A stretch of 64,000 nt of DNA. Source: Syncephalis fuscata. Taxonomy: Eukaryota > Zoopagomycota > Zoopagomycetes > Zoopagales > Piptocephalidaceae. Below, in pieces: positions 1-64,000 of the stretch. The notes below the pieces were generated by a model. It saw nothing but the letters and a program-made list of their open reading frames with translations. It did no database searches and was not told the origin of the DNA. Within the stretch, counting starts at the first letter, position 1. The number at the start of each line of letters is the position of its first letter. The stretch spans positions 36,839 to 100,838 of the forward strand of contig JAHLTZ010000054.1 of assembly GCA_025786725.1 (NCBI GenBank), written 5' to 3'. Made by a program: the position numbers and the translations under genes.

Positions 1-395
1 AATAAATGTTGCCAGCGCTCCGAGTCATTTCTTTCCTTATATTGGCGCTGGTTGGTTCGAAGTAGCTCAGCATTCTTAGCACCTAGCAAAGTAAGTGACG
101 ACGATGATGAAGATGGCGATCTGGTCGCTGTTGTTGTTGCTGCTGGTATTGGTGGTGGTGTTGCAGGCAAGTTTGGCATTTTCTCAAACGAGTCTTGAAT
201 CGCAGGTCGACTACGCTTCCGGATTCGCGGACCTGATGTCTCACTAGTAACGATGGAGCTATCGGGAACAGCATCGGCAAGACTAAGCACTACCGATGCC
301 ATTTCGCCCCTATCGTACACATGAGTTCTAGTAGGAATAGGTCTAATAGTGTTACTGTTGTTGTTGTTGTTAATAGTAGCAGCAGCGGCCATCAT
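1..395 (-). CDS. N-terminal part of an unknown protein, cut by the window edge
   Basis: An open frame starts at tandem ATGs (395 and 392, minus strand) and runs off the left edge without a stop, giving about 131 residues. The protein starts MMAAAATI, then has an Asn run, a basic patch (RKRSR around residue 66) that could be a nuclear localisation signal, a Pro/Thr/Ser-rich low-complexity stretch ending in six serines, and a more ordered end rich in charged residues (NAELLRTNQRQYKERNDSER). No domain is recognisable in the visible part. The downstream neighbour (803-3593) is on the same strand and ends 408 bp upstream of this start. The frame is supported by its length and composition only. Confidence 0.55.
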   Translation of the reverse strand, partial: MMAAAATINNNNNSNTIRPIPTRTHVYDRGEMASVVLSLADAVPDSSIVTSETSGPRIRKRSRPAIQDSFEKMPNLPATPPPIPAATTTATRSPSSSSSSLTLLGAKNAELLRTNQRQYKERNDSERWQHL

Positions 396-802
396 AGGCA
401 ATGGCAAGTAAGGCAAAAATAAAAAGAAGAATGTATGAATAAACAATCCAATGGGCGGATGAACGAAGTAGACCGGTTAGTTATGCCATAAAACATGGCT
501 GCTCATGCTTTATAGTTCCATGCGTGAACTAACCGGTCTTTGTACAGTAGAATATGGTTCATCATGTTGGTGTTGACACACGCGCCTATCCGTCGCATGC
601 AAAGGTGACTGCTTTTGTCGCCGACCAAAGGATGAAACATTGGCCAATTGTGACTTGGCCACGTGAAAACATGCAGCCATCGCATTATTTACATTGTACG
701 CATTGCAACAATCAATATGATAATAATAGTGGCCAATGGCAATAATAATGGGAATTCAAGTCAATTAATCGTTTATTATGGTCGATTCGGAGATTTATGT
801 GA
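396..802. other. Intergenic region between two minus-strand genes
   Basis: This stretch lies between the 3' end of the Ybp2/glomulin-family gene and the ATGs of the edge gene, so it should hold that gene's promoter. It contains a strong inverted repeat (470-539). Two overlapping ORFs of about 60 codons here (503-745) look like chance frames through that hairpin. Confidence 0.5.
470..539. repeat. Imperfect 70-bp inverted repeat with perfect 13-bp arms
   Basis: The outer arms AGACCGGTTAGTT (470-482) and AACTAACCGGTCT (527-539) are exact reverse complements. The inside partly continues the pairing, with ATGCCATAAAACATG on the left against CATGCTTTATAGTTCCAT on the right, around a small GCTGCT loop. 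It could be a hairpin in the 5' region of the edge gene, a tiny MITE relic or a regulatory palindrome. No target duplication is obvious. Confidence 0.7.
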
Positions 803-3593
803 TTAGTGTGGTGATGATACCAACTGGTCAATACGATCCAATGCGTTATTCAACGCGAACATAGCAACCAACGTTGACTATTTAACATATGAATTCACGG
901 ATTAGCCAATCAGTACTATTATGTAAAACCGCCTGCCCACCTTGACTCATTACTCGCCTCACTATTTTATTCCCTCACTCATTCAATTACTCTACTTACC
1001 GTGTCACCTGTCTGCGGAGTAGTTTCACGATGTGCAGTCAAAATACTTGTTGCACATCGTCTAACTGGATCAAGTAACTGAGTCTGCACTTTTTGCATAT
1101 GATCTGGTTGGCAAATGCCCAGCTATTTATATACTTAGTAATTGATAAGTAACATCTAAAGCCTTACTTTCTGTTCGGATTGGTCTCGTATAAGCAAATA
1201 AATGTAAAGATTTAGTACATGAATAATAAATTCTGTATATTCGATAAACCAATCCTCTTGCCAAGTAGCGCTGTTACATGCCAACACTGTAGCTGGCAGG
1301 GTGTCTTGATTAGGGAGAAACAGTAGAGGACCGAATATTTCCCAAAAAACATTGGAGTTAAATATACTTTCTTGCTACAAATAAATTATTGTTACCAATA
1401 GTACTATTGACATAGTTATTGTTGATAAAAATACGTACGGTATTGTTCAAGGATTGACTTCTATGAACGGCTTCACGAATTAGACCTACAGTTGCAGCAC
1501 GCATCATAGGGAATGGGCAGTGACGTAGTATAGCCCCAAGTAGTATAGCCTCTCCTATATCATCGGCAGTGGCTACCGTCATGGCAAGTGTACGAAAAGC
1601 GACAAAGCGAATCTTGGCATTAGGCGAGGTTGAAGCGACCGTTGTAAGGCTCTAGATCAACTAGAGTGTAAATATAATGATAATGTTCTGTTTAATATTA
1701 ATAAATGCCTGCTTACTTGAATTAATTGAGCCACAGTGGTTGGCTGAACACATAAACGATGTGTACAAGCATCGTGTTCAAATGTATTAGGATGAAGAAG
1801 CTGTAGTGCAGGTAGTAAAGCGGCCAATGCAATATCCGAGGTTGCTTCTTCTAAATGCCCACCTTTACCGGCCATTCTATAAAAAACAATAATTGAATTG
1901 TCAACAGGCAGTATCGTAGCCTATATCGATTAAACCTACAATTCTATGCCTTGGTAAGCAAAATACATCGCATGAACAAATAGCCAACGTGGTGTAATAA
2001 TCCAAGGAATCCAGTTTGTATTCGACTTCAATGTCGAATTATCATTGAAAATATCTCGTTGTGCTATATTCGCATAGGCAAATAGAGCAAGCATGCCACG
2101 TACAGGGAATCGCTTTATTCTATCTAACTCTGTTTGTTCACTAATGGTATAGTTCTGTTCATCTATCAACTTTAATTACAATATAAACTACTAGTACATA
2201 TTTATTAACAAATCTACCAACTTACTTGTTGGTGGTCATTGACAGTATCATCTTTGTACATACGATATTCTAATAGTTGACAAACATCTAATCCACATGT
2301 AATACTTGTGTTCTACAGTAGTTAATTAGCCAATAAAATATTACTATACTATTGTTATTGTTATTATTACCAGAATAGATTGCATTATTTTACGCCATTC
2401 AGTTATCATATGTGATAGGTGAGTATCCATGGTATCAGCGCCATTAACTCTTGATGTCATGGCGTATTTTGGATATTGTTTATAATAGAATGCAGTAGAT
2501 AATCCCAAATTACGCTGTGTTGTATACTTGTCTGCAACAATTAATAAAAGTCGCACAGTTAACAAACGTAAATAATTAGTATCATTTTGTAAGTGGTAAA
2601 CATTGTCTGATGTAGACTAATTACACATTGTACCATTATTAAATAAAATCTCATGTTAATTAAACTATATCTTACTTGCTGAGTAGACCATTGGTGTAAA
2701 CGAGTTGCATATTTTAGTATAGCTTTTACTATAGCCTGACTACAAGTAAATGGCCATGAATCGTCAGTATCATTAAGTGGAACTTTGTCCTCAAAACAAG
2801 TCAGTGCCACCACTGAAATAAGGACACGCTCAAATGTATCGCATAAATCAATGACAAATTGCCACAATCGTGCAGTCTTAATCTTCGGTAATACTAATCA
2901 ACTATTGTTAATGTCATTATTAACATTAATCGTATACTTTAACTTACCCATAATAAATAAATCAACAAGTAAATTGATTTCCATACTTGCTAATTCAAAC
3001 TTTAAACGATATTCTGTCATTTTTTCTTTTTTCTTTTCTTTAGTATGACAACTATCTTCTTCGTTTTCCTCTTCTTCAGATGCAATTGTATCTGCAGTTG
3101 TAGTTAGTTGAGTAGCATCACGCGCAATCCATCCTAATCGTTCTAATAACAACATATACATCTCACGCGCATTACCGCACTCGGCTATTGCTAACAATAA
3201 TGCTGTGGCTATCCGAGATGTTTCAGTATTGTACTCCATTGTTCGAGTAGCTATTGGAAATAATGGATGTAGTAAATCCCATCCAATACGTGCTAAGCGT
3301 AATGAACCTGTTGTAGTGTTATCTTTGTTGCCACCAACTGTAGACGAGTCGAGCAACTCGTTGTGTAGCAATTCAAGTACTTTTGTTAGTTGCTCATTCT
3401 TTGTATGTTCAAGTGCTTGCTGTATTGCTGACGTCAGTTCAAGTAGTAACCCGTCGTCTCCAGGTTGCTATTATTACGTAGACGTTAGTATTTTAACACT
3501 AAGAACCACTACCACTACAAGTCATTATACCTCTCGACTAGATTCTAGCGTCTTCTTTAATGTTTCCATAATGATACTAGATTCTGTAGACAT
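803..3593 (-). CDS. Ybp2/glomulin (Kinetochor_Ybp2) family protein
   Basis: Eleven exons give 713 codons plus stop: 3593-3531, 3467-2948, 2893-2676, 2616-2371, 2312-2226, 2169-1940, 1876-1717, 1651-1439, 1374-1168, 1122-1000 and 877-803. All junctions are GT-AG and keep frame; the first intron has a TACTAAC branch site. Family signatures are visible: LGAILRHCPFPMMRAATVGL (typical 'CPFP-MR-A-GLLK' motif), NSNVFWEIFGPLLFLPN, then LLIRDQSEQK-LG and LNNALDRIDQL at the C-terminus. Relatives include glomulin, a RING-binding inhibitor of cullin ligases, and yeast Ybp1/Ybp2, which act in the Yap1 oxidative response and at kinetochores. An acidic, Lys-rich loop (EEEENEEDSCHTKEKKKEK) interrupts the N-terminal helices. 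The exact function in this organism is inferred only from family membership. Confidence 0.8.
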
Positions 3594-4172
3594 GATTGAA
3601 TATTTATAATAAAACAAATAAAACAACAATAGCAATAACAATGGTAACAACAATAATAGTAACAATAACCACAATACTGATAAGGACACTATTGTTTATC
3701 GTCAACTTTTAATAATGTCAAACTTTAAATAAAACGACAATATGTTCGGATACCGCGTGCTTTACCGTATTTACTATATTGATACTCTATAATACCAGTT
3801 TCGTCCTTGCCCTTGTCCGCGTGTTGCTTTTTATTCACGCGCCATCTTTAGTACTGAATAAATTGAATAATCGTGGCCCTGTCAAGTCGGTTATTTCCCT
3901 TTTCAGTCCACGCTCCGACTTGGTCTCTATTGCAACCTTCTTCTCTTCACTCACTCACTCACTCACTCACTCACTCACTCACTCATTAAACACACTATCT
4001 TTCGTTTAAACCATTGTACTGTAAGCTATAACTTGCAGGTGATCACTACGAATCCCTAGTACACTATTACTTGCATTAGTCTGATTGTTGCTACACTGTC
4101 ACCACCACCAGCACTACTACTGAATAGCCACGGCCATAGCAGTTTAAATTTGACACTTTTACCATTAACACA
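3594..4172. promoter_or_regulatory. Divergent promoter region between the Ybp2-family and MAPKK genes
   Basis: The two flanking genes are head to head, so this 579-bp stretch must hold both promoters. It contains an AT-rich half next to the minus-strand gene and a pyrimidine-rich half with a CACT/ACTC tetranucleotide run (3947-3984) on the MAPKK side. No clear TATA box or known operator could be picked out. Confidence 0.4.
3947..3984. repeat. (ACTC)n microsatellite
   Basis: About nine tandem copies of ACTC lie in the divergent promoter, around 190 bp upstream of the MAPKK start codon. A pyrimidine tract here could affect promoter strength, but that is inference. Confidence 0.9.
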
Positions 4173-5603
4173 ATGTCATCTGTCTCCGATCGTATTATGG
4201 CTGCCGCGCCGATGCGCCGTAAGCGTAACGTAAAAAATCTCGGTCTACCAGCACCCAAGGACGATGCGCCTGCATCTGGCAAGCCAGCACCGATTGGCGA
4301 CAAAAAAGATGTAAAACAATTGTCTGCAAAAGGTCGCCGTCCTGCCGAAGATGATCCCTACGCCGGAGGCCAACTAGAGATTGGCGTCGAGTTCAAGCTT
4401 GACATTCGTCCAGAGGATCTTAAAATGCTGGAGGAGTTGGGTGCTGGTGCTGGTGGCACAGTAAGTCGTGTACTTCACGTGCCCACCCGTGTTATTATGG
4501 CCAAAAAGGTGAGTAATATTAAGCGTGGAGCAATAGCTGATGCTAGAATCTACTTGACGGTTTTAATAAGTGCAGTATATTAATTAATGTTATTGTTGTT
4601 ATTGTTATTGTTACATGGGCATTATTTGTAGAACATTCACGTTGAAATGCAGCCACAAGTCAAGAAACAAGTTTTACGCGAATTAGAAATTCTTCACCAC
4701 TGTGACTCGCCGTATATTGTGACCTTTTATGGCGCTTTTCTTTCAGAACCGGATGTGTGCATGTGCATGGAACACATGGATATTGGGTATGTATTTATCA
4801 ATCAATCGAATCTGTTAATTAATAATTAATCGGTTACTATTAGTTCGTTGGATGGTATCTATCGTAAACATGGAGCTATTTCACCACCTATTCTTGGTAA
4901 AATCACTGCAGCAGTAAGTATTAATGACAATAACACGATATGTAGTATTTACCATGTTAATATTGTGTATTAATAGGTACTTAGTGGTCTAGTCTATCTC
5001 TATGAACAACATCGTATTATTCACCGAGGTAATTAATAAGCTTGAATGGTGAATTCTATGACTTACCCACTACAGATGTTAAACCGTCAAATATTCTGGT
5101 TAACTCGGCCGGTCAAATTAAAATCTGTGATTTTGGCGTGAGTGGCGTGTTGATTAACAGTATTGCCAATACATTTGTGGGCACAAGCAATTATATGTCG
5201 GTAAGTAATTTATTATTTAATCAAGTAATTAATCAATTGTAATGTTATATTAATATTAACGTATTGTCAATCATTATAGCCTGAACGTATTAAGGGTCAG
5301 GAATACTCGGTCAAGTCAGATGTATGGAGTTTAGGAATTACACTACAAGAATTGGCCCTAGGTGCTTTCCCCTTCCCTTCAGGATTGGCCATTTTTGAAT
5401 TGCTACAGTATATAGTTAATGAACCAGTGCCGACACTTCCGGCCGACAAGTTCCCCGAGGATCTTAATGACTTCGTTAACCATTGCCTAGTCAAAGATCC
5501 ACAGAAACGTATGACGCCTAAACAGTTGATGCTCCATCCATTTGTTCAAATGTCTATGATGGAAGAATTAGATTTGGAAGAATGGGCGACAAGTGTTGCT
5601 TAA
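4173..5603 (+). CDS. MAP kinase kinase (Ste7/Fuz7/MEK type)
   Basis: Six exons (4173-4508, 4632-4786, 4844-4913, 4977-5028, 5076-5200, 5280-5603) encode 353 residues. This is a dual-specificity kinase that phosphorylates a MAPK on its TxY loop. The N-terminus carries a docking (D-site) motif, [11 protein letters not shown] (residues 15-25), which fits basic cluster-spacer-L-x-L. The kinase domain starts near residue 83: glycine loop GAGAGGTV (90-97), catalytic Lys in MAKK (112), HRDVKPSN catalytic loop, DFG, activation loop [14 protein letters not shown] with the S-x3-T phosphosites, and SPERI. All expected catalytic residues are present. The Ste7-like loop suggests the pheromone/filamentation-type cascade rather than the Pbs2 or Mkk branches, but this is inference. 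It ends shortly after the kinase domain with an acidic tail ([10 protein letters not shown]). Confidence 0.93.
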
Positions 5604-5754
5604 TGTGCATACATTGCTATCTCTATTAGTTTACATTCTTTTCTACCATGCATGCCAACTAGTACTTCTACAATTACTACAAAACAGTGATAATTACCCA
5701 CATTCACTGCTTAAATACACATTCTTTTATTTGACTTTTTTGTAACACAAATAT

Positions 5755-6867
5755 TTAAATGCACTCTTGTTTTTCCTCTGTTACTACTAAATCGTATAGA
5801 TTGCGGAAATATTGAGTCTTTTCTTCTCGTGAATAATTAGCAGCTAAACCACTTGATGAAGGCATACAATAAGTAAAGGCATATTGACGGCGTTCTATTT
5901 TGGCAATTAGATCAGGTGACAGTGCTTGTTTATCCACATAATTGCCAAGATCAGTAAATATCGCTTCATCAGGCCGTAGAGCAGTAGTGGTAGGGACGGC
6001 GGATATAGCTATACTACCATTGCTACTACTACTACTACTACTGCTGCTGCTGCTATTATCTTCTTTATCTTCATTAGTAAATTCAATCTTTTCTGGTTGA
6101 AGTCCTAGTGTATCACACGCACGGCCGGCCCAGTGTTCAAAAATACCTTTGCCGATAAAGCAAACAAAATGGGGCCGCCATTGCCGTATTTTGGCATCTA
6201 AAACGGGTCGACCTGCACGGAATTCAGCTGGTCGAATCTCTGAACTACTTCGACTTGGACGAGCCACCAAATTGGTTAATCCTAAGCGAAAATCACGCGG
6301 TAATCGCTGGTCATCCACGCACGTTACCGTCTCCGAAACAAACCTAGCATAAAAATGAATAAACATTCGTATATTAGTTATTTGTACTATTAATAGCAGT
6401 AATAGTAACTTGCCCGAAGCACTTAGACAAGGCCAAAATGCATTTGTTTTATTGGCATAATGATGTTGGTTGGCCGATGAAGCAACACCTGGATTAATAC
6501 CAACAAAAAGTACTCGCATACCATAAGCAAGATGATCCGATACAGTTGATAGGTGAGCATAAGCAGATGGAGCACTATAGCCCGTTGATTTGCCCTTGGA
6601 CCGGCGTGGCGATGCAACCGTTGTCGTGACGACCTTTTTCCTTGATGTTGTCGTCGTTTTTTTACTCGTTACTGCTGTATCATTGCCACTAGTTGGTTCA
6701 CGATAACGCTTACGTAACTGCCGACCTGCCACTGCTGTTGTTGTATCCGAACCAGTATAGGCATATCCAGCAATCAATGTGGCAAATCGTTCACTAGATA
6801 CTGTTGCATCTTTTACAGTGGACTCCACCGTCTCATTGGGCTTATTAGTGCTATTTTCAGTATTCAT
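5755..6867 (-). CDS. G/T mismatch-specific thymine/uracil DNA glycosylase (TDG/Mug family, Thp1-like)
   Basis: Two exons (6867-6410, 6343-5755) encode 348 residues. The enzyme removes thymine or uracil mispaired with guanine in base excision repair and acts in the nucleus. Motif 1 VGINPG, with the Asn that activates water in the family, is followed by HHYANKTNAFWPCL. Next come the RLPRDFRLGLTNLVARPSRS segment and, near the C-terminus, CMPSSSG, matching the TDG loop MPSSS. The roughly 110 N-terminal residues are Thr/Lys/Arg-rich and disordered, as in TDG. A Ser-rich insert (11 serines) follows KEDNS. The gene is head to head with RPC5, whose likely start is only 114 bp away, so the two probably share a promoter. 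Confidence 0.9.
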   Translation of the reverse strand: MNTENSTNKPNETVESTVKDATVSSERFATLIAGYAYTGSDTTTAVAGRQLRKRYREPTSGNDTAVTSKKTTTTSRKKVVTTTVASPRRSKGKSTGYSAPSAYAHLSTVSDHLAYGMRVLFVGINPGVASSANQHHYANKTNAFWPCLSASGKLLLLLLIVQITNIRMFIHFYARFVSETVTCVDDQRLPRDFRLGLTNLVARPSRSSSEIRPAEFRAGRPVLDAKIRQWRPHFVCFIGKGIFEHWAGRACDTLGLQPEKIEFTNEDKEDNSSSSSSSSSSSNGSIAISAVPTTTALRPDEAIFTDLGNYVDKQALSPDLIAKIERRQYAFTYCMPSSSGLAANYSREEKTQYFRNLYDLVVTEEKQECI

Positions 6868-6981
6868 TTAAAGTAAAACAAAAATCAAATGAGAATACGA
6901 GATGATAATAATAGTAACACTGTAATTATTGACGTCTTTTTCATTTTTATCTTTTTATTATTGCAATTCCATTGTTACACT
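6868..6981. promoter_or_regulatory. Short bidirectional promoter of the TDG and RPC5 genes
   Basis: Only 114 bp separate the TDG start codon from the MDLDN start chosen for RPC5. An upstream in-frame ATG at 6889 would leave just 21 bp and would add a hydrophobic extension unlike the RPC5 family, so the later start was preferred. Confidence 0.5.
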
Positions 6982-8095
6982 ATGGATTTGGACAATGCCG
7001 ATACTGCAGCTATAGTATTGAGTCAAGATCGGTCATTCAGTGGCAATAATGATAGTAGTAATGGTCATAATGACGATGACGAAGTATTATGTGAATTCGA
7101 CGTTCATTTAGCGACGAGTCTTGCTGGTCGATTGCATCTCTTGCAGCATCCAGTACGTACGCGACGCTATGGTCGAGGCTTAGAACCGATAGAGGCGCAA
7201 TTCAAGCCAGAAAATTGTCGTTTACAATTTGCTTTGCCAATTAATATGGCACAACCTGCTTATGACGAGGACCGGGGACGTGAACTTGCTAAAGCCGAAG
7301 AAGAGCACCGTAAACGCGAACAGGCAGCAAACGCGCCAGCACCACTGCTTAAAACAAATGTTATAAAGGAGCGTGATTCTAAAGATACTCTACTCGATCG
7401 TGTTATTGTTGGATCAACACCTATGCCACTACTTACCAATTATATGGCGGGCGTATTACGTAGTGGTAAGTACCAGAATATATAAATACATAAATACATA
7501 GATAATACTATTAATATTACTAATGGACAATTAACTAACTAACTAATTATTTGTTTATCTATTTAATATATTATAGATGGATTACATTTGACACCCGTAA
7601 CAGCAGCACATCAATTACGGCCAACACTACAACATCTAGATATGTTGGATGAGCAAGTAAAACGACCAGGTAAAATGGCCGATGATGGCATGGATGATAA
7701 CGACGACGACGACGACGGCAATGATAACAAAGAGGCAACAAAGGCACGTTTGGCAGCATCAAAAGCCGTTCAAATTAAAGTGAAATCAAATCAAGATATG
7801 GAACAGGCTAAACAGGAACGCAATGCATCGCAAGCCTATTGGCAACAAAAGATTGATGAAGAGCCTTGGATTCATTATAAATATGCAAATGTTGAGGTAA
7901 ATGAGCCACTAATCAATATTGTTTTTTGTTATTAATTAATACAACGTGACTATTGAATAGACGGACATAGCATATGATACATTTGGCGAGTTATTTTCAT
8001 CAGGTTCAACAGAAACACCATTGACTTGCACTACAGTGCCATCCGAGTATTTGGATCAATTGCTTGCTGAACCATGGCCGATGAAGATCCCGTGA
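6982..8095 (+). CDS. RNA polymerase III subunit RPC5/Rpc37 (Sin-like) homologue
   Basis: Three exons (6982-7465, 7577-7896, 7961-8095) encode 312 residues. In the Pol III enzyme this subunit pairs with RPC4/Rpc53 in a TFIIF-like module needed for initiation, termination and reinitiation. The family signature is CEFDVHLATSLAGRLHLLQH followed by PVRTRRYG, as in Rpc37 ('DV-LS-SLA-LHLLQYP-R'), and further on WIHYKYANVET, TFGELFSS and EYLDQLL. The N-terminal 30 residues and a stretch of aspartates around residue 200 are low complexity. The length suits the yeast type (282 aa) rather than the longer animal protein. Confidence 0.85.
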
Positions 8096-8198
8096 CTACA
8101 CGGCTTCCTATTCGACCATAGGATGCTTTTTAATTTTATTGTTATTAAACTTGAACAATTTCTCTATGCCTATTAATAATAAAAATGTATCCAAATAA

Positions 8199-10330
8199 CT
8201 AGGGCAGCTCTAAAACTGCCTCATTCTCAATGGGCATAATGATTAATGGTGCTGCGGGTCGTTGTAGTGCGGGTAGGAAACGGAATGCCCTTTCGGTTAA
8301 TCGTAGCCAGAAACGCAATAGACGACACGTAGTTTCGGCTACGAAAAAGTGCCACCAGCAACGCAGTTGCCCCCAAGTTCGTTTTATAGCATTATCGTTA
8401 CGTAGAGTCGATACAACTTGTGCGTTATGTTGATCATCTTGTAAAATAGCTCGATTGCAGGCCGACATCATAATAGCCATTCCATAGGCTGGATGACGTG
8501 TTGTATTAAGCGATGCATCAACACTTCTTAGTAAATCGTGTGTTTTGATTAATAAAAGTACTTCGCGCGGTACATGACGTAGAATGTGTGCTATATCGGC
8601 AAGGAACTTTGGCAGTGTGTCACGGACATGGCGTCGTTCTTCCTCGGAACGTGATTGTGTTAAATCAGACTCCACAGCCGACCAAGAACGACCAGTCAGT
8701 ATACAGGCAAATAGACGATGTGTGTTAAATCCACCAATACGTAGAGCATAGGTACGCATATCTTTTTCGTTCCTTTCAAGAATAGAGCGCCATAAATGAG
8801 CATAGTCAGTTTGTAATTGTCGTGGTAGCGATTTATACAATCCGTGATCCAATAGCACAAGATCATAATTACGATCAAATAAATTCTTTTTTTTACGAGG
8901 TCTAATTAGAATATTACCTGGATCTAATCGATATTATAAGTTATACTAGTTAATTAATACAATATATTACTTACGTGGATCGCAATGAACCCATCTGTAG
9001 AATAATTGTATTATTATTATTATTATTAAATTATATATATATATATATCATTAAATAGCATAACTTACCCATATTTAAATATCATATCAGAAAATATACG
9101 CGATAGCTCGCTAGATACATCATTAACATCAACACAATGTTGGCGTAAAAACTCTCGATCATCAATATAGGAACCTTCGATAACTATTACAAATAATTAT
9201 GAGTAATTATAAGCAACTACATTAGATTAATGACCTACATTCCATACATAATACGCGTGCAGTTGCCCAGTTTACTGCAGGGACAACAAGTGCACCACGG
9301 TCATGAATAAAATAGTTATCTAGACGCTGAGCATTACGCTGCTCTACGCGAAAATCCAATTCAAGTGGCAAGTTTTCTTTCATTTCTTCGGCCAGCCAAC
9401 CAAATTCAAATTCTGGAAACAGCCGCTCAACTGTACGAACAAGCATACTAGTCGTTGCAATATCTATCATTGCATGATCCTGAAGTGGCGGATGCTGCAC
9501 TTTAACGGCAACTACATCGCCATTTAACAAAGTTGCCCGATGTACTTGAGCCAGTGATGCAACGCCTAATGGTTCTGAATTAAAGTCTAGAAATAGCTCA
9601 TCCATCGGTTGAGCCATTTCCTCTTCAATTAGTTGTTTAACCTGATCGGTAGGAGTAGGCGGACAATGAGCATGAAGTGGCCGCATTGTCTCTGTCCATT
9701 CTATTGGCAGTATATAAGTCATGGCGGCCAAATGCTGTCCCTGTACATATATATTGATACACATGTGTTATTAAGTGACAAATAAAGACGCCTATTGTAG
9801 TTTAACATCTAGGCATTAATACGTCAATTAGTTCCTACCAGTTTAATGTAAACACCGCCATTTGTGCGACAAAGCTCCAATAATCGTTCGGCAGATCGTT
9901 GATGCCAATCCGACCAAATGGCCTCACACGCCGGGTTTGCTTCGTCGAGGTGAGCACATGTCCGTTGGTAGTCTATGCCTATGCGCATAGCAACATAGGC
10001 TGCACGACTCGAGCGTACAACACCGCTCCATGCATGGCTGATATCCCTGCGAAAGCGATAATAGCCACTGCCAAACAGCAGTGTGCTACCGGCCAATATA
10101 CCAATAGCCATTCGGCTCCGAAGTGCCGGTAGTGGTTTGCCATAACTACGCAGACCCCAGGGAGGCCAAGTACGTGTACGTCCTGGAATAATATTACTTG
10201 CACGCGTTGTCGTTGTATTTAATAGGCGCGAGCAATTAATCATTGACATTGCTGTCGTTGCAGCGGTTACACTATGTACTAGGGGCCATTTTAAGCGATA
10301 GTGTTTATATTGTGCGTAATGGAGAAGCAT
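8199..10330 (-). CDS. ABC1/UbiB-family atypical kinase-like protein (ADCK1/Mcp2 type), mitochondrial
   Basis: Five exons (10330-9839, 9740-9239, 9183-9069, 8994-8975, 8923-8199) encode 617 residues. The N-terminal 75 residues are rich in Arg/Ser/Thr and lack acids, suiting a mitochondrial presequence; a hydrophobic segment (MAIGILAGSTLLFGSGYY) follows. UbiB landmarks are clear: VYIKLGQHLAA (KxGQ), PLGVASLAQVHRA (Ala-rich loop), VAVKVQHP, LELDFRVEQRNA, CMEFIEG, FKYGWVHCDPHPGN and LLDHG. These match the ADCK1/Mcp2 branch, which is linked to mitochondrial lipid homeostasis. Exon 4 is only 20 nt and encodes most of WVHCDP; without it the nucleotide-binding loop is lost. It lies convergent with RPC5, 103 bp between stop codons. 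Confidence 0.9.
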
Positions 10331-12341
10331 TGTTACGCTGTAGCATACGCGTATACATATACAGATTTCGTTAGCGACTACGAGTATCGGTATGTATATA
10401 ATTTATATGAAAATAGGAATAATAAAGCGTAGTAGTAAAAGTAAGAAAGACCCTTTTATTTCTAATAGTCTGTGGGCCAATACTTTATTCGTCGGATGTG
10501 CTTAATAATATCTCTCAACATTATCTTGGCACCGGCGTTTATGATGCCGAATTTGGCCTCTACGTATTTACATGGACAATTTAGAAGCAGTATCAATGAT
10601 TTATTTACACCTGCTGTTATTAAATTAATATTAAACATTTTACTAACAATTCGATGTGATTTAAGTGTCAAATGACTAAATTTAATAACATCCAATTTAT
10701 TGAACATGATGATAAATGGTAAATAACATCAAAGTTTAAAATACACATCATTGTAGATCTATTATCCAATATATATATATGTATTATTTTATGATATACT
10801 AAACACATTTTATTTTGATATGCTGCAAGTATGTATAGTTTGATTAATAAAACAAGCAAATTTATAAATAATATAGAATAAAATAGATATGCAATGTCAA
10901 AGCCATAGTCCAATATGACGCAATGAGTGGAAAAAGTAAGATGCGTTGATTTATATAAAAAAGTGATGTATCTAGTATGTCATAAAATGGTATTTACTAG
11001 TATGGATAGTATGGAAATGATATAAGCGATTAAGGATATATACATATTGGATAATAAATCAAGGTGTAATAATGTTAAATGACATAGTAACCGTTTTTAT
11101 AATAGTAAAGTTAATTAATTAAGACAATAGATAGGCTGTAGCTAAACAGTATAATCCTATCGGTTACAGGTACTTTTATTTAATAGCATCTAAAGGCTTT
11201 ACAATAATCTAGTTAATAAAGGATTATTATATCTTTCATCTATTTATTTGCCCATTGGCGTTAGTAATAAGTGCCTACTAAATGTAACAAAATCTTCTCC
11301 ATAAATCTATTATTACCTTTTGGTATTATGTTTTGTTTGTTTTTGTCTTTTTTATTATTATATCCACTAGCTCCAGTATAGATAGCTGAAGTTAATTGAA
11401 TGTAAAAGAAACACATATTTTACATACTAATAAACGGCAGCTCATTTTCAATTCTTTTTGATCATACAATTCACTGTATTGTGTGGCGAATAGCAACCGT
11501 AGCTGTATCCAGTATCTCTCGGTTAGACTAGGCGTGGTTATAATTGTCACATAAACGTTGGCTTTTTGAAGTATCTCACTTTTAGCCATTCATTTGCAAC
11601 TTTATACTCTTTAGTGGTGTAGTCTTGACTGACGTCTATCCGTCTTCTTTCGTTTAACTTGTTTGCAATTGCCATCACCACGAAAATCATGCTGTTGTTT
11701 CGCGTCACAGGCACTGCCACACACTTCGTTTTCTCTCGCTGTTGTTTTAGAGCTTCGGCTTTTTTCTCAGCCAGCTCTCTCACTGTCGCTTTAGCATGCG
11801 TCGACGCTAAAAGTCATCTGTCTTTTCCATGCTGTCTTTTCAGCTGTTTTAAACTGTTTAATATTTTTTTGAAAAAATAAAAAATAAATTAACTTCTGCA
11901 TAAAGTGACCAAAGTAAAAATACATAAATAGTGTGATGGCGATAATGATTTTATTCAATGCTAATATGTGCATATTTAAATAAAGCCAATGTGGGCAAGT
12001 TGAAGTGTATATGTAATACTATCATATATACATGGAAATATATAACGTGATAATATTAATGTACATAACGTAATATGTTTATCATTCAACATATATATAT
12101 ATTACAACTATATGAGAAAGATACAAGAAGCATCATACGGAATATTATATATTTATCGCTGATTATCCATACTGCTACGCATGTACTAGTTTATGCATAT
12201 AAAAATAGTAAAATTTGTAGTGTCCAAGACTAGACTATCGCTATTTAAGAGTTTTATCCAAAGTAGCCAAAGTACGGCCTAACATGCTTGTATTTGCTAT
12301 AAAATAGCTTTATTGGCAGCATATTGTTGTAGCTTTGAATA
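10331..12341. other. Two-kilobase AT-rich intergenic region
   Basis: No supported gene was found. The region is low complexity and AT-rich, and contains one divergent copy of a dispersed repeat (about 10965-11090). A 78-codon minus-strand frame at 11783-11547, which starts MRELAEKKAEALKQQ, is the only ORF with protein-like composition. It has no recognisable domain and no clear splice partners, so it was not called. Confidence 0.5.
10965..11090 (+). repeat. Dispersed AT-rich repeat, copy A (diverged)
   Basis: The segment containing 'tagtatggaaatgatata' and 'ggataataaatc' aligns with copies at 40556-40745 and 49346-49520 and, inverted, at 48918-49055. It shares the order: TATTTACTAGTATGG, GGAAATGATATA, GGATATATACATA, GGATAATAAATC. 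This is the most diverged copy. Confidence 0.5.
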
Positions 12342-12747
12342 CTAATCCTTTTTGTTAAGTTTGGTCTTTAGTGATGCATTGCGTATTTCTTCGTCTTCTT
12401 CAGGATCGTGTACAGCAATCGTTGAGCGCCAACGTCCCGTCGCCTTGCTTGCCCAGTTGCCTGCAAGCTCTCGGAATGAGCAACCCGACGCACGCTGCTG
12501 ATCTCGTTCATAGAGCACATATGCAATTGCACCTACTGAGACCGAAAAGACCACATCACCTACACTAGCAGTTATGTCGTTATTGCTGCTGTTCGGCTAT
12601 AGCACACACACACACACACGCGCACGTTGCACAACCCTATCAGCACTCGACGATGATACGACAAATGCATGCTGCGTGTTCATGCAAGCTCAGTACTTAC
12701 GGTGATATAAAATGTGTAAACACGCGATTGCGTATTGGTTGTGCCAT
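12342..12747 (-). CDS. Small membrane protein resembling NCE101 (non-classical export protein 1)
   Basis: Two exons (12747-12701, 12564-12342) encode 89 residues starting MAQPIRNRVFTHFISPVGDV. One membrane segment (VVFSVSVGAIAYVLYE) is followed by a basic stretch (RDQQRASGCSFRELAGN) and an acidic tail (DPEEDEEI). The pattern 'S-x-D-x-VFSV-x-VG-x-AY-x-YE-x-R-x3-G-x-S-x-x-EL' fits the short fungal NCE101 family (yeast protein 53 aa). The tail is longer than usual. The family function is poorly known. The second exon opens at TGCTAG|TG; the neighbouring acceptor 3 nt further on would put a stop in frame. Confidence 0.65.
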
Positions 12748-14212
12748 GACAATAATAACAACGACAAAATGCTAGTAACAATAAAGTATCAAATTAATTA
12801 TAGAAAAGCGAAAAAAATAAATAAAACTTGTTATTGTACCATTTGCACACTGGGCTTGGCTCGCCTTAACATGAAATCGCATATTAGTCAGTGCTACCTA
12901 TCACATGTAACTGTTGTTCAATGGCGGTAGATCAAACGGCTATGAGTGTTTGTACACACCTCATGACCTTCCATGCGAAACGAGGCCCGTCATCTGATAC
13001 TATGTGGCTGTAACAAGCATTGATTAGTGCCACTATTCTTTGCCCAACTTTTCAGAACAACTGCTCTGTGCCACAGTCTTTGGAATGTTGTTCAATGGCA
13101 GAACGAACACCCGTTCGTCATTCGTCACTTTCGGGCTGACTGCAGTAATAAATAGTGTTTAAAGTAATAGACTGTAATAATTATGAAATATATATGTTTA
13201 TAGACCGTGTATTATTAAGCTATTAAAAGCTATTTAATTTGTATAGTTTTCCTTGTTTTAATGGAAAATAGCAGTGATTACGAATGAAAAGTGGGAAAAC
13301 TGAATAGTTTGTATTACTAAATATAGCTGTAGCAATTGCCGTGCACGGCGGAATTGGAAATAGCTGCTTGCAAAATTAATCATGAGCATCAATGGCTGAT
13401 AAGCCTCTTTTGCAGGAATTACCGCTTGCAGTTTTTAAATCGGCACCAGTGGCCAATGGAGCAGCGTGGTTGCAACGCCATCATGTAGATGCTTTTGGTA
13501 GAAACGCAGAAAAATGGGCCCGCTTCACATGACATAAGCTCATAGTGGATGCCATATGGCAGGCAATCATGAACATGTGGTGGTTAAGCACGTCGGCAAT
13601 CGCGTGGACAACAGTTGGCAGATGCAGATTCCTGTATTGCGTACTATTTTTTTGCCAACATAGCAGCCGAGGCAAGGTAGGGACTTAACACTATATGTGT
13701 CTATTAAGCACTGTAACCAATAGCAAATTACCATGGACTGAAACATGTATCTAATCAACAGCAATGCCTGTTTCTTTTATCACTGCTGTCGCCTTACTAC
13801 TGGTTCTACTTCTACGGTGGCGACCGTTAGGTACTCACATGATTTGCATTATAGATCCCGAAGCGTAAATTGACTATTAAAAGAGCGGCTTTTCGCTGTC
13901 GCCTATTTTGTTCGTCATTGTATTGCCTGTGACTGTTTGTATCTATTGACACTATTAAATACCATTCTACTCAACCTTATAGCGCCATCTTTCTTCTCTA
14001 CCAGTCCTCTCTAACAAGCACACATTGTACTAACAATAGCAACCGCTATAATAACAGTAATTAGTGCCACATTGCCTATTCTTTTCATTTTTATTCATTT
14101 TTACTCCTTTTCACAATCAACTAAACCACCCATACAAATATCATAGTTACTATAACAACAACAGCAACAGCAACAACGGTGCTATCGCTATTACTGCTAT
14201 TTGATTGACACC
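12748..14212. other. Intergenic region between divergent NCE101-like and TLC genes
   Basis: This is a 1.46-kb stretch without a supported gene. It must hold both promoters. Pyrimidine-rich and CAA/CAG-rich tracts precede the TLC start (14150-14190). The ORFs at 13481-13764 overlap each other in two frames and lack any recognisable motif. Confidence 0.45.
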
Positions 14213-15342
14213 ATGAACAACTTTATTCAAGATGTTACTCAGTTGGTGGCACCTTCTGCTGGTGCCTATGCACTATTACACGTTTTTGCCAAAACCTGTC
14301 TTATACCATTGTTGAAGCAACAGCGTCGTATTGATGCACTTTCCATTTCTGATCGAATCAATTTGGATGGATTGTAAGTAACAGAATAAGTAAATTGTTG
14401 GGCTAGTTATGACTGCTACTGCTATTAGTATTGCTACTGTTGCTACTACTACTACTACTACTGTCGTGCAGTAATAGTGGCTTGGTGCATATGCAGCTGT
14501 TACTATACCTTGTATTTGTGCTTCATTTGGTTGCTGACTTGTATTTGCTTATTAGGGCATCCTCTACGGTCCATGCTTTGCGTACGGGTATCGGCGCCAT
14601 TCGCCTTATTATGATGGCACGCGCCTGGTCCAGTGATGCCCTTCATCCATATCCTGAGGAGGCAAGAAATCTGTTGGCCGAACACGCGGGCTATACACTT
14701 TATGATCTTGCAGCTATGAGTATGCAATCATACAACCAAAACGCAATGTGGACTCACCATGGCCTTGGCATTGCTGGATCCTTGGCTATGCTTTATTATC
14801 GCCGTGCCTCGTTCTTTCCGGTAGCTTTTCTTGCTACTGAAATGACCGTGCCAATTGTCAATGCTCTTTGGCTTGTGGACAATGTTTTCAGCACGAAGAA
14901 AACACGCTATGAGGGCCGAGTTGGACAAATAAGAATGGCACTTGTTTGGCTTCGGGCCGCGGCCTTTGTCGTTTTCCGTTTGCTACTTGGTCCACTTTCC
15001 CTTTGGTATGCAATGGGACGACCAAGTGTAACACCGAGTCTTAATACGACTAATGCGAGAACGACAGCATCGTCGTCCTCGATGCTGACAGACCCCACTG
15101 GCCCGCTTGATGGATCGGTGGGCGGCAAAGATGCCATAAACCTTTACTTGCCTGTCACAACGGCATCAACAGCGTGGAAAACATTCTGGCAGCAGATGTT
15201 GCAGCTTCCTGTACCGCTTTGGGCGGGTACTGCGACTAATTTGTTTATCTTCTCCATTCTCAACGTTATTTGGACACGGGGGGCAATACGCGCACTTCAA
15301 CGCGAGCTTGCCCGTTACCGATTGGCCCAACGTACTCGTTAA
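14213..15342 (+). CDS. TLC-domain multispanning membrane protein (TLCD4/TMEM56-like)
   Basis: Two exons (14213-14373, 14556-15342) encode 315 residues. TLC (TRAM-LAG1-CLN8) proteins are ER or plasma-membrane proteins tied to lipid sensing or ceramide synthesis. The signature is seen in ASSTVHALRTG, YTLYDLAAM, MWTHHGLGIAGSL and FFPVAFLATEMTVPIVNALW, close to the TLCD4 subfamily. It lacks the Lag1 motif needed for ceramide synthase activity. About six to seven hydrophobic segments are visible; a polar Thr/Ser loop (NTTNARTTASSSS) separates the last two. The intron contains an open frame, so an intron-retaining product reading from 14431 would also be open; the shorter spliced product fits the family better. 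Confidence 0.85.
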
Positions 15343-18167
15343 ACAAGGGATGAAACTGCACAACAAAGTCAACGTTATAACTTATGCCTTTGACCTATAA
15401 CAAAATGGCTACACTTCTTTTAGTTCTTACAAAAAAGCGCCCTTCTATTACCCTGTAGTTGCAACAAAGAAAAAAGACACATCTCACAAAGATCACATTA
15501 ATAACAATGACAACGGCATAAAAAACAGAGTTCTTTCTATCAAAAACACCACCTTTACATTTACATCCCCCCTAACAAAATGATAATAATAGCACGTCTG
15601 AATGGCTATTATTGCTATTATTAGTGCTAATGATGCTATTACTCCGCCATTATGAGTAAACTCTATTACTACACCATTCATTCATTCATTTACGCACTTG
15701 TTCACTTAATGTGTAAATATTTTCTTCTTTGGCTATTTAGTTATTATTAATATAAACTATTTTGATATATATGTATTTATATACATGTACATTGTTGCAA
15801 TTATAAATGATACTATAAATGCCCAGTTCACTCTGTTACAGGTATATCAAACACTTTTATTGATACTCCTAGTGCAATGTTCCATTTACACAAAAATAGC
15901 AATAAAAGCTAGATGTCTTTCTCAATAGGTTATTAATTCAGATTTCTACGTAAAAGTATTTTACAATTGCTACAGTCATTGGTGTTTAACCAGCATCATT
16001 TGTTATACTACAATCAATAGCCATGCTCATTGGCAATTGCCGTGTTTCAAATAACAAACTGCGCTTACAACTCCTTCCTTGCCCCTTCTTTCTTTTTTTG
16101 ATGGTACACCTATATATAAATTTCTGCTTGCCAATTCGGGAACCAGTCGTATTAAATCGACCACTGTAGTGGCAACGACTACTTTTATCTGTTTTACACT
16201 TTTAAACAATACAACCCGTGCCACACTATTTTTTTACATTCAAGCATTCTACTAGGTGCACATTAGCATATACGTAGCATAGGCAAACAGAAAAACGAGC
16301 CGACCAACCGACTGATAAATAGACATATACACGTAATTCGTATTCACATTATCGTCGTAATAGTCGCCGTTACTGCTGTTGTTGCCACCATTGTTGCTAT
16401 CATTGTTACTTTCTACCGCCTCCTTCTTGCTACTCCTTTCTTCTTCCCCGTCTAAATCAATTCTGGTAAGTGATCGTTCTATTCTTTGTTGTTTAACAAA
16501 GAAAGTCGGGCCGTTATCATGTTTTGCTTCTGAACCATGTAGGGCCCACCAAAAAAGGCGATGAATGCGTGCTTATCCACATGTTAATGAACTACAAAGC
16601 ATTGTTGTTGTTATTATGCATAGCAATTGTACTAGGCCAGTCATAACTACTTAGGGCCAGGTACAACCTCCTCGTACTTGTCCTCCTCTAGCCCGTCTAT
16701 TATTCATTATAGCCTGCTTGTGCGCAGTCTCCTCATCCTCCTCATCCTCATCCTCCTCCTTCTAATTTTTTTCTTTCGAATAATAGTCTCCTTCTTTATG
16801 AACCATCTGTTTTGACAGTGTTCTGTTACACGACTTTCCTTACACACACAACACAAAGTGTAAGAATAGTGTAGTGAGGAGTTTAGTCTTTACTGCCTCT
16901 CTTCTCTCTCTTCTCTCTCTATTACTGGTCGCCTCTACTCCCCTTTTGCTGCTCACTTAACTTTCCGCCTATCTTATTCGACCTTCGTCGTTTCGTTTCC
17001 CCTGCGCCTCTCATAACCAACCATAGTAGCCACAGCGCCATCTACTTATTCATTTACTTTACCGGTGATTAGTTAGTCTTTACACTTTATACTTACGTAG
17101 TCTTATTTATGCTGGTGTGGCCGCACCAGCAACAATCTATTAGTTTATGTAAGGAATGCAAATATTGCTATGTTTGATATGCTGGCTATTATTATCAATG
17201 GATACTGCCATATGATAGGAGCGGACATGAACTGTCGGCAGGTCGCGTGTCTTGATTCCTTCGTTTTGCTATGCTTGGTAATTCGGCGGGCGGTGTTATG
17301 AACGCATTTGCCTTTAACGGCACGTTTATCTATCGGCCACGTTTTTTTGTGTCCATTTGGCGTGGCGTTCTTTAGTTAAGCGCAAATATTTTGCTTAATC
17401 TATGTTTCTTCGCTTCTTCGTTTCTTTCCTATCAAGCTTTATATTCGTTAAACACATTGACTAGATCTCTTTAAAGATTCTACTTCGTTTAAACCAGCTC
17501 TTTGTTACACATAACACAGCATATCCATTTTGGGCGGTACGCTGTCTGTCCCACGTCGTTTTCAGCTTGGCATACGATTGAGTTGCATTCTATGACATTA
17601 TTGGTAATCATTTATTAGATAGATAATTGCCTTTCAATTTGTAGCCATTGCATTGGATTGGACATAGAACTATCTAAAAGACGAATCGTATTGAGTTGAA
17701 TTTGTCTTTATTTAATGATAGACTAGGATAGATGCATATTATTTAATAATTATTACAAAGGAATCATCTAATCTACGCACTATTACGCTTTTTTTATTCC
17801 TTCTATTAACAAAAAAGGCTATTATTATTATTATTATTATTTTCCTATTTTATAGTTTGACAATTTTAATTAACTATTGAAATAGCAAATTAATATTATT
17901 TCATTAATTAGTATTTACATAAATTTGCTAGTTTATTAATCAATTGATTTAACAATACGTTAATCAGTTGACTAGCCTAATTTAGACGGAATAACAAAGT
18001 ATGTACACACATACCTGTACACGCGATAATAACTATTAGATAAATACAATTGACTAACATTTTGTTGTTGTTGTTGTTCTTTCCTATTAGCAACAGCATA
18101 TTGAACAAGTAGCACGCGCTACTTTCACTTTTAATCTGGTGTGGTTGATTTATTATTTAGCCGTGGC
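15343..18167. other. Long intergenic or 5' leader region
   Basis: There is no supported coding gene in 2.8 kb. It contains pyrimidine tracts (16690-16760, CCTCCT/CTCATC repeats; 16895-16925, CTCTCT), an ATT triplet run (17819-17840) and a GTAAGT donor-like site at 16465. The cysteine-rich gene downstream begins right after TTATTTAG, an acceptor-like site, so a long 5'-UTR intron is possible. A 35-codon frame at about 17270 (MLGNSAGGVMNAF) is too short to call. Confidence 0.45.
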
Positions 18168-19808
18168 ATGGCGTTGAAATGCCTATGGACTATGCCTCTG
18201 CAGGTATCTAGCCGTGCCATGCAACTAAAATGGCAACATTTTAGTCTGCTTCTTTTTATACTGGCTATATCTACGATCTCAGTTGTTTCGGCAGGTACAA
18301 TAACTTCTGGTAAGTAAACGATAATGGATAGAGCATTTGGTTGAAGTCAATGATAAGCCAATTTAGCATCTATAGTATCTATGATGATTTTGAACCAAAT
18401 ACAACTATTAGTGGCTTGTAATGTATGCTAATTTATGATATTGATTTAATTTATAAATCTATAGATCGTCAAACACTTTTACGACGTGCCGATTGTCCGG
18501 CTGGCCAAACCTTTTGTGATAAGTTTGGCTGTGTTGCCGGTATTCGATGCCCACACGGTAAGCTGAATGACAACTATTGCATTTGATACGCATGGCTAAC
18601 TACTACTCAATTCTACTAGCTTGTGCCTACTTTGATAGCATGCAGGCATGCGACCGTATCCAGGTTAATGGCAACAAGTGCGTTTGGTGGGGATCACAAT
18701 GTATTCCAAGTAAGTTATTAAAAACAGTTTAACAAAGGATTGTTCTAACGCTTGTTACTTATTCTGCAAACTACATTGATGTCTGTAATAGATGTCCAGT
18801 GCTCCATGGTTAATGGTCAATGTTCTGATGACTGCAATCTATGCGGCGTTTACGGTTGTGTGCCACGCGGCAATAAATGCCCACAAGGTAAGCTGTCAAT
18901 TTAATACACGACAACGATAATAACTACAACATTTGCTAATTTATACAACTAGCCTGCGAAGCGTTTACCAACACTAATAATTGCAACCAGCATTTAGCTA
19001 GTAATGGTATTAATTGTCAATGGAATACACAGCGGAATATGTGTGGATATGGTAAGTAGTTGCAGCGATAATTATAGCTATTAAATTATTGGATTTACTA
19101 ACAGTTTATCATTTAGCTGTTGGTGCTACACCTCTCGACCAACTCCAGTTTTCACCTAGTGCAATTGGTGGATCGCATCGCCTGCACCGAACCCATTGGA
19201 ATTATTACGAATGATGCGTAACAATAGATAGCCAATAGTCCATCTCGATCCCCTGATGGTATTCCAATTTCAGCGGTCAAATGGCCGCCTTGTCTGGCTC
19301 ACCTACTGCAATGCCCAATTCAGTGGCCGGCAACAGTGCTGTCACTGGTGGAGGAGAGAAGCTTGGCAGTACTTCCGTTGATAATGCTGGATCTTCTAAC
19401 AGCGCCAATTCAGCTACAGGTATTCCATCTGCAAAAGAAAGTAATCCTTCTGGTACCACTGCTACTCCCAATGCCAGCTCAAGCCCCTCACCACCTAATA
19501 GCAGTGACAATAGTTCGAATAATGAAGCACAAGATGGCAATATGCTGCAAACGTCATCCAGTGGATCCATTAAGATTTGGGGCGCATTTTGTGGCGTGGC
19601 GGTAGCATTGGTCGCTATTGCTGGTATTGCCTTTTTAGTTGTACAACAGCGTATGCGTGCACGTCGCGAACTACTCGCTGAGCAAAGAAATGCAGAAATG
19701 CATAATGTACATCCAGAACATCGACGTGAATCATTGTTACCTTATGTACAAAATGTACTTGGATCTAATAATGCTATTCAGCCTCCACCTGCCGCCGTTA
19801 ATCATTAA
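18168..19808 (+). CDS. Cysteine-rich type I membrane protein with PSI-like modules; frame break before the stalk
   Basis: Exons 18168-18309, 18465-18557, 18620-18709, 18792-18887, 18953-19051 and 19117-about 19217, plus a last exon from 19274. Either ATG (18168 or 18219) leads into a signal sequence (FSLLLFILAISTISVVSA). Exons 2-5 are all symmetrical phase-1 exons (93, 90, 96, 99 nt). Two resemble PSI modules: C-x7-C-x7-G-x2-C-x-W-x5-C. The last exon encodes a Ser/Thr/Asn-rich stalk, one membrane helix (IWGAFCGVAVALVAIAGIAFLVV) split here as WGAFCGVAVALVAIAGIAFL, a basic anchor and a cytoplasmic tail. The literal frame stops at 19212 (TGA) before the stalk; no canonical splice restores frame. 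No named family was recognised; a cell-surface adhesin or sensor role is only a guess. Confidence 0.6.
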
Positions 19809-20519
19809 TTGTAGTGTATTGGTCACTGGTCATTACTAATTGCTACACTACTTTGTTGTTGCTGTTGTTATTTTTGCTGTTGTTGTTATCAGTATCCTCT
19901 TTATTACAATATTGAAGCTCTACTTATGGCTTCCATTGAACCATAATGATGATGACGATGAAAACTATAGCAAAAGACAACAAAATAATAAGGATTTATC
20001 CATTGTTTGTTTTGTTTTTTTGGCATAGATTACGTACATTGCTGCCATCGCAATTATACTATTACTTTACTATTAGTTTCTCTGTTCTTTTTTACGAAAG
20101 AACAACTACCGCTTCTACATTGTCACGATCAGTGTCACGCTTGTCGTTTAATTTCTTTTGATCGTGTATTCCTTCACTTTCTTGCCGTATATGTGCATGT
20201 TGCCAATGAGACTGAACATTACTACCTTACTACGATGACATTATCATATATTCTACGTGTTCAGCCATGTTACTGTGTTGTATGTCACATATATTTCTGA
20301 TCAACAAAAGTATGCAGTTTTATTCATTAACAATCGTTGTCTACCTATATTATATAAGTTTGTTGAACACAATTATGTTTAATTATTTGATGTGCAAATT
20401 TAAAATGGCTTTATAATGCATTGCTGATATAGATTATTGAAATTGACATGTATTATATGACTAATGTATTTCAGTAATTGTCTGTTTATAATTTCAATAT
20501 CAATAGTTTTATATTATTA
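19809..20519. other. Convergent intergenic region
   Basis: This region lies between the 3' ends of the cysteine-rich gene and uL10m. It holds T-rich 3'-UTR sequence and overlapping chance ORFs in three frames (19840-20300). No gene was supported. Confidence 0.45.
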
Positions 20520-21501
20520 TTATTGCTCCTCTTGTAGGTTCTTTTGGTGTGCCTCTAGTGTACGCGCCAAATCACTTGGTACACGTTCCAATAGCGAGGT
20601 TAGTTGCTGTGCCGGTGCTGAAAGCAGTGCTAGCAATTCTGCACGCAATGTTTGGATATCTGGCAAGTCTGAGACACGGCGGATACCATCGGCACTGAAC
20701 CATTGGGCGTCAAACCGGCCACCTAGTAAAATAAGCTTACGGTTCTTTTGTAAAGCCGCAAGTACACGTTTTATAGTGGCTGGATCCGCAGCGTTTGGCA
20801 CCGGATCAGTCGTGGCCGTAGCGTCATTTGATGCATCGATAGGTGCAGCAGCCAAACGTACAAGACATGTTGGACCACAAAGCCAGGCCCGTAATGCATC
20901 GAATGACGGCTGACGTGGAATAGCAGCACGCATAATGGCCACACGCGCTACTTCAAGTATTGCATTAGGATCAGTTGTATCGGTGCTCATCGGCACCATG
21001 GCCGTTGTATTGGCAAATGCTGCTCGTAACTCAGATCGCAAATTTACAAGTTCAGCCGATGTCATATTATTGTGCTGCAATACAAGAACACCTCCGGCAG
21101 CCAATCGACTATTAGAGCTCATGATATCGCGATAATGCGTAAAAAGATATTCTTTTCGCTCTGGAAACGGTTGATTTGGTCGTCGTACAGCAAATGCCGG
21201 TTTATATTTCTTATTGCTGCTTGATGCAGTCGCTGCAGAAGAATCTAAAATAGACGCTGATCAGTAATCTGCATACAAGATTCATTTAAACTAACATGTT
21301 CTTGCTACTATAGACGTGAATCTAACGATATGCGGCTTTGCTGTTACATTGTTGGCTATTGTCGCTAATAGAAATTGCGCGTAATAATAAAATAAAAAGA
21401 TTAGACAATATATTTAAATCATTCAGTTACTTACAATAACTAGACCGGTGCTGTGTCTTTGCGGCAGCACGCAGCGTAGTGGCCAAAGTACGCGACCACA
21501 T
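20520..21501 (-). CDS. Mitochondrial large-subunit ribosomal protein uL10m
   Basis: Three exons (21501-21435, 21364-21296, 21244-20520) encode 286 residues. The start MWSRTLATTLRAAAKTQHRS is a good mitochondrial presequence (Arg-rich, no acids). The uL10 fold region is seen in PERKEYLFTHYRDIM followed by GVLVLQHNNMTSAELVNLRS, then ILLGGRFDAQWF and the C-terminal helix LSAPAQQLTSLLERVPSDLA, all typical of fungal mitochondrial uL10 (yeast Mrpl11). The protein anchors the L7/L12 stalk on the mitoribosome. Intron 2 uses GTTAGT as its donor. Confidence 0.85.
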
Positions 21502-22322
21502 ACTGAAAAAGCGTCAAAAAGTGTTAACGAACCAAAAAAAAGAGTAAGCTATTACAAGCTTATAATATGTATCTTTGTTTATGTGTAAGTTTGTGTGTAT
21601 AAGTTAGTGTGTGTGTATATATAATAATAATGGGGACGAATGAATTGATGAAATGTATTCACACACACACACACACACAATGAGTCCCCACACACTGACA
21701 CACACACTGACACACAATACACAGCCATCAATAAAGGATCCACGTAGTATTACTGGTGGGGTGGATTCACTCTCGTCCAAACGTACGCCACGTCTACATC
21801 CATTGTACTGGCCGCTTTAACGCGTATAAGCGCTTATTCACAGGTAGGATGACACTTGGATGCCCAGACATCTAGATGCAGTAGATGGATGGATGGATGG
21901 ATAGTTGACATTGTAGCATGGGTGTGTATGCATATCGATGGAAAGCGGCTGCTTTGACAAGTAGAAGCCACAACAGTACATGGCATTAGTGCAAGACAAC
22001 ACATTTGAACAGAACATTGTCTTGAACACTAATATAATAGCCATAGATATGGTTTTTATTTAAATACACAATAATAGCCATTGCTATTGCTGTTGCTGTT
22101 ATTGTCATTATTACTGTTATTGTAATGCCGGCTTGGCTTTACCGCTAACGTCAGCGTTGACGTCGACAGTATTGATAGCAGTAGCAATAGTAATAACAAT
22201 AACAACAACAAGCTATTGCTACTATGCGTCACTACTTACTCATCTATTATAATACCTTTGATACTTTCTTAATACTTATGTACTAACTATATGTTTTATT
22301 GTTGTTGTTGTTGCAAATAGCC
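21502..22322. promoter_or_regulatory. Divergent promoter region of uL10m and the Stm1-like gene
   Basis: The 821-bp region between two head-to-head translation-related genes contains (AC)n runs at about 21660-21712, a (GGAT)n run at 21883-21902, and TATT/GTTATT-rich sequence near the Stm1-like start. A pyrimidine/TTG tract directly precedes an AATAG|CC site at 22320, which could be a 5'-UTR intron acceptor. Confidence 0.4.
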
Positions 22323-23532
22323 ATGGCCAGCGTCGCATCTGTAAACCCATTTACTTATCTTAACGACGACGACGAGGGCAACAACACTGCCCCAACTGTC
22401 GTCGCTCCAGCAGCACCAAAAGATAAGAAGCAGGCTGCCAAGGACAAAAAGGCCGCTGCCGCTAAGGCTGCCGCTGCTCCAGCTGCCAAGGCTGCTGCTG
22501 CTCCAGAAAAGAGCCGCTCCAAGCCAACTGGTCCACGTACCGGTGCTCCAGCTGCTCGCGCCACTGGTGAAGGTAAGTGTAGATCATAATGATAGTTAGC
22601 TATCTATAGACTGACCTGTATGCCTATAACTTACAATAATCATTATAATGATTGTTATAACTACTTTCTAGGTCGCAACTATGAGGCTGAATCTCGCGAT
22701 GCTAATCGCACACGTCGCGGTGGTGCCGCCCCTCGTCGTGGAGCTCGTGGTGCTGGTCGCGGTGGTCGCGGTCGCGAACACGATCGCCATAGCGCCACTG
22801 GTCTAGTGTAAGTGTCGATTGCGGTTATATGGTGTACTATAGTTACTTACATGCATGCATGAATAGCGACTCCAAGAAGAAGGTCGAGCAAGGATGGGGC
22901 CATACCGGCGCTGACTACAGCGAGACTGACAAGCCTGCTACGTAAGTGCATATAGCGTGCCACAGCTAACAGATAGATATTAATACACTATGCAGCAAGG
23001 CTACTGAGGAAACTGTCGAGGAGGTGTCCGAGGAGGACCAGGAACCACCTGTGAAGACACTCGATCAATACATCAACGAGCGCGCCGAAAAGCTCAAGTC
23101 AGCTGGCATTGAGTCTCTAGAGGCACGCAAGGTCGAGGCTGCTTCGCAGTGGAAGAACACCACTGTACTTAAGACCGAAGAGACTGACTTTTTCATTGGC
23201 AAGGTAAGCAGCTAGCCTTGGGTTGATTAATCAACAAACCACGGCATAAGCGACTATATGCACACTATATGCAACTACAGCTTATTAACAAACAAACAAT
23301 TTTACATTAGTCTCAATCTACTACCCAGAAACAAAAGAAGAAGAAGCAAAACAAGGTTGTTGTCTCAATTGAGCAGCGCTTTGAAGAAACTTCATCATCG
23401 TTCTCTTCTCGCAGCACCCGCGGTGGTAGCCGTGGTGGTCGCGGTGGTCGCGGCGGTCGTGGTGGCAGCAGCCGCTCCGGCTCCGGTGCCATGAACGTTG
23501 ATGACCAGAGCGCCTTCCCCGCTCTTGGATAA
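22323..23532 (+). CDS. Stm1/SERBP1 (HABP4_PAI-RBP1) family ribosome-associated protein
   Basis: Five exons: 22323-22572, 22672-22807, 22867-22941, 22996-23203 and a last exon to 23532. The protein has about 296 residues. The family clamps idle 80S ribosomes and protects them. Features in order: N-terminal MASVASVNPFTYL, an Ala/Lys-rich segment, RNYEAESRDANRTRRGG and Arg/Gly repeats, the core GWGHTGADYSETD, then acidic VEEVSEEDQEPP, LDQYINE, FEETSSS, RGG repeats, and the end QSAFPALG. The last exon can begin at 23311 (after ACATTAG) or 23329 (after ACCCAG); both keep frame and differ by six residues (SQSTTQ). Strong codon bias (Gly GGT, Arg CGT/CGC) suits high expression. Confidence 0.88.
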
Positions 23533-24252
23533 ATCGCCACATTCTTTTCTACGGGAGGGCCATAATGAGCGACGATCAGCGAGTGTAGGAATGCCGTTGT
23601 AGAGCATAATGGCTACACCTACGTGCACCACAATCAATGATTGCACTCATTTGCGGCCCTTTTTTATCCATGACCAACTATTACTACAACAGCAGCGGCA
23701 CAGTGAATTCTGAATTGAGTGGTTTTAACAATTCGTGATTAAATACTGGAATCTTAAACTGTAGTAATGAATTTATTGATAGCCAAATTCAAAAAGTGTA
23801 TAGTTTAATTATATGGCAATGATGATAATTAATGTTATTACCAGTGTCTATACCAACAATGTTACAATACAAAGTATACGAATGTTTTTACGTCTTTTTA
23901 TTCGTTTATAACTTTACAGTGTTTATAGCTATTTGTAGTAATCAATAAATCATTGAACACTTTTATACAATAAATATAGTCTTTCCTCTCCTTTTCAAAG
24001 TACTGCGCTATTCTATACTACTTTTCTTTATCACACAGTGCGCTCCTTAACGCCCACACCATCCCACGCCTTCGTTGCCTGCCTCTCTCTCTCTTTCTCT
24101 CTCTCTCTCTTACTTACTCTCTTACTTGCTCACTTGCTCACTTGCTCTTCCCTTCTCCTTCTGTTCTGTCGTCCAGTACCCATTGGGTGTGCTTGATTGC
24201 GCGCTTGAACTCTAATTGAAATCGAGATTCCTTTTCATCTATTCGTTCTTCA
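23533..24252. other. Intergenic region before the MPN-domain gene
   Basis: Contains the 3' UTR of the Stm1-like gene and, at 24080-24160, CT-rich and CTTGCTCA repeats just upstream of the next start codon, typical of a fungal pyrimidine-rich core promoter. A minus-strand frame here (24138-24329) is the shadow of the promoter and first exon. Confidence 0.45.
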
Positions 24253-26409
24253 ATGGCCGAGATCAACGATGGGACGGCAGCCGACCCTCCAGGCGGGCAT
24301 CTCCCCGACATTGATCGCGGTAGCGGCAATCTACTTCATACACAGCATAGTATGAAGCCAAAGGCCATTGCGATGACACCTAACGCGACGGCAACCTCCA
24401 CAGCGCTATCGTCACCTCAGTAAGTACAGCTTTGGGATTGTGGATAGTTGGCAGTGATTGGGCCAGCAATCGGATTAGTATTTGGCTTTTAGTAAACACG
24501 CTTGAGCCTGCGAAGCTTCTAGACTTTATTATTATGCGTTCGCTATGCTCGATTCGTACGATCGGGCAGTTGCGTTGAGAATGGACATGCGAATCTTGCT
24601 ATTGATTCTTTAATATTGTTTATTTTTCTTTTTTCTCTGCCATTCTCATCTACCACCAATAACTTTGGTCGTAAAGCACATGTAAACGACATGGACACAT
24701 AATATATGTTTAATAAGCTTTTTCATTTTATGATTATATATTTGTTGTTATTTCTCTGTGCACACACTCTCTTACGTTCTACTTTCTTTCCCTCTGTGTG
24801 TGAGTGAATAATGGTGATACCACAATTATTGGATTGCCTTTTTGGGACTAGTTTATTTATAGACTTTTAATTATTTACGCTGTTGAACAGCACTGTACGC
24901 ATAGTTTTATCACAATCATTAGTGGCCGCTTTGCTAAAGCACGTCTGTAATGACTCCATACTACCAGTATTTGGCTATCTTGGTGGACATACTGGCCAGG
25001 TGGCGGTAGAGGTGATGCACAAGGCCGTCGACATGAATATCTAGTTTGTCATGTCAGTGACTTTGTGGCCTCTGAGCGGTAAGTTAGGCGATAGTATTAA
25101 TGATTTGTGGCTGATGGACTATGGCTATTTAAAGTGCCGTTGACACAGTACTTAATGAATTGCCTGAAGAGACGATTGGTTCATTGGAACGGGCAACTTT
25201 GCTTTTCCGTGATCGAGGACTTGATTGTATCGGATGGTATCGCAGGTAAGTAGAGACTGATCATTAATTGTATACACTATAGTATTTACTATTTTTATGT
25301 GTAATAGTGCGCCTGGAAAGCTGACCTTTCAGCCTACATTGATGGATTTTCAACGACAACGACATATGCAACGTCAAGTAAGTGGTGTTAATTACCATTA
25401 ACATATACTTTATATTCTAATTTATCCCAGTTTCCTTGGTCGGTAGGAGCACTGTTGACACCACCACCCATTGAAGATGGCGGCTATTTAGGCGATATTT
25501 CTCCTTCTTTTACTATTTTCCGAGTCCTTTCCAATTTTCTTAATGATCGATACGATACTACTTGTAATAACACACTATCATCTATCTCACGGCCAATTGA
25601 CGTGCCAAGTGCCATTGTCCAGGTGCCGTTTGCATTTGCATCGCGAACGGTGACGGATCCAGTGCTATTTCGTAGACATCAGCACGTGCTTATGGTAACG
25701 AAGATTTGCAACTGGTCATTTAACACTGACGACTTACAACTTGACGGCAGAATACACTGGCTGAGTCTAGAAAGGCCCATGCTTTGCAACTGGCCGATAA
25801 TGAGAACCGACGGGGCGCGTGTACAATTGCCGATACAGAATACGATGCCTTTTTGACGGATTTTTGGAAATCAAGTGTTGTAGAGGTAAATAAGCTATTA
25901 TAGCTTGTCTATGCTATCTAATAATATAATGTCTAGTTAAGCAAATCTATAGAACATGATTTCGGTCACTGGCTGTGCATAAAGTACAGCTAAAGCAGCA
26001 AGTTGCTGACCGTATCCGTTCGCTGACCTATCTACGAGCCAAGCAGCAGTTGCAACAGCAACATCAGCATGCAATGCTAAACGAAAATGGTGCAGACCAA
26101 ATGGCTGCTGCATTAGCATCAAGTGCCCATGACATTGAACAGCTATTGGCCATGGTAAAAACTACATAGTTGTAAATATAGTGGATAATTAATTGCTGTA
26201 TTATAGTTAATGAAACCTGTAAAGGCAAATCCTGATTATGGATCATTGGTCACTACGACAGTACCACCGTCCACAGTACATCGATCCTTGCCACATCGTT
26301 GGTATACTCATGCTGGCATGCCACCATCATCGGCTGATGTGGATAGTAACAAGAAAGTCAAACAGCATCGATTTCAAAATCAATTATTACTGATTTAGAC
26401 ACGGTATGT

Positions 26410-26454
<45 letters not shown>

Positions 26455-27329
26455 GACGTCTATTTAATATTAATCTATTACTGTTATAGAAACAAATGAC
26501 TAAAACTTCAAATCACCGCCGTGGTAAACAAGCAGTAAACCGACTATAGCTACCATCAATTCAACAACGATCGGCAATGGTTATTCAAAACGGGCCAAAT
26601 TATCGACTGGTAAGAAAATAGTAAATTCTTTGGTGTCACTTCAATGAAACCCATCAACAGCCTACAGTATCGACAATCATCACTAATCCCACCTTCCGTA
26701 ACATTGCAGCTATACCTGAAAATACAGCGGCTACATTAAACACGCACACAGCACCAATAGCTAGTCAATGGAAGAGAAGAGACGAAGATGAAGAGAGATT
26801 AATAGAGGGTGGTATAAGTTGCAACACTTTATTAACTAGTAATCTATTAAGAAAGTCCTCTTTACCATTGCCACCAGTATCAGCTCTATTTGATGATACT
26901 AACACTAACACTAATAAGCCTAATGGGTCAGTAATCGAAACAACGACAACCGACATTATTCCAACAGCAACTAAGAACGATCATTCATTGATTAGCCAGC
27001 CTGTGTTATCTGATACATCGCAACCAATACCGTCCATAGTATCGCCACCCATCCTTAATGGCGATTCTTTAGCACATCACCTACCAACTGGTCCGGCACG
27101 TCGAGAATCGTTTACTGACGTTGATATTTATCGCTTTACACAGCCTAGTCATTCTAGTTTAATGGATATGGAAGCAGCAAATCATCAACGATCAAGCATT
27201 ATTACCACAGCCCATCTCGCATCAGCAACTGCATCTAACACGACTGCAATGGCCACCGTCTCCTCTTCGACCATGACCATGACAGCAGCATCTACACCGT
27301 TAACGGCCAAATCTCACGTTGATTTATAG
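24253..27329 (+). CDS. MPN/JAMM-domain protein without the zinc ligands; several frame breaks
   Basis: Exons: 24253-24419, 24891-25078, 25135-25245, 25308-25377, 25431-25694, 25751-25885, 25937-26154, 26207-26403, 26490-26609 and 26668-27329. The MPN fold is seen in TVRIVLSQSLVAALLKHVCN followed by FGYLGG, then GLDCIGWYRSAPG-x6-PTLMDFQRQ and VGALLTPPP. In active JAMM enzymes the loop reads GWYHSHP; here both histidines are replaced (R and A) and the upstream Glu is absent, so isopeptidase activity is unlikely. A Gln/His-rich coiled stretch and a long Ser/Thr/Asn-rich disordered tail follow. Literal translation breaks near 25005, 25960, 26357 and 26535; one extra base at each would make a 711-residue protein. 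An alternative start for exon 7 at 25990 avoids the second break. The nearest relatives are probably MYSM1/MPND-type proteins; this assignment is tentative. Confidence 0.6.
26411..26451. repeat. (AAT)n microsatellite within an intron
   Basis: About fourteen tandem AAT/TAA units sit inside the intron of the MPN-domain gene, just after its donor (26404). Confidence 0.95.
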
Positions 27330-28698
27330 CCCATGATACGTCACTACTATTGCCTAGACTTTCCCTTTTCGTATTTCCTGTATATTTATTGCATAGGTAT
27401 TTATATGATTACTGATTTATGGGCTATATTCATTTATGACCATTTATTTGGCCGATAATTTTGTTTAATGACTTCGATATCTTCTATACAATGCTTATCT
27501 TTTTATTCTCGCGATTATATAGTGCTTTTTATAGCCATTACGATATACACACATAAATAAATACACAAATAAATAAGTAGCTCAATACCAGTGACTGCCT
27601 AGCATAAAGTGTTTGTAGGCAAGTATGGTAAGCTATTTTGATCATGCAAGCGCCTTCATTATTTGTCTAATCTATTTGGTGTGAATTTTACTATTCGTCC
27701 ATGTGTATAATTACTATCTATAGTTATAGCTGTAGAAAACTTATCGCTTAGACCATTTAGGCGACCATTATTAGTCATAGCTATTGCCGTATGGATCGGT
27801 TCCTTGCACTAAACGATAAATAAAATACCGCTTCTTTTGATACCTCGTGTTTTTGTTGTTTGATTTGTTCAATGCTACAAAAAAATAATTAACACTCATA
27901 CGTATTTGGCAGTGTCATTTTTTGAAACCACCCACCACGTGCTGCGGATGATAAACTTGATAACGGTAATTTAAATTTACTCTAAATGGTATTGCTTATT
28001 GCAGCAATTAATTTATGTAATTACATTATTGATTATGCGTAAAAACTAATAAACTATTTTAATTGTTTTGTGAATATCATTAATTATATTCTAGTTTATT
28101 TATTTGTATGCGAATAAATTACTATTATTTATTATCATGCTAATTTATTGCAATTGTTGATTATCGTTAGAAAAATGATAAATAGAGGAGATATGTTTTA
28201 AAACATATTCAATCCCCGTCAGTGTTTGAGCATGGCATTGCATTCGTCCTGATTTGTTGGACTGCCAAATGGAGCTATAGTCGAATGCAACTGAATTGGC
28301 AGAAAAGCGGAGAATTGTTATACGTTGTTCAGAGTTTGAGTTTTAAGGAGCAAAGCAGATTTCTATGATATAGCCAATCAAACATTTTAAAACTATGGAT
28401 TGCTAGAATGGCGCGGAACTGTACTACTAGAACAACATCCTAATTGAGATTCGGCATTTCCACATTTACACGAGCCATATGTCTTCTAAACAAAGCCCGT
28501 GTAGATGGAATATTTGTACGTCTTCTATCGCGGCGATTGATAATGCTATTCTGCTATAAATATCTGACATTTATGTTTCTAGCCCAGTCAATCGCTACTA
28601 CACTTCTACATTCGCTACTTTTCATTTAGCTACACTTAACGCTACTGATTAACGCTACCTCGCTTTCTACAATTTACACTTAACGTTACTTTATTATC
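27330..28698. other. Intergenic region
   Basis: AT-rich stretch with no supported gene. The last 150 bp before the next start contain repeated ACTTAACGCTAC/CTACACTT-type words (28625-28695), which look like a promoter or leader. The 61-codon ORF at 28444 has no recognisable features. Confidence 0.45.
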
Positions 28699-29978
28699 AT
28701 GCACTTTATTAAATCAACCTTTGCTATCAGCGTAGCTGTTGCTCTAGCTGCCGCATCTGTTGAGTTGGGTGTCCATGCTGCGCCTGAACAGCCGGCCAAC
28801 GTAGCAACCCAGACACTTACGCCTGATCAGCAACTCAATATCCAAAACTTGGCACTTGCTGCTCAACAGCCAGATGCCTTAAAGACCGACACTCTTACTG
28901 GTACACAAAAAGAAGCTACTATGGCACTCGATGCAACCGCTAAGCAGCAGCAAACCATTGTCACGCCTGGTACGCCAGCCACTTTAAATGGAACCGCCGA
29001 TGCACTTGATACAATTGCTAAGCAGCAGCAACAAGCTGGTACAACCAGCAAACTCACTGGCAACCGCAAATCAGTACCACGGCCAATACGCCAGCCACTC
29101 AAGCTGGAGCTGCTTCGGCTCTTGATACCATCGCCAAGGAACAGCAAGCCTCTGTGGGTAGTAAACAAGTCTCTGGTCTGCCATCAACGGTGACCAAGTC
29201 CGATGATACAGCCACTGAAGATGATGCTGCTATTGCTGCTGCTGCGGAATTCGATGATGTCACTAACCGTCAACAAGGTGCCATGTTTGGATCCCAAGTC
29301 CCTGCTCAGCCACAAGTTGCTGTCAAGGCCGACACATCAGCCGCCACTCAAGGCACAGCCGCTGTAACAGCCGATGCATCAGCCGCCACTCAAGAGGCAA
29401 CTGCTGTTAAGGCTGATACACCAGCTACTGAAGAGAAAAAGGCCGATGCACCAGCGGCTAATACTAAGCCAACAAAGGAACTTGATGCTGCAACCATTGC
29501 CTTGTTGAACGACAACGGTATCGTTAAGATCTACCCAAAGTTTGATCTTGCCCAGCCAGCAGGTACCCAGGAGATTATCAAGTCTCCACTTCCAGGCGAA
29601 GGCAAGGAAGATTCTCGTTATATATTCTATGGTGCCAACAAGGTTGTTCTTCGTCAATCGGACGTCTACCGCTCCTCTTTCCGTCACTACGTTGAAAAGG
29701 TTGTTGTTACCGATCCTGCCAGCGATGGCAAGAGTAACCAGACTGCTACGGCCAAGGTTGACACTAACCTTCACGGCAGTGTTAAGAAGATTGATGTAGT
29801 GCTATTCGATGGCAAGAAGGAAAAGATCCGCATTGACCGCTCCTTCTTCCTAGACCGTCTAGAGGAACTAAAGGTCGAGCGTCTGTGGTACAAGAAGAAT
29901 GTAACTAAAGTAGAGATTGACCACACTATTACAGGCAAAATCGATGACATCGAAATTGAGCACAAAGCAAAGCTCTAG
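28699..29978 (+). CDS. Secreted Ala/Thr/Gln-rich protein with a charged C-terminal domain; one frame break
   Basis: Starts MHFIKSTFAISVAVALAAAS, a clear signal peptide with likely cleavage after VHAAPEQ-type Ala residues. The first half is an Ala/Thr/Gln-rich repeat-like linker (ALDTIAKQQQ, ALDTIAKEQQ, VKADTSAATQ, VTADASAATQ). The C-terminal 150 residues are ordered and charged, with alternating hydrophobic residues (VRIRIDRSF-like, KVEIDHTITGKIDDIEIEHK) that suggest beta strands. The first frame runs to 29193 and the second from 29154. They join if one base is missing near 29063 (CAACCG), where the 'DTIAK-Q' repeat continues in the other frame. Total length +1 is divisible by three (426 residues). 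No family was recognised; a cell-wall or extracellular role is likely. Confidence 0.65.
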
Positions 29979-30434
29979 ATGTTTTTCCTTGTTACATGAA
30001 ATATTAATAAATAGCAATTTTGATTTTTACGCCTATACAAAATACCAACAACTAATACATTTACATATAATTGGTGTCAAATGATTTTTATTTTTTACTA
30101 TACTTGCTATTATACTGAATATATGTTCTATAATAATGAGTAGTTTTGGGGATCAAATGACTTTTATTCTTAATGCATTTGTTCATTTACTATTAATCTG
30201 TTCTATGATGTACCAACATGTTGGGTAGATTGACTTTTATTATTCACACTCCGCTTGTTAATGAATTAAACTCATTTGTTTATAAATATTGACTGACAGG
30301 CTCACATCTCACAATCTACGTCATCACATTTCCCTTTCTCTTTCTTCACACTTGACAGCATATATCCATTGCATATACTTGTACACTCCATATATACCAT
30401 CTAAATAGTGTCAGTAGTTGACTGACTACTAGTT
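29979..30434. other. Intergenic region
   Basis: 3' UTR and AT-rich spacer. From 30300 the sequence becomes pyrimidine-rich (CCCTTTCTCTTTCTTCACACTT), fitting a promoter for the small ORF that follows. Confidence 0.4.
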
Positions 30435-30755
30435 ATGTACAAACACTATTTACACTATGTTCTTGCATTGCTTTTTTGTAATCTAACCTTTTTTTTACAA
30501 ATCATCACCATTACTCCGATCATTGCTTTTGACAACTTTATTGACACGGTAAGTGCATTCCTAGCTTATCTGTATGTTATTTTGAGCATATGCTGTGAAA
30601 TCTCGCTGTTTGCTTGTTTATGCTATGAATCATTATAGATCGCACTGTTGTATATGCACAAATGCCAGCACGATAAATGCGGCAACTATATGCTGCCAAA
30701 GCTGCTGTATGTTTTAATTTGCTATAGGTCGTGTTGGCAACAACATATACAATAG
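30435..30755 (+). CDS. Possible small secreted protein (two exons)
   Basis: Exon 1 (30435-30548) gives MYKHYLHYVLALLFCNLTFF and a hydrophobic continuation ending FDNFIDT, which resembles a signal peptide. A GTAAGT donor and a CATTATAG acceptor link it in frame to exon 2 (30639-30755), with five Cys (MHKCQHDKC...ICYRSC). The total is 76 residues. A preceding pyrimidine tract supports transcription. The composition is partly just AT-rich, there are no homologues I recognise, and it could be spurious. Confidence 0.35.
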
Positions 30756-31473
30756 CAACACTAATAGATCGCATTGTATGATGCTGAGGACTGATTTAGT
30801 GACCATACCAAAGTGCAATCTACTATTATTTTTAAATTATTTGCAATGACGATCTATGGCAAAAGCAGAACATACAAGCTATATATTAGTATATATATTA
30901 ACACATATGCAATCATAGTAAGCAGTAAGTAATAGTAGATCGATAAATATTATGATTTACTATTATTATGGTATAAGTAATGGACAAATAAATGGTATTA
31001 GTAATAATGTTAGTCCATATTATTGTTGTTGTTATAAAGTGTATTCAAATTATTATATTTTGATAACTGATGTCACTACTCAGTTCCATATTTAATAAAA
31101 TATAGCTAGTTTTGGTTCCTTTTTTTTTGCGTTTTATAAGTTATTTAGCTTATTATGTTGAACTGTAATAATTAATTACTAATAAGGGATAAAAGTGTTA
31201 CTAAAATGATAGCAATCAACTAACACATTGTATTTTAAATGCCAAAGTGCTAATAAGTACAAAAAGCCAACGTTATAGACAAGAAGTTGCTTAGCCATTA
31301 AGTTGCAATTTATCTAACCATAATTATAATAACAGGTTAATAAAAAATAAATTTACAATATTTTAATTATAACAATTCAATGCAATTCAAAATATTTGCA
31401 AACTATTCATGCTTTTACATTATATTTGCTGTAACCACGTTTATTTGACAGTATAGCTTTACTAATTGAATGC
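30756..31473. other. AT-rich intergenic region
   Basis: Convergent spacer between the small ORF and the Rpt4 gene. Very AT-rich; no gene, RNA or repeat could be supported. Confidence 0.45.
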
Positions 31474-33031
<1,558 letters not shown>

Positions 33032-33888
33032 GATAGAGTCGATAATAGCACAAGATGAGACGACAAATGTAAAAGGTAGGTATAAGATGTATACGCTTTG
33101 AATAAACGATGAAGGAGTATGAAAAGAGTAGTGTGGTGTATTTGTGCAATGGGTGACGCAAACCTCTCAACTTGCTCGATAATGATAACACTTGCATTAA
33201 TAATAGCAATAACAACATTAATTAATGATGATTTAAACACAACATTAAATAATATTGAGTATACTTTTACAAATGCTTTTATGTTAAATATTTTAAATAG
33301 TATTTCAATATTATTTACGCATATTATCAATAATAAAGTACTAATAATATTGATTTTATTATTAACACATTTAAATACACTTGACTTTTTGTTGGTATTT
33401 TTAGTTTTCAGTGGTATAAATTACTATAATCGTTGTATAAGCTTAAATCTAGTAATATATATTGTATTAAATCAGATAAACATTTAATTTAGTTTGCATT
33501 GCTTTTATTAAAATTTTAAATCTGCCATAATAGTATTATATAGAATAATAAACTGTTTAATATTTGATTATAAATAATTGTAAAATTATTGTTTAATGTA
33601 ATATATATATATATATATTATTACAAATTATAAAGCAATAGCTTGGATAGCTAGCAACGTAGTCAAATCAAATAACTAACAAGATATTACTCGAGACTGT
33701 TGATGTTCAGTGTAGTTGGCAATAAGTGTTGTATGATGAAATGTGTCGAGTGAGTGCGAATTGGGTGTGATAGTAATGGCAGTGCATCGCGTCGAATGGC
33801 ATGATTCCTCCTCTTCTGCCAACACCATTTCCGACTGGGCTATTGAACCCCATCTACCTTTACGGTTCGGAATCCATCACTAGTAGCA
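33032..33888. other. Divergent region between RPT4 and RPL11 genes
   Basis: Must carry both promoters. Most of it is extremely AT-rich (33180-33640, with an (AT)n run at 33600-33618). A 122-codon hydrophobic ORF (33119-33487) is a product of the A/T composition and was not called. GC content rises after 33700 near the RPL11 start. Confidence 0.4.
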
Positions 33889-34898
33889 ATGGTATGTATT
33901 GGTTGGTAAAGTGCAATTGGGTATGGATGGATGGATGGATGGGTATATGAATGGATGAATAGACGTATAGAGTACGTGGACAGATATTGAACATAATAAT
34001 ACAGCGTATCATCAGATGGGTGGGTATATAGATAGACATTGCTATAATGGATTATATATATAGTCAGCATATATGTATGTAAGATGATGCTTCTATTTGC
34101 GAATAGACATGGATAGTTAGTTTATTACGCGAATGGATGTATAGACATACGGATGGATGGATGTACAGATTGATAGATTGATATACAAATTATAATGCTA
34201 TGTGCATGTGGAATGAGGCCATAGAAATCATTGAATTAGCAAAAGCATATACTAATTCAATGTCTATTGCGTATTATAGGCCGCCCAAAACGCCACCGCA
34301 CCAACCAACGCCATGAAGGAGCTTCGCATTGAGAAGCTCGTGCTCAACATCTGTGTGGGCGAGTCTGGTGATCGTTTGACTCGTGCAGCCAAGGTGTTGG
34401 AACAGCTTACTGGCCAGGCTCCAGTCTACTCCAAGGCTCGTTACACCGTGCGTACTTTCGGTATCCGTCGTAACGAAAAGATTGCCGTTCACTGCACTGT
34501 CCGCGGCCCAAAGGCTGAGGAGATTCTTGAGCGCGGTCTTAAGGTGAAGGAATACGAGTTGCGTCGTCGTAACTTCTCCGATACTGGTAACTTTGGCTTC
34601 GGTGTCCAGGAACACATCGATCTTGGCATCAAGTACGATCCATCCATCGGTATTTACGGTATGGACTTCTTTGTTGTCATGGGCCGTCCAGGCTTCCGTG
34701 TCAGCCGCCGCAAGCACCAGACCTCCCGCGTTGGTTTCTCCCACCGTGTCACCAAGGAGGAGACCACCAAATGGTTCAAGCAGCGCGTACGTATTATTAC
34801 AAAAAATTATATTGCATTGTGTAAACTAACTAATTGTTTTTGCCTATATTTCTTTATTTTTGCAACGCCAGTTCGATGGTATTGTTTTGAACAAATAA
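33889..34898 (+). CDS. RPL11: Cytosolic large-subunit ribosomal protein uL5 (RPL11)
   Basis: Three exons: 33889-33891 (the ATG alone), 34280-34786 and 34872-34898, encoding 178 residues. The mature start is [20 protein letters not shown]. The body matches uL5 almost throughout ([60 protein letters not shown]), and the last exon adds FDGIVLNK. The protein forms the 5S RNP with uL18 and 5S rRNA. Codon use is strongly biased, as for a highly expressed gene. A 388-nt intron placed right after the start codon, as here, is common for fungal ribosomal protein genes and may aid expression. Confidence 0.95.
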
Positions 34899-36203
34899 AC
34901 GGGGAAACCCGTGGAAGACTCTCTGCGTCTTCTGAAAGTTTGAACGAGTCGTTCAATACACCTTTTTCACAATATCTTTGTAGTTTACTGTACTATTGTC
35001 AAATGTAGCACGCGGTAAATCCGTGACTGATTCATATATTTTACCATTGCAATTATATGATTCGGCAATGATTATGTGATGAGAGATACTGTCAAAAAAT
35101 TAACAATTAACTGTAGATTGTTAGCTACTCGTGAATGTGATTCTACAGGTAAAGTGATGGATGAAATATAAGACTATGTAAAGTTTAGATATTATAATTT
35201 TATCGATAGAAATAAGATATAATCACACAAATTTTTATTTACTCAAATTAATTTGATTAAGAATGGTATATTAAATTGCTACAACATATAAAAGCCATCT
35301 TTAAGGATCATTTAAATACAATGGCTAAATAGTGTTGATACTGATAAACATGGTCAGTTTTAACGATACAATGACATTGTACTGTTGTAATCTGGCATCA
35401 CGTACTATCGGCTGTAACTGCTGTCGTAGCAATGGCTGATACCAATATCCTTTGACGTTTCATCTAATAGTACTTTGATAGCTTGGAAATAGGATTAGTC
35501 GTTTATACGGGTAATTTGTCCGTTAGATTAAACGGCCATATTGAGCATCTTTCATAATAGATTGTTTCTCTTTTTCATTTATTGCTGAATAAACGTAAAG
35601 ATTGTTTTTCGTCTAAAAACTATTCGTGTTGATACCCCGAATTATTTGGAAAATGGCCAAAGTTCTTTAATCCTTTGATGTACGACATGCAGACGATAAA
35701 GCAAGATGTTGAATGTGGTACACTTTGTCAACTTGCCCTTTGTTTAAATCCATCATCTATTTTTATGACGTTGCACCACTTTTACTGAACCAATAAATGA
35801 ATGACTTTATGACTGCAATGCCAACATGAGATGATATTGTCACATCATATAGACACAAAGCTAAATATAGCCCAACAAAGACTGCTGCAAAGGGGTGCAC
35901 AGCATTTTAGTGGGACAGCTAGCTGCTTTAAGCATTGGATCCAGGATTAACAATGCTCAATGCATTTGAAACTAAGGCAAAGATGCACTCGGCTTTTGCG
36001 CATTGTCTAGTTGTCGTATGTGCAAGTCCCCCAACATAGAAAAGGCATGACATCAGTTCGCAATGCACACACATTAACATGCCATGTCTAGAGACTTAAA
36101 TAGAGACGGTTCATGCGATAAAAGTAATGCTGTATTGTTTTAACTCTTTGCTGCATAGCTTCACATTCTACACTCTTCTCGTTGCATTAGCATAACATTT
36201 AGC
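34899..36203. other. Intergenic region before the micro-exon gene
   Basis: No gene was supported in 1.3 kb. After about 100 bp of RPL11 3' sequence it is AT-rich single-copy sequence. Shortly before the next start lies CACATTCTACACTCTTCTCG (36161-36180), a pyrimidine-rich likely core promoter. Confidence 0.4.
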
Positions 36204-39200
36204 ATGAAAGCATCAACTTTTTCATCGCAGGACTCGCTATGGTCGCCGTTGCCAGTCTAGCCATAGTGGAGGCAACGCCGGTATTAGAACGTCGTGGTAT
36301 GTTGTATCTCTATAATAAATACAAAGTTAAACATTTACACTTTAACACTATCACCACAGATGATGCCAAAAAAACAGATGGTAATATAATTTAAATTAGC
36401 CACCAAAGTGCTAACCATGCTGCATTCCTCATTACTGTACTTGCTAAACTGCCATTGGTAGCTCGTAAGTCTTAATATGTCATAGTTGATGTAATGTGTA
36501 GTAGTATCGATTTTATTGCTAACAATATAATATAATGCTATCTCCTTATAAAATCAAAATATCAGCCAGTAAGTCAAACTACTGACTATTTAATGTGAAA
36601 CTAATTGAATGATATTTATTCACGTAATGTTCATCAAATTAATGCGAATAGAGAGTATGTCTTATATAGCATAGTATCCAGAGACACTAATTTTGTAAAA
36701 CTTACGTTTTTTGCTTATTGTTTTTAATAGAAAGTAAGTCTATAGTTGAAATATCGTTAAACAATGCTAATCTCGTATTATATTGTTTGCTTGGACCAAA
36801 TAATAAAAACAGAAGGTAGGCTGAAAGCTCAATAGTCAGCTACGATGCCATTTATAGCTCACATTGACAATGCGATGTTTGACGATTGTAAACAGAATGT
36901 TAGTTTTAGTCGTGAATACTTACTGCTAAATCATTAACTTTATAATACCTGCTGTCGTTGTATTTTACTAAATTTTCATCAATAGACAGTAGGTTGCTTA
37001 TTTTGTTTACACACTGCTGACTAACATGCTAATAAATTAATAGAGTGTAAGTTAGCTATTAAGCTGCATGCTTACAAAGCTAATTACGCAACATTTGTCC
37101 ACTATATCATGCTAAATCATTATCATAGGCTGTAAGTTGTAATGGTATCTGATTCCTATAAATGCTAACCTGTAATATTGCCATTATGCTATTGGATTGT
37201 CAATTATAATAGGGTGTAAGTTGAGGTATTGGACCAACAAATCATGAAGCTAATTGCAAAACTGTTGCTGGTAATTAATTTTATATTGTATTCTGTAGTC
37301 TGTAGGTTCTTATGCAAGAAATAATCCAATTTTATTGCTGCTAATTCTTTCATTGCCATCATGCTTGTTAAACTAAATAATTAGGGGGTCAGTTACATTA
37401 TTAACCATATAGATCGCAAAACTAATCCTGTTATTTGCTTTATTTGCTTTCTGATACTGACAGGACGTAAGTTTTTGTAACTAAATGTACTTTTGCATAT
37501 GTATAACGATATTGTAAACTACATCGACTATCTCAACCATTGAATTGAAATTAATAGATTGTAAGCTATTTATTGATTGTTATTATATCATGCTGATGCT
37601 ATTATATTGCCGAATCAAAATTAATAGGTTGTAAGTTATCGTATTAAACAAGCAATATGCTATACTAACACTCTTATACTCATTATCAACTAATGCAACT
37701 AGTCTGTAAGTTTTGAATCTAAACCACTGTTGGTATTAATAATATCTCGTGCTTTTTGAATAATTCATATAAATCTAAATAGGCCGTAAGTTTAGTTGCA
37801 TAGTTGAATTCATAATATTAATTACATATTATTTTACTATAATTGCCTCCACTACAATAATAGCTGGTATGTTATAATTAGCATTAATCGTTTTATAACC
37901 TAACTTTAATAATTCCGCATCACTCATTTGCTAAACGATTACTCTAGATTGTAAGTTGCTGTTACAAATGATAATTTATATAACTAATATTACACTTGTA
38001 ACAATAATAGGTCGTAAGTTATAACCCAGTAGTATTTTCATGCAATTAATTGTGCATTTTAAATAATATTACTTTTGATGATTCAATATCAATAGCGGGT
38101 AAGTTGCATTGTTATTTAAAACAATAGAGATTGCTAATTATATATATTTTATATTTTTATCCAATGGTAATAGATGGTAAGCTATAATATCAAATTAGCA
38201 ATAAAATTATAACTAATCTTATACAATTGTTTGTTGATAGGATGTAAGCTAAATAGCAAATATGGTCTAAAAAATACTAAATGCATTCATTAATGTTGCT
38301 CTCAACAAATTGATATAAACAGATCGTAAGTCACAAACAAAAACAATCTATACACTATACTAATCCTCTGCCATGTTTATGAATTCATATCAATAGAAAG
38401 TATGTAGAGCAGTCGGATAAGCAATTTGTAGCATTAACTATTTAATACATCTTTCTGTTAAACTCAATAATAATAGCTTGTAGGTTTTTATGCTAAGCAC
38501 TGAAGCAGTAATACTAACTTTATGGTTGTTGTTACTATCGGGTTTTATTAACCAAAATCAATAGTCGGTAAGTTTTGATATTGATTATCACTACGGTTGT
38601 TAATCTTTGACACTGTTTATATCATACTCAATCAACCACCACCAATAGATAGTAAGTGTTAGTTTTTAAATTGAGGATTTAGATTATTAACATAGTTTAC
38701 CTTTTAACTCATTGTCAATAGTCAGTAAGATACTAAACCTATTATTCAATTCAACCTATTAACTGTAGTATTGCCTAATGTTTTATCAATAATTTACAGA
38801 CAGTAAGTTTTAGTTTTAAGCAAGTCATTCAAACTCTAATCATTTGAAATCAAATGCTATCAAAACTTATGTATAATTAACAGAAAGTAGGTCATATTCA
38901 TAAAGCAATGGTGTAGTATATTAACTGCCTAATTGTCTTTAAATTACACTATCAATTTATATCCAGATGGTAAATCATATATTTGATAGTTATTTAAATG
39001 CTGACCACGTTATTTGCAAATATACTGTTTGAACTTAATCCAAACAGACAGTAAGTTGTTGCGCAAGAACATCAATTGAACCAAATGCTAAACAACAATT
39101 GTTTATTATTATATTATTAATTTAACATCAATAGTCTGTAAGTCAAAACCTTGAAGCTGTATTGGCGAACTAATTGCATAATAATACTCTATACTCGACA

Positions 39201-40109
39201 TTTTAATGCATCTAGGGGGTAAGTTGTAATTTTCTAAACAAGCTAGTGGCATGATTAATCCAAAATTATTTACCGACAAATTGATCCAAATAAGACCGTA
39301 AGTTAGACTTTGCGTGAATATCAAGTGCTAATTATATATACAATCACTTATAATTATTAAATTCATACAATAGCACGTAAGTTGATGCAGCCATTGCATA
39401 ATTTGATAAACTAACTATTCGATGTGCCATATTTGCTGTGTTTATATCAATAGGAGGTACGTTATAGACCAAGCCAATACTTTAGATATTAATCATATAA
39501 ACTACTGGGATTATTGGATTGTTTAAAATCAACAGGAAGTAAGTCGAGTGTTAAATGAATAAATATGTATATAAGCACTAATCATATATCTTTATACTAT
39601 GTTTGATACATCAACATTAACAGCTAGTAAGTCACAATATATAGTGGCAAGCCTGATCTCTTGCTTATATACTAAACACTTTATCGTATTAAATAATCTT
39701 TACAGAATGTAAGCCAAATTGCCAATTATATAACAAGTCAACAAAATAACGTTTTTTGGTATTATTTCTATTGAATTCAAAACAATAGCTGTAAGTTATG
39801 TTAATAATAGACAAAATGTAAAGCTAATTAATGTTTTTTGTCTACTAATAACCGATGCTAGGCGGTAAGCCATATTTAATTTAAATACTACACTATTAAT
39901 AATATGCCACCTATCGGCGCTATTGTATTGCCACCAACAGTCTGTAAGTGGTCAAGCAATATAATTAAATCAAATACTAACCGTCAGCTTAGCATCTAAC
40001 AGCTCGAAATCGACATAAGGTAAGCTAAAGTTATAAAAACTTGTATCCATTTAATACTGGTTTTAACCAATATCCTGCGACTAATAATAGAAAAGAAAGA
40101 CGAGAATAA
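36204..40109 (+). CDS. Micro-exon gene: about 48 exons, 43 of them 3 nt long, encoding a secreted Cys-rich mini-protein
   Basis: Exon 1 (36204-36296) encodes a signal peptide; its ATG frame and the hydrophobic AMVAVASLAIVEA frame (from 36239) differ by one base, probably missing from the T run at 36218-36222. Exon 2 is 36360-36380 (DDAKKTD). Then follow 43 exons of exactly 3 nt, one of 2 nt (39789-39790), one of 17 nt (40003-40019) and a terminal exon (40091 to TAA at 40109). Across the triplet array every intron is phase 1, so each residue is encoded by one base of one exon and two of the next. Spliced this way the frame has no stop and contains KCWFWGHCFCPDCPDGYQTF (CX5CXCX2C). About 93 residues come from 3.9 kb. 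If the 2-nt and 17-nt exons each lack a base, the end would instead read KKDENKAQGTAQTLAYFKC. No family was recognised; an apoplastic, effector-like or cell-wall role is only a guess. Confidence 0.82.
36462..39943 (+). other. Array of three-nucleotide exons (coordinates)
   Basis: First base and triplet of each exon: 36462 CTC; 36566 CCA; 36652 AGA; 36731 AAA; 36813 AAG; 36896 AAT; 36986 ACA; 37044 AGT; 37129 GCT; 37213 GGT; 37299 TCT; 37385 GGG; 37464 GAC; 37558 ATT; 37628 GTT; 37703 TCT; 37783 GCC; 37864 CTG; 37948 ATT; 38011 GTC; 38096 CGG; 38174 ATG; 38241 GAT; 38333 ATC; 38397 AAA; 38477 CTT; 38565 TCG; 38649 ATA; 38722 TCA; 38800 ACA; 38884 AAA; 38967 ATG; 39048 ACA; 39135 TCT; 39216 GGG; 39295 ACC; 39374 CAC; 39454 GAG; 39536 GAA; 39624 CTA; 39706 AAT; (39789 CT, 2 nt); 39862 GCG; 39941 TCT. 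Spacing is 58-104 bp, mean about 80. Each is preceded by AG (mostly AATAG or ACAG) and followed by GT (mostly GTAAGT/C; also GTAGG, GTATG, GTACG, GTTAGT, GTCAGT). Most of the introns checked contain a CTAA-type branch site. Confidence 0.85.
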
Positions 40110-43100
40110 GGCACAAGGCACTGCTCAGACTCTGGCATACTTTAAATGTCCAGACAGCTGACAGCAAGCTTTTCGATTACAAGTCGTTTAGTGGATTCAC
40201 CATTAAAGATTATAGCTTGTGGTGCCGCTATATAGTTTACACTTTATTTCATTGAAATAAATATAATTTATAGCAAAGTTGATTCATTTTTAATCATTCA
40301 TGTGTGCTTGTTATAAAATCCGTAATCCAGTTATATTCTAGTAATATGTAGATATAAGAGTTTGTTGTTTACCGTTGTACTGTTAATAGCAATTATTTTA
40401 CTGTTAATTTATTTATAATTTATGATTATAATGACTATTCATAAGTATACATTATAAATATTTAAATAAACAATATATTAATATTAGTAAGCGATTGAAG
40501 AGTATGAGTGGCATTATCCCATTGTGCTGTGTCTCAATAATTAAAATCAATAAAATATGTCTAGTATATTATAGAATGCTATATAGTAGTGTGGAATAGA
40601 ATGGAAATAATATAGGTAAATGATGGATATATACATACTAGATAATAAATCTACAATGATGAGTATTTGATGATTGATGTCATTCGCCACCCATCATCAT
40701 GTTCAATAAATTGAATATTATTTAAAATAGTTATTGTAGTGCATTATTAGTATAATATTAGCATGCTTATCAATTAAAATTTAATAGTATTATGCAGCAA
40801 ATAAGCTGCTATGCAAATACAGTAGTTATTTTTAATCCATTACTTAAAATACCATAATATATTAAACAGTGATATTTAAATATGCTTTCTTATATAAGTT
40901 AATACTCAGATACATAGTGTATGCATTTGGATAAATTTACAGTTTAGAGTAATGTTTTAAAATATATAAAGCTCCCACCTTGTTGTCATTACTACATCAC
41001 CACCCTATAACATTATTATATTAATACACTTAACCATACATGCATAAATAATATTGTAAATAAAGCAGTGTACGATATGTAGTAACTGTTAAAATAGCGC
41101 AATGAGTTGTTTCGCATTGCACTGCAGTTCCAGATAATACCCGAGTGCAATAAAAACAGTCGATACACTGAATTCAAGGTGTGACTTCAATAAAAATACG
41201 AAACAATCACTGCGCTATATAAAACACCCAAACTGCGCTCCACTCGCTCCGTTTTCAAACAACGTAACATTACATTATTGCGTGGTCTAACCAATCCCGT
41301 ATGGATGATCCACAGCTGGGCTAAAGAAGCTATTTTAATAGTGCAAATAATATTATGATATTGGCAACATGTAAGCGATAATCCTTCAAAACACTCATAT
41401 GCAAGCTGCAAGCTAGCAGTGAACTGCCAATAAATAGCTTTGTTATATACGACATCGCTATATACTCATTACTGCAATAATTGCACTATTGCAGCAATTG
41501 GTTTTGTAGTGCCATGCCAAAAAGTATGGCCCCTTTGAATATTTATATTGGCCACCACGATTACGATAGTCGCCTTAGCAATATCCGTCAACAAACGTGC
41601 TGTCCGTCTGTTACAGCTTGTAACAAGAGAATATACAGACAAACAGACAGACACGCATTGCACACTACAGCATTGTATAATATTGGACAATTCTTGGGGT
41701 GTCTATTTAGTACACAACTTGTCTGGCGAGTTAATAATACTATACGCATCTGCGCATATCAAAATCAGACAGTCTAGAGCGCACTAGACCATAATTCTTT
41801 GCAAATGCGAAGTTCAAAGTAGCTCGCCTATTCTGTAACAAGAGTAGATAACGGTAAAATGAAATAGGAGAAGAAATAGCGCTTAAAATGAGCAGCATAG
41901 GCGAGATCCAAGTTGGATAGCCAGTGTAAGACAAGAACATGTTCATGGGTCAATTAATGATAATATGCATGACCATATTAATAAACTTGAATAGCGACAT
42001 ATTTATAAAACATCAGTAGTTATCGTTATTTTACTATGAGACATTGTTAATGTAATTTTAATAAATATCATCAAACAAATCATTATATTTAGTGATCAAT
42101 AAAAAACAGCAAATTACGGCCATTGATTTACTAGCTAATTCCAGCAGTCTGTAACCAATTGTAACAGCCATCTTTTTGCTTCAAACTGTTCATATGCTAC
42201 GAATGAATGATTGATAGACACAATAAAGTTATAAATTATCAACTCCGGTTTGTATTTATCATCATCGCTGCTAATAAAGCTAGCAAAAATTCACATCCAA
42301 ATAACACAAAGTTCATAATATTCATGCCCGCTCATTACCTCCAATAAAACAGCTTTTTCGTAATTACATGAGTAAATATTTTTATTGCCAGTTACCGTGA
42401 ATTGTATTTATGTACTGCCGAGATGATTTTAATCCCGATAAAAAGTGGGGGAGTCTTCAAACATAACTTCCGACAATTATATGAAGATAACGGAGCAGTG
42501 GAGTAGAACGTCCAATTGATTACTCCGCCTTACTGCTTCACACATGGCGTTTGAAAACATTCTGTTTGGTTGCTAAAGGCCCCCATACTTTACCTGAGTT
42601 ATAACATTTCTACACTCTGCTTCATTAGCATGTGAACACTACTATTCTCGGCATTAACTGCGCTGAAAACAAAAATCCTAAACATGAATTTAGTGGTGCG
42701 GATGTTACACCGGTGTTACTAAACTTGATCATCTGAACAAATAAATTAGGCAAGTGCAACGAGATAGAGCCGCTTTTTTTAAATAGCGACCCTTCACTTC
42801 GTATATTAGAGCAGCTGCTGGCACGCTCTTTTTCGGCCTTTTTCATCTCGTTCTTGCTTTCTCGTCTTTTTCTCCTTACCTTCCTCCCTTACCTCGTCCC
42901 TTCTTACGTGCGCCTTTTTTTTCAACGACCACGACCACGACTAGCTATTTCTATAGCTTAAAATTTTTTGGACGTACGTCTTCAGCTAACTAACTACTTC
43001 CTTACGAATTTGAATACCTTGATTTTTGTCTGCAAAGTATTGACGTTTTTTTGTTGGTCTTCTACGAAATATAACAACAAAAGCAATAACAGCAACAACA

Positions 43101-44015
43101 ACAACACGATAGTTTTATCCTCTCTCCCAAACAGCGTTAGCGGTTTTTATTAGCCTAACCTAACAGTTCCTTGTCGCGGTAAGTGGTCGTCAATAATTGT
43201 ATTGTTGTATCTGATTTGTTTCATATCTTGCTGTACCTGGCGTTGTTATTTCTACAATAATAGACTAGTAAAAAGGTAAGCATCAGTCAATGGACAGCTA
43301 CTGTTGTATTGTGACTTCAATTCCACATCGGATTGGCATTATTAAAGCCAATAGACGCCAGTCGTTTAACCTACTGATATGCATTATCTCGGTTGGCTGG
43401 CAAATCAACCAACGAATGAATTGGCAATGTTGATATGGCTTAGTTAATTCAGGGGCCAATTTCCTATGGATGGTTACAACACCATCGCCTCCACAACGCC
43501 TTATCAAATTTATTACACATTTGTAAAGATAGTGCTTTCTTTTTTTTACTTGGTTACGCTTAAATACAAGTGCTTGCCCACATATCGCTGGGCATGTGCT
43601 TTGATATCATTAATAATATTGGTATTACTTTCCTTCCTTTACAACGATCAACTACTCTTGTATGTTGTCCGCTTTTCTTTCGCTATCCTGTATTTGCACT
43701 CGCCCTTCTTGCTTTGTTTTGTCTTAGCTGCATATTTCACATATTCTACTGGCTTTTTGGCCAGTACACGCTAGTAGCATTCCTACATTTATCCATTAAT
43801 CAATTGATCAATTGTTTGGGTTTGTTTACTTACACTGTGTATCTATACGCATATCTGACTTGTTTCTCTGTTGTTTCGACACTTGTTCCATTGATTATAT
43901 TATTGCTTGTGTTAAAAAGGAATTGAAGTCATTTTTGTTGATTTCTAGGTATTTACCATTAAATACGGCCATGTCTTATTAACATCTTTTATTAGTTCAA
44001 TTAGGTTGAGTTAGC
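40110..44015. other. Long intergenic region (3.9 kb)
   Basis: Holds the 3' end of the micro-exon gene, a dispersed repeat copy (40556-40745), AT-rich single-copy DNA, and from about 42830 a pyrimidine-rich promoter-like stretch (CTCGTCTTTTTCTCC, CCTTCCTCCC). GTAAGT at 43181 and GTAAGC at 43276 after possible leader exons suggest one or more 5'-UTR introns of the transporter, with acceptor near TTCAATTAG (44004). The T-rich hydrophobic ORFs at 43466-43926 fall inside that putative leader intron. No gene was supported. Confidence 0.45.
40556..40745 (+). repeat. Dispersed AT-rich repeat, copy B
   Basis: Shares with copy C (49346-49520) the words TATATAGTAGT, AATGGAAATAATATAGG, GATGAGTATTTGATGA and CCACCCATCATCATGTTCAA in the same order and spacing. 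No ORF or terminal repeats are visible. Confidence 0.75.
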
Positions 44016-45517
44016 ATGCCTGGTGCCTACATGATCCTCACCACACTGGTGGCTGCCATTGGTGGCCTCCTGTTGGCTATGATGTAGGCGTCATCAGCGG
44101 TGTACTTGTGATGGACCACTTCAAGCACACATTTCCATTTTCATCTGAAACAGATAAAGGATTGACAGTCAGTGTGCTTTTGATCGGCGCATTTGTCGGT
44201 TCATTTTGTGTCTTTTACGCAGCCGGTAAGTATTTAGTTAAAGCAAAATAATTTGGATTGATTAACAAATAATATCAACTATTTACGTAAATATAGATCG
44301 TGCCGGTCGTCGCCTTACATGTATTGGTGGTGCACTTATTTTTATTTGCGGTGGTCTAATGCAGACTTTTGCCGATGGATTCCATTATTGAAAGCGGGTC
44401 GTTTTATCTCTGGCCTGGCCATTGGTATTTTGTCGATGGTGGTACCGCTTTATTTGTCTGAGGTATCACCCAAAGACTATCGCGGCCTTGTTGTGTCAAT
44501 GCAACAGCTAGCCATTACCGTCGGTATTCTCATTGCCTTCTTTGTCAACTATGGCACTGCTTCCATTGATGGCAATTCCAGCTGGCGCATTCCATTTGGT
44601 CTACAAAATATCTTTGCTCTGCTTATGGCCATTGGTATGGTTTTCCTGCCATCTTCTCCCCGTTGGCTCATGTCTCGAGGTCGTGTTGACCAGGCCGCCC
44701 AATCATTGCGTAAACTACGTGGCGACAATGGCATTTCCGTTCAACAGGAACTTGATGAGATTCAAGATTCTATTCGCCTAGAACGTGAAGTTGGCGACGG
44801 TGGCTGGCGTGAATTGATTGCCAATGGCATGTGGCGTCGTGTACTTATTGGCGTTATGCTTCAAATATTCCAGCAACTTACCGGCATTAACGCCATTATG
44901 TACTACGCGCCAGATATTCTGAAATCGGCTGGCTTTAGCGAAAACTCTGTTACCTTACTGGCTACCGCCGGGAGTGGTATCGTTAACGTGCTCATGACCA
45001 TCCCCGGTATGTATCTCGTTGATCGTGCTGGCCGTCGTGTACTACTCTTGGCCGGTGCTGCTGTTATGGCCACAGCCATGACCATTTCCGGTGTTATGAT
45101 TGCTGTATACTCACCAGATTTCAAGGTACACGCCGTACCTTGGGTCTGCCTCATCATGCTTTATCTATTTGTTGCCGGTTTCGCTCCTAGCTGGGGCCCA
45201 ATGGCTGGATCTACCCATCAGAGATCTACCCATTGCGCATTCGTGCCAAGGCTATGTCGTTGACCACCTCGTCTAACTGGTTGTTCAACGCATTGATAGC
45301 TCTTGTTGTACCAGAATTCCTTTCTGCCGTACCTTGGGGCGCATTTATCACTTTTGCCGTCTGTTTGGTAGTTATGGCCATCTGGGTCTACTTCACCTTG
45401 CCTGAGACCAAGGGCAAATCTCTTGAAGAGATTGATGCACTCTTTGGCCAGGAAGGTATCAGCTCGCCACTTGAAGCCAAGCTTGCCATGAACATGCCAA
45501 AAGCTGGTGGCCATTAA
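44016..45517 (+). CDS. Sugar (hexose-type) MFS transporter, three frame breaks
   Basis: Two exons (44016-44225, 44297-45517). Twelve-helix sugar porter family motifs are all present but lie in different frames: GGLL/GYDVGVISG (helix 1), DRAGRR (loop 2-3), AGRFISGLAIG, VPLYLSEVSPKDYRG, RWLMSRGR, QQLTGINAIMYYAP, LVDRAGRR, YPSEIYPLRIRAKA and PETKGKSLEEID near the C-terminus. Single bases appear missing near 44073 (CTGTTGGC; the family invariably has F/G there), 44377 (GATGGATTCC) and 45206 (GCTGGATC). Total exon length +3 equals 478 codons, a normal 477-residue transporter. The function is proton-coupled or facilitated hexose uptake at the plasma membrane; the substrate is not deducible. If the breaks are real, this is a pseudogene. 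Confidence 0.88.
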
Positions 45518-46241
45518 GTTGGCCACGCGTGTAAATGAGTGACCAGCACGATGAAAATAACTCTGGGCGAGGTTTCATCACTATTTAGTTTTCCCAACTC
45601 TTGTTCAACAGCCTTGCCGCCATTACCGTCTATACTGTCCGATGCATGCATTTGACATCAATCTTCAGCTATTAAGTTAACGCACGCTTTGCCCGACTAT
45701 TCGTACCGACTTTCAAAAACTTTACGCGTTCGTTATTCCATACATAGCACATTGCTAAACATGACTGCAAACAGCCCCTGGCGGGCTTTCTCTTGTTTAC
45801 TCTCCATCTTTGTCTACCTCTTTGCCTCTCCCTTCAGTTACCTTTGATTCTCATGCTTGCTTCACAAATTTACTTGCAATTGTGCTTTTCTTTGATTTTT
45901 ATGCAGTTGTCAAAAATGATATTTCAAATGAGTTTTTATTTGATAACTATGTTGTTTGTCAACTCAATGTTGCTTTGAAAACTGTGCCGATACATTCATG
46001 AATGATGCTATTTGTTGTTTAAGTAAAACATATACAATGAATGAAATGATTTAAGTTTACCGTTGTACAACTATAACTTTTTCAAAGTGTATTGATAATG
46101 TTACTGATTTACTGAGCTATTAACATTTAATTGAAATGCATTATTACATTAACATAATACGAGTAAACTATCAAATTAATTATTATAGCCATAAAAACAG
46201 CCAACATAAAGATCTATGAACACAGATTTTAAACCAACCTA
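45518..46241. other. Convergent intergenic region
   Basis: Between the stop codons of the transporter and the DUF726 gene. Pyrimidine-rich then AT-rich 3' sequence. Overlapping ORFs at 45793-46001 are in C/T-rich sequence and were not called. Confidence 0.45.
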
Positions 46242-48189
46242 TCAGGTCATGGCTACGCGAGCAAGAATGGAATCCAGCTGCTTGCGATATCCCAAGTGTC
46301 CGCTGATTAAGTCTTGTAAGTCAATTGATTCAATACCTGCCACGTCGATTGGTTGAAGGCCGGCCACCTTGAAATGAGCATCATGCACTCGACATAAGAA
46401 AGCTAGCACCCAGTCGTTGTCTGCATAACCATTGACAAACCGCCTAGCTACTACAGATCGTGCTTTCTGCCAAGGAGATGGCTCATCGCTAATAGGAGCT
46501 CCCAATAAAACAACTATTTTACAATCAGTTATAATTGCCATCTACTAATGTGTTACTTACCTGAATCAATGACGCCATAACAGCCACGGTCGGCCAATAC
46601 CTGAAGGCATTCAAATATTGCTAGCGCACCCACGAATAACCGACTAAACTTATCGGACGATGCCCTTGAATACGCTCCTGAAGAACATCAGCCAAGACGT
46701 GACCAGCTTTACGTGCTCGATCAACGGCCATGCCCCAAGGATTGTCAATTAGCTTGCCTGCTTTTACAAGTGCCATCGGCCAAGCTAAAGGTGCCATGAC
46801 AGCGGCCAGCAGTGTATGTTTTAACACTTGACCAGCGGCAAAAGTAGCTGCTTCGGTAGCTAAAAACTCGCGGAATGCCTTGCCTAGTTCTTGCAGCACC
46901 TCAGTATCATAGGCCAAAGCATAGACATCACGATCCGACAAATGAGCAGCACAAGGCGCTCTCCAAGGCGTTGCAGCATCCGTATTTGCCTTTAAGTAAC
47001 CCGGCACGACAATAGTGGCGTGCAACGACGGAATAAGCGGTAATTCTACGTCGACTAGTGGTATAAAAGCAAATTCTTTTAATCCGCCTGTACGTCTTGC
47101 CGTTTTGTAGCCCGCTAAACCTCCACCAGCAACGCCAAACAGCGATGTAACTACCATAATGCCGCCTGCCGTGGCAATAACATTGGCTCCAACAATACCC
47201 AATGCGCCCATACCAACTGCAAGCATTGGAGCAGCCAATCCGCCAGTAAGGCCAAGTGCAGCCGCACCAATAACTACCGAAGTGCCTGTGGCTGTCCATC
47301 GCAATAATCTGCTTTGTTTATTACGATTTTTAACCGCTTTTTTTAGCGATAGTGCCATTGCTGCAACTTTAGACCGACTAGTATCATTTTCGTTGTCGCT
47401 TTCATCGCTATAAGATCCATTTGCCTCTGCTTCAATCATTTCTCTAGAAAAATAAAGTTGCTGGGCAATCCAGCGTTCTAGCTGACACATACGCTCGAGA
47501 GATAGACCAATTTGATCGGCCAAATAGTACAAGACAGCTCTAGAACGTGCGTCGTACTCACCAGGTTCTAATGCACCCTTCTGGCTTTTTGATTTTAGCT
47601 TGCTTTTATCAGTTGTTTCGGCCTCCTTTACAGCTTCGGAGAGTATACCAATATACAATAGTATCAATTCTAGCATTACTTTTTCACGATGCGTCATACT
47701 ATCCGGTGCTATTTTGGCAATATTTGCTTGTGCCAAAGTCGATGTTATTTCTTCGACCTCTAATTCAATTGTTTTATTTTTGACTTCCGCGGTATCCTCA
47801 ACCACTACAGCCATTTTATCATCTGTCTTTGGCACGGCATCGAATATACGACGTACCATTTCGCCAATATCTTCATCGCTTAAATCATCTCGTTCCATGT
47901 TGGCAATAGCTATTTTTACTGCATTTACATATTATTAAACATCCAATAGACACATTATTTAATTACCTGCCGGATCACAAACTCCCAAATGCTGGAACAG
48001 CGTCTCCATAAATTGTTTCTCCCAGTTGGATATATTACATTCTAATTTTGTTTCCGTCACAAATAGGCATAGTCGCGCTAGCAGCATTCGTTTTGTATCG
48101 GGCAGCTTTGGTATTGCGGCTTCTGGAAACAACAATGCCATATCTTTTTTATCGGGTTGTGCATTATCGCTCTCTGTCATTTTGGTCAT
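46242..48189 (-). CDS. DUF726/TMCO4-family membrane-linked alpha/beta hydrolase (yeast Mil1-like), one frame break
   Basis: Three exons (48189-47967, 47909-46561, 46513-46242). An acidic, helical N-terminus is followed by two or three hydrophobic segments (TGTSVVIGAAALGLTGGLAA, GIMVVTSLFGVAGGGLAGY), then the hydrolase region: LHATIVVPGYL, HRPISLVGYS at the nucleophile elbow, VVLLGAPI, VARRFVNGYADNDWVLAFLC and GIESIDLQDLISGHLGYR. These are the DUF726 hallmarks. The frame breaks exactly after GYS (about 46631, GTGGGTGCG): one missing base would restore the GYSLGA elbow and continue ALAIFECLQVLADRG to the donor. Exon total +1 equals 615 codons (614 residues). The family is Golgi- or membrane-associated with unclear substrate. 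Confidence 0.87.
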
Positions 48190-48917
48190 TTTGAATTGAA
48201 AAATAAAAAAGTGTAAGTATCCGTTTTTGTAATGCCCAGAAATGACGATATGCTAAATAAAGAAATTCTTAAAAATCTCAAGTTTTGTAGTACAAGCAGC
48301 TCTTAGTGACAGGCCTTATCTTTACATACGAGGAGTTATTTATTTTGAGCCCCTTACTTGTTTTTGAAAATAAAAAATATGCAAACAATTTGTATCAGTT
48401 GCATATGAAATGAATGTCTGCTATTATGTTTTATATAAAAATGTAGCTTAGAATAGATGTGTTTATAAGTATTTATTTAATATTCAATAAACAATGTTTT
48501 TTATATCTGAATCTAACGTTTAACAACTTAATTGTCAAGTATAGTATTATATTTTATGATAATGACATTTCTTTATTATTTGTTATCTAATCTTCTTATT
48601 TTACTGATAACATTGTTATATAAATATACTTGATTTTATGCAACTGATTTCTATTGTTTCTTTTATTTTGTCACTTGAACAATTCCCTCATCTGTACTTC
48701 AATTTGTTCATGGCCTTTTTATGTACAATGCCATTCAATTGATGACTTGTATATATCATATTGTATATATCATCTCATTTATTAATTAAATAAAAATACC
48801 CATTTTTTTGTAAGCATTAAACAATTTATTAATAATTAGTGTAATTTAGGGGTCGAATAATTACATTTAATAACATTCATACATTTAAATTAAACTTTTT
48901 TTTATCGAACATGAAAC

Positions 48918-49055
48918 TAGGAGTAATTCACATTAGGGTCCAAAATACTCATCATTATAGATTTATGATCTAATACGCATATGCTCAGTATAAATATATA
49001 CTCTATTCACATATATCATTCCCATTCTATTTCACATTAATATATATCATTTTAT
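48918..49055 (-). repeat. Dispersed AT-rich repeat, inverted copy D
   Basis: The reverse complement contains GAAATAGAATGGGAATGATA and CATAAATCTATAATGATGAG, matching copies B and C in order. Confidence 0.65.
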
Positions 49056-49345
49056 ACTCATTTGTCCTTTCTCTACCCAAAACTGTTTTTATTTTATTCT
49101 AGCTTTATTACTAATAAATTTCAACTAATTCCGCTTACGGATCATGCATATATACGCAATAATGGTAACATAGCTAATCGTCATTTAATATTGCATGTTT
49201 ATTATACTCCATATCATTTTATTATCTAGTGTATACGCACTAGCTAGTACAGTTGTCCTTTTGGTTCTAGCACTATTATTAATAAATCTCGACTCATTTA
49301 TCTCATTCATTTAGCAAACTATATGTAATTGAGGCCTATAACAAT

Positions 49346-49520
49346 AGAATGTACCTGATATATCATATAATGGTATATAGTAGTATAAAATAAAATGGAA
49401 ATAATATAGGTAAATAGGGGATATATGTGTACTGGATATATGCGTACTGGATAACGAATCTATGATGACGAGTATTTGATGACTGATGTCACTCACCACC
49501 CATCATCATGTTCAATAGAT
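49346..49520 (+). repeat. Dispersed AT-rich repeat, copy C
   Basis: Closest to copy B: both contain AATGGAAATAATATAGGTAA, GAGTATTTGATGA and CCACCCATCATCATGTTCAA. A partial second unit follows (CTCACCACTTGTCCCCATGTTCAATAGATT split at 49596-49626). Confidence 0.75.
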
Positions 49521-49734
49521 TGGGTGTTATTAAATATTAGTCATTTGTCCCCCAAAAAAGCAATAAGTGTGATGATGTGACGATTAAATAAAACTCACCA
49601 CTTGTCCCCATGTTCAATAGATTGAATGTGCAGTGCAATTGCGCGAATGTTATTAAATTTAGTTATTTGACACCGAATCACATTAAATAATTAATAAAAA
49701 ACAATTTATTTAGTGCACAAAACTAAATACATGT

Positions 49735-50469
49735 TTAAAAATCATCGTCTAATATTGATGTTAGCTATTATAATGTATTGTTAGTATGTACTTACCAAGT
49801 TTGTTGCGCTTGCTTTCTTCAACTTCATTCTCTGAAGCATAAGAAAGCTGGCGCTTTTCGACCTTGGAAAAAGCAGGTTTAACTGACTTTGTTGCTTCCT
49901 GCTCTTCTTTGGCCGGTTCTTCTTGCTTAGCTGCTTGCTTATCTTCAGCAACCGAGTCTTTTTGCTAACCAATGCTTCTTCTTGTACATTCTGCACCAGC
50001 TCCTTTGCTGCTTCTTCCACTTTTGCTTCTTCATTCTGATCATCTTCTTGTTGAACTAGCTCTTCTTCTGTGCCAGTTGCTTGTTTTTGAGCCACTTCTT
50101 CTGGCTCTTCCTTGTCCGTGTCTTGGATTGGTTGAGCGCTGTCCTTTAGTTTGGTCAGTTCAGTTTGCTCGGTTTCTTCGTCTTCTTCCAGGTCCTTGAG
50201 TTCTTCCAATAGCTGAGGGTCGCGATACCGCTCAACCAGCGTTTTGAATGGCTCGCTGAGCCATGAATTCTTTAGCGCCATTCCAGCCGTGTATCTGGCC
50301 GATGGGCTTGAATTCAACAAAGCAGCTATGAATTCTATAGCTGCAATTGTATTAATAAATTGTATAAATCTAAACCATATTACTTACCTTGATCTGTAAC
50401 AGTCTTCCACACTTGACCGCTGAACTGAGGCTCATCATTTATCATCTTGCGTACAAGAAAGTGAATATC
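49735..50469 (-). pseudogene. 3' remnant of a CAMK-type protein kinase gene, cut by an LTR
   Basis: Exons 50469-50388, 50340-49796 and probably 49748-49735. The visible protein starts DIHFLVRKMINDEPQFSGQV and continues with FIAALLNSSPSARYTAGMAL, the last subdomains (X-XI) of a Ca/calmodulin-kinase-like catalytic domain, followed by a long Glu/Lys/Gln-rich tail. Everything upstream (glycine loop, catalytic loop, DFG) is missing: the sequence runs straight into the LTR at 50470. A single missing base in the A run near 49960 shifts the tail; the other frame continues with DSVAEDKQAAKQEEPAKEEQ to a good donor. The gene is either disrupted by the element or joined to it by rearrangement or misassembly. 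Confidence 0.75.
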
Positions 50470-50786
50470 TGTAACCGTAGATACAGCGAACTGTTGCGGT
50501 TACTACGAGTCACAATACAATAATGTATATAAAAATAAAAATGAATATTGAAAGTGAACTAATTGTCTTTATTAATTGTTAATATTATGCGCGTTTTTAT
50601 ATTGTTTTAATTGATATATCGGATATCTAATTAAAACAATGCATGAGAAAATAAAAGAGAAGATAAAAGAGAAAATAAAAGATATTCACTTCGGCATGGG
50701 CCCTGTGCTATGATCGATGTATTGAAACACCGATCATAGTATCGGAAAAGGGAATAGTAATTTAGTGTGTGAGGGATTTTGTTACA
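50470..50786 (-). repeat. Element 1 LTR (3' LTR of the minus-strand element)
   Basis: Begins TGTAACCGTAGATACAGCGA and ends GTTACA. It directly interrupts the kinase exon at 50469/50470. The internal AAAATAAAAGAGAAGATAAA tract and the CACCGATCAT palindrome half are shared with the other LTR. Confidence 0.9.
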
Positions 50787-50801
50787 ATACCCCCCTCCCT
50801 C

Positions 50802-52184
50802 TCAGGCGCTTGCCCCAAGTGCTAATCGTATGTGTGTGGAGTGTTCGTATTGATTTAATAGTTCTTGAGCATTTTGCAAGTTTTCAATTGGCTCCCAAGA
50901 ACTGTCATCTTTTGAGTATCCTTTCCATTTTACTAAGTATTCCTCCACGTCATTCATCCCCACTTTTCTTGTTCTTCTACCTATTATTCTTTCCACTTCC
51001 CACTCAGCTTGTCCTTCAATCATTTCTGGCATAGGCATAGTAATTGCCGTTGGTCGTCCTGGAAATACGTTCGGATCTTTGTACCTGGTAAGCTGAGAGA
51101 TGTGTATAACTGGGTGAATGCGCATGCCTGGTGGTAGTTCGATCTTGTACGCGGTCGGACTAATGACCTCTATGATAGTGTACGGGCCAGTTTTACGTGT
51201 ACGAAGGGCGGAGTTTGACTGTTCTGCTACGTGTCGTGGCATTGTGTGTCGTGTTGACAGCATTACTCGATCACCTATTTGGAAGGTGTCATCTCGACGT
51301 CGTTGGTTAGCATATTGTGCCTGTCTATCCTGAGCGTACGATATGTTGTCTTTTACCGCCTTTTGTATCGCTTCTAGTCGCTGTAAAAACTCCTCAGCTG
51401 CTGGTACTGTTATATTATCGCTATCAGCTGGCATGGTCGTTGTTATTGGATGACGTCCATATAAAGAGAAGAAAGGTGTAATACCAGTAGTAGCGTTAGT
51501 ACTATTGTTATAGGCAAATTCTAATGCAGGTAAGTATTTATCCCAATCATCTTGTTGTTGGCTAATAACATGACGTAACATTTCTTCGATGGTTCTGTTG
51601 GTTCGCTCAGTCTGGCCGTCAGTCTGTGGATGATTAGCAGTTGATCTGGCTAATTTAGTACCGGTAAATTCAAATAAGGCTTCCCAGAATCGGCTAGTAA
51701 ATCGTGGGTCACGATCAGAGATTATGGATCGTGGAAGACCATGTAGACGATATACATGGTCAAAGTATAGTCGTGCGGTGTCAACAGCTGTGACAGTGTT
51801 GGTAGTAGGCACGAAGTGGGCTTGTTTACTAAAGCGGTCAACTACTACCATTAACGCATCTGCACCTTTTTCAGTGAGTGGTAGATGTGTAATAAAATCC
51901 ATACTAACTGAGTCCCATGCATATGCAGGTATTTCAAGTGGTTGTAATAGGCCACCTGGTCGTCGATTAGTGGCCTTATTACGTTGGCAAGTATCGCAGG
52001 AAGTGACATAGCGGTGGACGGTGTTGTGTAGCGATGGCCAGTAAAAATGGCGATGAATAGCCAGGTATGTTTTGTCTACACCTAGATGGCCGGCTACGAT
52101 GGCATCGTGATGATCGTGTAGTATATCTTGACGTAATTGGTTATTTTTAGGTACACATAATCGATCACCGTTGAAATATAACAA
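50802..52184 (-). CDS. Element 1 integrase and chromodomain
   Basis: 460 codons. Integrase zinc-binding HHCC motif (HHDAIVAGHLG ... CDTCQRNK), catalytic core with the D-D-E residues in MDFITHLP, ISDRDPRF and TDGQTERTNRTIEE, then a C-terminal chromodomain (VERIIGRRTRKVG ... [20 protein letters not shown]). The chromodomain targets integration to particular chromatin. The upstream frame (52208-53980) ends 23 bp away, at the internal RNase H deletion. Confidence 0.92.
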   Translation of the reverse strand: MLYFNGDRLCVPKNNQLRQDILHDHHDAIVAGHLGVDKTYLAIHRHFYWPSLHNTVHRYVTSCDTCQRNKATNRRPGGLLQPLEIPAYAWDSVSMDFITHLPLTEKGADALMVVVDRFSKQAHFVPTTNTVTAVDTARLYFDHVYRLHGLPRSIISDRDPRFTSRFWEALFEFTGTKLARSTANHPQTDGQTERTNRTIEEMLRHVISQQQDDWDKYLPALEFAYNNSTNATTGITPFFSLYGRHPITTTMPADSDNITVPAAEEFLQRLEAIQKAVKDNISYAQDRQAQYANQRRRDDTFQIGDRVMLSTRHTMPRHVAEQSNSALRTRKTGPYTIIEVISPTAYKIELPPGMRIHPVIHISQLTRYKDPNVFPGRPTAITMPMPEMIEGQAEWEVERIIGRRTRKVGMNDVEEYLVKWKGYSKDDSSWEPIENLQNAQELLNQYEHSTHIRLALGASA

Positions 52185-52207
52185 TCCATCAGTTAGTCGA
52201 TACTTGG

Positions 52208-53980
52208 CTAACTTGGTACGAAGAGCTGGAAGTGGCGTTCAGCGGGCTTCATTTTGCGCGAATGATAAGCAATGGGGTGCCAATGACCATCACGATCTTG
52301 CTGCAACAAGGCAGCACCTACAGCAAAGCCAGAAGCATCGGTTTCTACACGGAAAGGCTGATGTACGTCGACTATTTGTAATACTGGAGCTTGGGTCATT
52401 GTCTTCTTTAGTATATCAAATGATTTTTGAGCTTCAATGGTCCATAAGAAACGACGATCTTGACATAGTAGATCGGTAAGTGGTGTGGCTATAGCAGAGT
52501 AATTTTTAATAAACTTTCTATAGTAGTTGGCCAAGCCTGTAAAAGCGCGTATATCAGTGACGTTTCGTGGTGTAGGCCAATCAGAAATGGCCTTTATCTT
52601 AGCTGGATCAGCTTTTACACCATTAGCACATAGCAAATGGCCTAAATATTCAACTTCATCCTTAAATAATTCACATTTTGACCATTTGGCGTATAAGTGG
52701 TTGTCGCGAAGTATTTGTAATACTTGGCGTAGGTGTCGTTCGTGGTCTTCTGGTGTTTTACTGTAGATGAGAATATCATCCAAATAGACAATAACACATT
52801 TGTCTAGTAATGGTCTAAATAGATAGTTTACCAGTGTTTGAAAACTGGATGGTGCATTACTTTGACCAAAACTAACTACTAGCCATTCAAAGTGACCATA
52901 GCGGGTGCGAAAGGCCGTCTTGGGTATATCCTCTTCTACTACACGTAGTTGATGATAAGCAGAGCGTAGATCTATCTTAGAAAAGACAGTTGCGCCTAAC
53001 ACTTGGTCGAATAAATCTTCAATCCTTGGCAATGGGTACTTGTTCTTGATAGTGATTTTATTCAGCGCTCGATAATCAACACACATGCGCATACCACCAT
53101 CTTTCTTCTTGACGAAAAGAACAGGCGCACCGTAGGGCGATATACTAGGACGAATATATCCCGCGTCAAGTAATTCGGTAAGTTGTGTTTTAAGTTCTTT
53201 AAGTTCCAGAGGGGACAATCGGTATAAGGCGTTACTGGGTGGTGTTGCGCCTGGTATCAAATCGATACGATGATCTAATCCATCACGTTTTGGCGGCAAT
53301 TGTTTCGGTAGTTTGTCGGGAAATACGTCAGCAAAGTCGTTGCGTAATCCAGTCAATACTGGAGTGATGGATGGGTCATTTGAGTGATTAGCAACTTCAT
53401 TTAGCGGATTATCGGCTGGTCGTACAATGGCTAGATGTAATTCATCTGTTCGTTTAGCATAGCGTTTAAATTGCAAGGCAGATAATGGCAATATGGTTGG
53501 TTGTCTATGTGCATTTGCTTGCCATACAATGTGTCGATTATCATGCATAAACGTAACAGTGTTAATTAACCAATCTATCTGTGGATTATAGCGGGCTAGC
53601 CACGGTTTACCGAGTATTACGTCGTGTTCTAAAGGAACAACCAAAAACGATAAACGGTCTTTGTAACCAGTGGAAGTAAGGAGCGCACCAGCCAGTTGGC
53701 GGTCACACGTATACGAACGGCCATCTGCCACGTGTACGGTCGATGGGTATTTAACTTTATGGGTGTGTGCGCGAATATGTTTCACAAGATTTGCGGATAC
53801 AAAGTTATCAGCTGCTCCACTATCTATTAGTACCGTAACTTTTCTACCTAATAAACGAGCATTGATACGTAATAAATCGTGAGCGTGTGGATATTTTGAC
53901 AATAAACTTTGTTCCTTTAAAAGTGCATCAGTGTCATCAACAACATTAGCATGAGGTAATAATGGCGCAGAAACAAGCAA
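52208..53980 (-). CDS. Element 1 protease, reverse transcriptase and truncated RNase H
   Basis: 590 codons. Aspartic protease motif [10 protein letters not shown] near residue 55, reverse transcriptase from about residue 230 ([56 protein letters not shown]), then the start of RNase H ([20 protein letters not shown]). The frame ends abruptly after [10 protein letters not shown], where element 2 continues with over 100 more residues of RNase H before integrase. In the other frame the text resumes with [19 protein letters not shown], so the missing part is a deletion within the element. Confidence 0.9.
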
Positions 53981-54094
53981 TTCATCATCAGAAGTAAGCG
54001 AGAGAAGATCGGGGTGGCATCAACAGAAATAGTATTTAGTTGGGCACCAGTAGGTTGTGATGCTGACACTACTGGTGCTGGACTTTTCCCGTAT

Positions 54095-55267
54095 TCAAAG
54101 GACAAAAACGCATGATGTGGCCATATTGGCGACAGCGGAAACAGCCGCCGTTTTGTCGTAACGTTTCGCGTTCAGCATCAGTGAGTGGGGTAACCGATTA
54201 ATGGTGTCTAGTTCCATTGGTATAGGGCCATTTCTTGGTTGTGTGTTAATCGGAGGGCGAAACTGTTGTTGTTGCGTTGGACGAGGTGTGTTATGGCGAA
54301 CGTTGTTAGTTGCTGATTTGCCAATGTACTTGCGTAACGAATCAAAATGAGTAGCCACTTCTATGGCTGATTGTAATGTAGACGGTGTAGCTTTTTGTAC
54401 TTCGTATTTAACTTCGTGATTCAGTCCATTAATAAACATAATACGTAAAGCTAACTGCCACATTTCGGAATCAGGCATAGGAAAAGTGTGCCTTAAATTG
54501 TTAAATTCTAACGTATAATCATTGACACTTTTGTTGGCTTGTCGTAACATGTGAAGACGACTAAAAGCGTCTTCTTCTACCGAAGTACCGGGACAGATGT
54601 GTTGGCGTAGTGCGTGAGCAAACGCACTCCAAGTGGTATATGGATGACTATAGTCACCGTCAGAGTGAATAGTATTACTCTGCCACCAACTAGAGGCAGT
54701 GCCATCTAAATAAGTGGCGGCTACTTCGATGCGTTCAATTTCATCAGGGATATACCTGACATATTGCCGTGCACGGTACAACCAAGTCTCTACTGAAATA
54801 TCCTTATCATTGCCGTTGTATCGTGGCGGGGCAGATGGACGAGCAGTAGGAGGGGCAGTGACAGAAGTAGATGGAATAGCGGCAATAGCAGCGGCAGTAT
54901 TGGCAGCGGCAGTAACAACAGCATCGGCAGTAGCAGCATTATTTTGGGACACAATTTGCGTTACCAAACTTGAAATAAAGTCAGCGTTGGTAACGAAACT
55001 TGTGTTAGGCAATTCTGGGTTCATAATGGGTGTTATTTCTTCTTGAGTATCAGTAGTGTATTCGTTCGTGTGGCTTGTGATCGGTGGTTCGTACTGGGTA
55101 TCGGTGTATTCGTTCGTGTGGCTTGTGATCGGTGGTTCGTACTGGTTATCTGGGTATCGAAAGGTTACTGGTGGATCTTGGATGAGTTCGTCGGCGAAAG
55201 ATTGACGGGCTTGTTCGTGGTCGAAGTATTTCGCACCACGTCGTTGGTTCATATCACTGTAAGTCAA
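54095..55267 (-). CDS. Element 1 Gag
   Basis: 390 codons, beginning 43 bp inside the 5' LTR boundary. A retrotransposon-gag domain is seen in YIPDEIERIEVAATYLDGTA, SSWWQSN and LHMLRQANKSVNDYTLEFNN. A zinc knuckle, CFRCRQYGHIMRFC (CX2CX4HX4C), is present near 54100-54150 but in a shifted frame, so one base seems missing near 54186. The N-terminus carries a tandem 45-bp duplication (YEPPITSHTNEYTDTQ twice). Confidence 0.88.
   Translation of the reverse strand: MTYSDMNQRRGAKYFDHEQARQSFADELIQDPPVTFRYPDNQYEPPITSHTNEYTDTQYEPPITSHTNEYTTDTQEEITPIMNPELPNTSFVTNADFISSLVTQIVSQNNAATADAVVTAAANTAAAIAAIPSTSVTAPPTARPSAPPRYNGNDKDISVETWLYRARQYVRYIPDEIERIEVAATYLDGTASSWWQSNTIHSDGDYSHPYTTWSAFAHALRQHICPGTSVEEDAFSRLHMLRQANKSVNDYTLEFNNLRHTFPMPDSEMWQLALRIMFINGLNHEVKYEVQKATPSTLQSAIEVATHFDSLRKYIGKSATNNVRHNTPRPTQQQQFRPPINTQPRNGPIPMELDTINRLPHSLMLNAKRYDKTAAVSAVANMATSCVFVL
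55056..55147. repeat. Tandem duplication of about 45 bp in element 1 gag
   Basis: Two adjacent copies containing TTCGTGTGGCTTGTGATCGG encode the repeated peptide ITSHTNEYT with flanking TQYEPP. They are nearly identical, so the duplication is recent. Confidence 0.85.
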
Positions 55268-55294
55268 GGCAACGAGGTGGATAGGTTTAAACTA

Positions 55295-55308
55295 CCCGTT
55301 GCTACCAT
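55295..55308 (-). other. Element 1 primer binding site
   Basis: On the minus strand the LTR end is followed after about one base by TGGTAGCAACGGGT, beginning with the TGG expected opposite a tRNA CCA end. The tRNA species was not identified. Confidence 0.6.
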
Positions 55309-55309
55309 A

Positions 55310-55647
55310 TGTAACCGTAGATACAGCGAACTGTTGCGGTTACTACGAGTCACAATACAATAATGTATATAAAATAAAAATGAATATTGAAAGTGAACTA
55401 ATGTCTTTATTTGTGGTCATAATCATACGCGTATTTATATTGTTCTATTGGATATATGGAATATCTAAGTAGAACAATAAAAGAAAATAAAATAAAAATA
55501 AAAGAAAATAAAAGATAAAGATAAAACAATACGCGGTGGCGGAGTGTTAACTTCATCGTGGACCATGTGTGATGATCGGTGTGTTTAAACACCGATCATA
55601 ATGTCTAAAAATGGTAATAATAAATGAGAGGGAGAATTTTTGTTACA
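55310..55647 (-). repeat. Element 1 LTR (5' LTR of the minus-strand element)
   Basis: Begins TGTAACCGTAGATACAGCGA and ends GTTACA. It contains two hairpins, TATTGTTCTA...TAGAACAATA and TGATCGGTGT...ACACCGATCA. Its right end joins the pol sequence of element 2 directly. Confidence 0.9.
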
Positions 55648-58600
55648 AACAACGTAATTCAGGGAAACGACAACCGTCAGTAATTAAGTGCGGCACACTT
55701 ACTGACGGCCAGGTTGCCGCTAATACTCCGATACCACCCGGATTTGAGCAGTCTACACTCATTCAAGGTCGCGCTAGCTCCGGTTTAATTACAGTAGCAC
55801 CCAAAATCAATGGTGTTCCAGCCCATGTATTAATCGATTCTGGTGCATCCACCAACTTTATGGATATTGAATTTGCCAAGAGGGCTCAAGTACATGTTAC
55901 GAAACAAGCAAATTCAGCCAATGTAAAGTTGGGAAATGGTATGGAGTGCGGTGTATCTGGTACTGCTAATAAAGTGCCTATTATTTTCAATTATCTGAAA
56001 GAACAAATTGATTTTACTATTATGAAATTGGGCAACTATAATGCAGTGCTGGGTATGCCATGGCTAAGAAAACATGAAGCGCAAGTAGATTGGAAGACCG
56101 GTGTTATTAATTCTAATTGTAATTCAGCACCCAAAAGTACATTAGAAATTACCGACAAAATTCAGCCTTCATTCATGTCAATAGAAGAAGTCGAGCAAAC
56201 AGAAGCCAATGATATGATTTTATTAGCGATGATAAAAGAAAACAAAGAAAAAAATGATACATCGTTAAATGGCCGTTACGCGCGATTGTTGGGTGAATTT
56301 GCCGATGTTGGACCAGAAGAATTACCACCTGGTTTACCACCAAAAAGAGACATTGATATACGTATCAATTTGGTGCCACATCAGCAGCCACCATTTCGGC
56401 CTACATACCATCTGGCAAAGAAAGAGTTAGACGAGTTGAAGAAACAGATCGATGATTTGTTAGAAAAAGGCTTTATTAGGCCTAGTACATCACCATTTGG
56501 TGCACCTGTACTATTTGTGCGGAAGAAAGGAGGTGATTTACGTATGTGTGTGGATTACAGAATGTTAAACGCACAAACAATTCGTGATCGTTATGCGTTG
56601 CCACTGATCGATGAATTATTCGATCAGTTACATGGGGCGAAAGTATTCTCAAAAATAGATTTGAGAAGTGGATATCATCAAATAAGAGTAAATGAGGATG
56701 ATATTCACAAAACAGCGTTTAGAACGCGCTATGGGCATTATGAGTGGACGGTGATGGGATTTGGATTGACTAATGCACCGTCAGTATTTATGCGATTAAT
56801 GCATAATGTATTTCATAAATTACTAGACAAGTGTGTAGTGGTATTTTTGGATGATATTTTAATATTTAGTAAAAATCATACCGAACATGAGTGGCACTTA
56901 CGGCAAGTGTTACAATTACTAAGAGAAAACAAATTATATGCCAAATTAAGCAAATGTGAATTTGGTAAAGATGAGGTGGAATTTTTGGGACATATTGTTA
57001 GTGGCGAGGGTATAAGACCACTACACGATAAAGTAATGGCTATTGCAAATTGGCCTATACCAAACAATCTGAAAGAACTGCGCTCTTTCCTCGGATTAAC
57101 TGGCTATTATAGACGGTTTATTCGTGGATATGCTGATACTGCACGGCATTTAAGTCAATTGACTAAGAATGATGAGCCATTCACATGGGGAGATAATCAA
57201 AATACAGCATTTGACACACTACGTAATGCGATAGTTACAGCACCGGTATTGGCTATACCAAATGTTAATGCACCATTTATCGTTACTACAGATGCATCTG
57301 ATTATGCAATTGGTGCAGTATTATCACAAATAACCGATAATAATGAACATCCTGTTGCATTTATGTCACGTATATTACAGGCAGCCGAAAAGAATTATGC
57401 TACATACGATAAAGAAATGTTAGCTATTCTAGAAGCTACTAAGTTATGGCGCCCATATCTTAGTTATGGCCATTTCGTAATATATACTGACCATGCACCG
57501 CTTACGCGCCTGTTTAAGCAAAAGGAAATGTCATCACGCCAAACGCGTTGGATTGAGCAGTTGCATCAATATGATTTTGATATCATATATAAGCCAGGCC
57601 GTGCTAATGTTGTAGCCGATGCATTATCACGACGTACATCGCCTAGTTATAACGCTATAAATGCTACAAATCTCTCTTTATTCCAACAGCGTGTTTTAGC
57701 TGGTTACGATCATGATGAACACTTTACAGGTGTAAAGAATGTTCTTATGGGAGGAAGGGCTGCAGGCAATGCTGCGGCAGTTAAAATTTCGCGACATTTT
57801 CGGCTTGATGATCATGGATTAATGTACGAGTTAAAAGACATTGAACCACGATTATGCATACCAAATTACGATAATCTATATTTGGATATACTTAATGATC
57901 ATCACGATGCAGCTGCTCACTTCGGCGAAGAAAAGACTATTGCAGCCATTAAGCGTAAATATTATTGGCCTGGATTGTCCAACATGACAAAGCGTTATAT
58001 TAGGTCATGTGAAGTGTGCCAACGCACTAAACACTCCCAGCAGTTACCTGGTGGACTATTACAACCACTTCAAATTCCGGAAGGACGTTGGCGCGATATT
58101 GCAATGGATTTTATAGTGCAATTGCCACGTACTAGTAGTGGTTATGATGCTATTTTTGTTGTAATCGACCGCTTTACTAAGCGCGCTCACTTCGTACCGA
58201 TGAAGACGACAGCTACGGCTGTTGACGTTGCACAATTGTTCATGCAGAACATTGTACGTCTTCATGGCATGCCCCGCTCTATTGTATGCGACCGTGACGC
58301 CAAGTTTACCAGTAAATTTTGGCAAGAACTACATAAAATACTTAACGTACGTATATTTATGTCAACAGCATTTCATCCCGAAACAGATGGCCAAACAGAA
58401 CGCGTAAACCGCACGCTAGAACAATTATTACGTACATGCGTTAACTATCAGCAAAATGACTGGGATCAACATTTAGCATTAGTTGAATTTGCGTACAATA
58501 ATGCTAAGCAGTCATCAACTGGTAAATCGCCATTCTATACTGATTTGGGTAGCCACCCTACATGCCAGACGATTTAGTACGACAACACAACTTCGGCAAC

Positions 58601-59182
58601 AAAACTAACGTGCAAAGTACTGCTGCATTCCTGCAAAAGATGAATGACATTTATTTAGAAACACGCGAAGCGTTAAAGAAAGCACAAGAACGACAAAAAC
58701 AATATGCAGATCAGAAACGAAGAGAAGTAGAATTTAAAGTTGACGATATGGTGCTGTTATCAACAAAGAATTTGACACCAGAAGCGGAACGTGAACGACC
58801 AAAACGTAAATTGGCTCATCAATTTACGGGACCATTTAAGGTCATTCAACGGGTATCGACTGTAGCGTACAAACTACAATTAGCACCTAACATGAAAATG
58901 CACAATGTGTTCCATGTTAGTCTGCTAAAGAAGTACGAAGAAAACCCGCCAGAGTTTATAGATCGTTACCCGCCACCGCCACCACCGGAAATAATAGATG
59001 GCAACGAAGAATACGAAGTAGAAAGCATATTAGCTAAACGGGTCAAACGCAACAAAATAGAATATCTCGTTAAATGGAAAGGCTATGCGGAACATGATGC
59101 AACCTGGCAATCGTTACGTGACTTAGACAACGCATCAATACTAGTACAAGAGTATGAAAAGCAACACCAGAGTCGGCGTTAA
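55648..59182 (+). CDS. Element 2 Pol: protease, reverse transcriptase, RNase H, integrase, chromodomain
   Basis: The frame actually opens inside the LTR at 55611 and runs to 58577; a second frame from 58562 completes it to 59182. Domains: protease ([13 protein letters not shown]), reverse transcriptase ([36 protein letters not shown]), RNase H ([15 protein letters not shown] ... [12 protein letters not shown]), integrase HHCC (HHDAAAHFG ... CEVCQRTK) and core ([30 protein letters not shown]), then a chromodomain ([13 protein letters not shown] ... [19 protein letters not shown]). The break at about 58559 is one missing base. All catalytic residues looked for are present, so this pol is nearly intact. 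Confidence 0.92.
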
Positions 59183-59196
59183 TCCAAGGGGGATGA

Positions 59197-59367
59197 TGTA
59201 ACGATATTATATTCGTTACGGGAAATAATTGTATAATTTAAATATTATGCAATTATTTTCCCACAACACCTTAAATTAAAGCTCCGCAAAGCTTATAAAT
59301 AACACACAATTTCTGTTTAATAAAAGATAATCTTTATTCCATTATATCCTATTTTACGGTTGTTACA
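59197..59367 (+). repeat. Element 2 3' LTR
   Basis: 171 bp from TGTAACGATATT to GGTTGTTACA, preceded by a purine tract. It contains CTTAAATTAAAGCTC and a TATAAAT box near 59295. The bases beyond 59367 belong to element 3's integrase. Confidence 0.8.
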
Positions 59368-60704
59368 CCGTCCTTAGCAGCTACATGACGTATCAACAGC
59401 CCATAAAGTTCACCACGATCTGCTACTACTTCACTAGGTATACCAAACCGACATATAACATCTTCATATAAAAATTTGTATGCTTCTACCGCGTTATTTT
59501 TACACAGCGCTCTTGCTTCTACCCATCCACTGAAGTCGTCCCTGGCCACTGCTAAATATATCTCACCCGTCGTGGCTTCTGGAAGTCTAACTAAATCGAA
59601 TCCAATGCGTTTGAACAATGTAGAACCAATAAACGGTTTTAGCTCTTCTACTTGTCCTTTCCTTTGCGTACGCTGACATATGTCACATCTTTTCACCACC
59701 TCTTTGCAAGTGTTGTACATCCCGTACCAATAAAATCGATCACTGCACAACCTATATGTTGCTTCTACTCCTCTATGGGCAAATGGATGTCCATCGTGCA
59801 CCATCGTTGTCACACGCAATTGTTCTTCTTCTTCACCTATGACTCGCTTAGGCATTCCTGTCTTCGCTCGCCGAAATAATAATCCATCGCTAATAAAAAA
59901 CTTCTTCAACTGAGTTCTAATCCTCTTCTTGTCGCTATCATTACAGTCGTTATGCATGCAACCATGCTCGAGAAAATACAATAAATAATAATAGGGCGAC
60001 CTAGCTGTCATTTCATCGGTATTAACTTGTTTGACACTAGTCACTCCAAATAATTCATCACCGCTGACGTCCTCGATGCGATAGTTCCATAACACCTTGT
60101 CATCTTCATCATCTTCATCTGTCAACATTTCTTGGCCCATGTCCACACGACTAAGCGCATCAGCTACTACATTCTTATCACCCGGAATATGACGTATTTC
60201 ATAATCAAATAACGAAAGGTAAGCTACCCATCGACTTGCTGCATCATTAGGTAAATCAGGCTTTCTCAGCATACCGATGACAGGTCTAGCGTCTGTCTCA
60301 ATGATAAATTTCACACCATGCACATATTTCCTCATTTTCTTCACCATCTGATATAAACCGAATAATTCTCGTTTGACTTGTGCATATTGTCTCTGCGCAC
60401 TGTTAAATAAACAACTGTCATACCGCACAGCATACTTCACTCCTTCTTCATCGCATTGTCCCAACACAGCGCCAGCACCAACAGGACTAGCATCTACTGT
60501 TAAGATAAGTGGCCGAGTTTCGTCATCATACACCGGCGGTCGTATGACTGGTCTTTCACTAATACTTCGTTTTAGCGCATCGAATGCTCTTTGTTGTTCA
60601 TCTTTCCAGTGAAATACTACTTTCTTCTTCTGTAGATAATACAATGGCTCGGCGATCGTAGAGAAGTGAGGAATAAGCACTCGGTAGAATGCACAACAGG
60701 CCAC
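59368..60704 (-). pseudogene. Element 3 RNase H and truncated integrase
   Basis: RNase H ([41 protein letters not shown]) is followed by the integrase HHCC domain (DGHPFAHRGVEATYRLC ... CDICQRTQRKG) and core (FDLVRLPEATTGEIYLAVAR, then VVADRGE). The conserved Glu of the D-D-E triad is missing because element 2's LTR begins at 59367. The frame runs a few codons into that LTR and stops at 59349. Confidence 0.88.
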
Positions 60705-60753
60705 AAATGCTCGTACTTGCTTCTTATCGACTGGTGTTGGCCATTGCGTAATC

Positions 60754-62264
60754 TTAAACCGTCTTATCCGGAGTTACAGTTCTTCCTAGTTGGGTACACT
60801 GGTAACCTAACACTTCCACCTCATCCATACCAAATCTGCATTTCTTTCCACTGACTGTTATTCCCGCCTTACTCAAAGCCTTTAACACTTTTACTACGTC
60901 AGCTACATGATCAAACACAAACGCCCTCACTCCTGGCAATACAATACTTTCATTCTTCTCCACCGATCCTTTAACTATCCCGTCGTCCACGAATATGCCT
61001 ACTGTATGCGGCATATACTCACTCAGTATCTTATTTACGATCCGCTGAAACACTCCGACACTATTACACCAACCCATAGGTAACCGTGTCATCCTCACCA
61101 ATCCAATAGGTGTCATCAATGAGAATATATCACGATCACGATTGTCGACAGGGATTTGATCGTAACCGGAATATAGATCAAACGTAGATATAATAGATCT
61201 ACCTGATACGTCTTCGGTAAGTTCTTCTGACAGCGGCGGTGCATTGGCATTCTTGATACTAACAGAATTGGCTTGTTGTAGATCTTGTATGAATCGCAAC
61301 TTAGATCCATCTTTCTTAGCAATCACAAACCATCGATTACTATAAGCACCAGTACTTGGCTCAATAATTCCGCTATTCATCTTTTCCCGCAATAACTCTA
61401 CTACTCTACTGAATGTTGCTCTTGGTACCGGTATCGAAGCTTGCGTCCATGGCACATGCGGTACAGTTGGTATTCTTACAGGTGGTTCTATTTCCGCCTT
61501 AAGCTTACCCATCTCTCCGTCGTTGAATGCAAAAACTTCGTCTATAGAGCGTAATTGCTCAATGAAGTACGCGGTCTCTTCTTCTGTTAACTGACCGTTT
61601 CCAATAACCATGTCTGCTATACGCTCATCAGTCAATCTTGACTCGCTGCTCTCAATTCGTTCTTCGTCTTCAGCTTCTTCTCCGTTTGGTACTGCCACGG
61701 CAATTGGTAATTTCTTCTTTCCGACCGGCTTGTATTTAGCGGCATACACGGACGCAGTATTACCTGTTGTTACTGATTCACGCATGGTAATCGTACCTAT
61801 CACTATTTCGTCCTCACTCTCTTTTTCTCGCAGCACCGTAACACTATTCACATTCTTACGTTGGTCTTGCTGGCCTCTACCACTGGCTGATACCATTGTA
61901 GGAGCCGCAGGGAACTTAGCCGCGCTTCGGCCATCAGTTATGTGTACCCACGCTCTTCCGTCTTCTCGTTTGACCTCCCATAACGCTTCTTCTAACCAAG
62001 GCATTCCAACCAACGCGTCGAACGGTGCTCCATCTACAACTATTAGATGTGCGTTTATCGTTACTCCTCCAATGGTCACTGGTACGTTGATACACATGCC
62101 TCTAGACTTAGACGCTGTACCAGAAGCATTACCCATCGACCATGCTCGCGCCGCATCCAATGGTAGATACCAATCTGGTCATATAACTTGCCAGATATTA
62201 CACTTATTTCAGCACCAGGATCGATTTGGATTTCTACCGGCTCTCCTGCCACTCGTCCCGTCAC
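60754..62264 (-). CDS. Element 3 protease and reverse transcriptase
   Basis: The main frame is 62160-60754 (468 codons), continued upstream in another frame to about 62264 that contains IQIDPGAEISVISG, a protease-like site with DPG in place of the usual DSG or DTG. Reverse transcriptase blocks are NRWFVIAKKDGSKLRFIQDL, STFDLYSGYDQIPV, LPMGWCNSVGVFQ and FVDDG, the last a variant of the YxDD catalytic box. Frame breaks near 62175 and 60750 separate it from gag and RNase H. Confidence 0.85.
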
Positions 62265-62276
62265 TTTGCAGTTGGC

Positions 62277-63650
62277 CTAGCTACTATAGTGCCGTCTATC
62301 GTTGACAATCCGTCTACATACACCACGGCTTGTTGTACCATAGTATCGATGGACCTTCTTACGACTGACCAACTCAGCCATCTTCTTTCTGGCAACAGAC
62401 GATGTTGACAGGTAATCTTGTAGCGGCATCGTCACCTGCGCGCTACGTAGCAGCTTATCGACAGTGCCATCCACATCGGCTCCTTCCTCGATGACAGATC
62501 GGTATTGATGCGTGGCTGGTGGCCGCGCCTGCCTTTCCGTCATACTACCAGCTTCACGGGTTTCTACTGGCACCGCTTCCGACGCTTGACGAGTGCCTAC
62601 ACGTGCCCGTTTCATATTGACTTCGGCTATATGTTCTACATCCTCTACTACGATTTCTGGCTCTATAGTCGTTAACTGAACATCGCTTTCCCAAGTAAGG
62701 TCGTACTTGATCGGTTGCTCGGCAGTGATCATCCGTACGTTAGCCGTATCGACCAGTAATTTGCGCATACCGCCTCGACCAGTATTCAACGGAACAAGCG
62801 AACCATTAGGGTATGTGACTTTACCAGCGTCCAATGTAACCAATTTGTTTCGTAAATCATCAGTCAATAGTCCGCATTGACTTTTAACATGATCTGGCGA
62901 ATCGCAATACAAGCACAGCAAATTCCTTCTGTCTCGCCCGTCCATTCGTCCTCTGTTGTCTTGCTGTTTTCACTAACAACACCAGTTGTCGGAACTGTTC
63001 TGATAATCGTCTACCTTTCGTTCTATGGTGATATGATCTTGATTCTTCTTTCCAGATTCATCTGCTTTCTTGTTAATCCTCTCTTTGACTTTCTTCTCCT
63101 TCTTGATGATGACGGCTTCTTCATCTGATTCGTTCTCATCCTATCAATGTCGCTGTCTCTATCCGAATCTGTTATACCAAGGGCGATGTGCAACGCCTTG
63201 TCGTCTTCACATACGTTCACCAGCGCGTCGCATAGTTGTTGATATGTATAGTTGTCTCGCGGCATCTTGGTAAACACATTCTTAGATGAGTCTTATCGAT
63301 AATCTTGCACAATCTTCGGATTTTTTCACGCTCTGGCATGTCAATTACACATTTGCACAATAGATTATATTGATTTAGGAATGATACGGGCTGCGCATAA
63401 TTGAAACCGCTTTTAAGCAGCGCGGATACTCGCTCTTCCGTGACTTCTTAGTGGGCTTCCTACCATACGCCATCAACAGTTCTTTCTTCAACGCTTGCCA
63501 ATCTCCACTCATTCCTTCTGGACTTGACGTTACGATGTGCGCAACATCTCTCTGGTGTAGTTGTAGACACCGGATGGTTTCTTCATCTGTCCATCCATAT
63601 ATCTCGCGTATTTATCATATTGATAGAAATTCCTCGATACATCCTCCATT
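62277..63650 (-). pseudogene. Element 3 Gag, broken into several frames
   Basis: Parts lie at 62945-62277 (zinc knuckle CLYCDSPDHVKSQC, CX2CX4HX4C), 63277-63023 (RMRTNQMKKPSSSRRRRKSK, a basic segment) and about 63650-63290 (WTDEETIRCLQLHQRDVAHI, DWQALKKELLMAYGRK, DMPEREKIRRL), which resembles a capsid-like retrotransposon gag. At least three single-base breaks separate them, so it is not translatable as written. Confidence 0.7.
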
Positions 63651-63694
63651 ATAACGCTTGGGCGGCTTCACGGGGTAGGCGTGCATCTAGAGCC

Positions 63695-63711
63695 CCCCGC
63701 ATTGGGCTCCA
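63695..63711 (-). other. Element 3 primer binding site
   Basis: On the minus strand TGGAGCCCAATGCGGGG lies two bases inside the LTR end. It begins with TGG as expected for a tRNA 3' CCA end; the tRNA was not identified. Confidence 0.6.
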
Positions 63712-63713
63712 GT

Positions 63714-64000
63714 TGTGTAGTTGTTCGTCTCACGATTTATTGGGAGGCTCATCCCTGAAAGGATTTAAGTGTACGCTAAAGTGAGAACTAAGATAGTAAT
63801 TAACACGACACTCAACTCTGAGATGTATACGATCACACGAATAGACTCGACAAGTACTCGACTTGCTTAAATAAACGACTAAATATAACTTAAACGTGAA
63901 CTGCTCCTTGTTCTTTTTTATTTAATTATACGCGCACTATTCATCTTATTTATATTAAAAGCGCGCCATGCTTAGGGGCAAAGCCGAGCTATGTGTTCAT
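63714..64000 (-). repeat. Element 3 5' LTR, partial
   Basis: Starts TGTGTAG on the plus strand next to the primer binding site and continues beyond the window. No second copy lies in the window, so the boundary rests on the primer site and the TG/CA end rule. Confidence 0.6.

What the first reader, a model, noticed from the sequence alone, without database searches (positions are those of the whole stretch)
36204..40109. A fungal micro-exon gene made of 43 single-codon-sized (3-nt) exons
Seen in the sequence: 43 times in 3.5 kb, an intron-like stretch of 55-101 nt with a GT start and an AG end, and in most cases a CTAA-type branch site, is followed by exactly three bases and then another GT donor. 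Spacing is regular (58-104 bp). Joining the triplets in the phase set by exon 2 gives 41 consecutive sense codons and a coherent cysteine-rich segment (KCWFWGHCFCPDCPDGYQTF) behind a signal peptide. Established knowledge: schistosome micro-exon genes and aphid bicycle genes use many short symmetrical exons to make variable secreted proteins, and isolated 1-3 nt exons are known in plants and animals. A run of dozens of 3-nt exons is beyond anything I know. Inference: the cell must define introns, not exons, to splice this, and exon skipping would give a large family of in-frame protein variants.
Basis: partly seen in the sequence, partly recalled or inferred. Interest (0 to 1): 0.98.

Follow-up and report, generated by a model that had tools for sequence, protein, structure and literature searches.

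The report
Genes split at every codon
In a fungus that parasitises other fungi, many genes for small secreted proteins appear to be chopped so finely that almost every codon of the mature protein is cut by its own intron, which would be a striking test of how splicing works and how new proteins arise.

Summary
Among GTRNGY-type donors in the array (36300-40010) a YAG lies exactly 3 nt upstream 37 times, 2 nt once, and never at 0, 1 or 4-15 nt. The genome matches Syncephalis fuscata, a mycoparasite. Genome-wide, YAG-NNN-GTAAGTT occurs 1180 times against 152 for the reversed pattern; with four bases instead of three, 185 against 242. The array is one of many. A secreted-protein family shares a signal-peptide exon ending in phase 1; of 11 loci fetched for that exon, 10 carry arrays of 3-nt exons. 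In 475 such exons the phase-1 reading has 0 stops in 449 codons; shuffling triplet order gives 26.5 (minimum 14 of 2000). Nine spliced products share a cysteine pattern with an intron-free paralogue, whose homology to a split gene fades at the first donor and resumes at the last acceptor. So these are best read as one-codon exons, each codon split after its first base. No cDNA was available: splicing is inferred, not seen, and exon skipping is untested. The window copy is unique in its genome and irregular: upstream ATG out of frame, one 2-nt unit, uncertain 3' end.

The parts
36204..36296 (+). Exon 1, signal-peptide-like, ends in Arg-Arg plus one base (phase 1). The ATG at 36204 is out of frame with the signal-like stretch; an in-frame ATG is at 36239 (MVAVASLAIVEATPVLERR).
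   Evidence: the peptide aligns with family exon 1 of L040 over 17 residues, 11 identical, 0 of 5000 shuffles as good, 20 of 5000 if only the hydrophobic part is shuffled; no DNA match
36297..36377 (+). Intron 1 (GTATGTT donor). With the earlier acceptor, intron 1 is 36297-36359 and exon 2 is 36360-36380 (21 nt); both keep the frame.
   Evidence: sequence
36378..39943 (+). Array of 44 three-nt exons, first bases 36378 36462 36566 36652 36731 36813 36896 36986 37044 37129 37213 37299 37385 37464 37558 37628 37703 37783 37864 37948 38011 38096 38174 38241 38323 38397 38477 38565 38649 38722 38800 38884 38967 39048 39135 39216 39295 39374 39454 39536 39624 39706 39862 39941
39789..39790 (+). Unit with a 2-nt exon (CT) inside the 156-bp gap; either included (shifts the frame) or skipped (the frame of the array goes on). 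Unresolved.
40003..40019 (+). Candidate 17-nt exon after the array, CAG acceptor and GTAAGC donor
   Evidence: seven of the eight models; sequence
40091..40109 (+). The models end elsewhere (40255, 41171 or 41184, by setting), so the 3' end is uncertain.
   Evidence: sequence

Best explanation
This is a protein-coding gene of Syncephalis fuscata in which a signal-peptide exon is followed by dozens of exons of exactly three nucleotides, each between ordinary-looking short spliceosomal introns of about 80 nt. The introns fall after the first base of a codon (phase 1), so every codon of the mature part is assembled from two neighbouring exons. It is very probably a far-diverged member of a large family of small secreted proteins, many of them cysteine-rich, of which many genes are split in this way and some are intron-free in the coding part. 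Inferred working: each intron is recognised as a unit by its own strong donor, branch site and YAG acceptor (intron definition). Introns are removed one after another, so that each 3-nt exon is joined to the growing exon before its other splice site is used. The arrays grow, shrink and shuffle by duplication, deletion and recombination of whole intron-plus-triplet units, each of which adds or removes one in-frame codon. Intron-free members probably arose by copying spliced mRNA back into the locus. The products are probably secreted peptides that act on the host fungus.
For: Shown by computation. Window: donors sit 3 nt after YAG 37 times, 2 nt once, never 0, 1 or 4-15 nt; flat outside the array. 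Genome: 1180 strict 3-nt sites against 152 in the reversed-pattern control; 4-nt sites 185 against 242. Coding: 475 three-nt exons in 26 chains have 0 stops in 449 phase-1 codons, against a mean of 26.5 and a minimum of 14 in 2000 order shuffles; 56 Cys against 32.8 +- 3.9, maximum 43 of 500. Phase: exon 1 ends in phase 1 in all 8 loci where one search found the family exon 1. Family: 10 of 11 loci fetched for their exon 1 (L051-L057, L059-L062; not L061) carry arrays; the exon-1 query carried 7 bases of the intron, which favours split genes, and L054 is a near copy of L041. A contiguous paralogue, P0098, is one 69-codon ORF; with 9 spliced split genes, chosen from 19 models as the fuller Cys-rich ones, it shares C39, C42, C46 and C64. 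At DNA level it matches split gene L047 upstream (310/378), in exon 1 (80/94, ending 3 bases before the donor) and from the first base after the last acceptor (113/130). Unit = codon: near-identical copies L041 and L042 differ by a 79-nt insertion, one intron plus one triplet. Window introns have almost no likeness left to each other (mean identity 0.589, shuffled 0.570), yet splice sites and the 3-nt spacing are kept, as expected under selection for splicing. Inferred: order of removal, mode of growth, origin of intron-free members, target.
Against: No transcript or peptide was available; splicing of any of these exons has not been seen. Two annotated NCBI models, P0101 and P0102, share exon 1 and then seem to read into an array intron. 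Reading each triplet as a codon by itself (phase 0) is also nearly open, 2 stops in 475, and fully open in the window, so stop counts alone do not single out phase 1 against phase 0; the shared exon-1 phase, the order test and the cysteine pattern do. Not all products have the pattern of P0098: L047 and the coiled-coil-like gene at C2:650-664 kb do not, and an extended chain of the latter has one phase-1 stop near its end. The window copy has an out-of-frame upstream ATG and a 2-nt unit; other arrays have occasional 2-, 4- or 6-nt units, and one (L045) has lost the exon-1 donor. Some copies may be decayed. Origin by unit duplication is not proved: the most similar intron is the neighbour in only 1 to 7 cases per array. 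The window exon 1 has no DNA match to the family.
Confidence: 0.92

Rival explanations
1. The arrays are real and spliced, but mostly by variable inclusion: a donor may join any later acceptor, so that each gene makes a mixture of in-frame peptides and the full-length product is only one of many.
For: Array introns are phase 1, so skipping 3-nt exons keeps the frame. The 2-nt unit of the window and the one in the C2:650-664 kb gene sit in arrays whose triplets read on sensibly if that unit is skipped (RGTK-CV; KFQQLQNNINKLR).
Against: No transcript data. Selection keeps the order-dependent reading open over the chains (0 of 449 stops) and keeps a cysteine pattern in part of the family, which suggests that full inclusion matters.
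Confidence: 0.35
2. The arrays arose by transposition of an introner-like intron into an intron-free coding sequence, codon by codon, rather than by duplication of intron-plus-triplet units. (A rival on origin, not on how the gene is read.)
For: Array introns form one homologous family: a single 79-nt intron finds 46 matches (40 of 47 first-look candidates scored), of which 30 cover both intron ends. Intron-free paralogues exist. The nearest neighbour is rarely the closest relative.
Against: Insertion would have to hit the same codon phase every time, dozens of times per gene. By hand comparison, 41 of the 46 matches lie within 4 kb downstream, same strand, of a family exon 1, so no genome-wide introner is seen. 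A whole-unit indel is seen (L041/L042).
Confidence: 0.15
3. The triplets are not translated; the array is one long intron or a regulatory run of splice sites (splicing delay or recursive splicing), and the triplets are by-products.
For: Recursive splicing through small exons is known (abstract of PMC6224609 in the listing).
Against: 0 stops in 449 phase-1 codons against 26.5 in order shuffles; cysteine pattern shared with an intron-free paralogue; exact 3-nt length rather than 0-nt recursive sites.
Confidence: 0.04
4. Chance, tandem repeat or assembly artefact.
For: The array introns of other members are alike, which could suggest a minisatellite.
Against: Shuffles, genome-wide counts, many loci, and a window array whose introns are no longer alike.
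Confidence: 0.01

Closest known systems
Schistosome micro-exon genes (MEGs)
   Same: Most of the coding region in very small symmetrical exons, so skipping keeps the frame; secreted products at a host-parasite interface (passages of PMC4350168).
   Different: MEG exons are, as I recall, mostly 6-36 nt. Here they are 3 nt, so that every codon is split; the organism is a fungus; intron-free members exist in the same family. Sequence relation was not tested.
Aphid bicycle genes, including the megacycle gene
   Same: Many microexons in fast-evolving effector candidates (passages of PMC9168663).
   Different: The megacycle gene has more than 100 microexons for about 2000 amino acids, that is on average many codons per exon; here it is one codon per exon.
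Isolated 1-3 nt exons (Arabidopsis APC11, Drosophila homothorax)
   Same: An exon too small for exon definition; intron definition combined with recursive, one-after-another removal was proposed for APC11 (passages of PMC4674806). Homothorax: abstract of PMC7392893 in the listing.
   Different: Single exons in otherwise normal genes; here runs of up to 50 in a row and about 3200 in the genome by extrapolation.
Introner-like elements
   Same: Families of homologous introns multiplied in one genome (recalled).
   Different: 41 of 46 matches sit in one gene family, at a fixed codon phase and 3-nt spacing.
Fungal small secreted cysteine-rich proteins
   Same: Signal peptide, dibasic site, short mature part, often Cys-rich.
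   Different: Of six proteins scanned none reaches a Pfam cut-off (one Toxin_2 match of 21.7 bits against 25.1), and no solved structure matched with confidence.

Membership tests
Schistosome-type micro-exon gene | Most of the coding region after the signal peptide lies in very small symmetrical exons | tested here: met
   3-nt exons, phase 1 on both sides
Schistosome-type micro-exon gene | Exons of about 6-36 nt (range recalled) | tested here: not met
   3-nt exons dominate: 37 of the 38 acceptor-donor pairs up to 15 nt apart in the window array
Schistosome-type micro-exon gene | Alternative inclusion gives protein variants | not testable with these tools
   No transcript data held
Schistosome-type micro-exon gene | Sequence homology to MEG proteins | not tested
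   No MEG sequence was compared; the two protein searches with family members listed only S. fuscata proteins
Spliceosomal (U2-type) introns | GT donor near GTAAGT, branch motif, YAG acceptor | tested here: met
   40 of 44 GT[AG]NG, 43 of 44 YAG, CTRAY in 29 of 44 against 15 of 44 in reversed introns
S. fuscata MKLSIA secreted family (defined here) | Exon 1 with signal peptide and Arg-Arg, ending in phase 1 | tested here: met
   Same layout and phase; 11 of 17 residues identical to L040, 0 of 5000 shuffles as good, 20 of 5000 when only the hydrophobic part is shuffled; but no DNA match and the upstream ATG is out of frame
S. fuscata MKLSIA secreted family (defined here) | Array of phase-1 3-nt exons (split members) | tested here: met
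S. fuscata MKLSIA secreted family (defined here) | Cysteine pattern C-x2-C-x3-C ... C of P0098 | not tested
   The window product was not put into the alignment; it is Cys-rich by eye
Introner-like elements | Homologous introns dispersed over many unrelated genes | tested here: not met
   41 of 46 matches to one array intron lie just downstream of a family exon 1; 5 were not assigned (compared by hand)
Scorpion short toxin Toxin_2 (PF00451) | Score at or above the curated cut-off | tested here: not met
   21.7 bits against 25.1 for one of six proteins

The most novel reading that the evidence does not exclude
Syncephalis fuscata keeps a system of about a hundred genes, some 3000 one-codon exons, in which secreted peptides are written one codon per intron-exon unit. 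Peptides lengthen, shorten and reshuffle by whole units of about 80 bp, and at the RNA level optional skipping of units turns each gene into a peptide library. Splicing thus works as a codon-by-codon assembly line that generates host-directed diversity.
Probability: 0.35. Interest if true: 1.

Novelty: categorically new. Interest (0 to 1): 0.96.

Why it matters
Limits on exon size are usually explained by steric arguments: two splice sites a few bases apart cannot both be bound at once. Runs of up to 50 consecutive 3-nt exons, in many genes, would mean that a spliceosome can join codon fragments one after another over kilobases with the frame kept. That makes intron definition, order of intron removal and fidelity directly testable in one gene. 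It also offers a way for coding sequence to change one codon at a time through gain or loss of an intron unit. Practically, such genes are easily missed by annotation: at least two NCBI models of the family seem to stop inside an array intron. Similar genes may lie hidden in other genomes and can be sought with the simple AG-NNN-GT spacing signal.

Tried and rejected
Chance and simple tandem repeat: rejected. Exons of 4 nt: not enriched genome-wide. Zero-length recursive sites: none inside the array. A copy of the window gene elsewhere in the genome: none. Faster evolution of triplets than of introns: a first comparison gave 52-58% against 16-21% in three pairs, but introns within and between arrays are so alike (off-diagonal identity 0.68-0.73, aligned 0.73-0.81 apart from the near-identical pair L041/L042) that units may be out of register. 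In L057/L062, triplets next to reciprocal-best introns of 0.8 or more differed at 4 of 24 bases, so no claim of accelerated evolution is made. Early gene-finders were too strict or over-fitted. The terminal exon that some models chose (LQSNHYSNTL) is probably 3' UTR, because the intron-free paralogue has the same sequence beyond its stop. Of the 19 models, 9 went into the alignment (L040, L041, L051, L052, L053, J055, L056, L057, L062), picked as the fuller Cys-rich ones and cut by hand near the last cysteine where the end was uncertain. Left out: L009, L043, L044, L045 and L060 (failed or short), L042 and L054 (near copies of L041), L059, L047 and J046; the window product was not put in either. 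Left out before the stop count: L009, L042, L044 and L054 (near copies), the extensions L058 and L063, and L001-L039 and L048-L050. Two short chains on the strand opposite to the gene in L053 and L055 were kept. Structure of P0098: low confidence (pLDDT 66, pTM 0.44), no fold match at E 0.001. Relatives in other species: none in two protein searches with family members.
Full report
1. Observation. The stretch 35401-41000 was read base by base. There are 44 sites AG-NNN-GT in chain from 36378 to 39941. Inside 36300-40010 the donors of the form GT[AG][ATG]G[TC] have a YAG exactly 3 nt upstream 37 times, 2 nt upstream once, and at none of the distances 0, 1 and 4-15; in the rest of the window every distance occurs 1-7 times per strand. 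Chains of such sites are far longer than in 20 Markov shuffles. A phase-aware gene-finder with exon length free up to 60 nt places 44 three-nt exons in the real sequence and at most 3 in 15 shuffles. Of the 44 introns counted, 43 end in YAG, 40 start with GT[AG]NG and 29 hold CTRAY, against 15 in the reversed introns; lengths fall in all three classes modulo 3 (16, 18 and 10). In the phase given by exon 1 the triplets read D-APKKKEYKCWFWGHCFCPDCPDGYQTFDINKNDIWDPRGTKCV. Reading each triplet as a codon by itself is also open here; the remaining frame has stops.

2. Irregularities of the window copy. The ATG at 36204 is out of frame with the signal-peptide-like stretch; an in-frame ATG is at 36239. 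One unit at 39789 has a 2-nt exon; it is either included, which shifts the frame, or skipped, which keeps the array frame. The 3' end is uncertain: one search gave several ends by setting. The copy has no second copy in the genome. Its introns have hardly any likeness to each other (0.589 mean identity, shuffled 0.570). Splice sites and 3-nt spacing have therefore outlived the intron sequences, which argues for long selection on splicing, or for introns that were never alike.

3. Organism. A conserved protein of the window matches Syncephalis plumigaleata, S. pseudoplumigaleata and Thamnocephalis best among named records. Family members match Syncephalis fuscata records whose contig lengths, 1005272 and 443508, equal those of contigs C1 and C157 of this genome. 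I take it as S. fuscata. Syncephalis species are mycoparasites (passages).

4. It is a family. YAGNNNGTAAGTT occurs 603+577 times in the genome, its reversed control 77+75; with four bases between, 82+103 against 122+120. Clusters on C1 and C2 were fetched and read as arrays of 3-nt exons. In eight of those loci (L009, L040-L044, L046, L047) one search found an exon 1 like MKLSIAVVCTIVVALVASTAMVDANPALVRR, ending in phase 1. Searching with one exon 1 and seven bases of its intron gave 40 scored matches of 194 candidates. Eleven of these loci were then fetched: 10 have arrays of 3-nt exons, L061 has not. The query favours split genes, and L054 is a near copy of L041. The window exon-1 peptide aligns with that of L040 over 17 residues, 11 identical; 0 of 5000 shuffles score as well, 20 of 5000 when only the hydrophobic part is shuffled. 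A protein search with P0098 scored 150 of 313 candidates; 105 of these matches end at residue 31-38, near the exon-1 boundary, and 45 go further (recounted). Not every one of the 105 need be split, as some have longer open frames. Of chain exons 152 of 475 fit the strict pattern, so 1180 minus the control of 152, divided by 0.32, suggests about 3200 three-nt exons in the genome; 'about a hundred genes' rests on the 105. Both are extrapolations.

5. It is coding. In 26 chains (475 exons; near copies L009, L042, L044 and L054 left out, two short opposite-strand chains kept in), the phase-1 reading has 0 stops in 449 codons. Shuffling the order of triplets within chains gives 26.5 +- 3.9, minimum 14 of 2000. 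The next frame has 40, as in shuffles (40.2). The frame in which each triplet is a codon has 2 stops in 475 and cannot be tested by order shuffles. Cysteine occurs 56 times against 32.8 +- 3.9. With the phase of exon 1 this makes the introns phase 1: a codon is the last base of one exon plus the first two of the next. One result against: a longer chain of the gene at C2:650-664 kb, bridging larger gaps, has one phase-1 stop near its end.

6. Intron-free paralogues. P0098, an annotated S. fuscata protein of 69 aa, is one unbroken reading frame at two places. Aligned with nine spliced split genes, chosen as said under Tried and rejected, it shares the signal part and C39, C42, C46 and C64; the last column depends on the alignment. 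L047 and the coiled-coil-like gene do not show this pattern. At DNA level the P0098 locus matches the split gene L047 upstream (310 of 378), over exon 1 (80 of 94, the last three bases before the donor not aligned) and after the last acceptor (113 of 130). By eye the bases before that acceptor are unlike, so homology fades within 3 nt of the first donor and resumes at the first base after the last acceptor (sequences). Because promoter and 3' flank are shared too, the intron-free state probably came from recombination of spliced cDNA with the locus rather than from insertion elsewhere; this is inference.

7. Growth by units. Array introns of this family are one homologous set (in five arrays mean identity 0.64-0.81 at all distances tested, best other 0.80-0.88). 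The near-identical copies L041 and L042 differ by a 79-nt insertion, one intron plus one triplet, and so by one codon. The closest relative is a neighbour in 7 of 34, 4 of 38, 1 of 41, 1 of 79 and 5 of 18 introns, so shuffling between units or arrays is likely. Of 46 matches to one array intron, 41 lie within 4 kb downstream of a family exon 1 on the same strand, by hand comparison; 5 were not assigned.

8. Splicing. Donors in the arrays are close to GTAAGT (these sites were chosen by donor score, which biases that count) and do not need a G at the last exon base (101 of 475 exons end in G). One ordinary gene of the window has an intron of 47 nt with GTAAGT and TAG ends. I infer intron definition and stepwise removal, as was proposed for the single-nucleotide exon of Arabidopsis APC11 (passages). 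Exon skipping would keep the frame but was not seen or tested.

9. Product. Signal peptide, Arg-Arg site and a short mature part, often Cys-rich; one array codes for a long helix-like part instead. Six proteins scanned have no Pfam match above cut-off; one Toxin_2 match of 21.7 bits is below 25.1. Profile matches to solved structures are weak (best E 0.04; vicilin hairpinins at E 1.4 and above). The P0098 model has helices in the mature part at low to middling confidence and no significant fold match. A role against host fungi is inferred from the signal peptide, Cys content, family size and the mycoparasitic life.

10. What is known. Nine searches of the held library for microexons in fungi, tiny exons, Syncephalis, Zoopagomycota secreted proteins, MEGs and bicycle genes listed no paper that by title or start of abstract is about arrays of 3-nt exons; lists were capped, and subscription papers and preprints are largely not held. 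[quoted passage not shown] MEGs (passages) and bicycle genes (passages) are the nearest in architecture, with larger exons. I call the codon-by-codon gene a new class of gene architecture built on known splicing chemistry; a stricter reader may call it an extreme variant of micro-exon genes.

Noticed in passing
window 50802-62969: Several long open frames that look by eye like Ty3/gypsy retroelement polyproteins, on both strands; a possible source of reverse transcriptase for cDNA-mediated intron loss. No domain search was run.
   Followed up: no
window 28684-29978 (+): Alanine-rich open frame with a signal-peptide-like start (MHFIKSTFAISVAVALAAASVELGVHA) that runs over two overlapping frames, perhaps with an intron.
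   Followed up: no
L045 (C2:595001-605000, minus strand): Family exon 1 with GATATGC where other members have the GTATGTT donor, upstream of an array whose 17-exon chain is open in phase 1; looks like a decaying member.
   Followed up: partly
L040, L041, L042, L051-L056, fourth exon: A 6-nt (two-codon) exon such as AGGAAT, CGGAAT or CTCAAT recurs at about the same place, among 3-nt exons.
   Followed up: partly
NCBI proteins P0101 and P0102 (also P0099, P0100, P0106, not checked): Annotated S. fuscata models that share exon 1; the tails of P0101 and P0102 (KLYC...) resemble the read-through of an array intron seen. Automatic annotation seems to miss the split genes.
   Followed up: partly
L043 and L044 (C2:515-525 kb and 534-544 kb): Nearly identical family genes in inverted orientation some 15 kb apart (2 differences in 1986 intron bases): recent inverted duplication or an assembly fold.
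   Followed up: no
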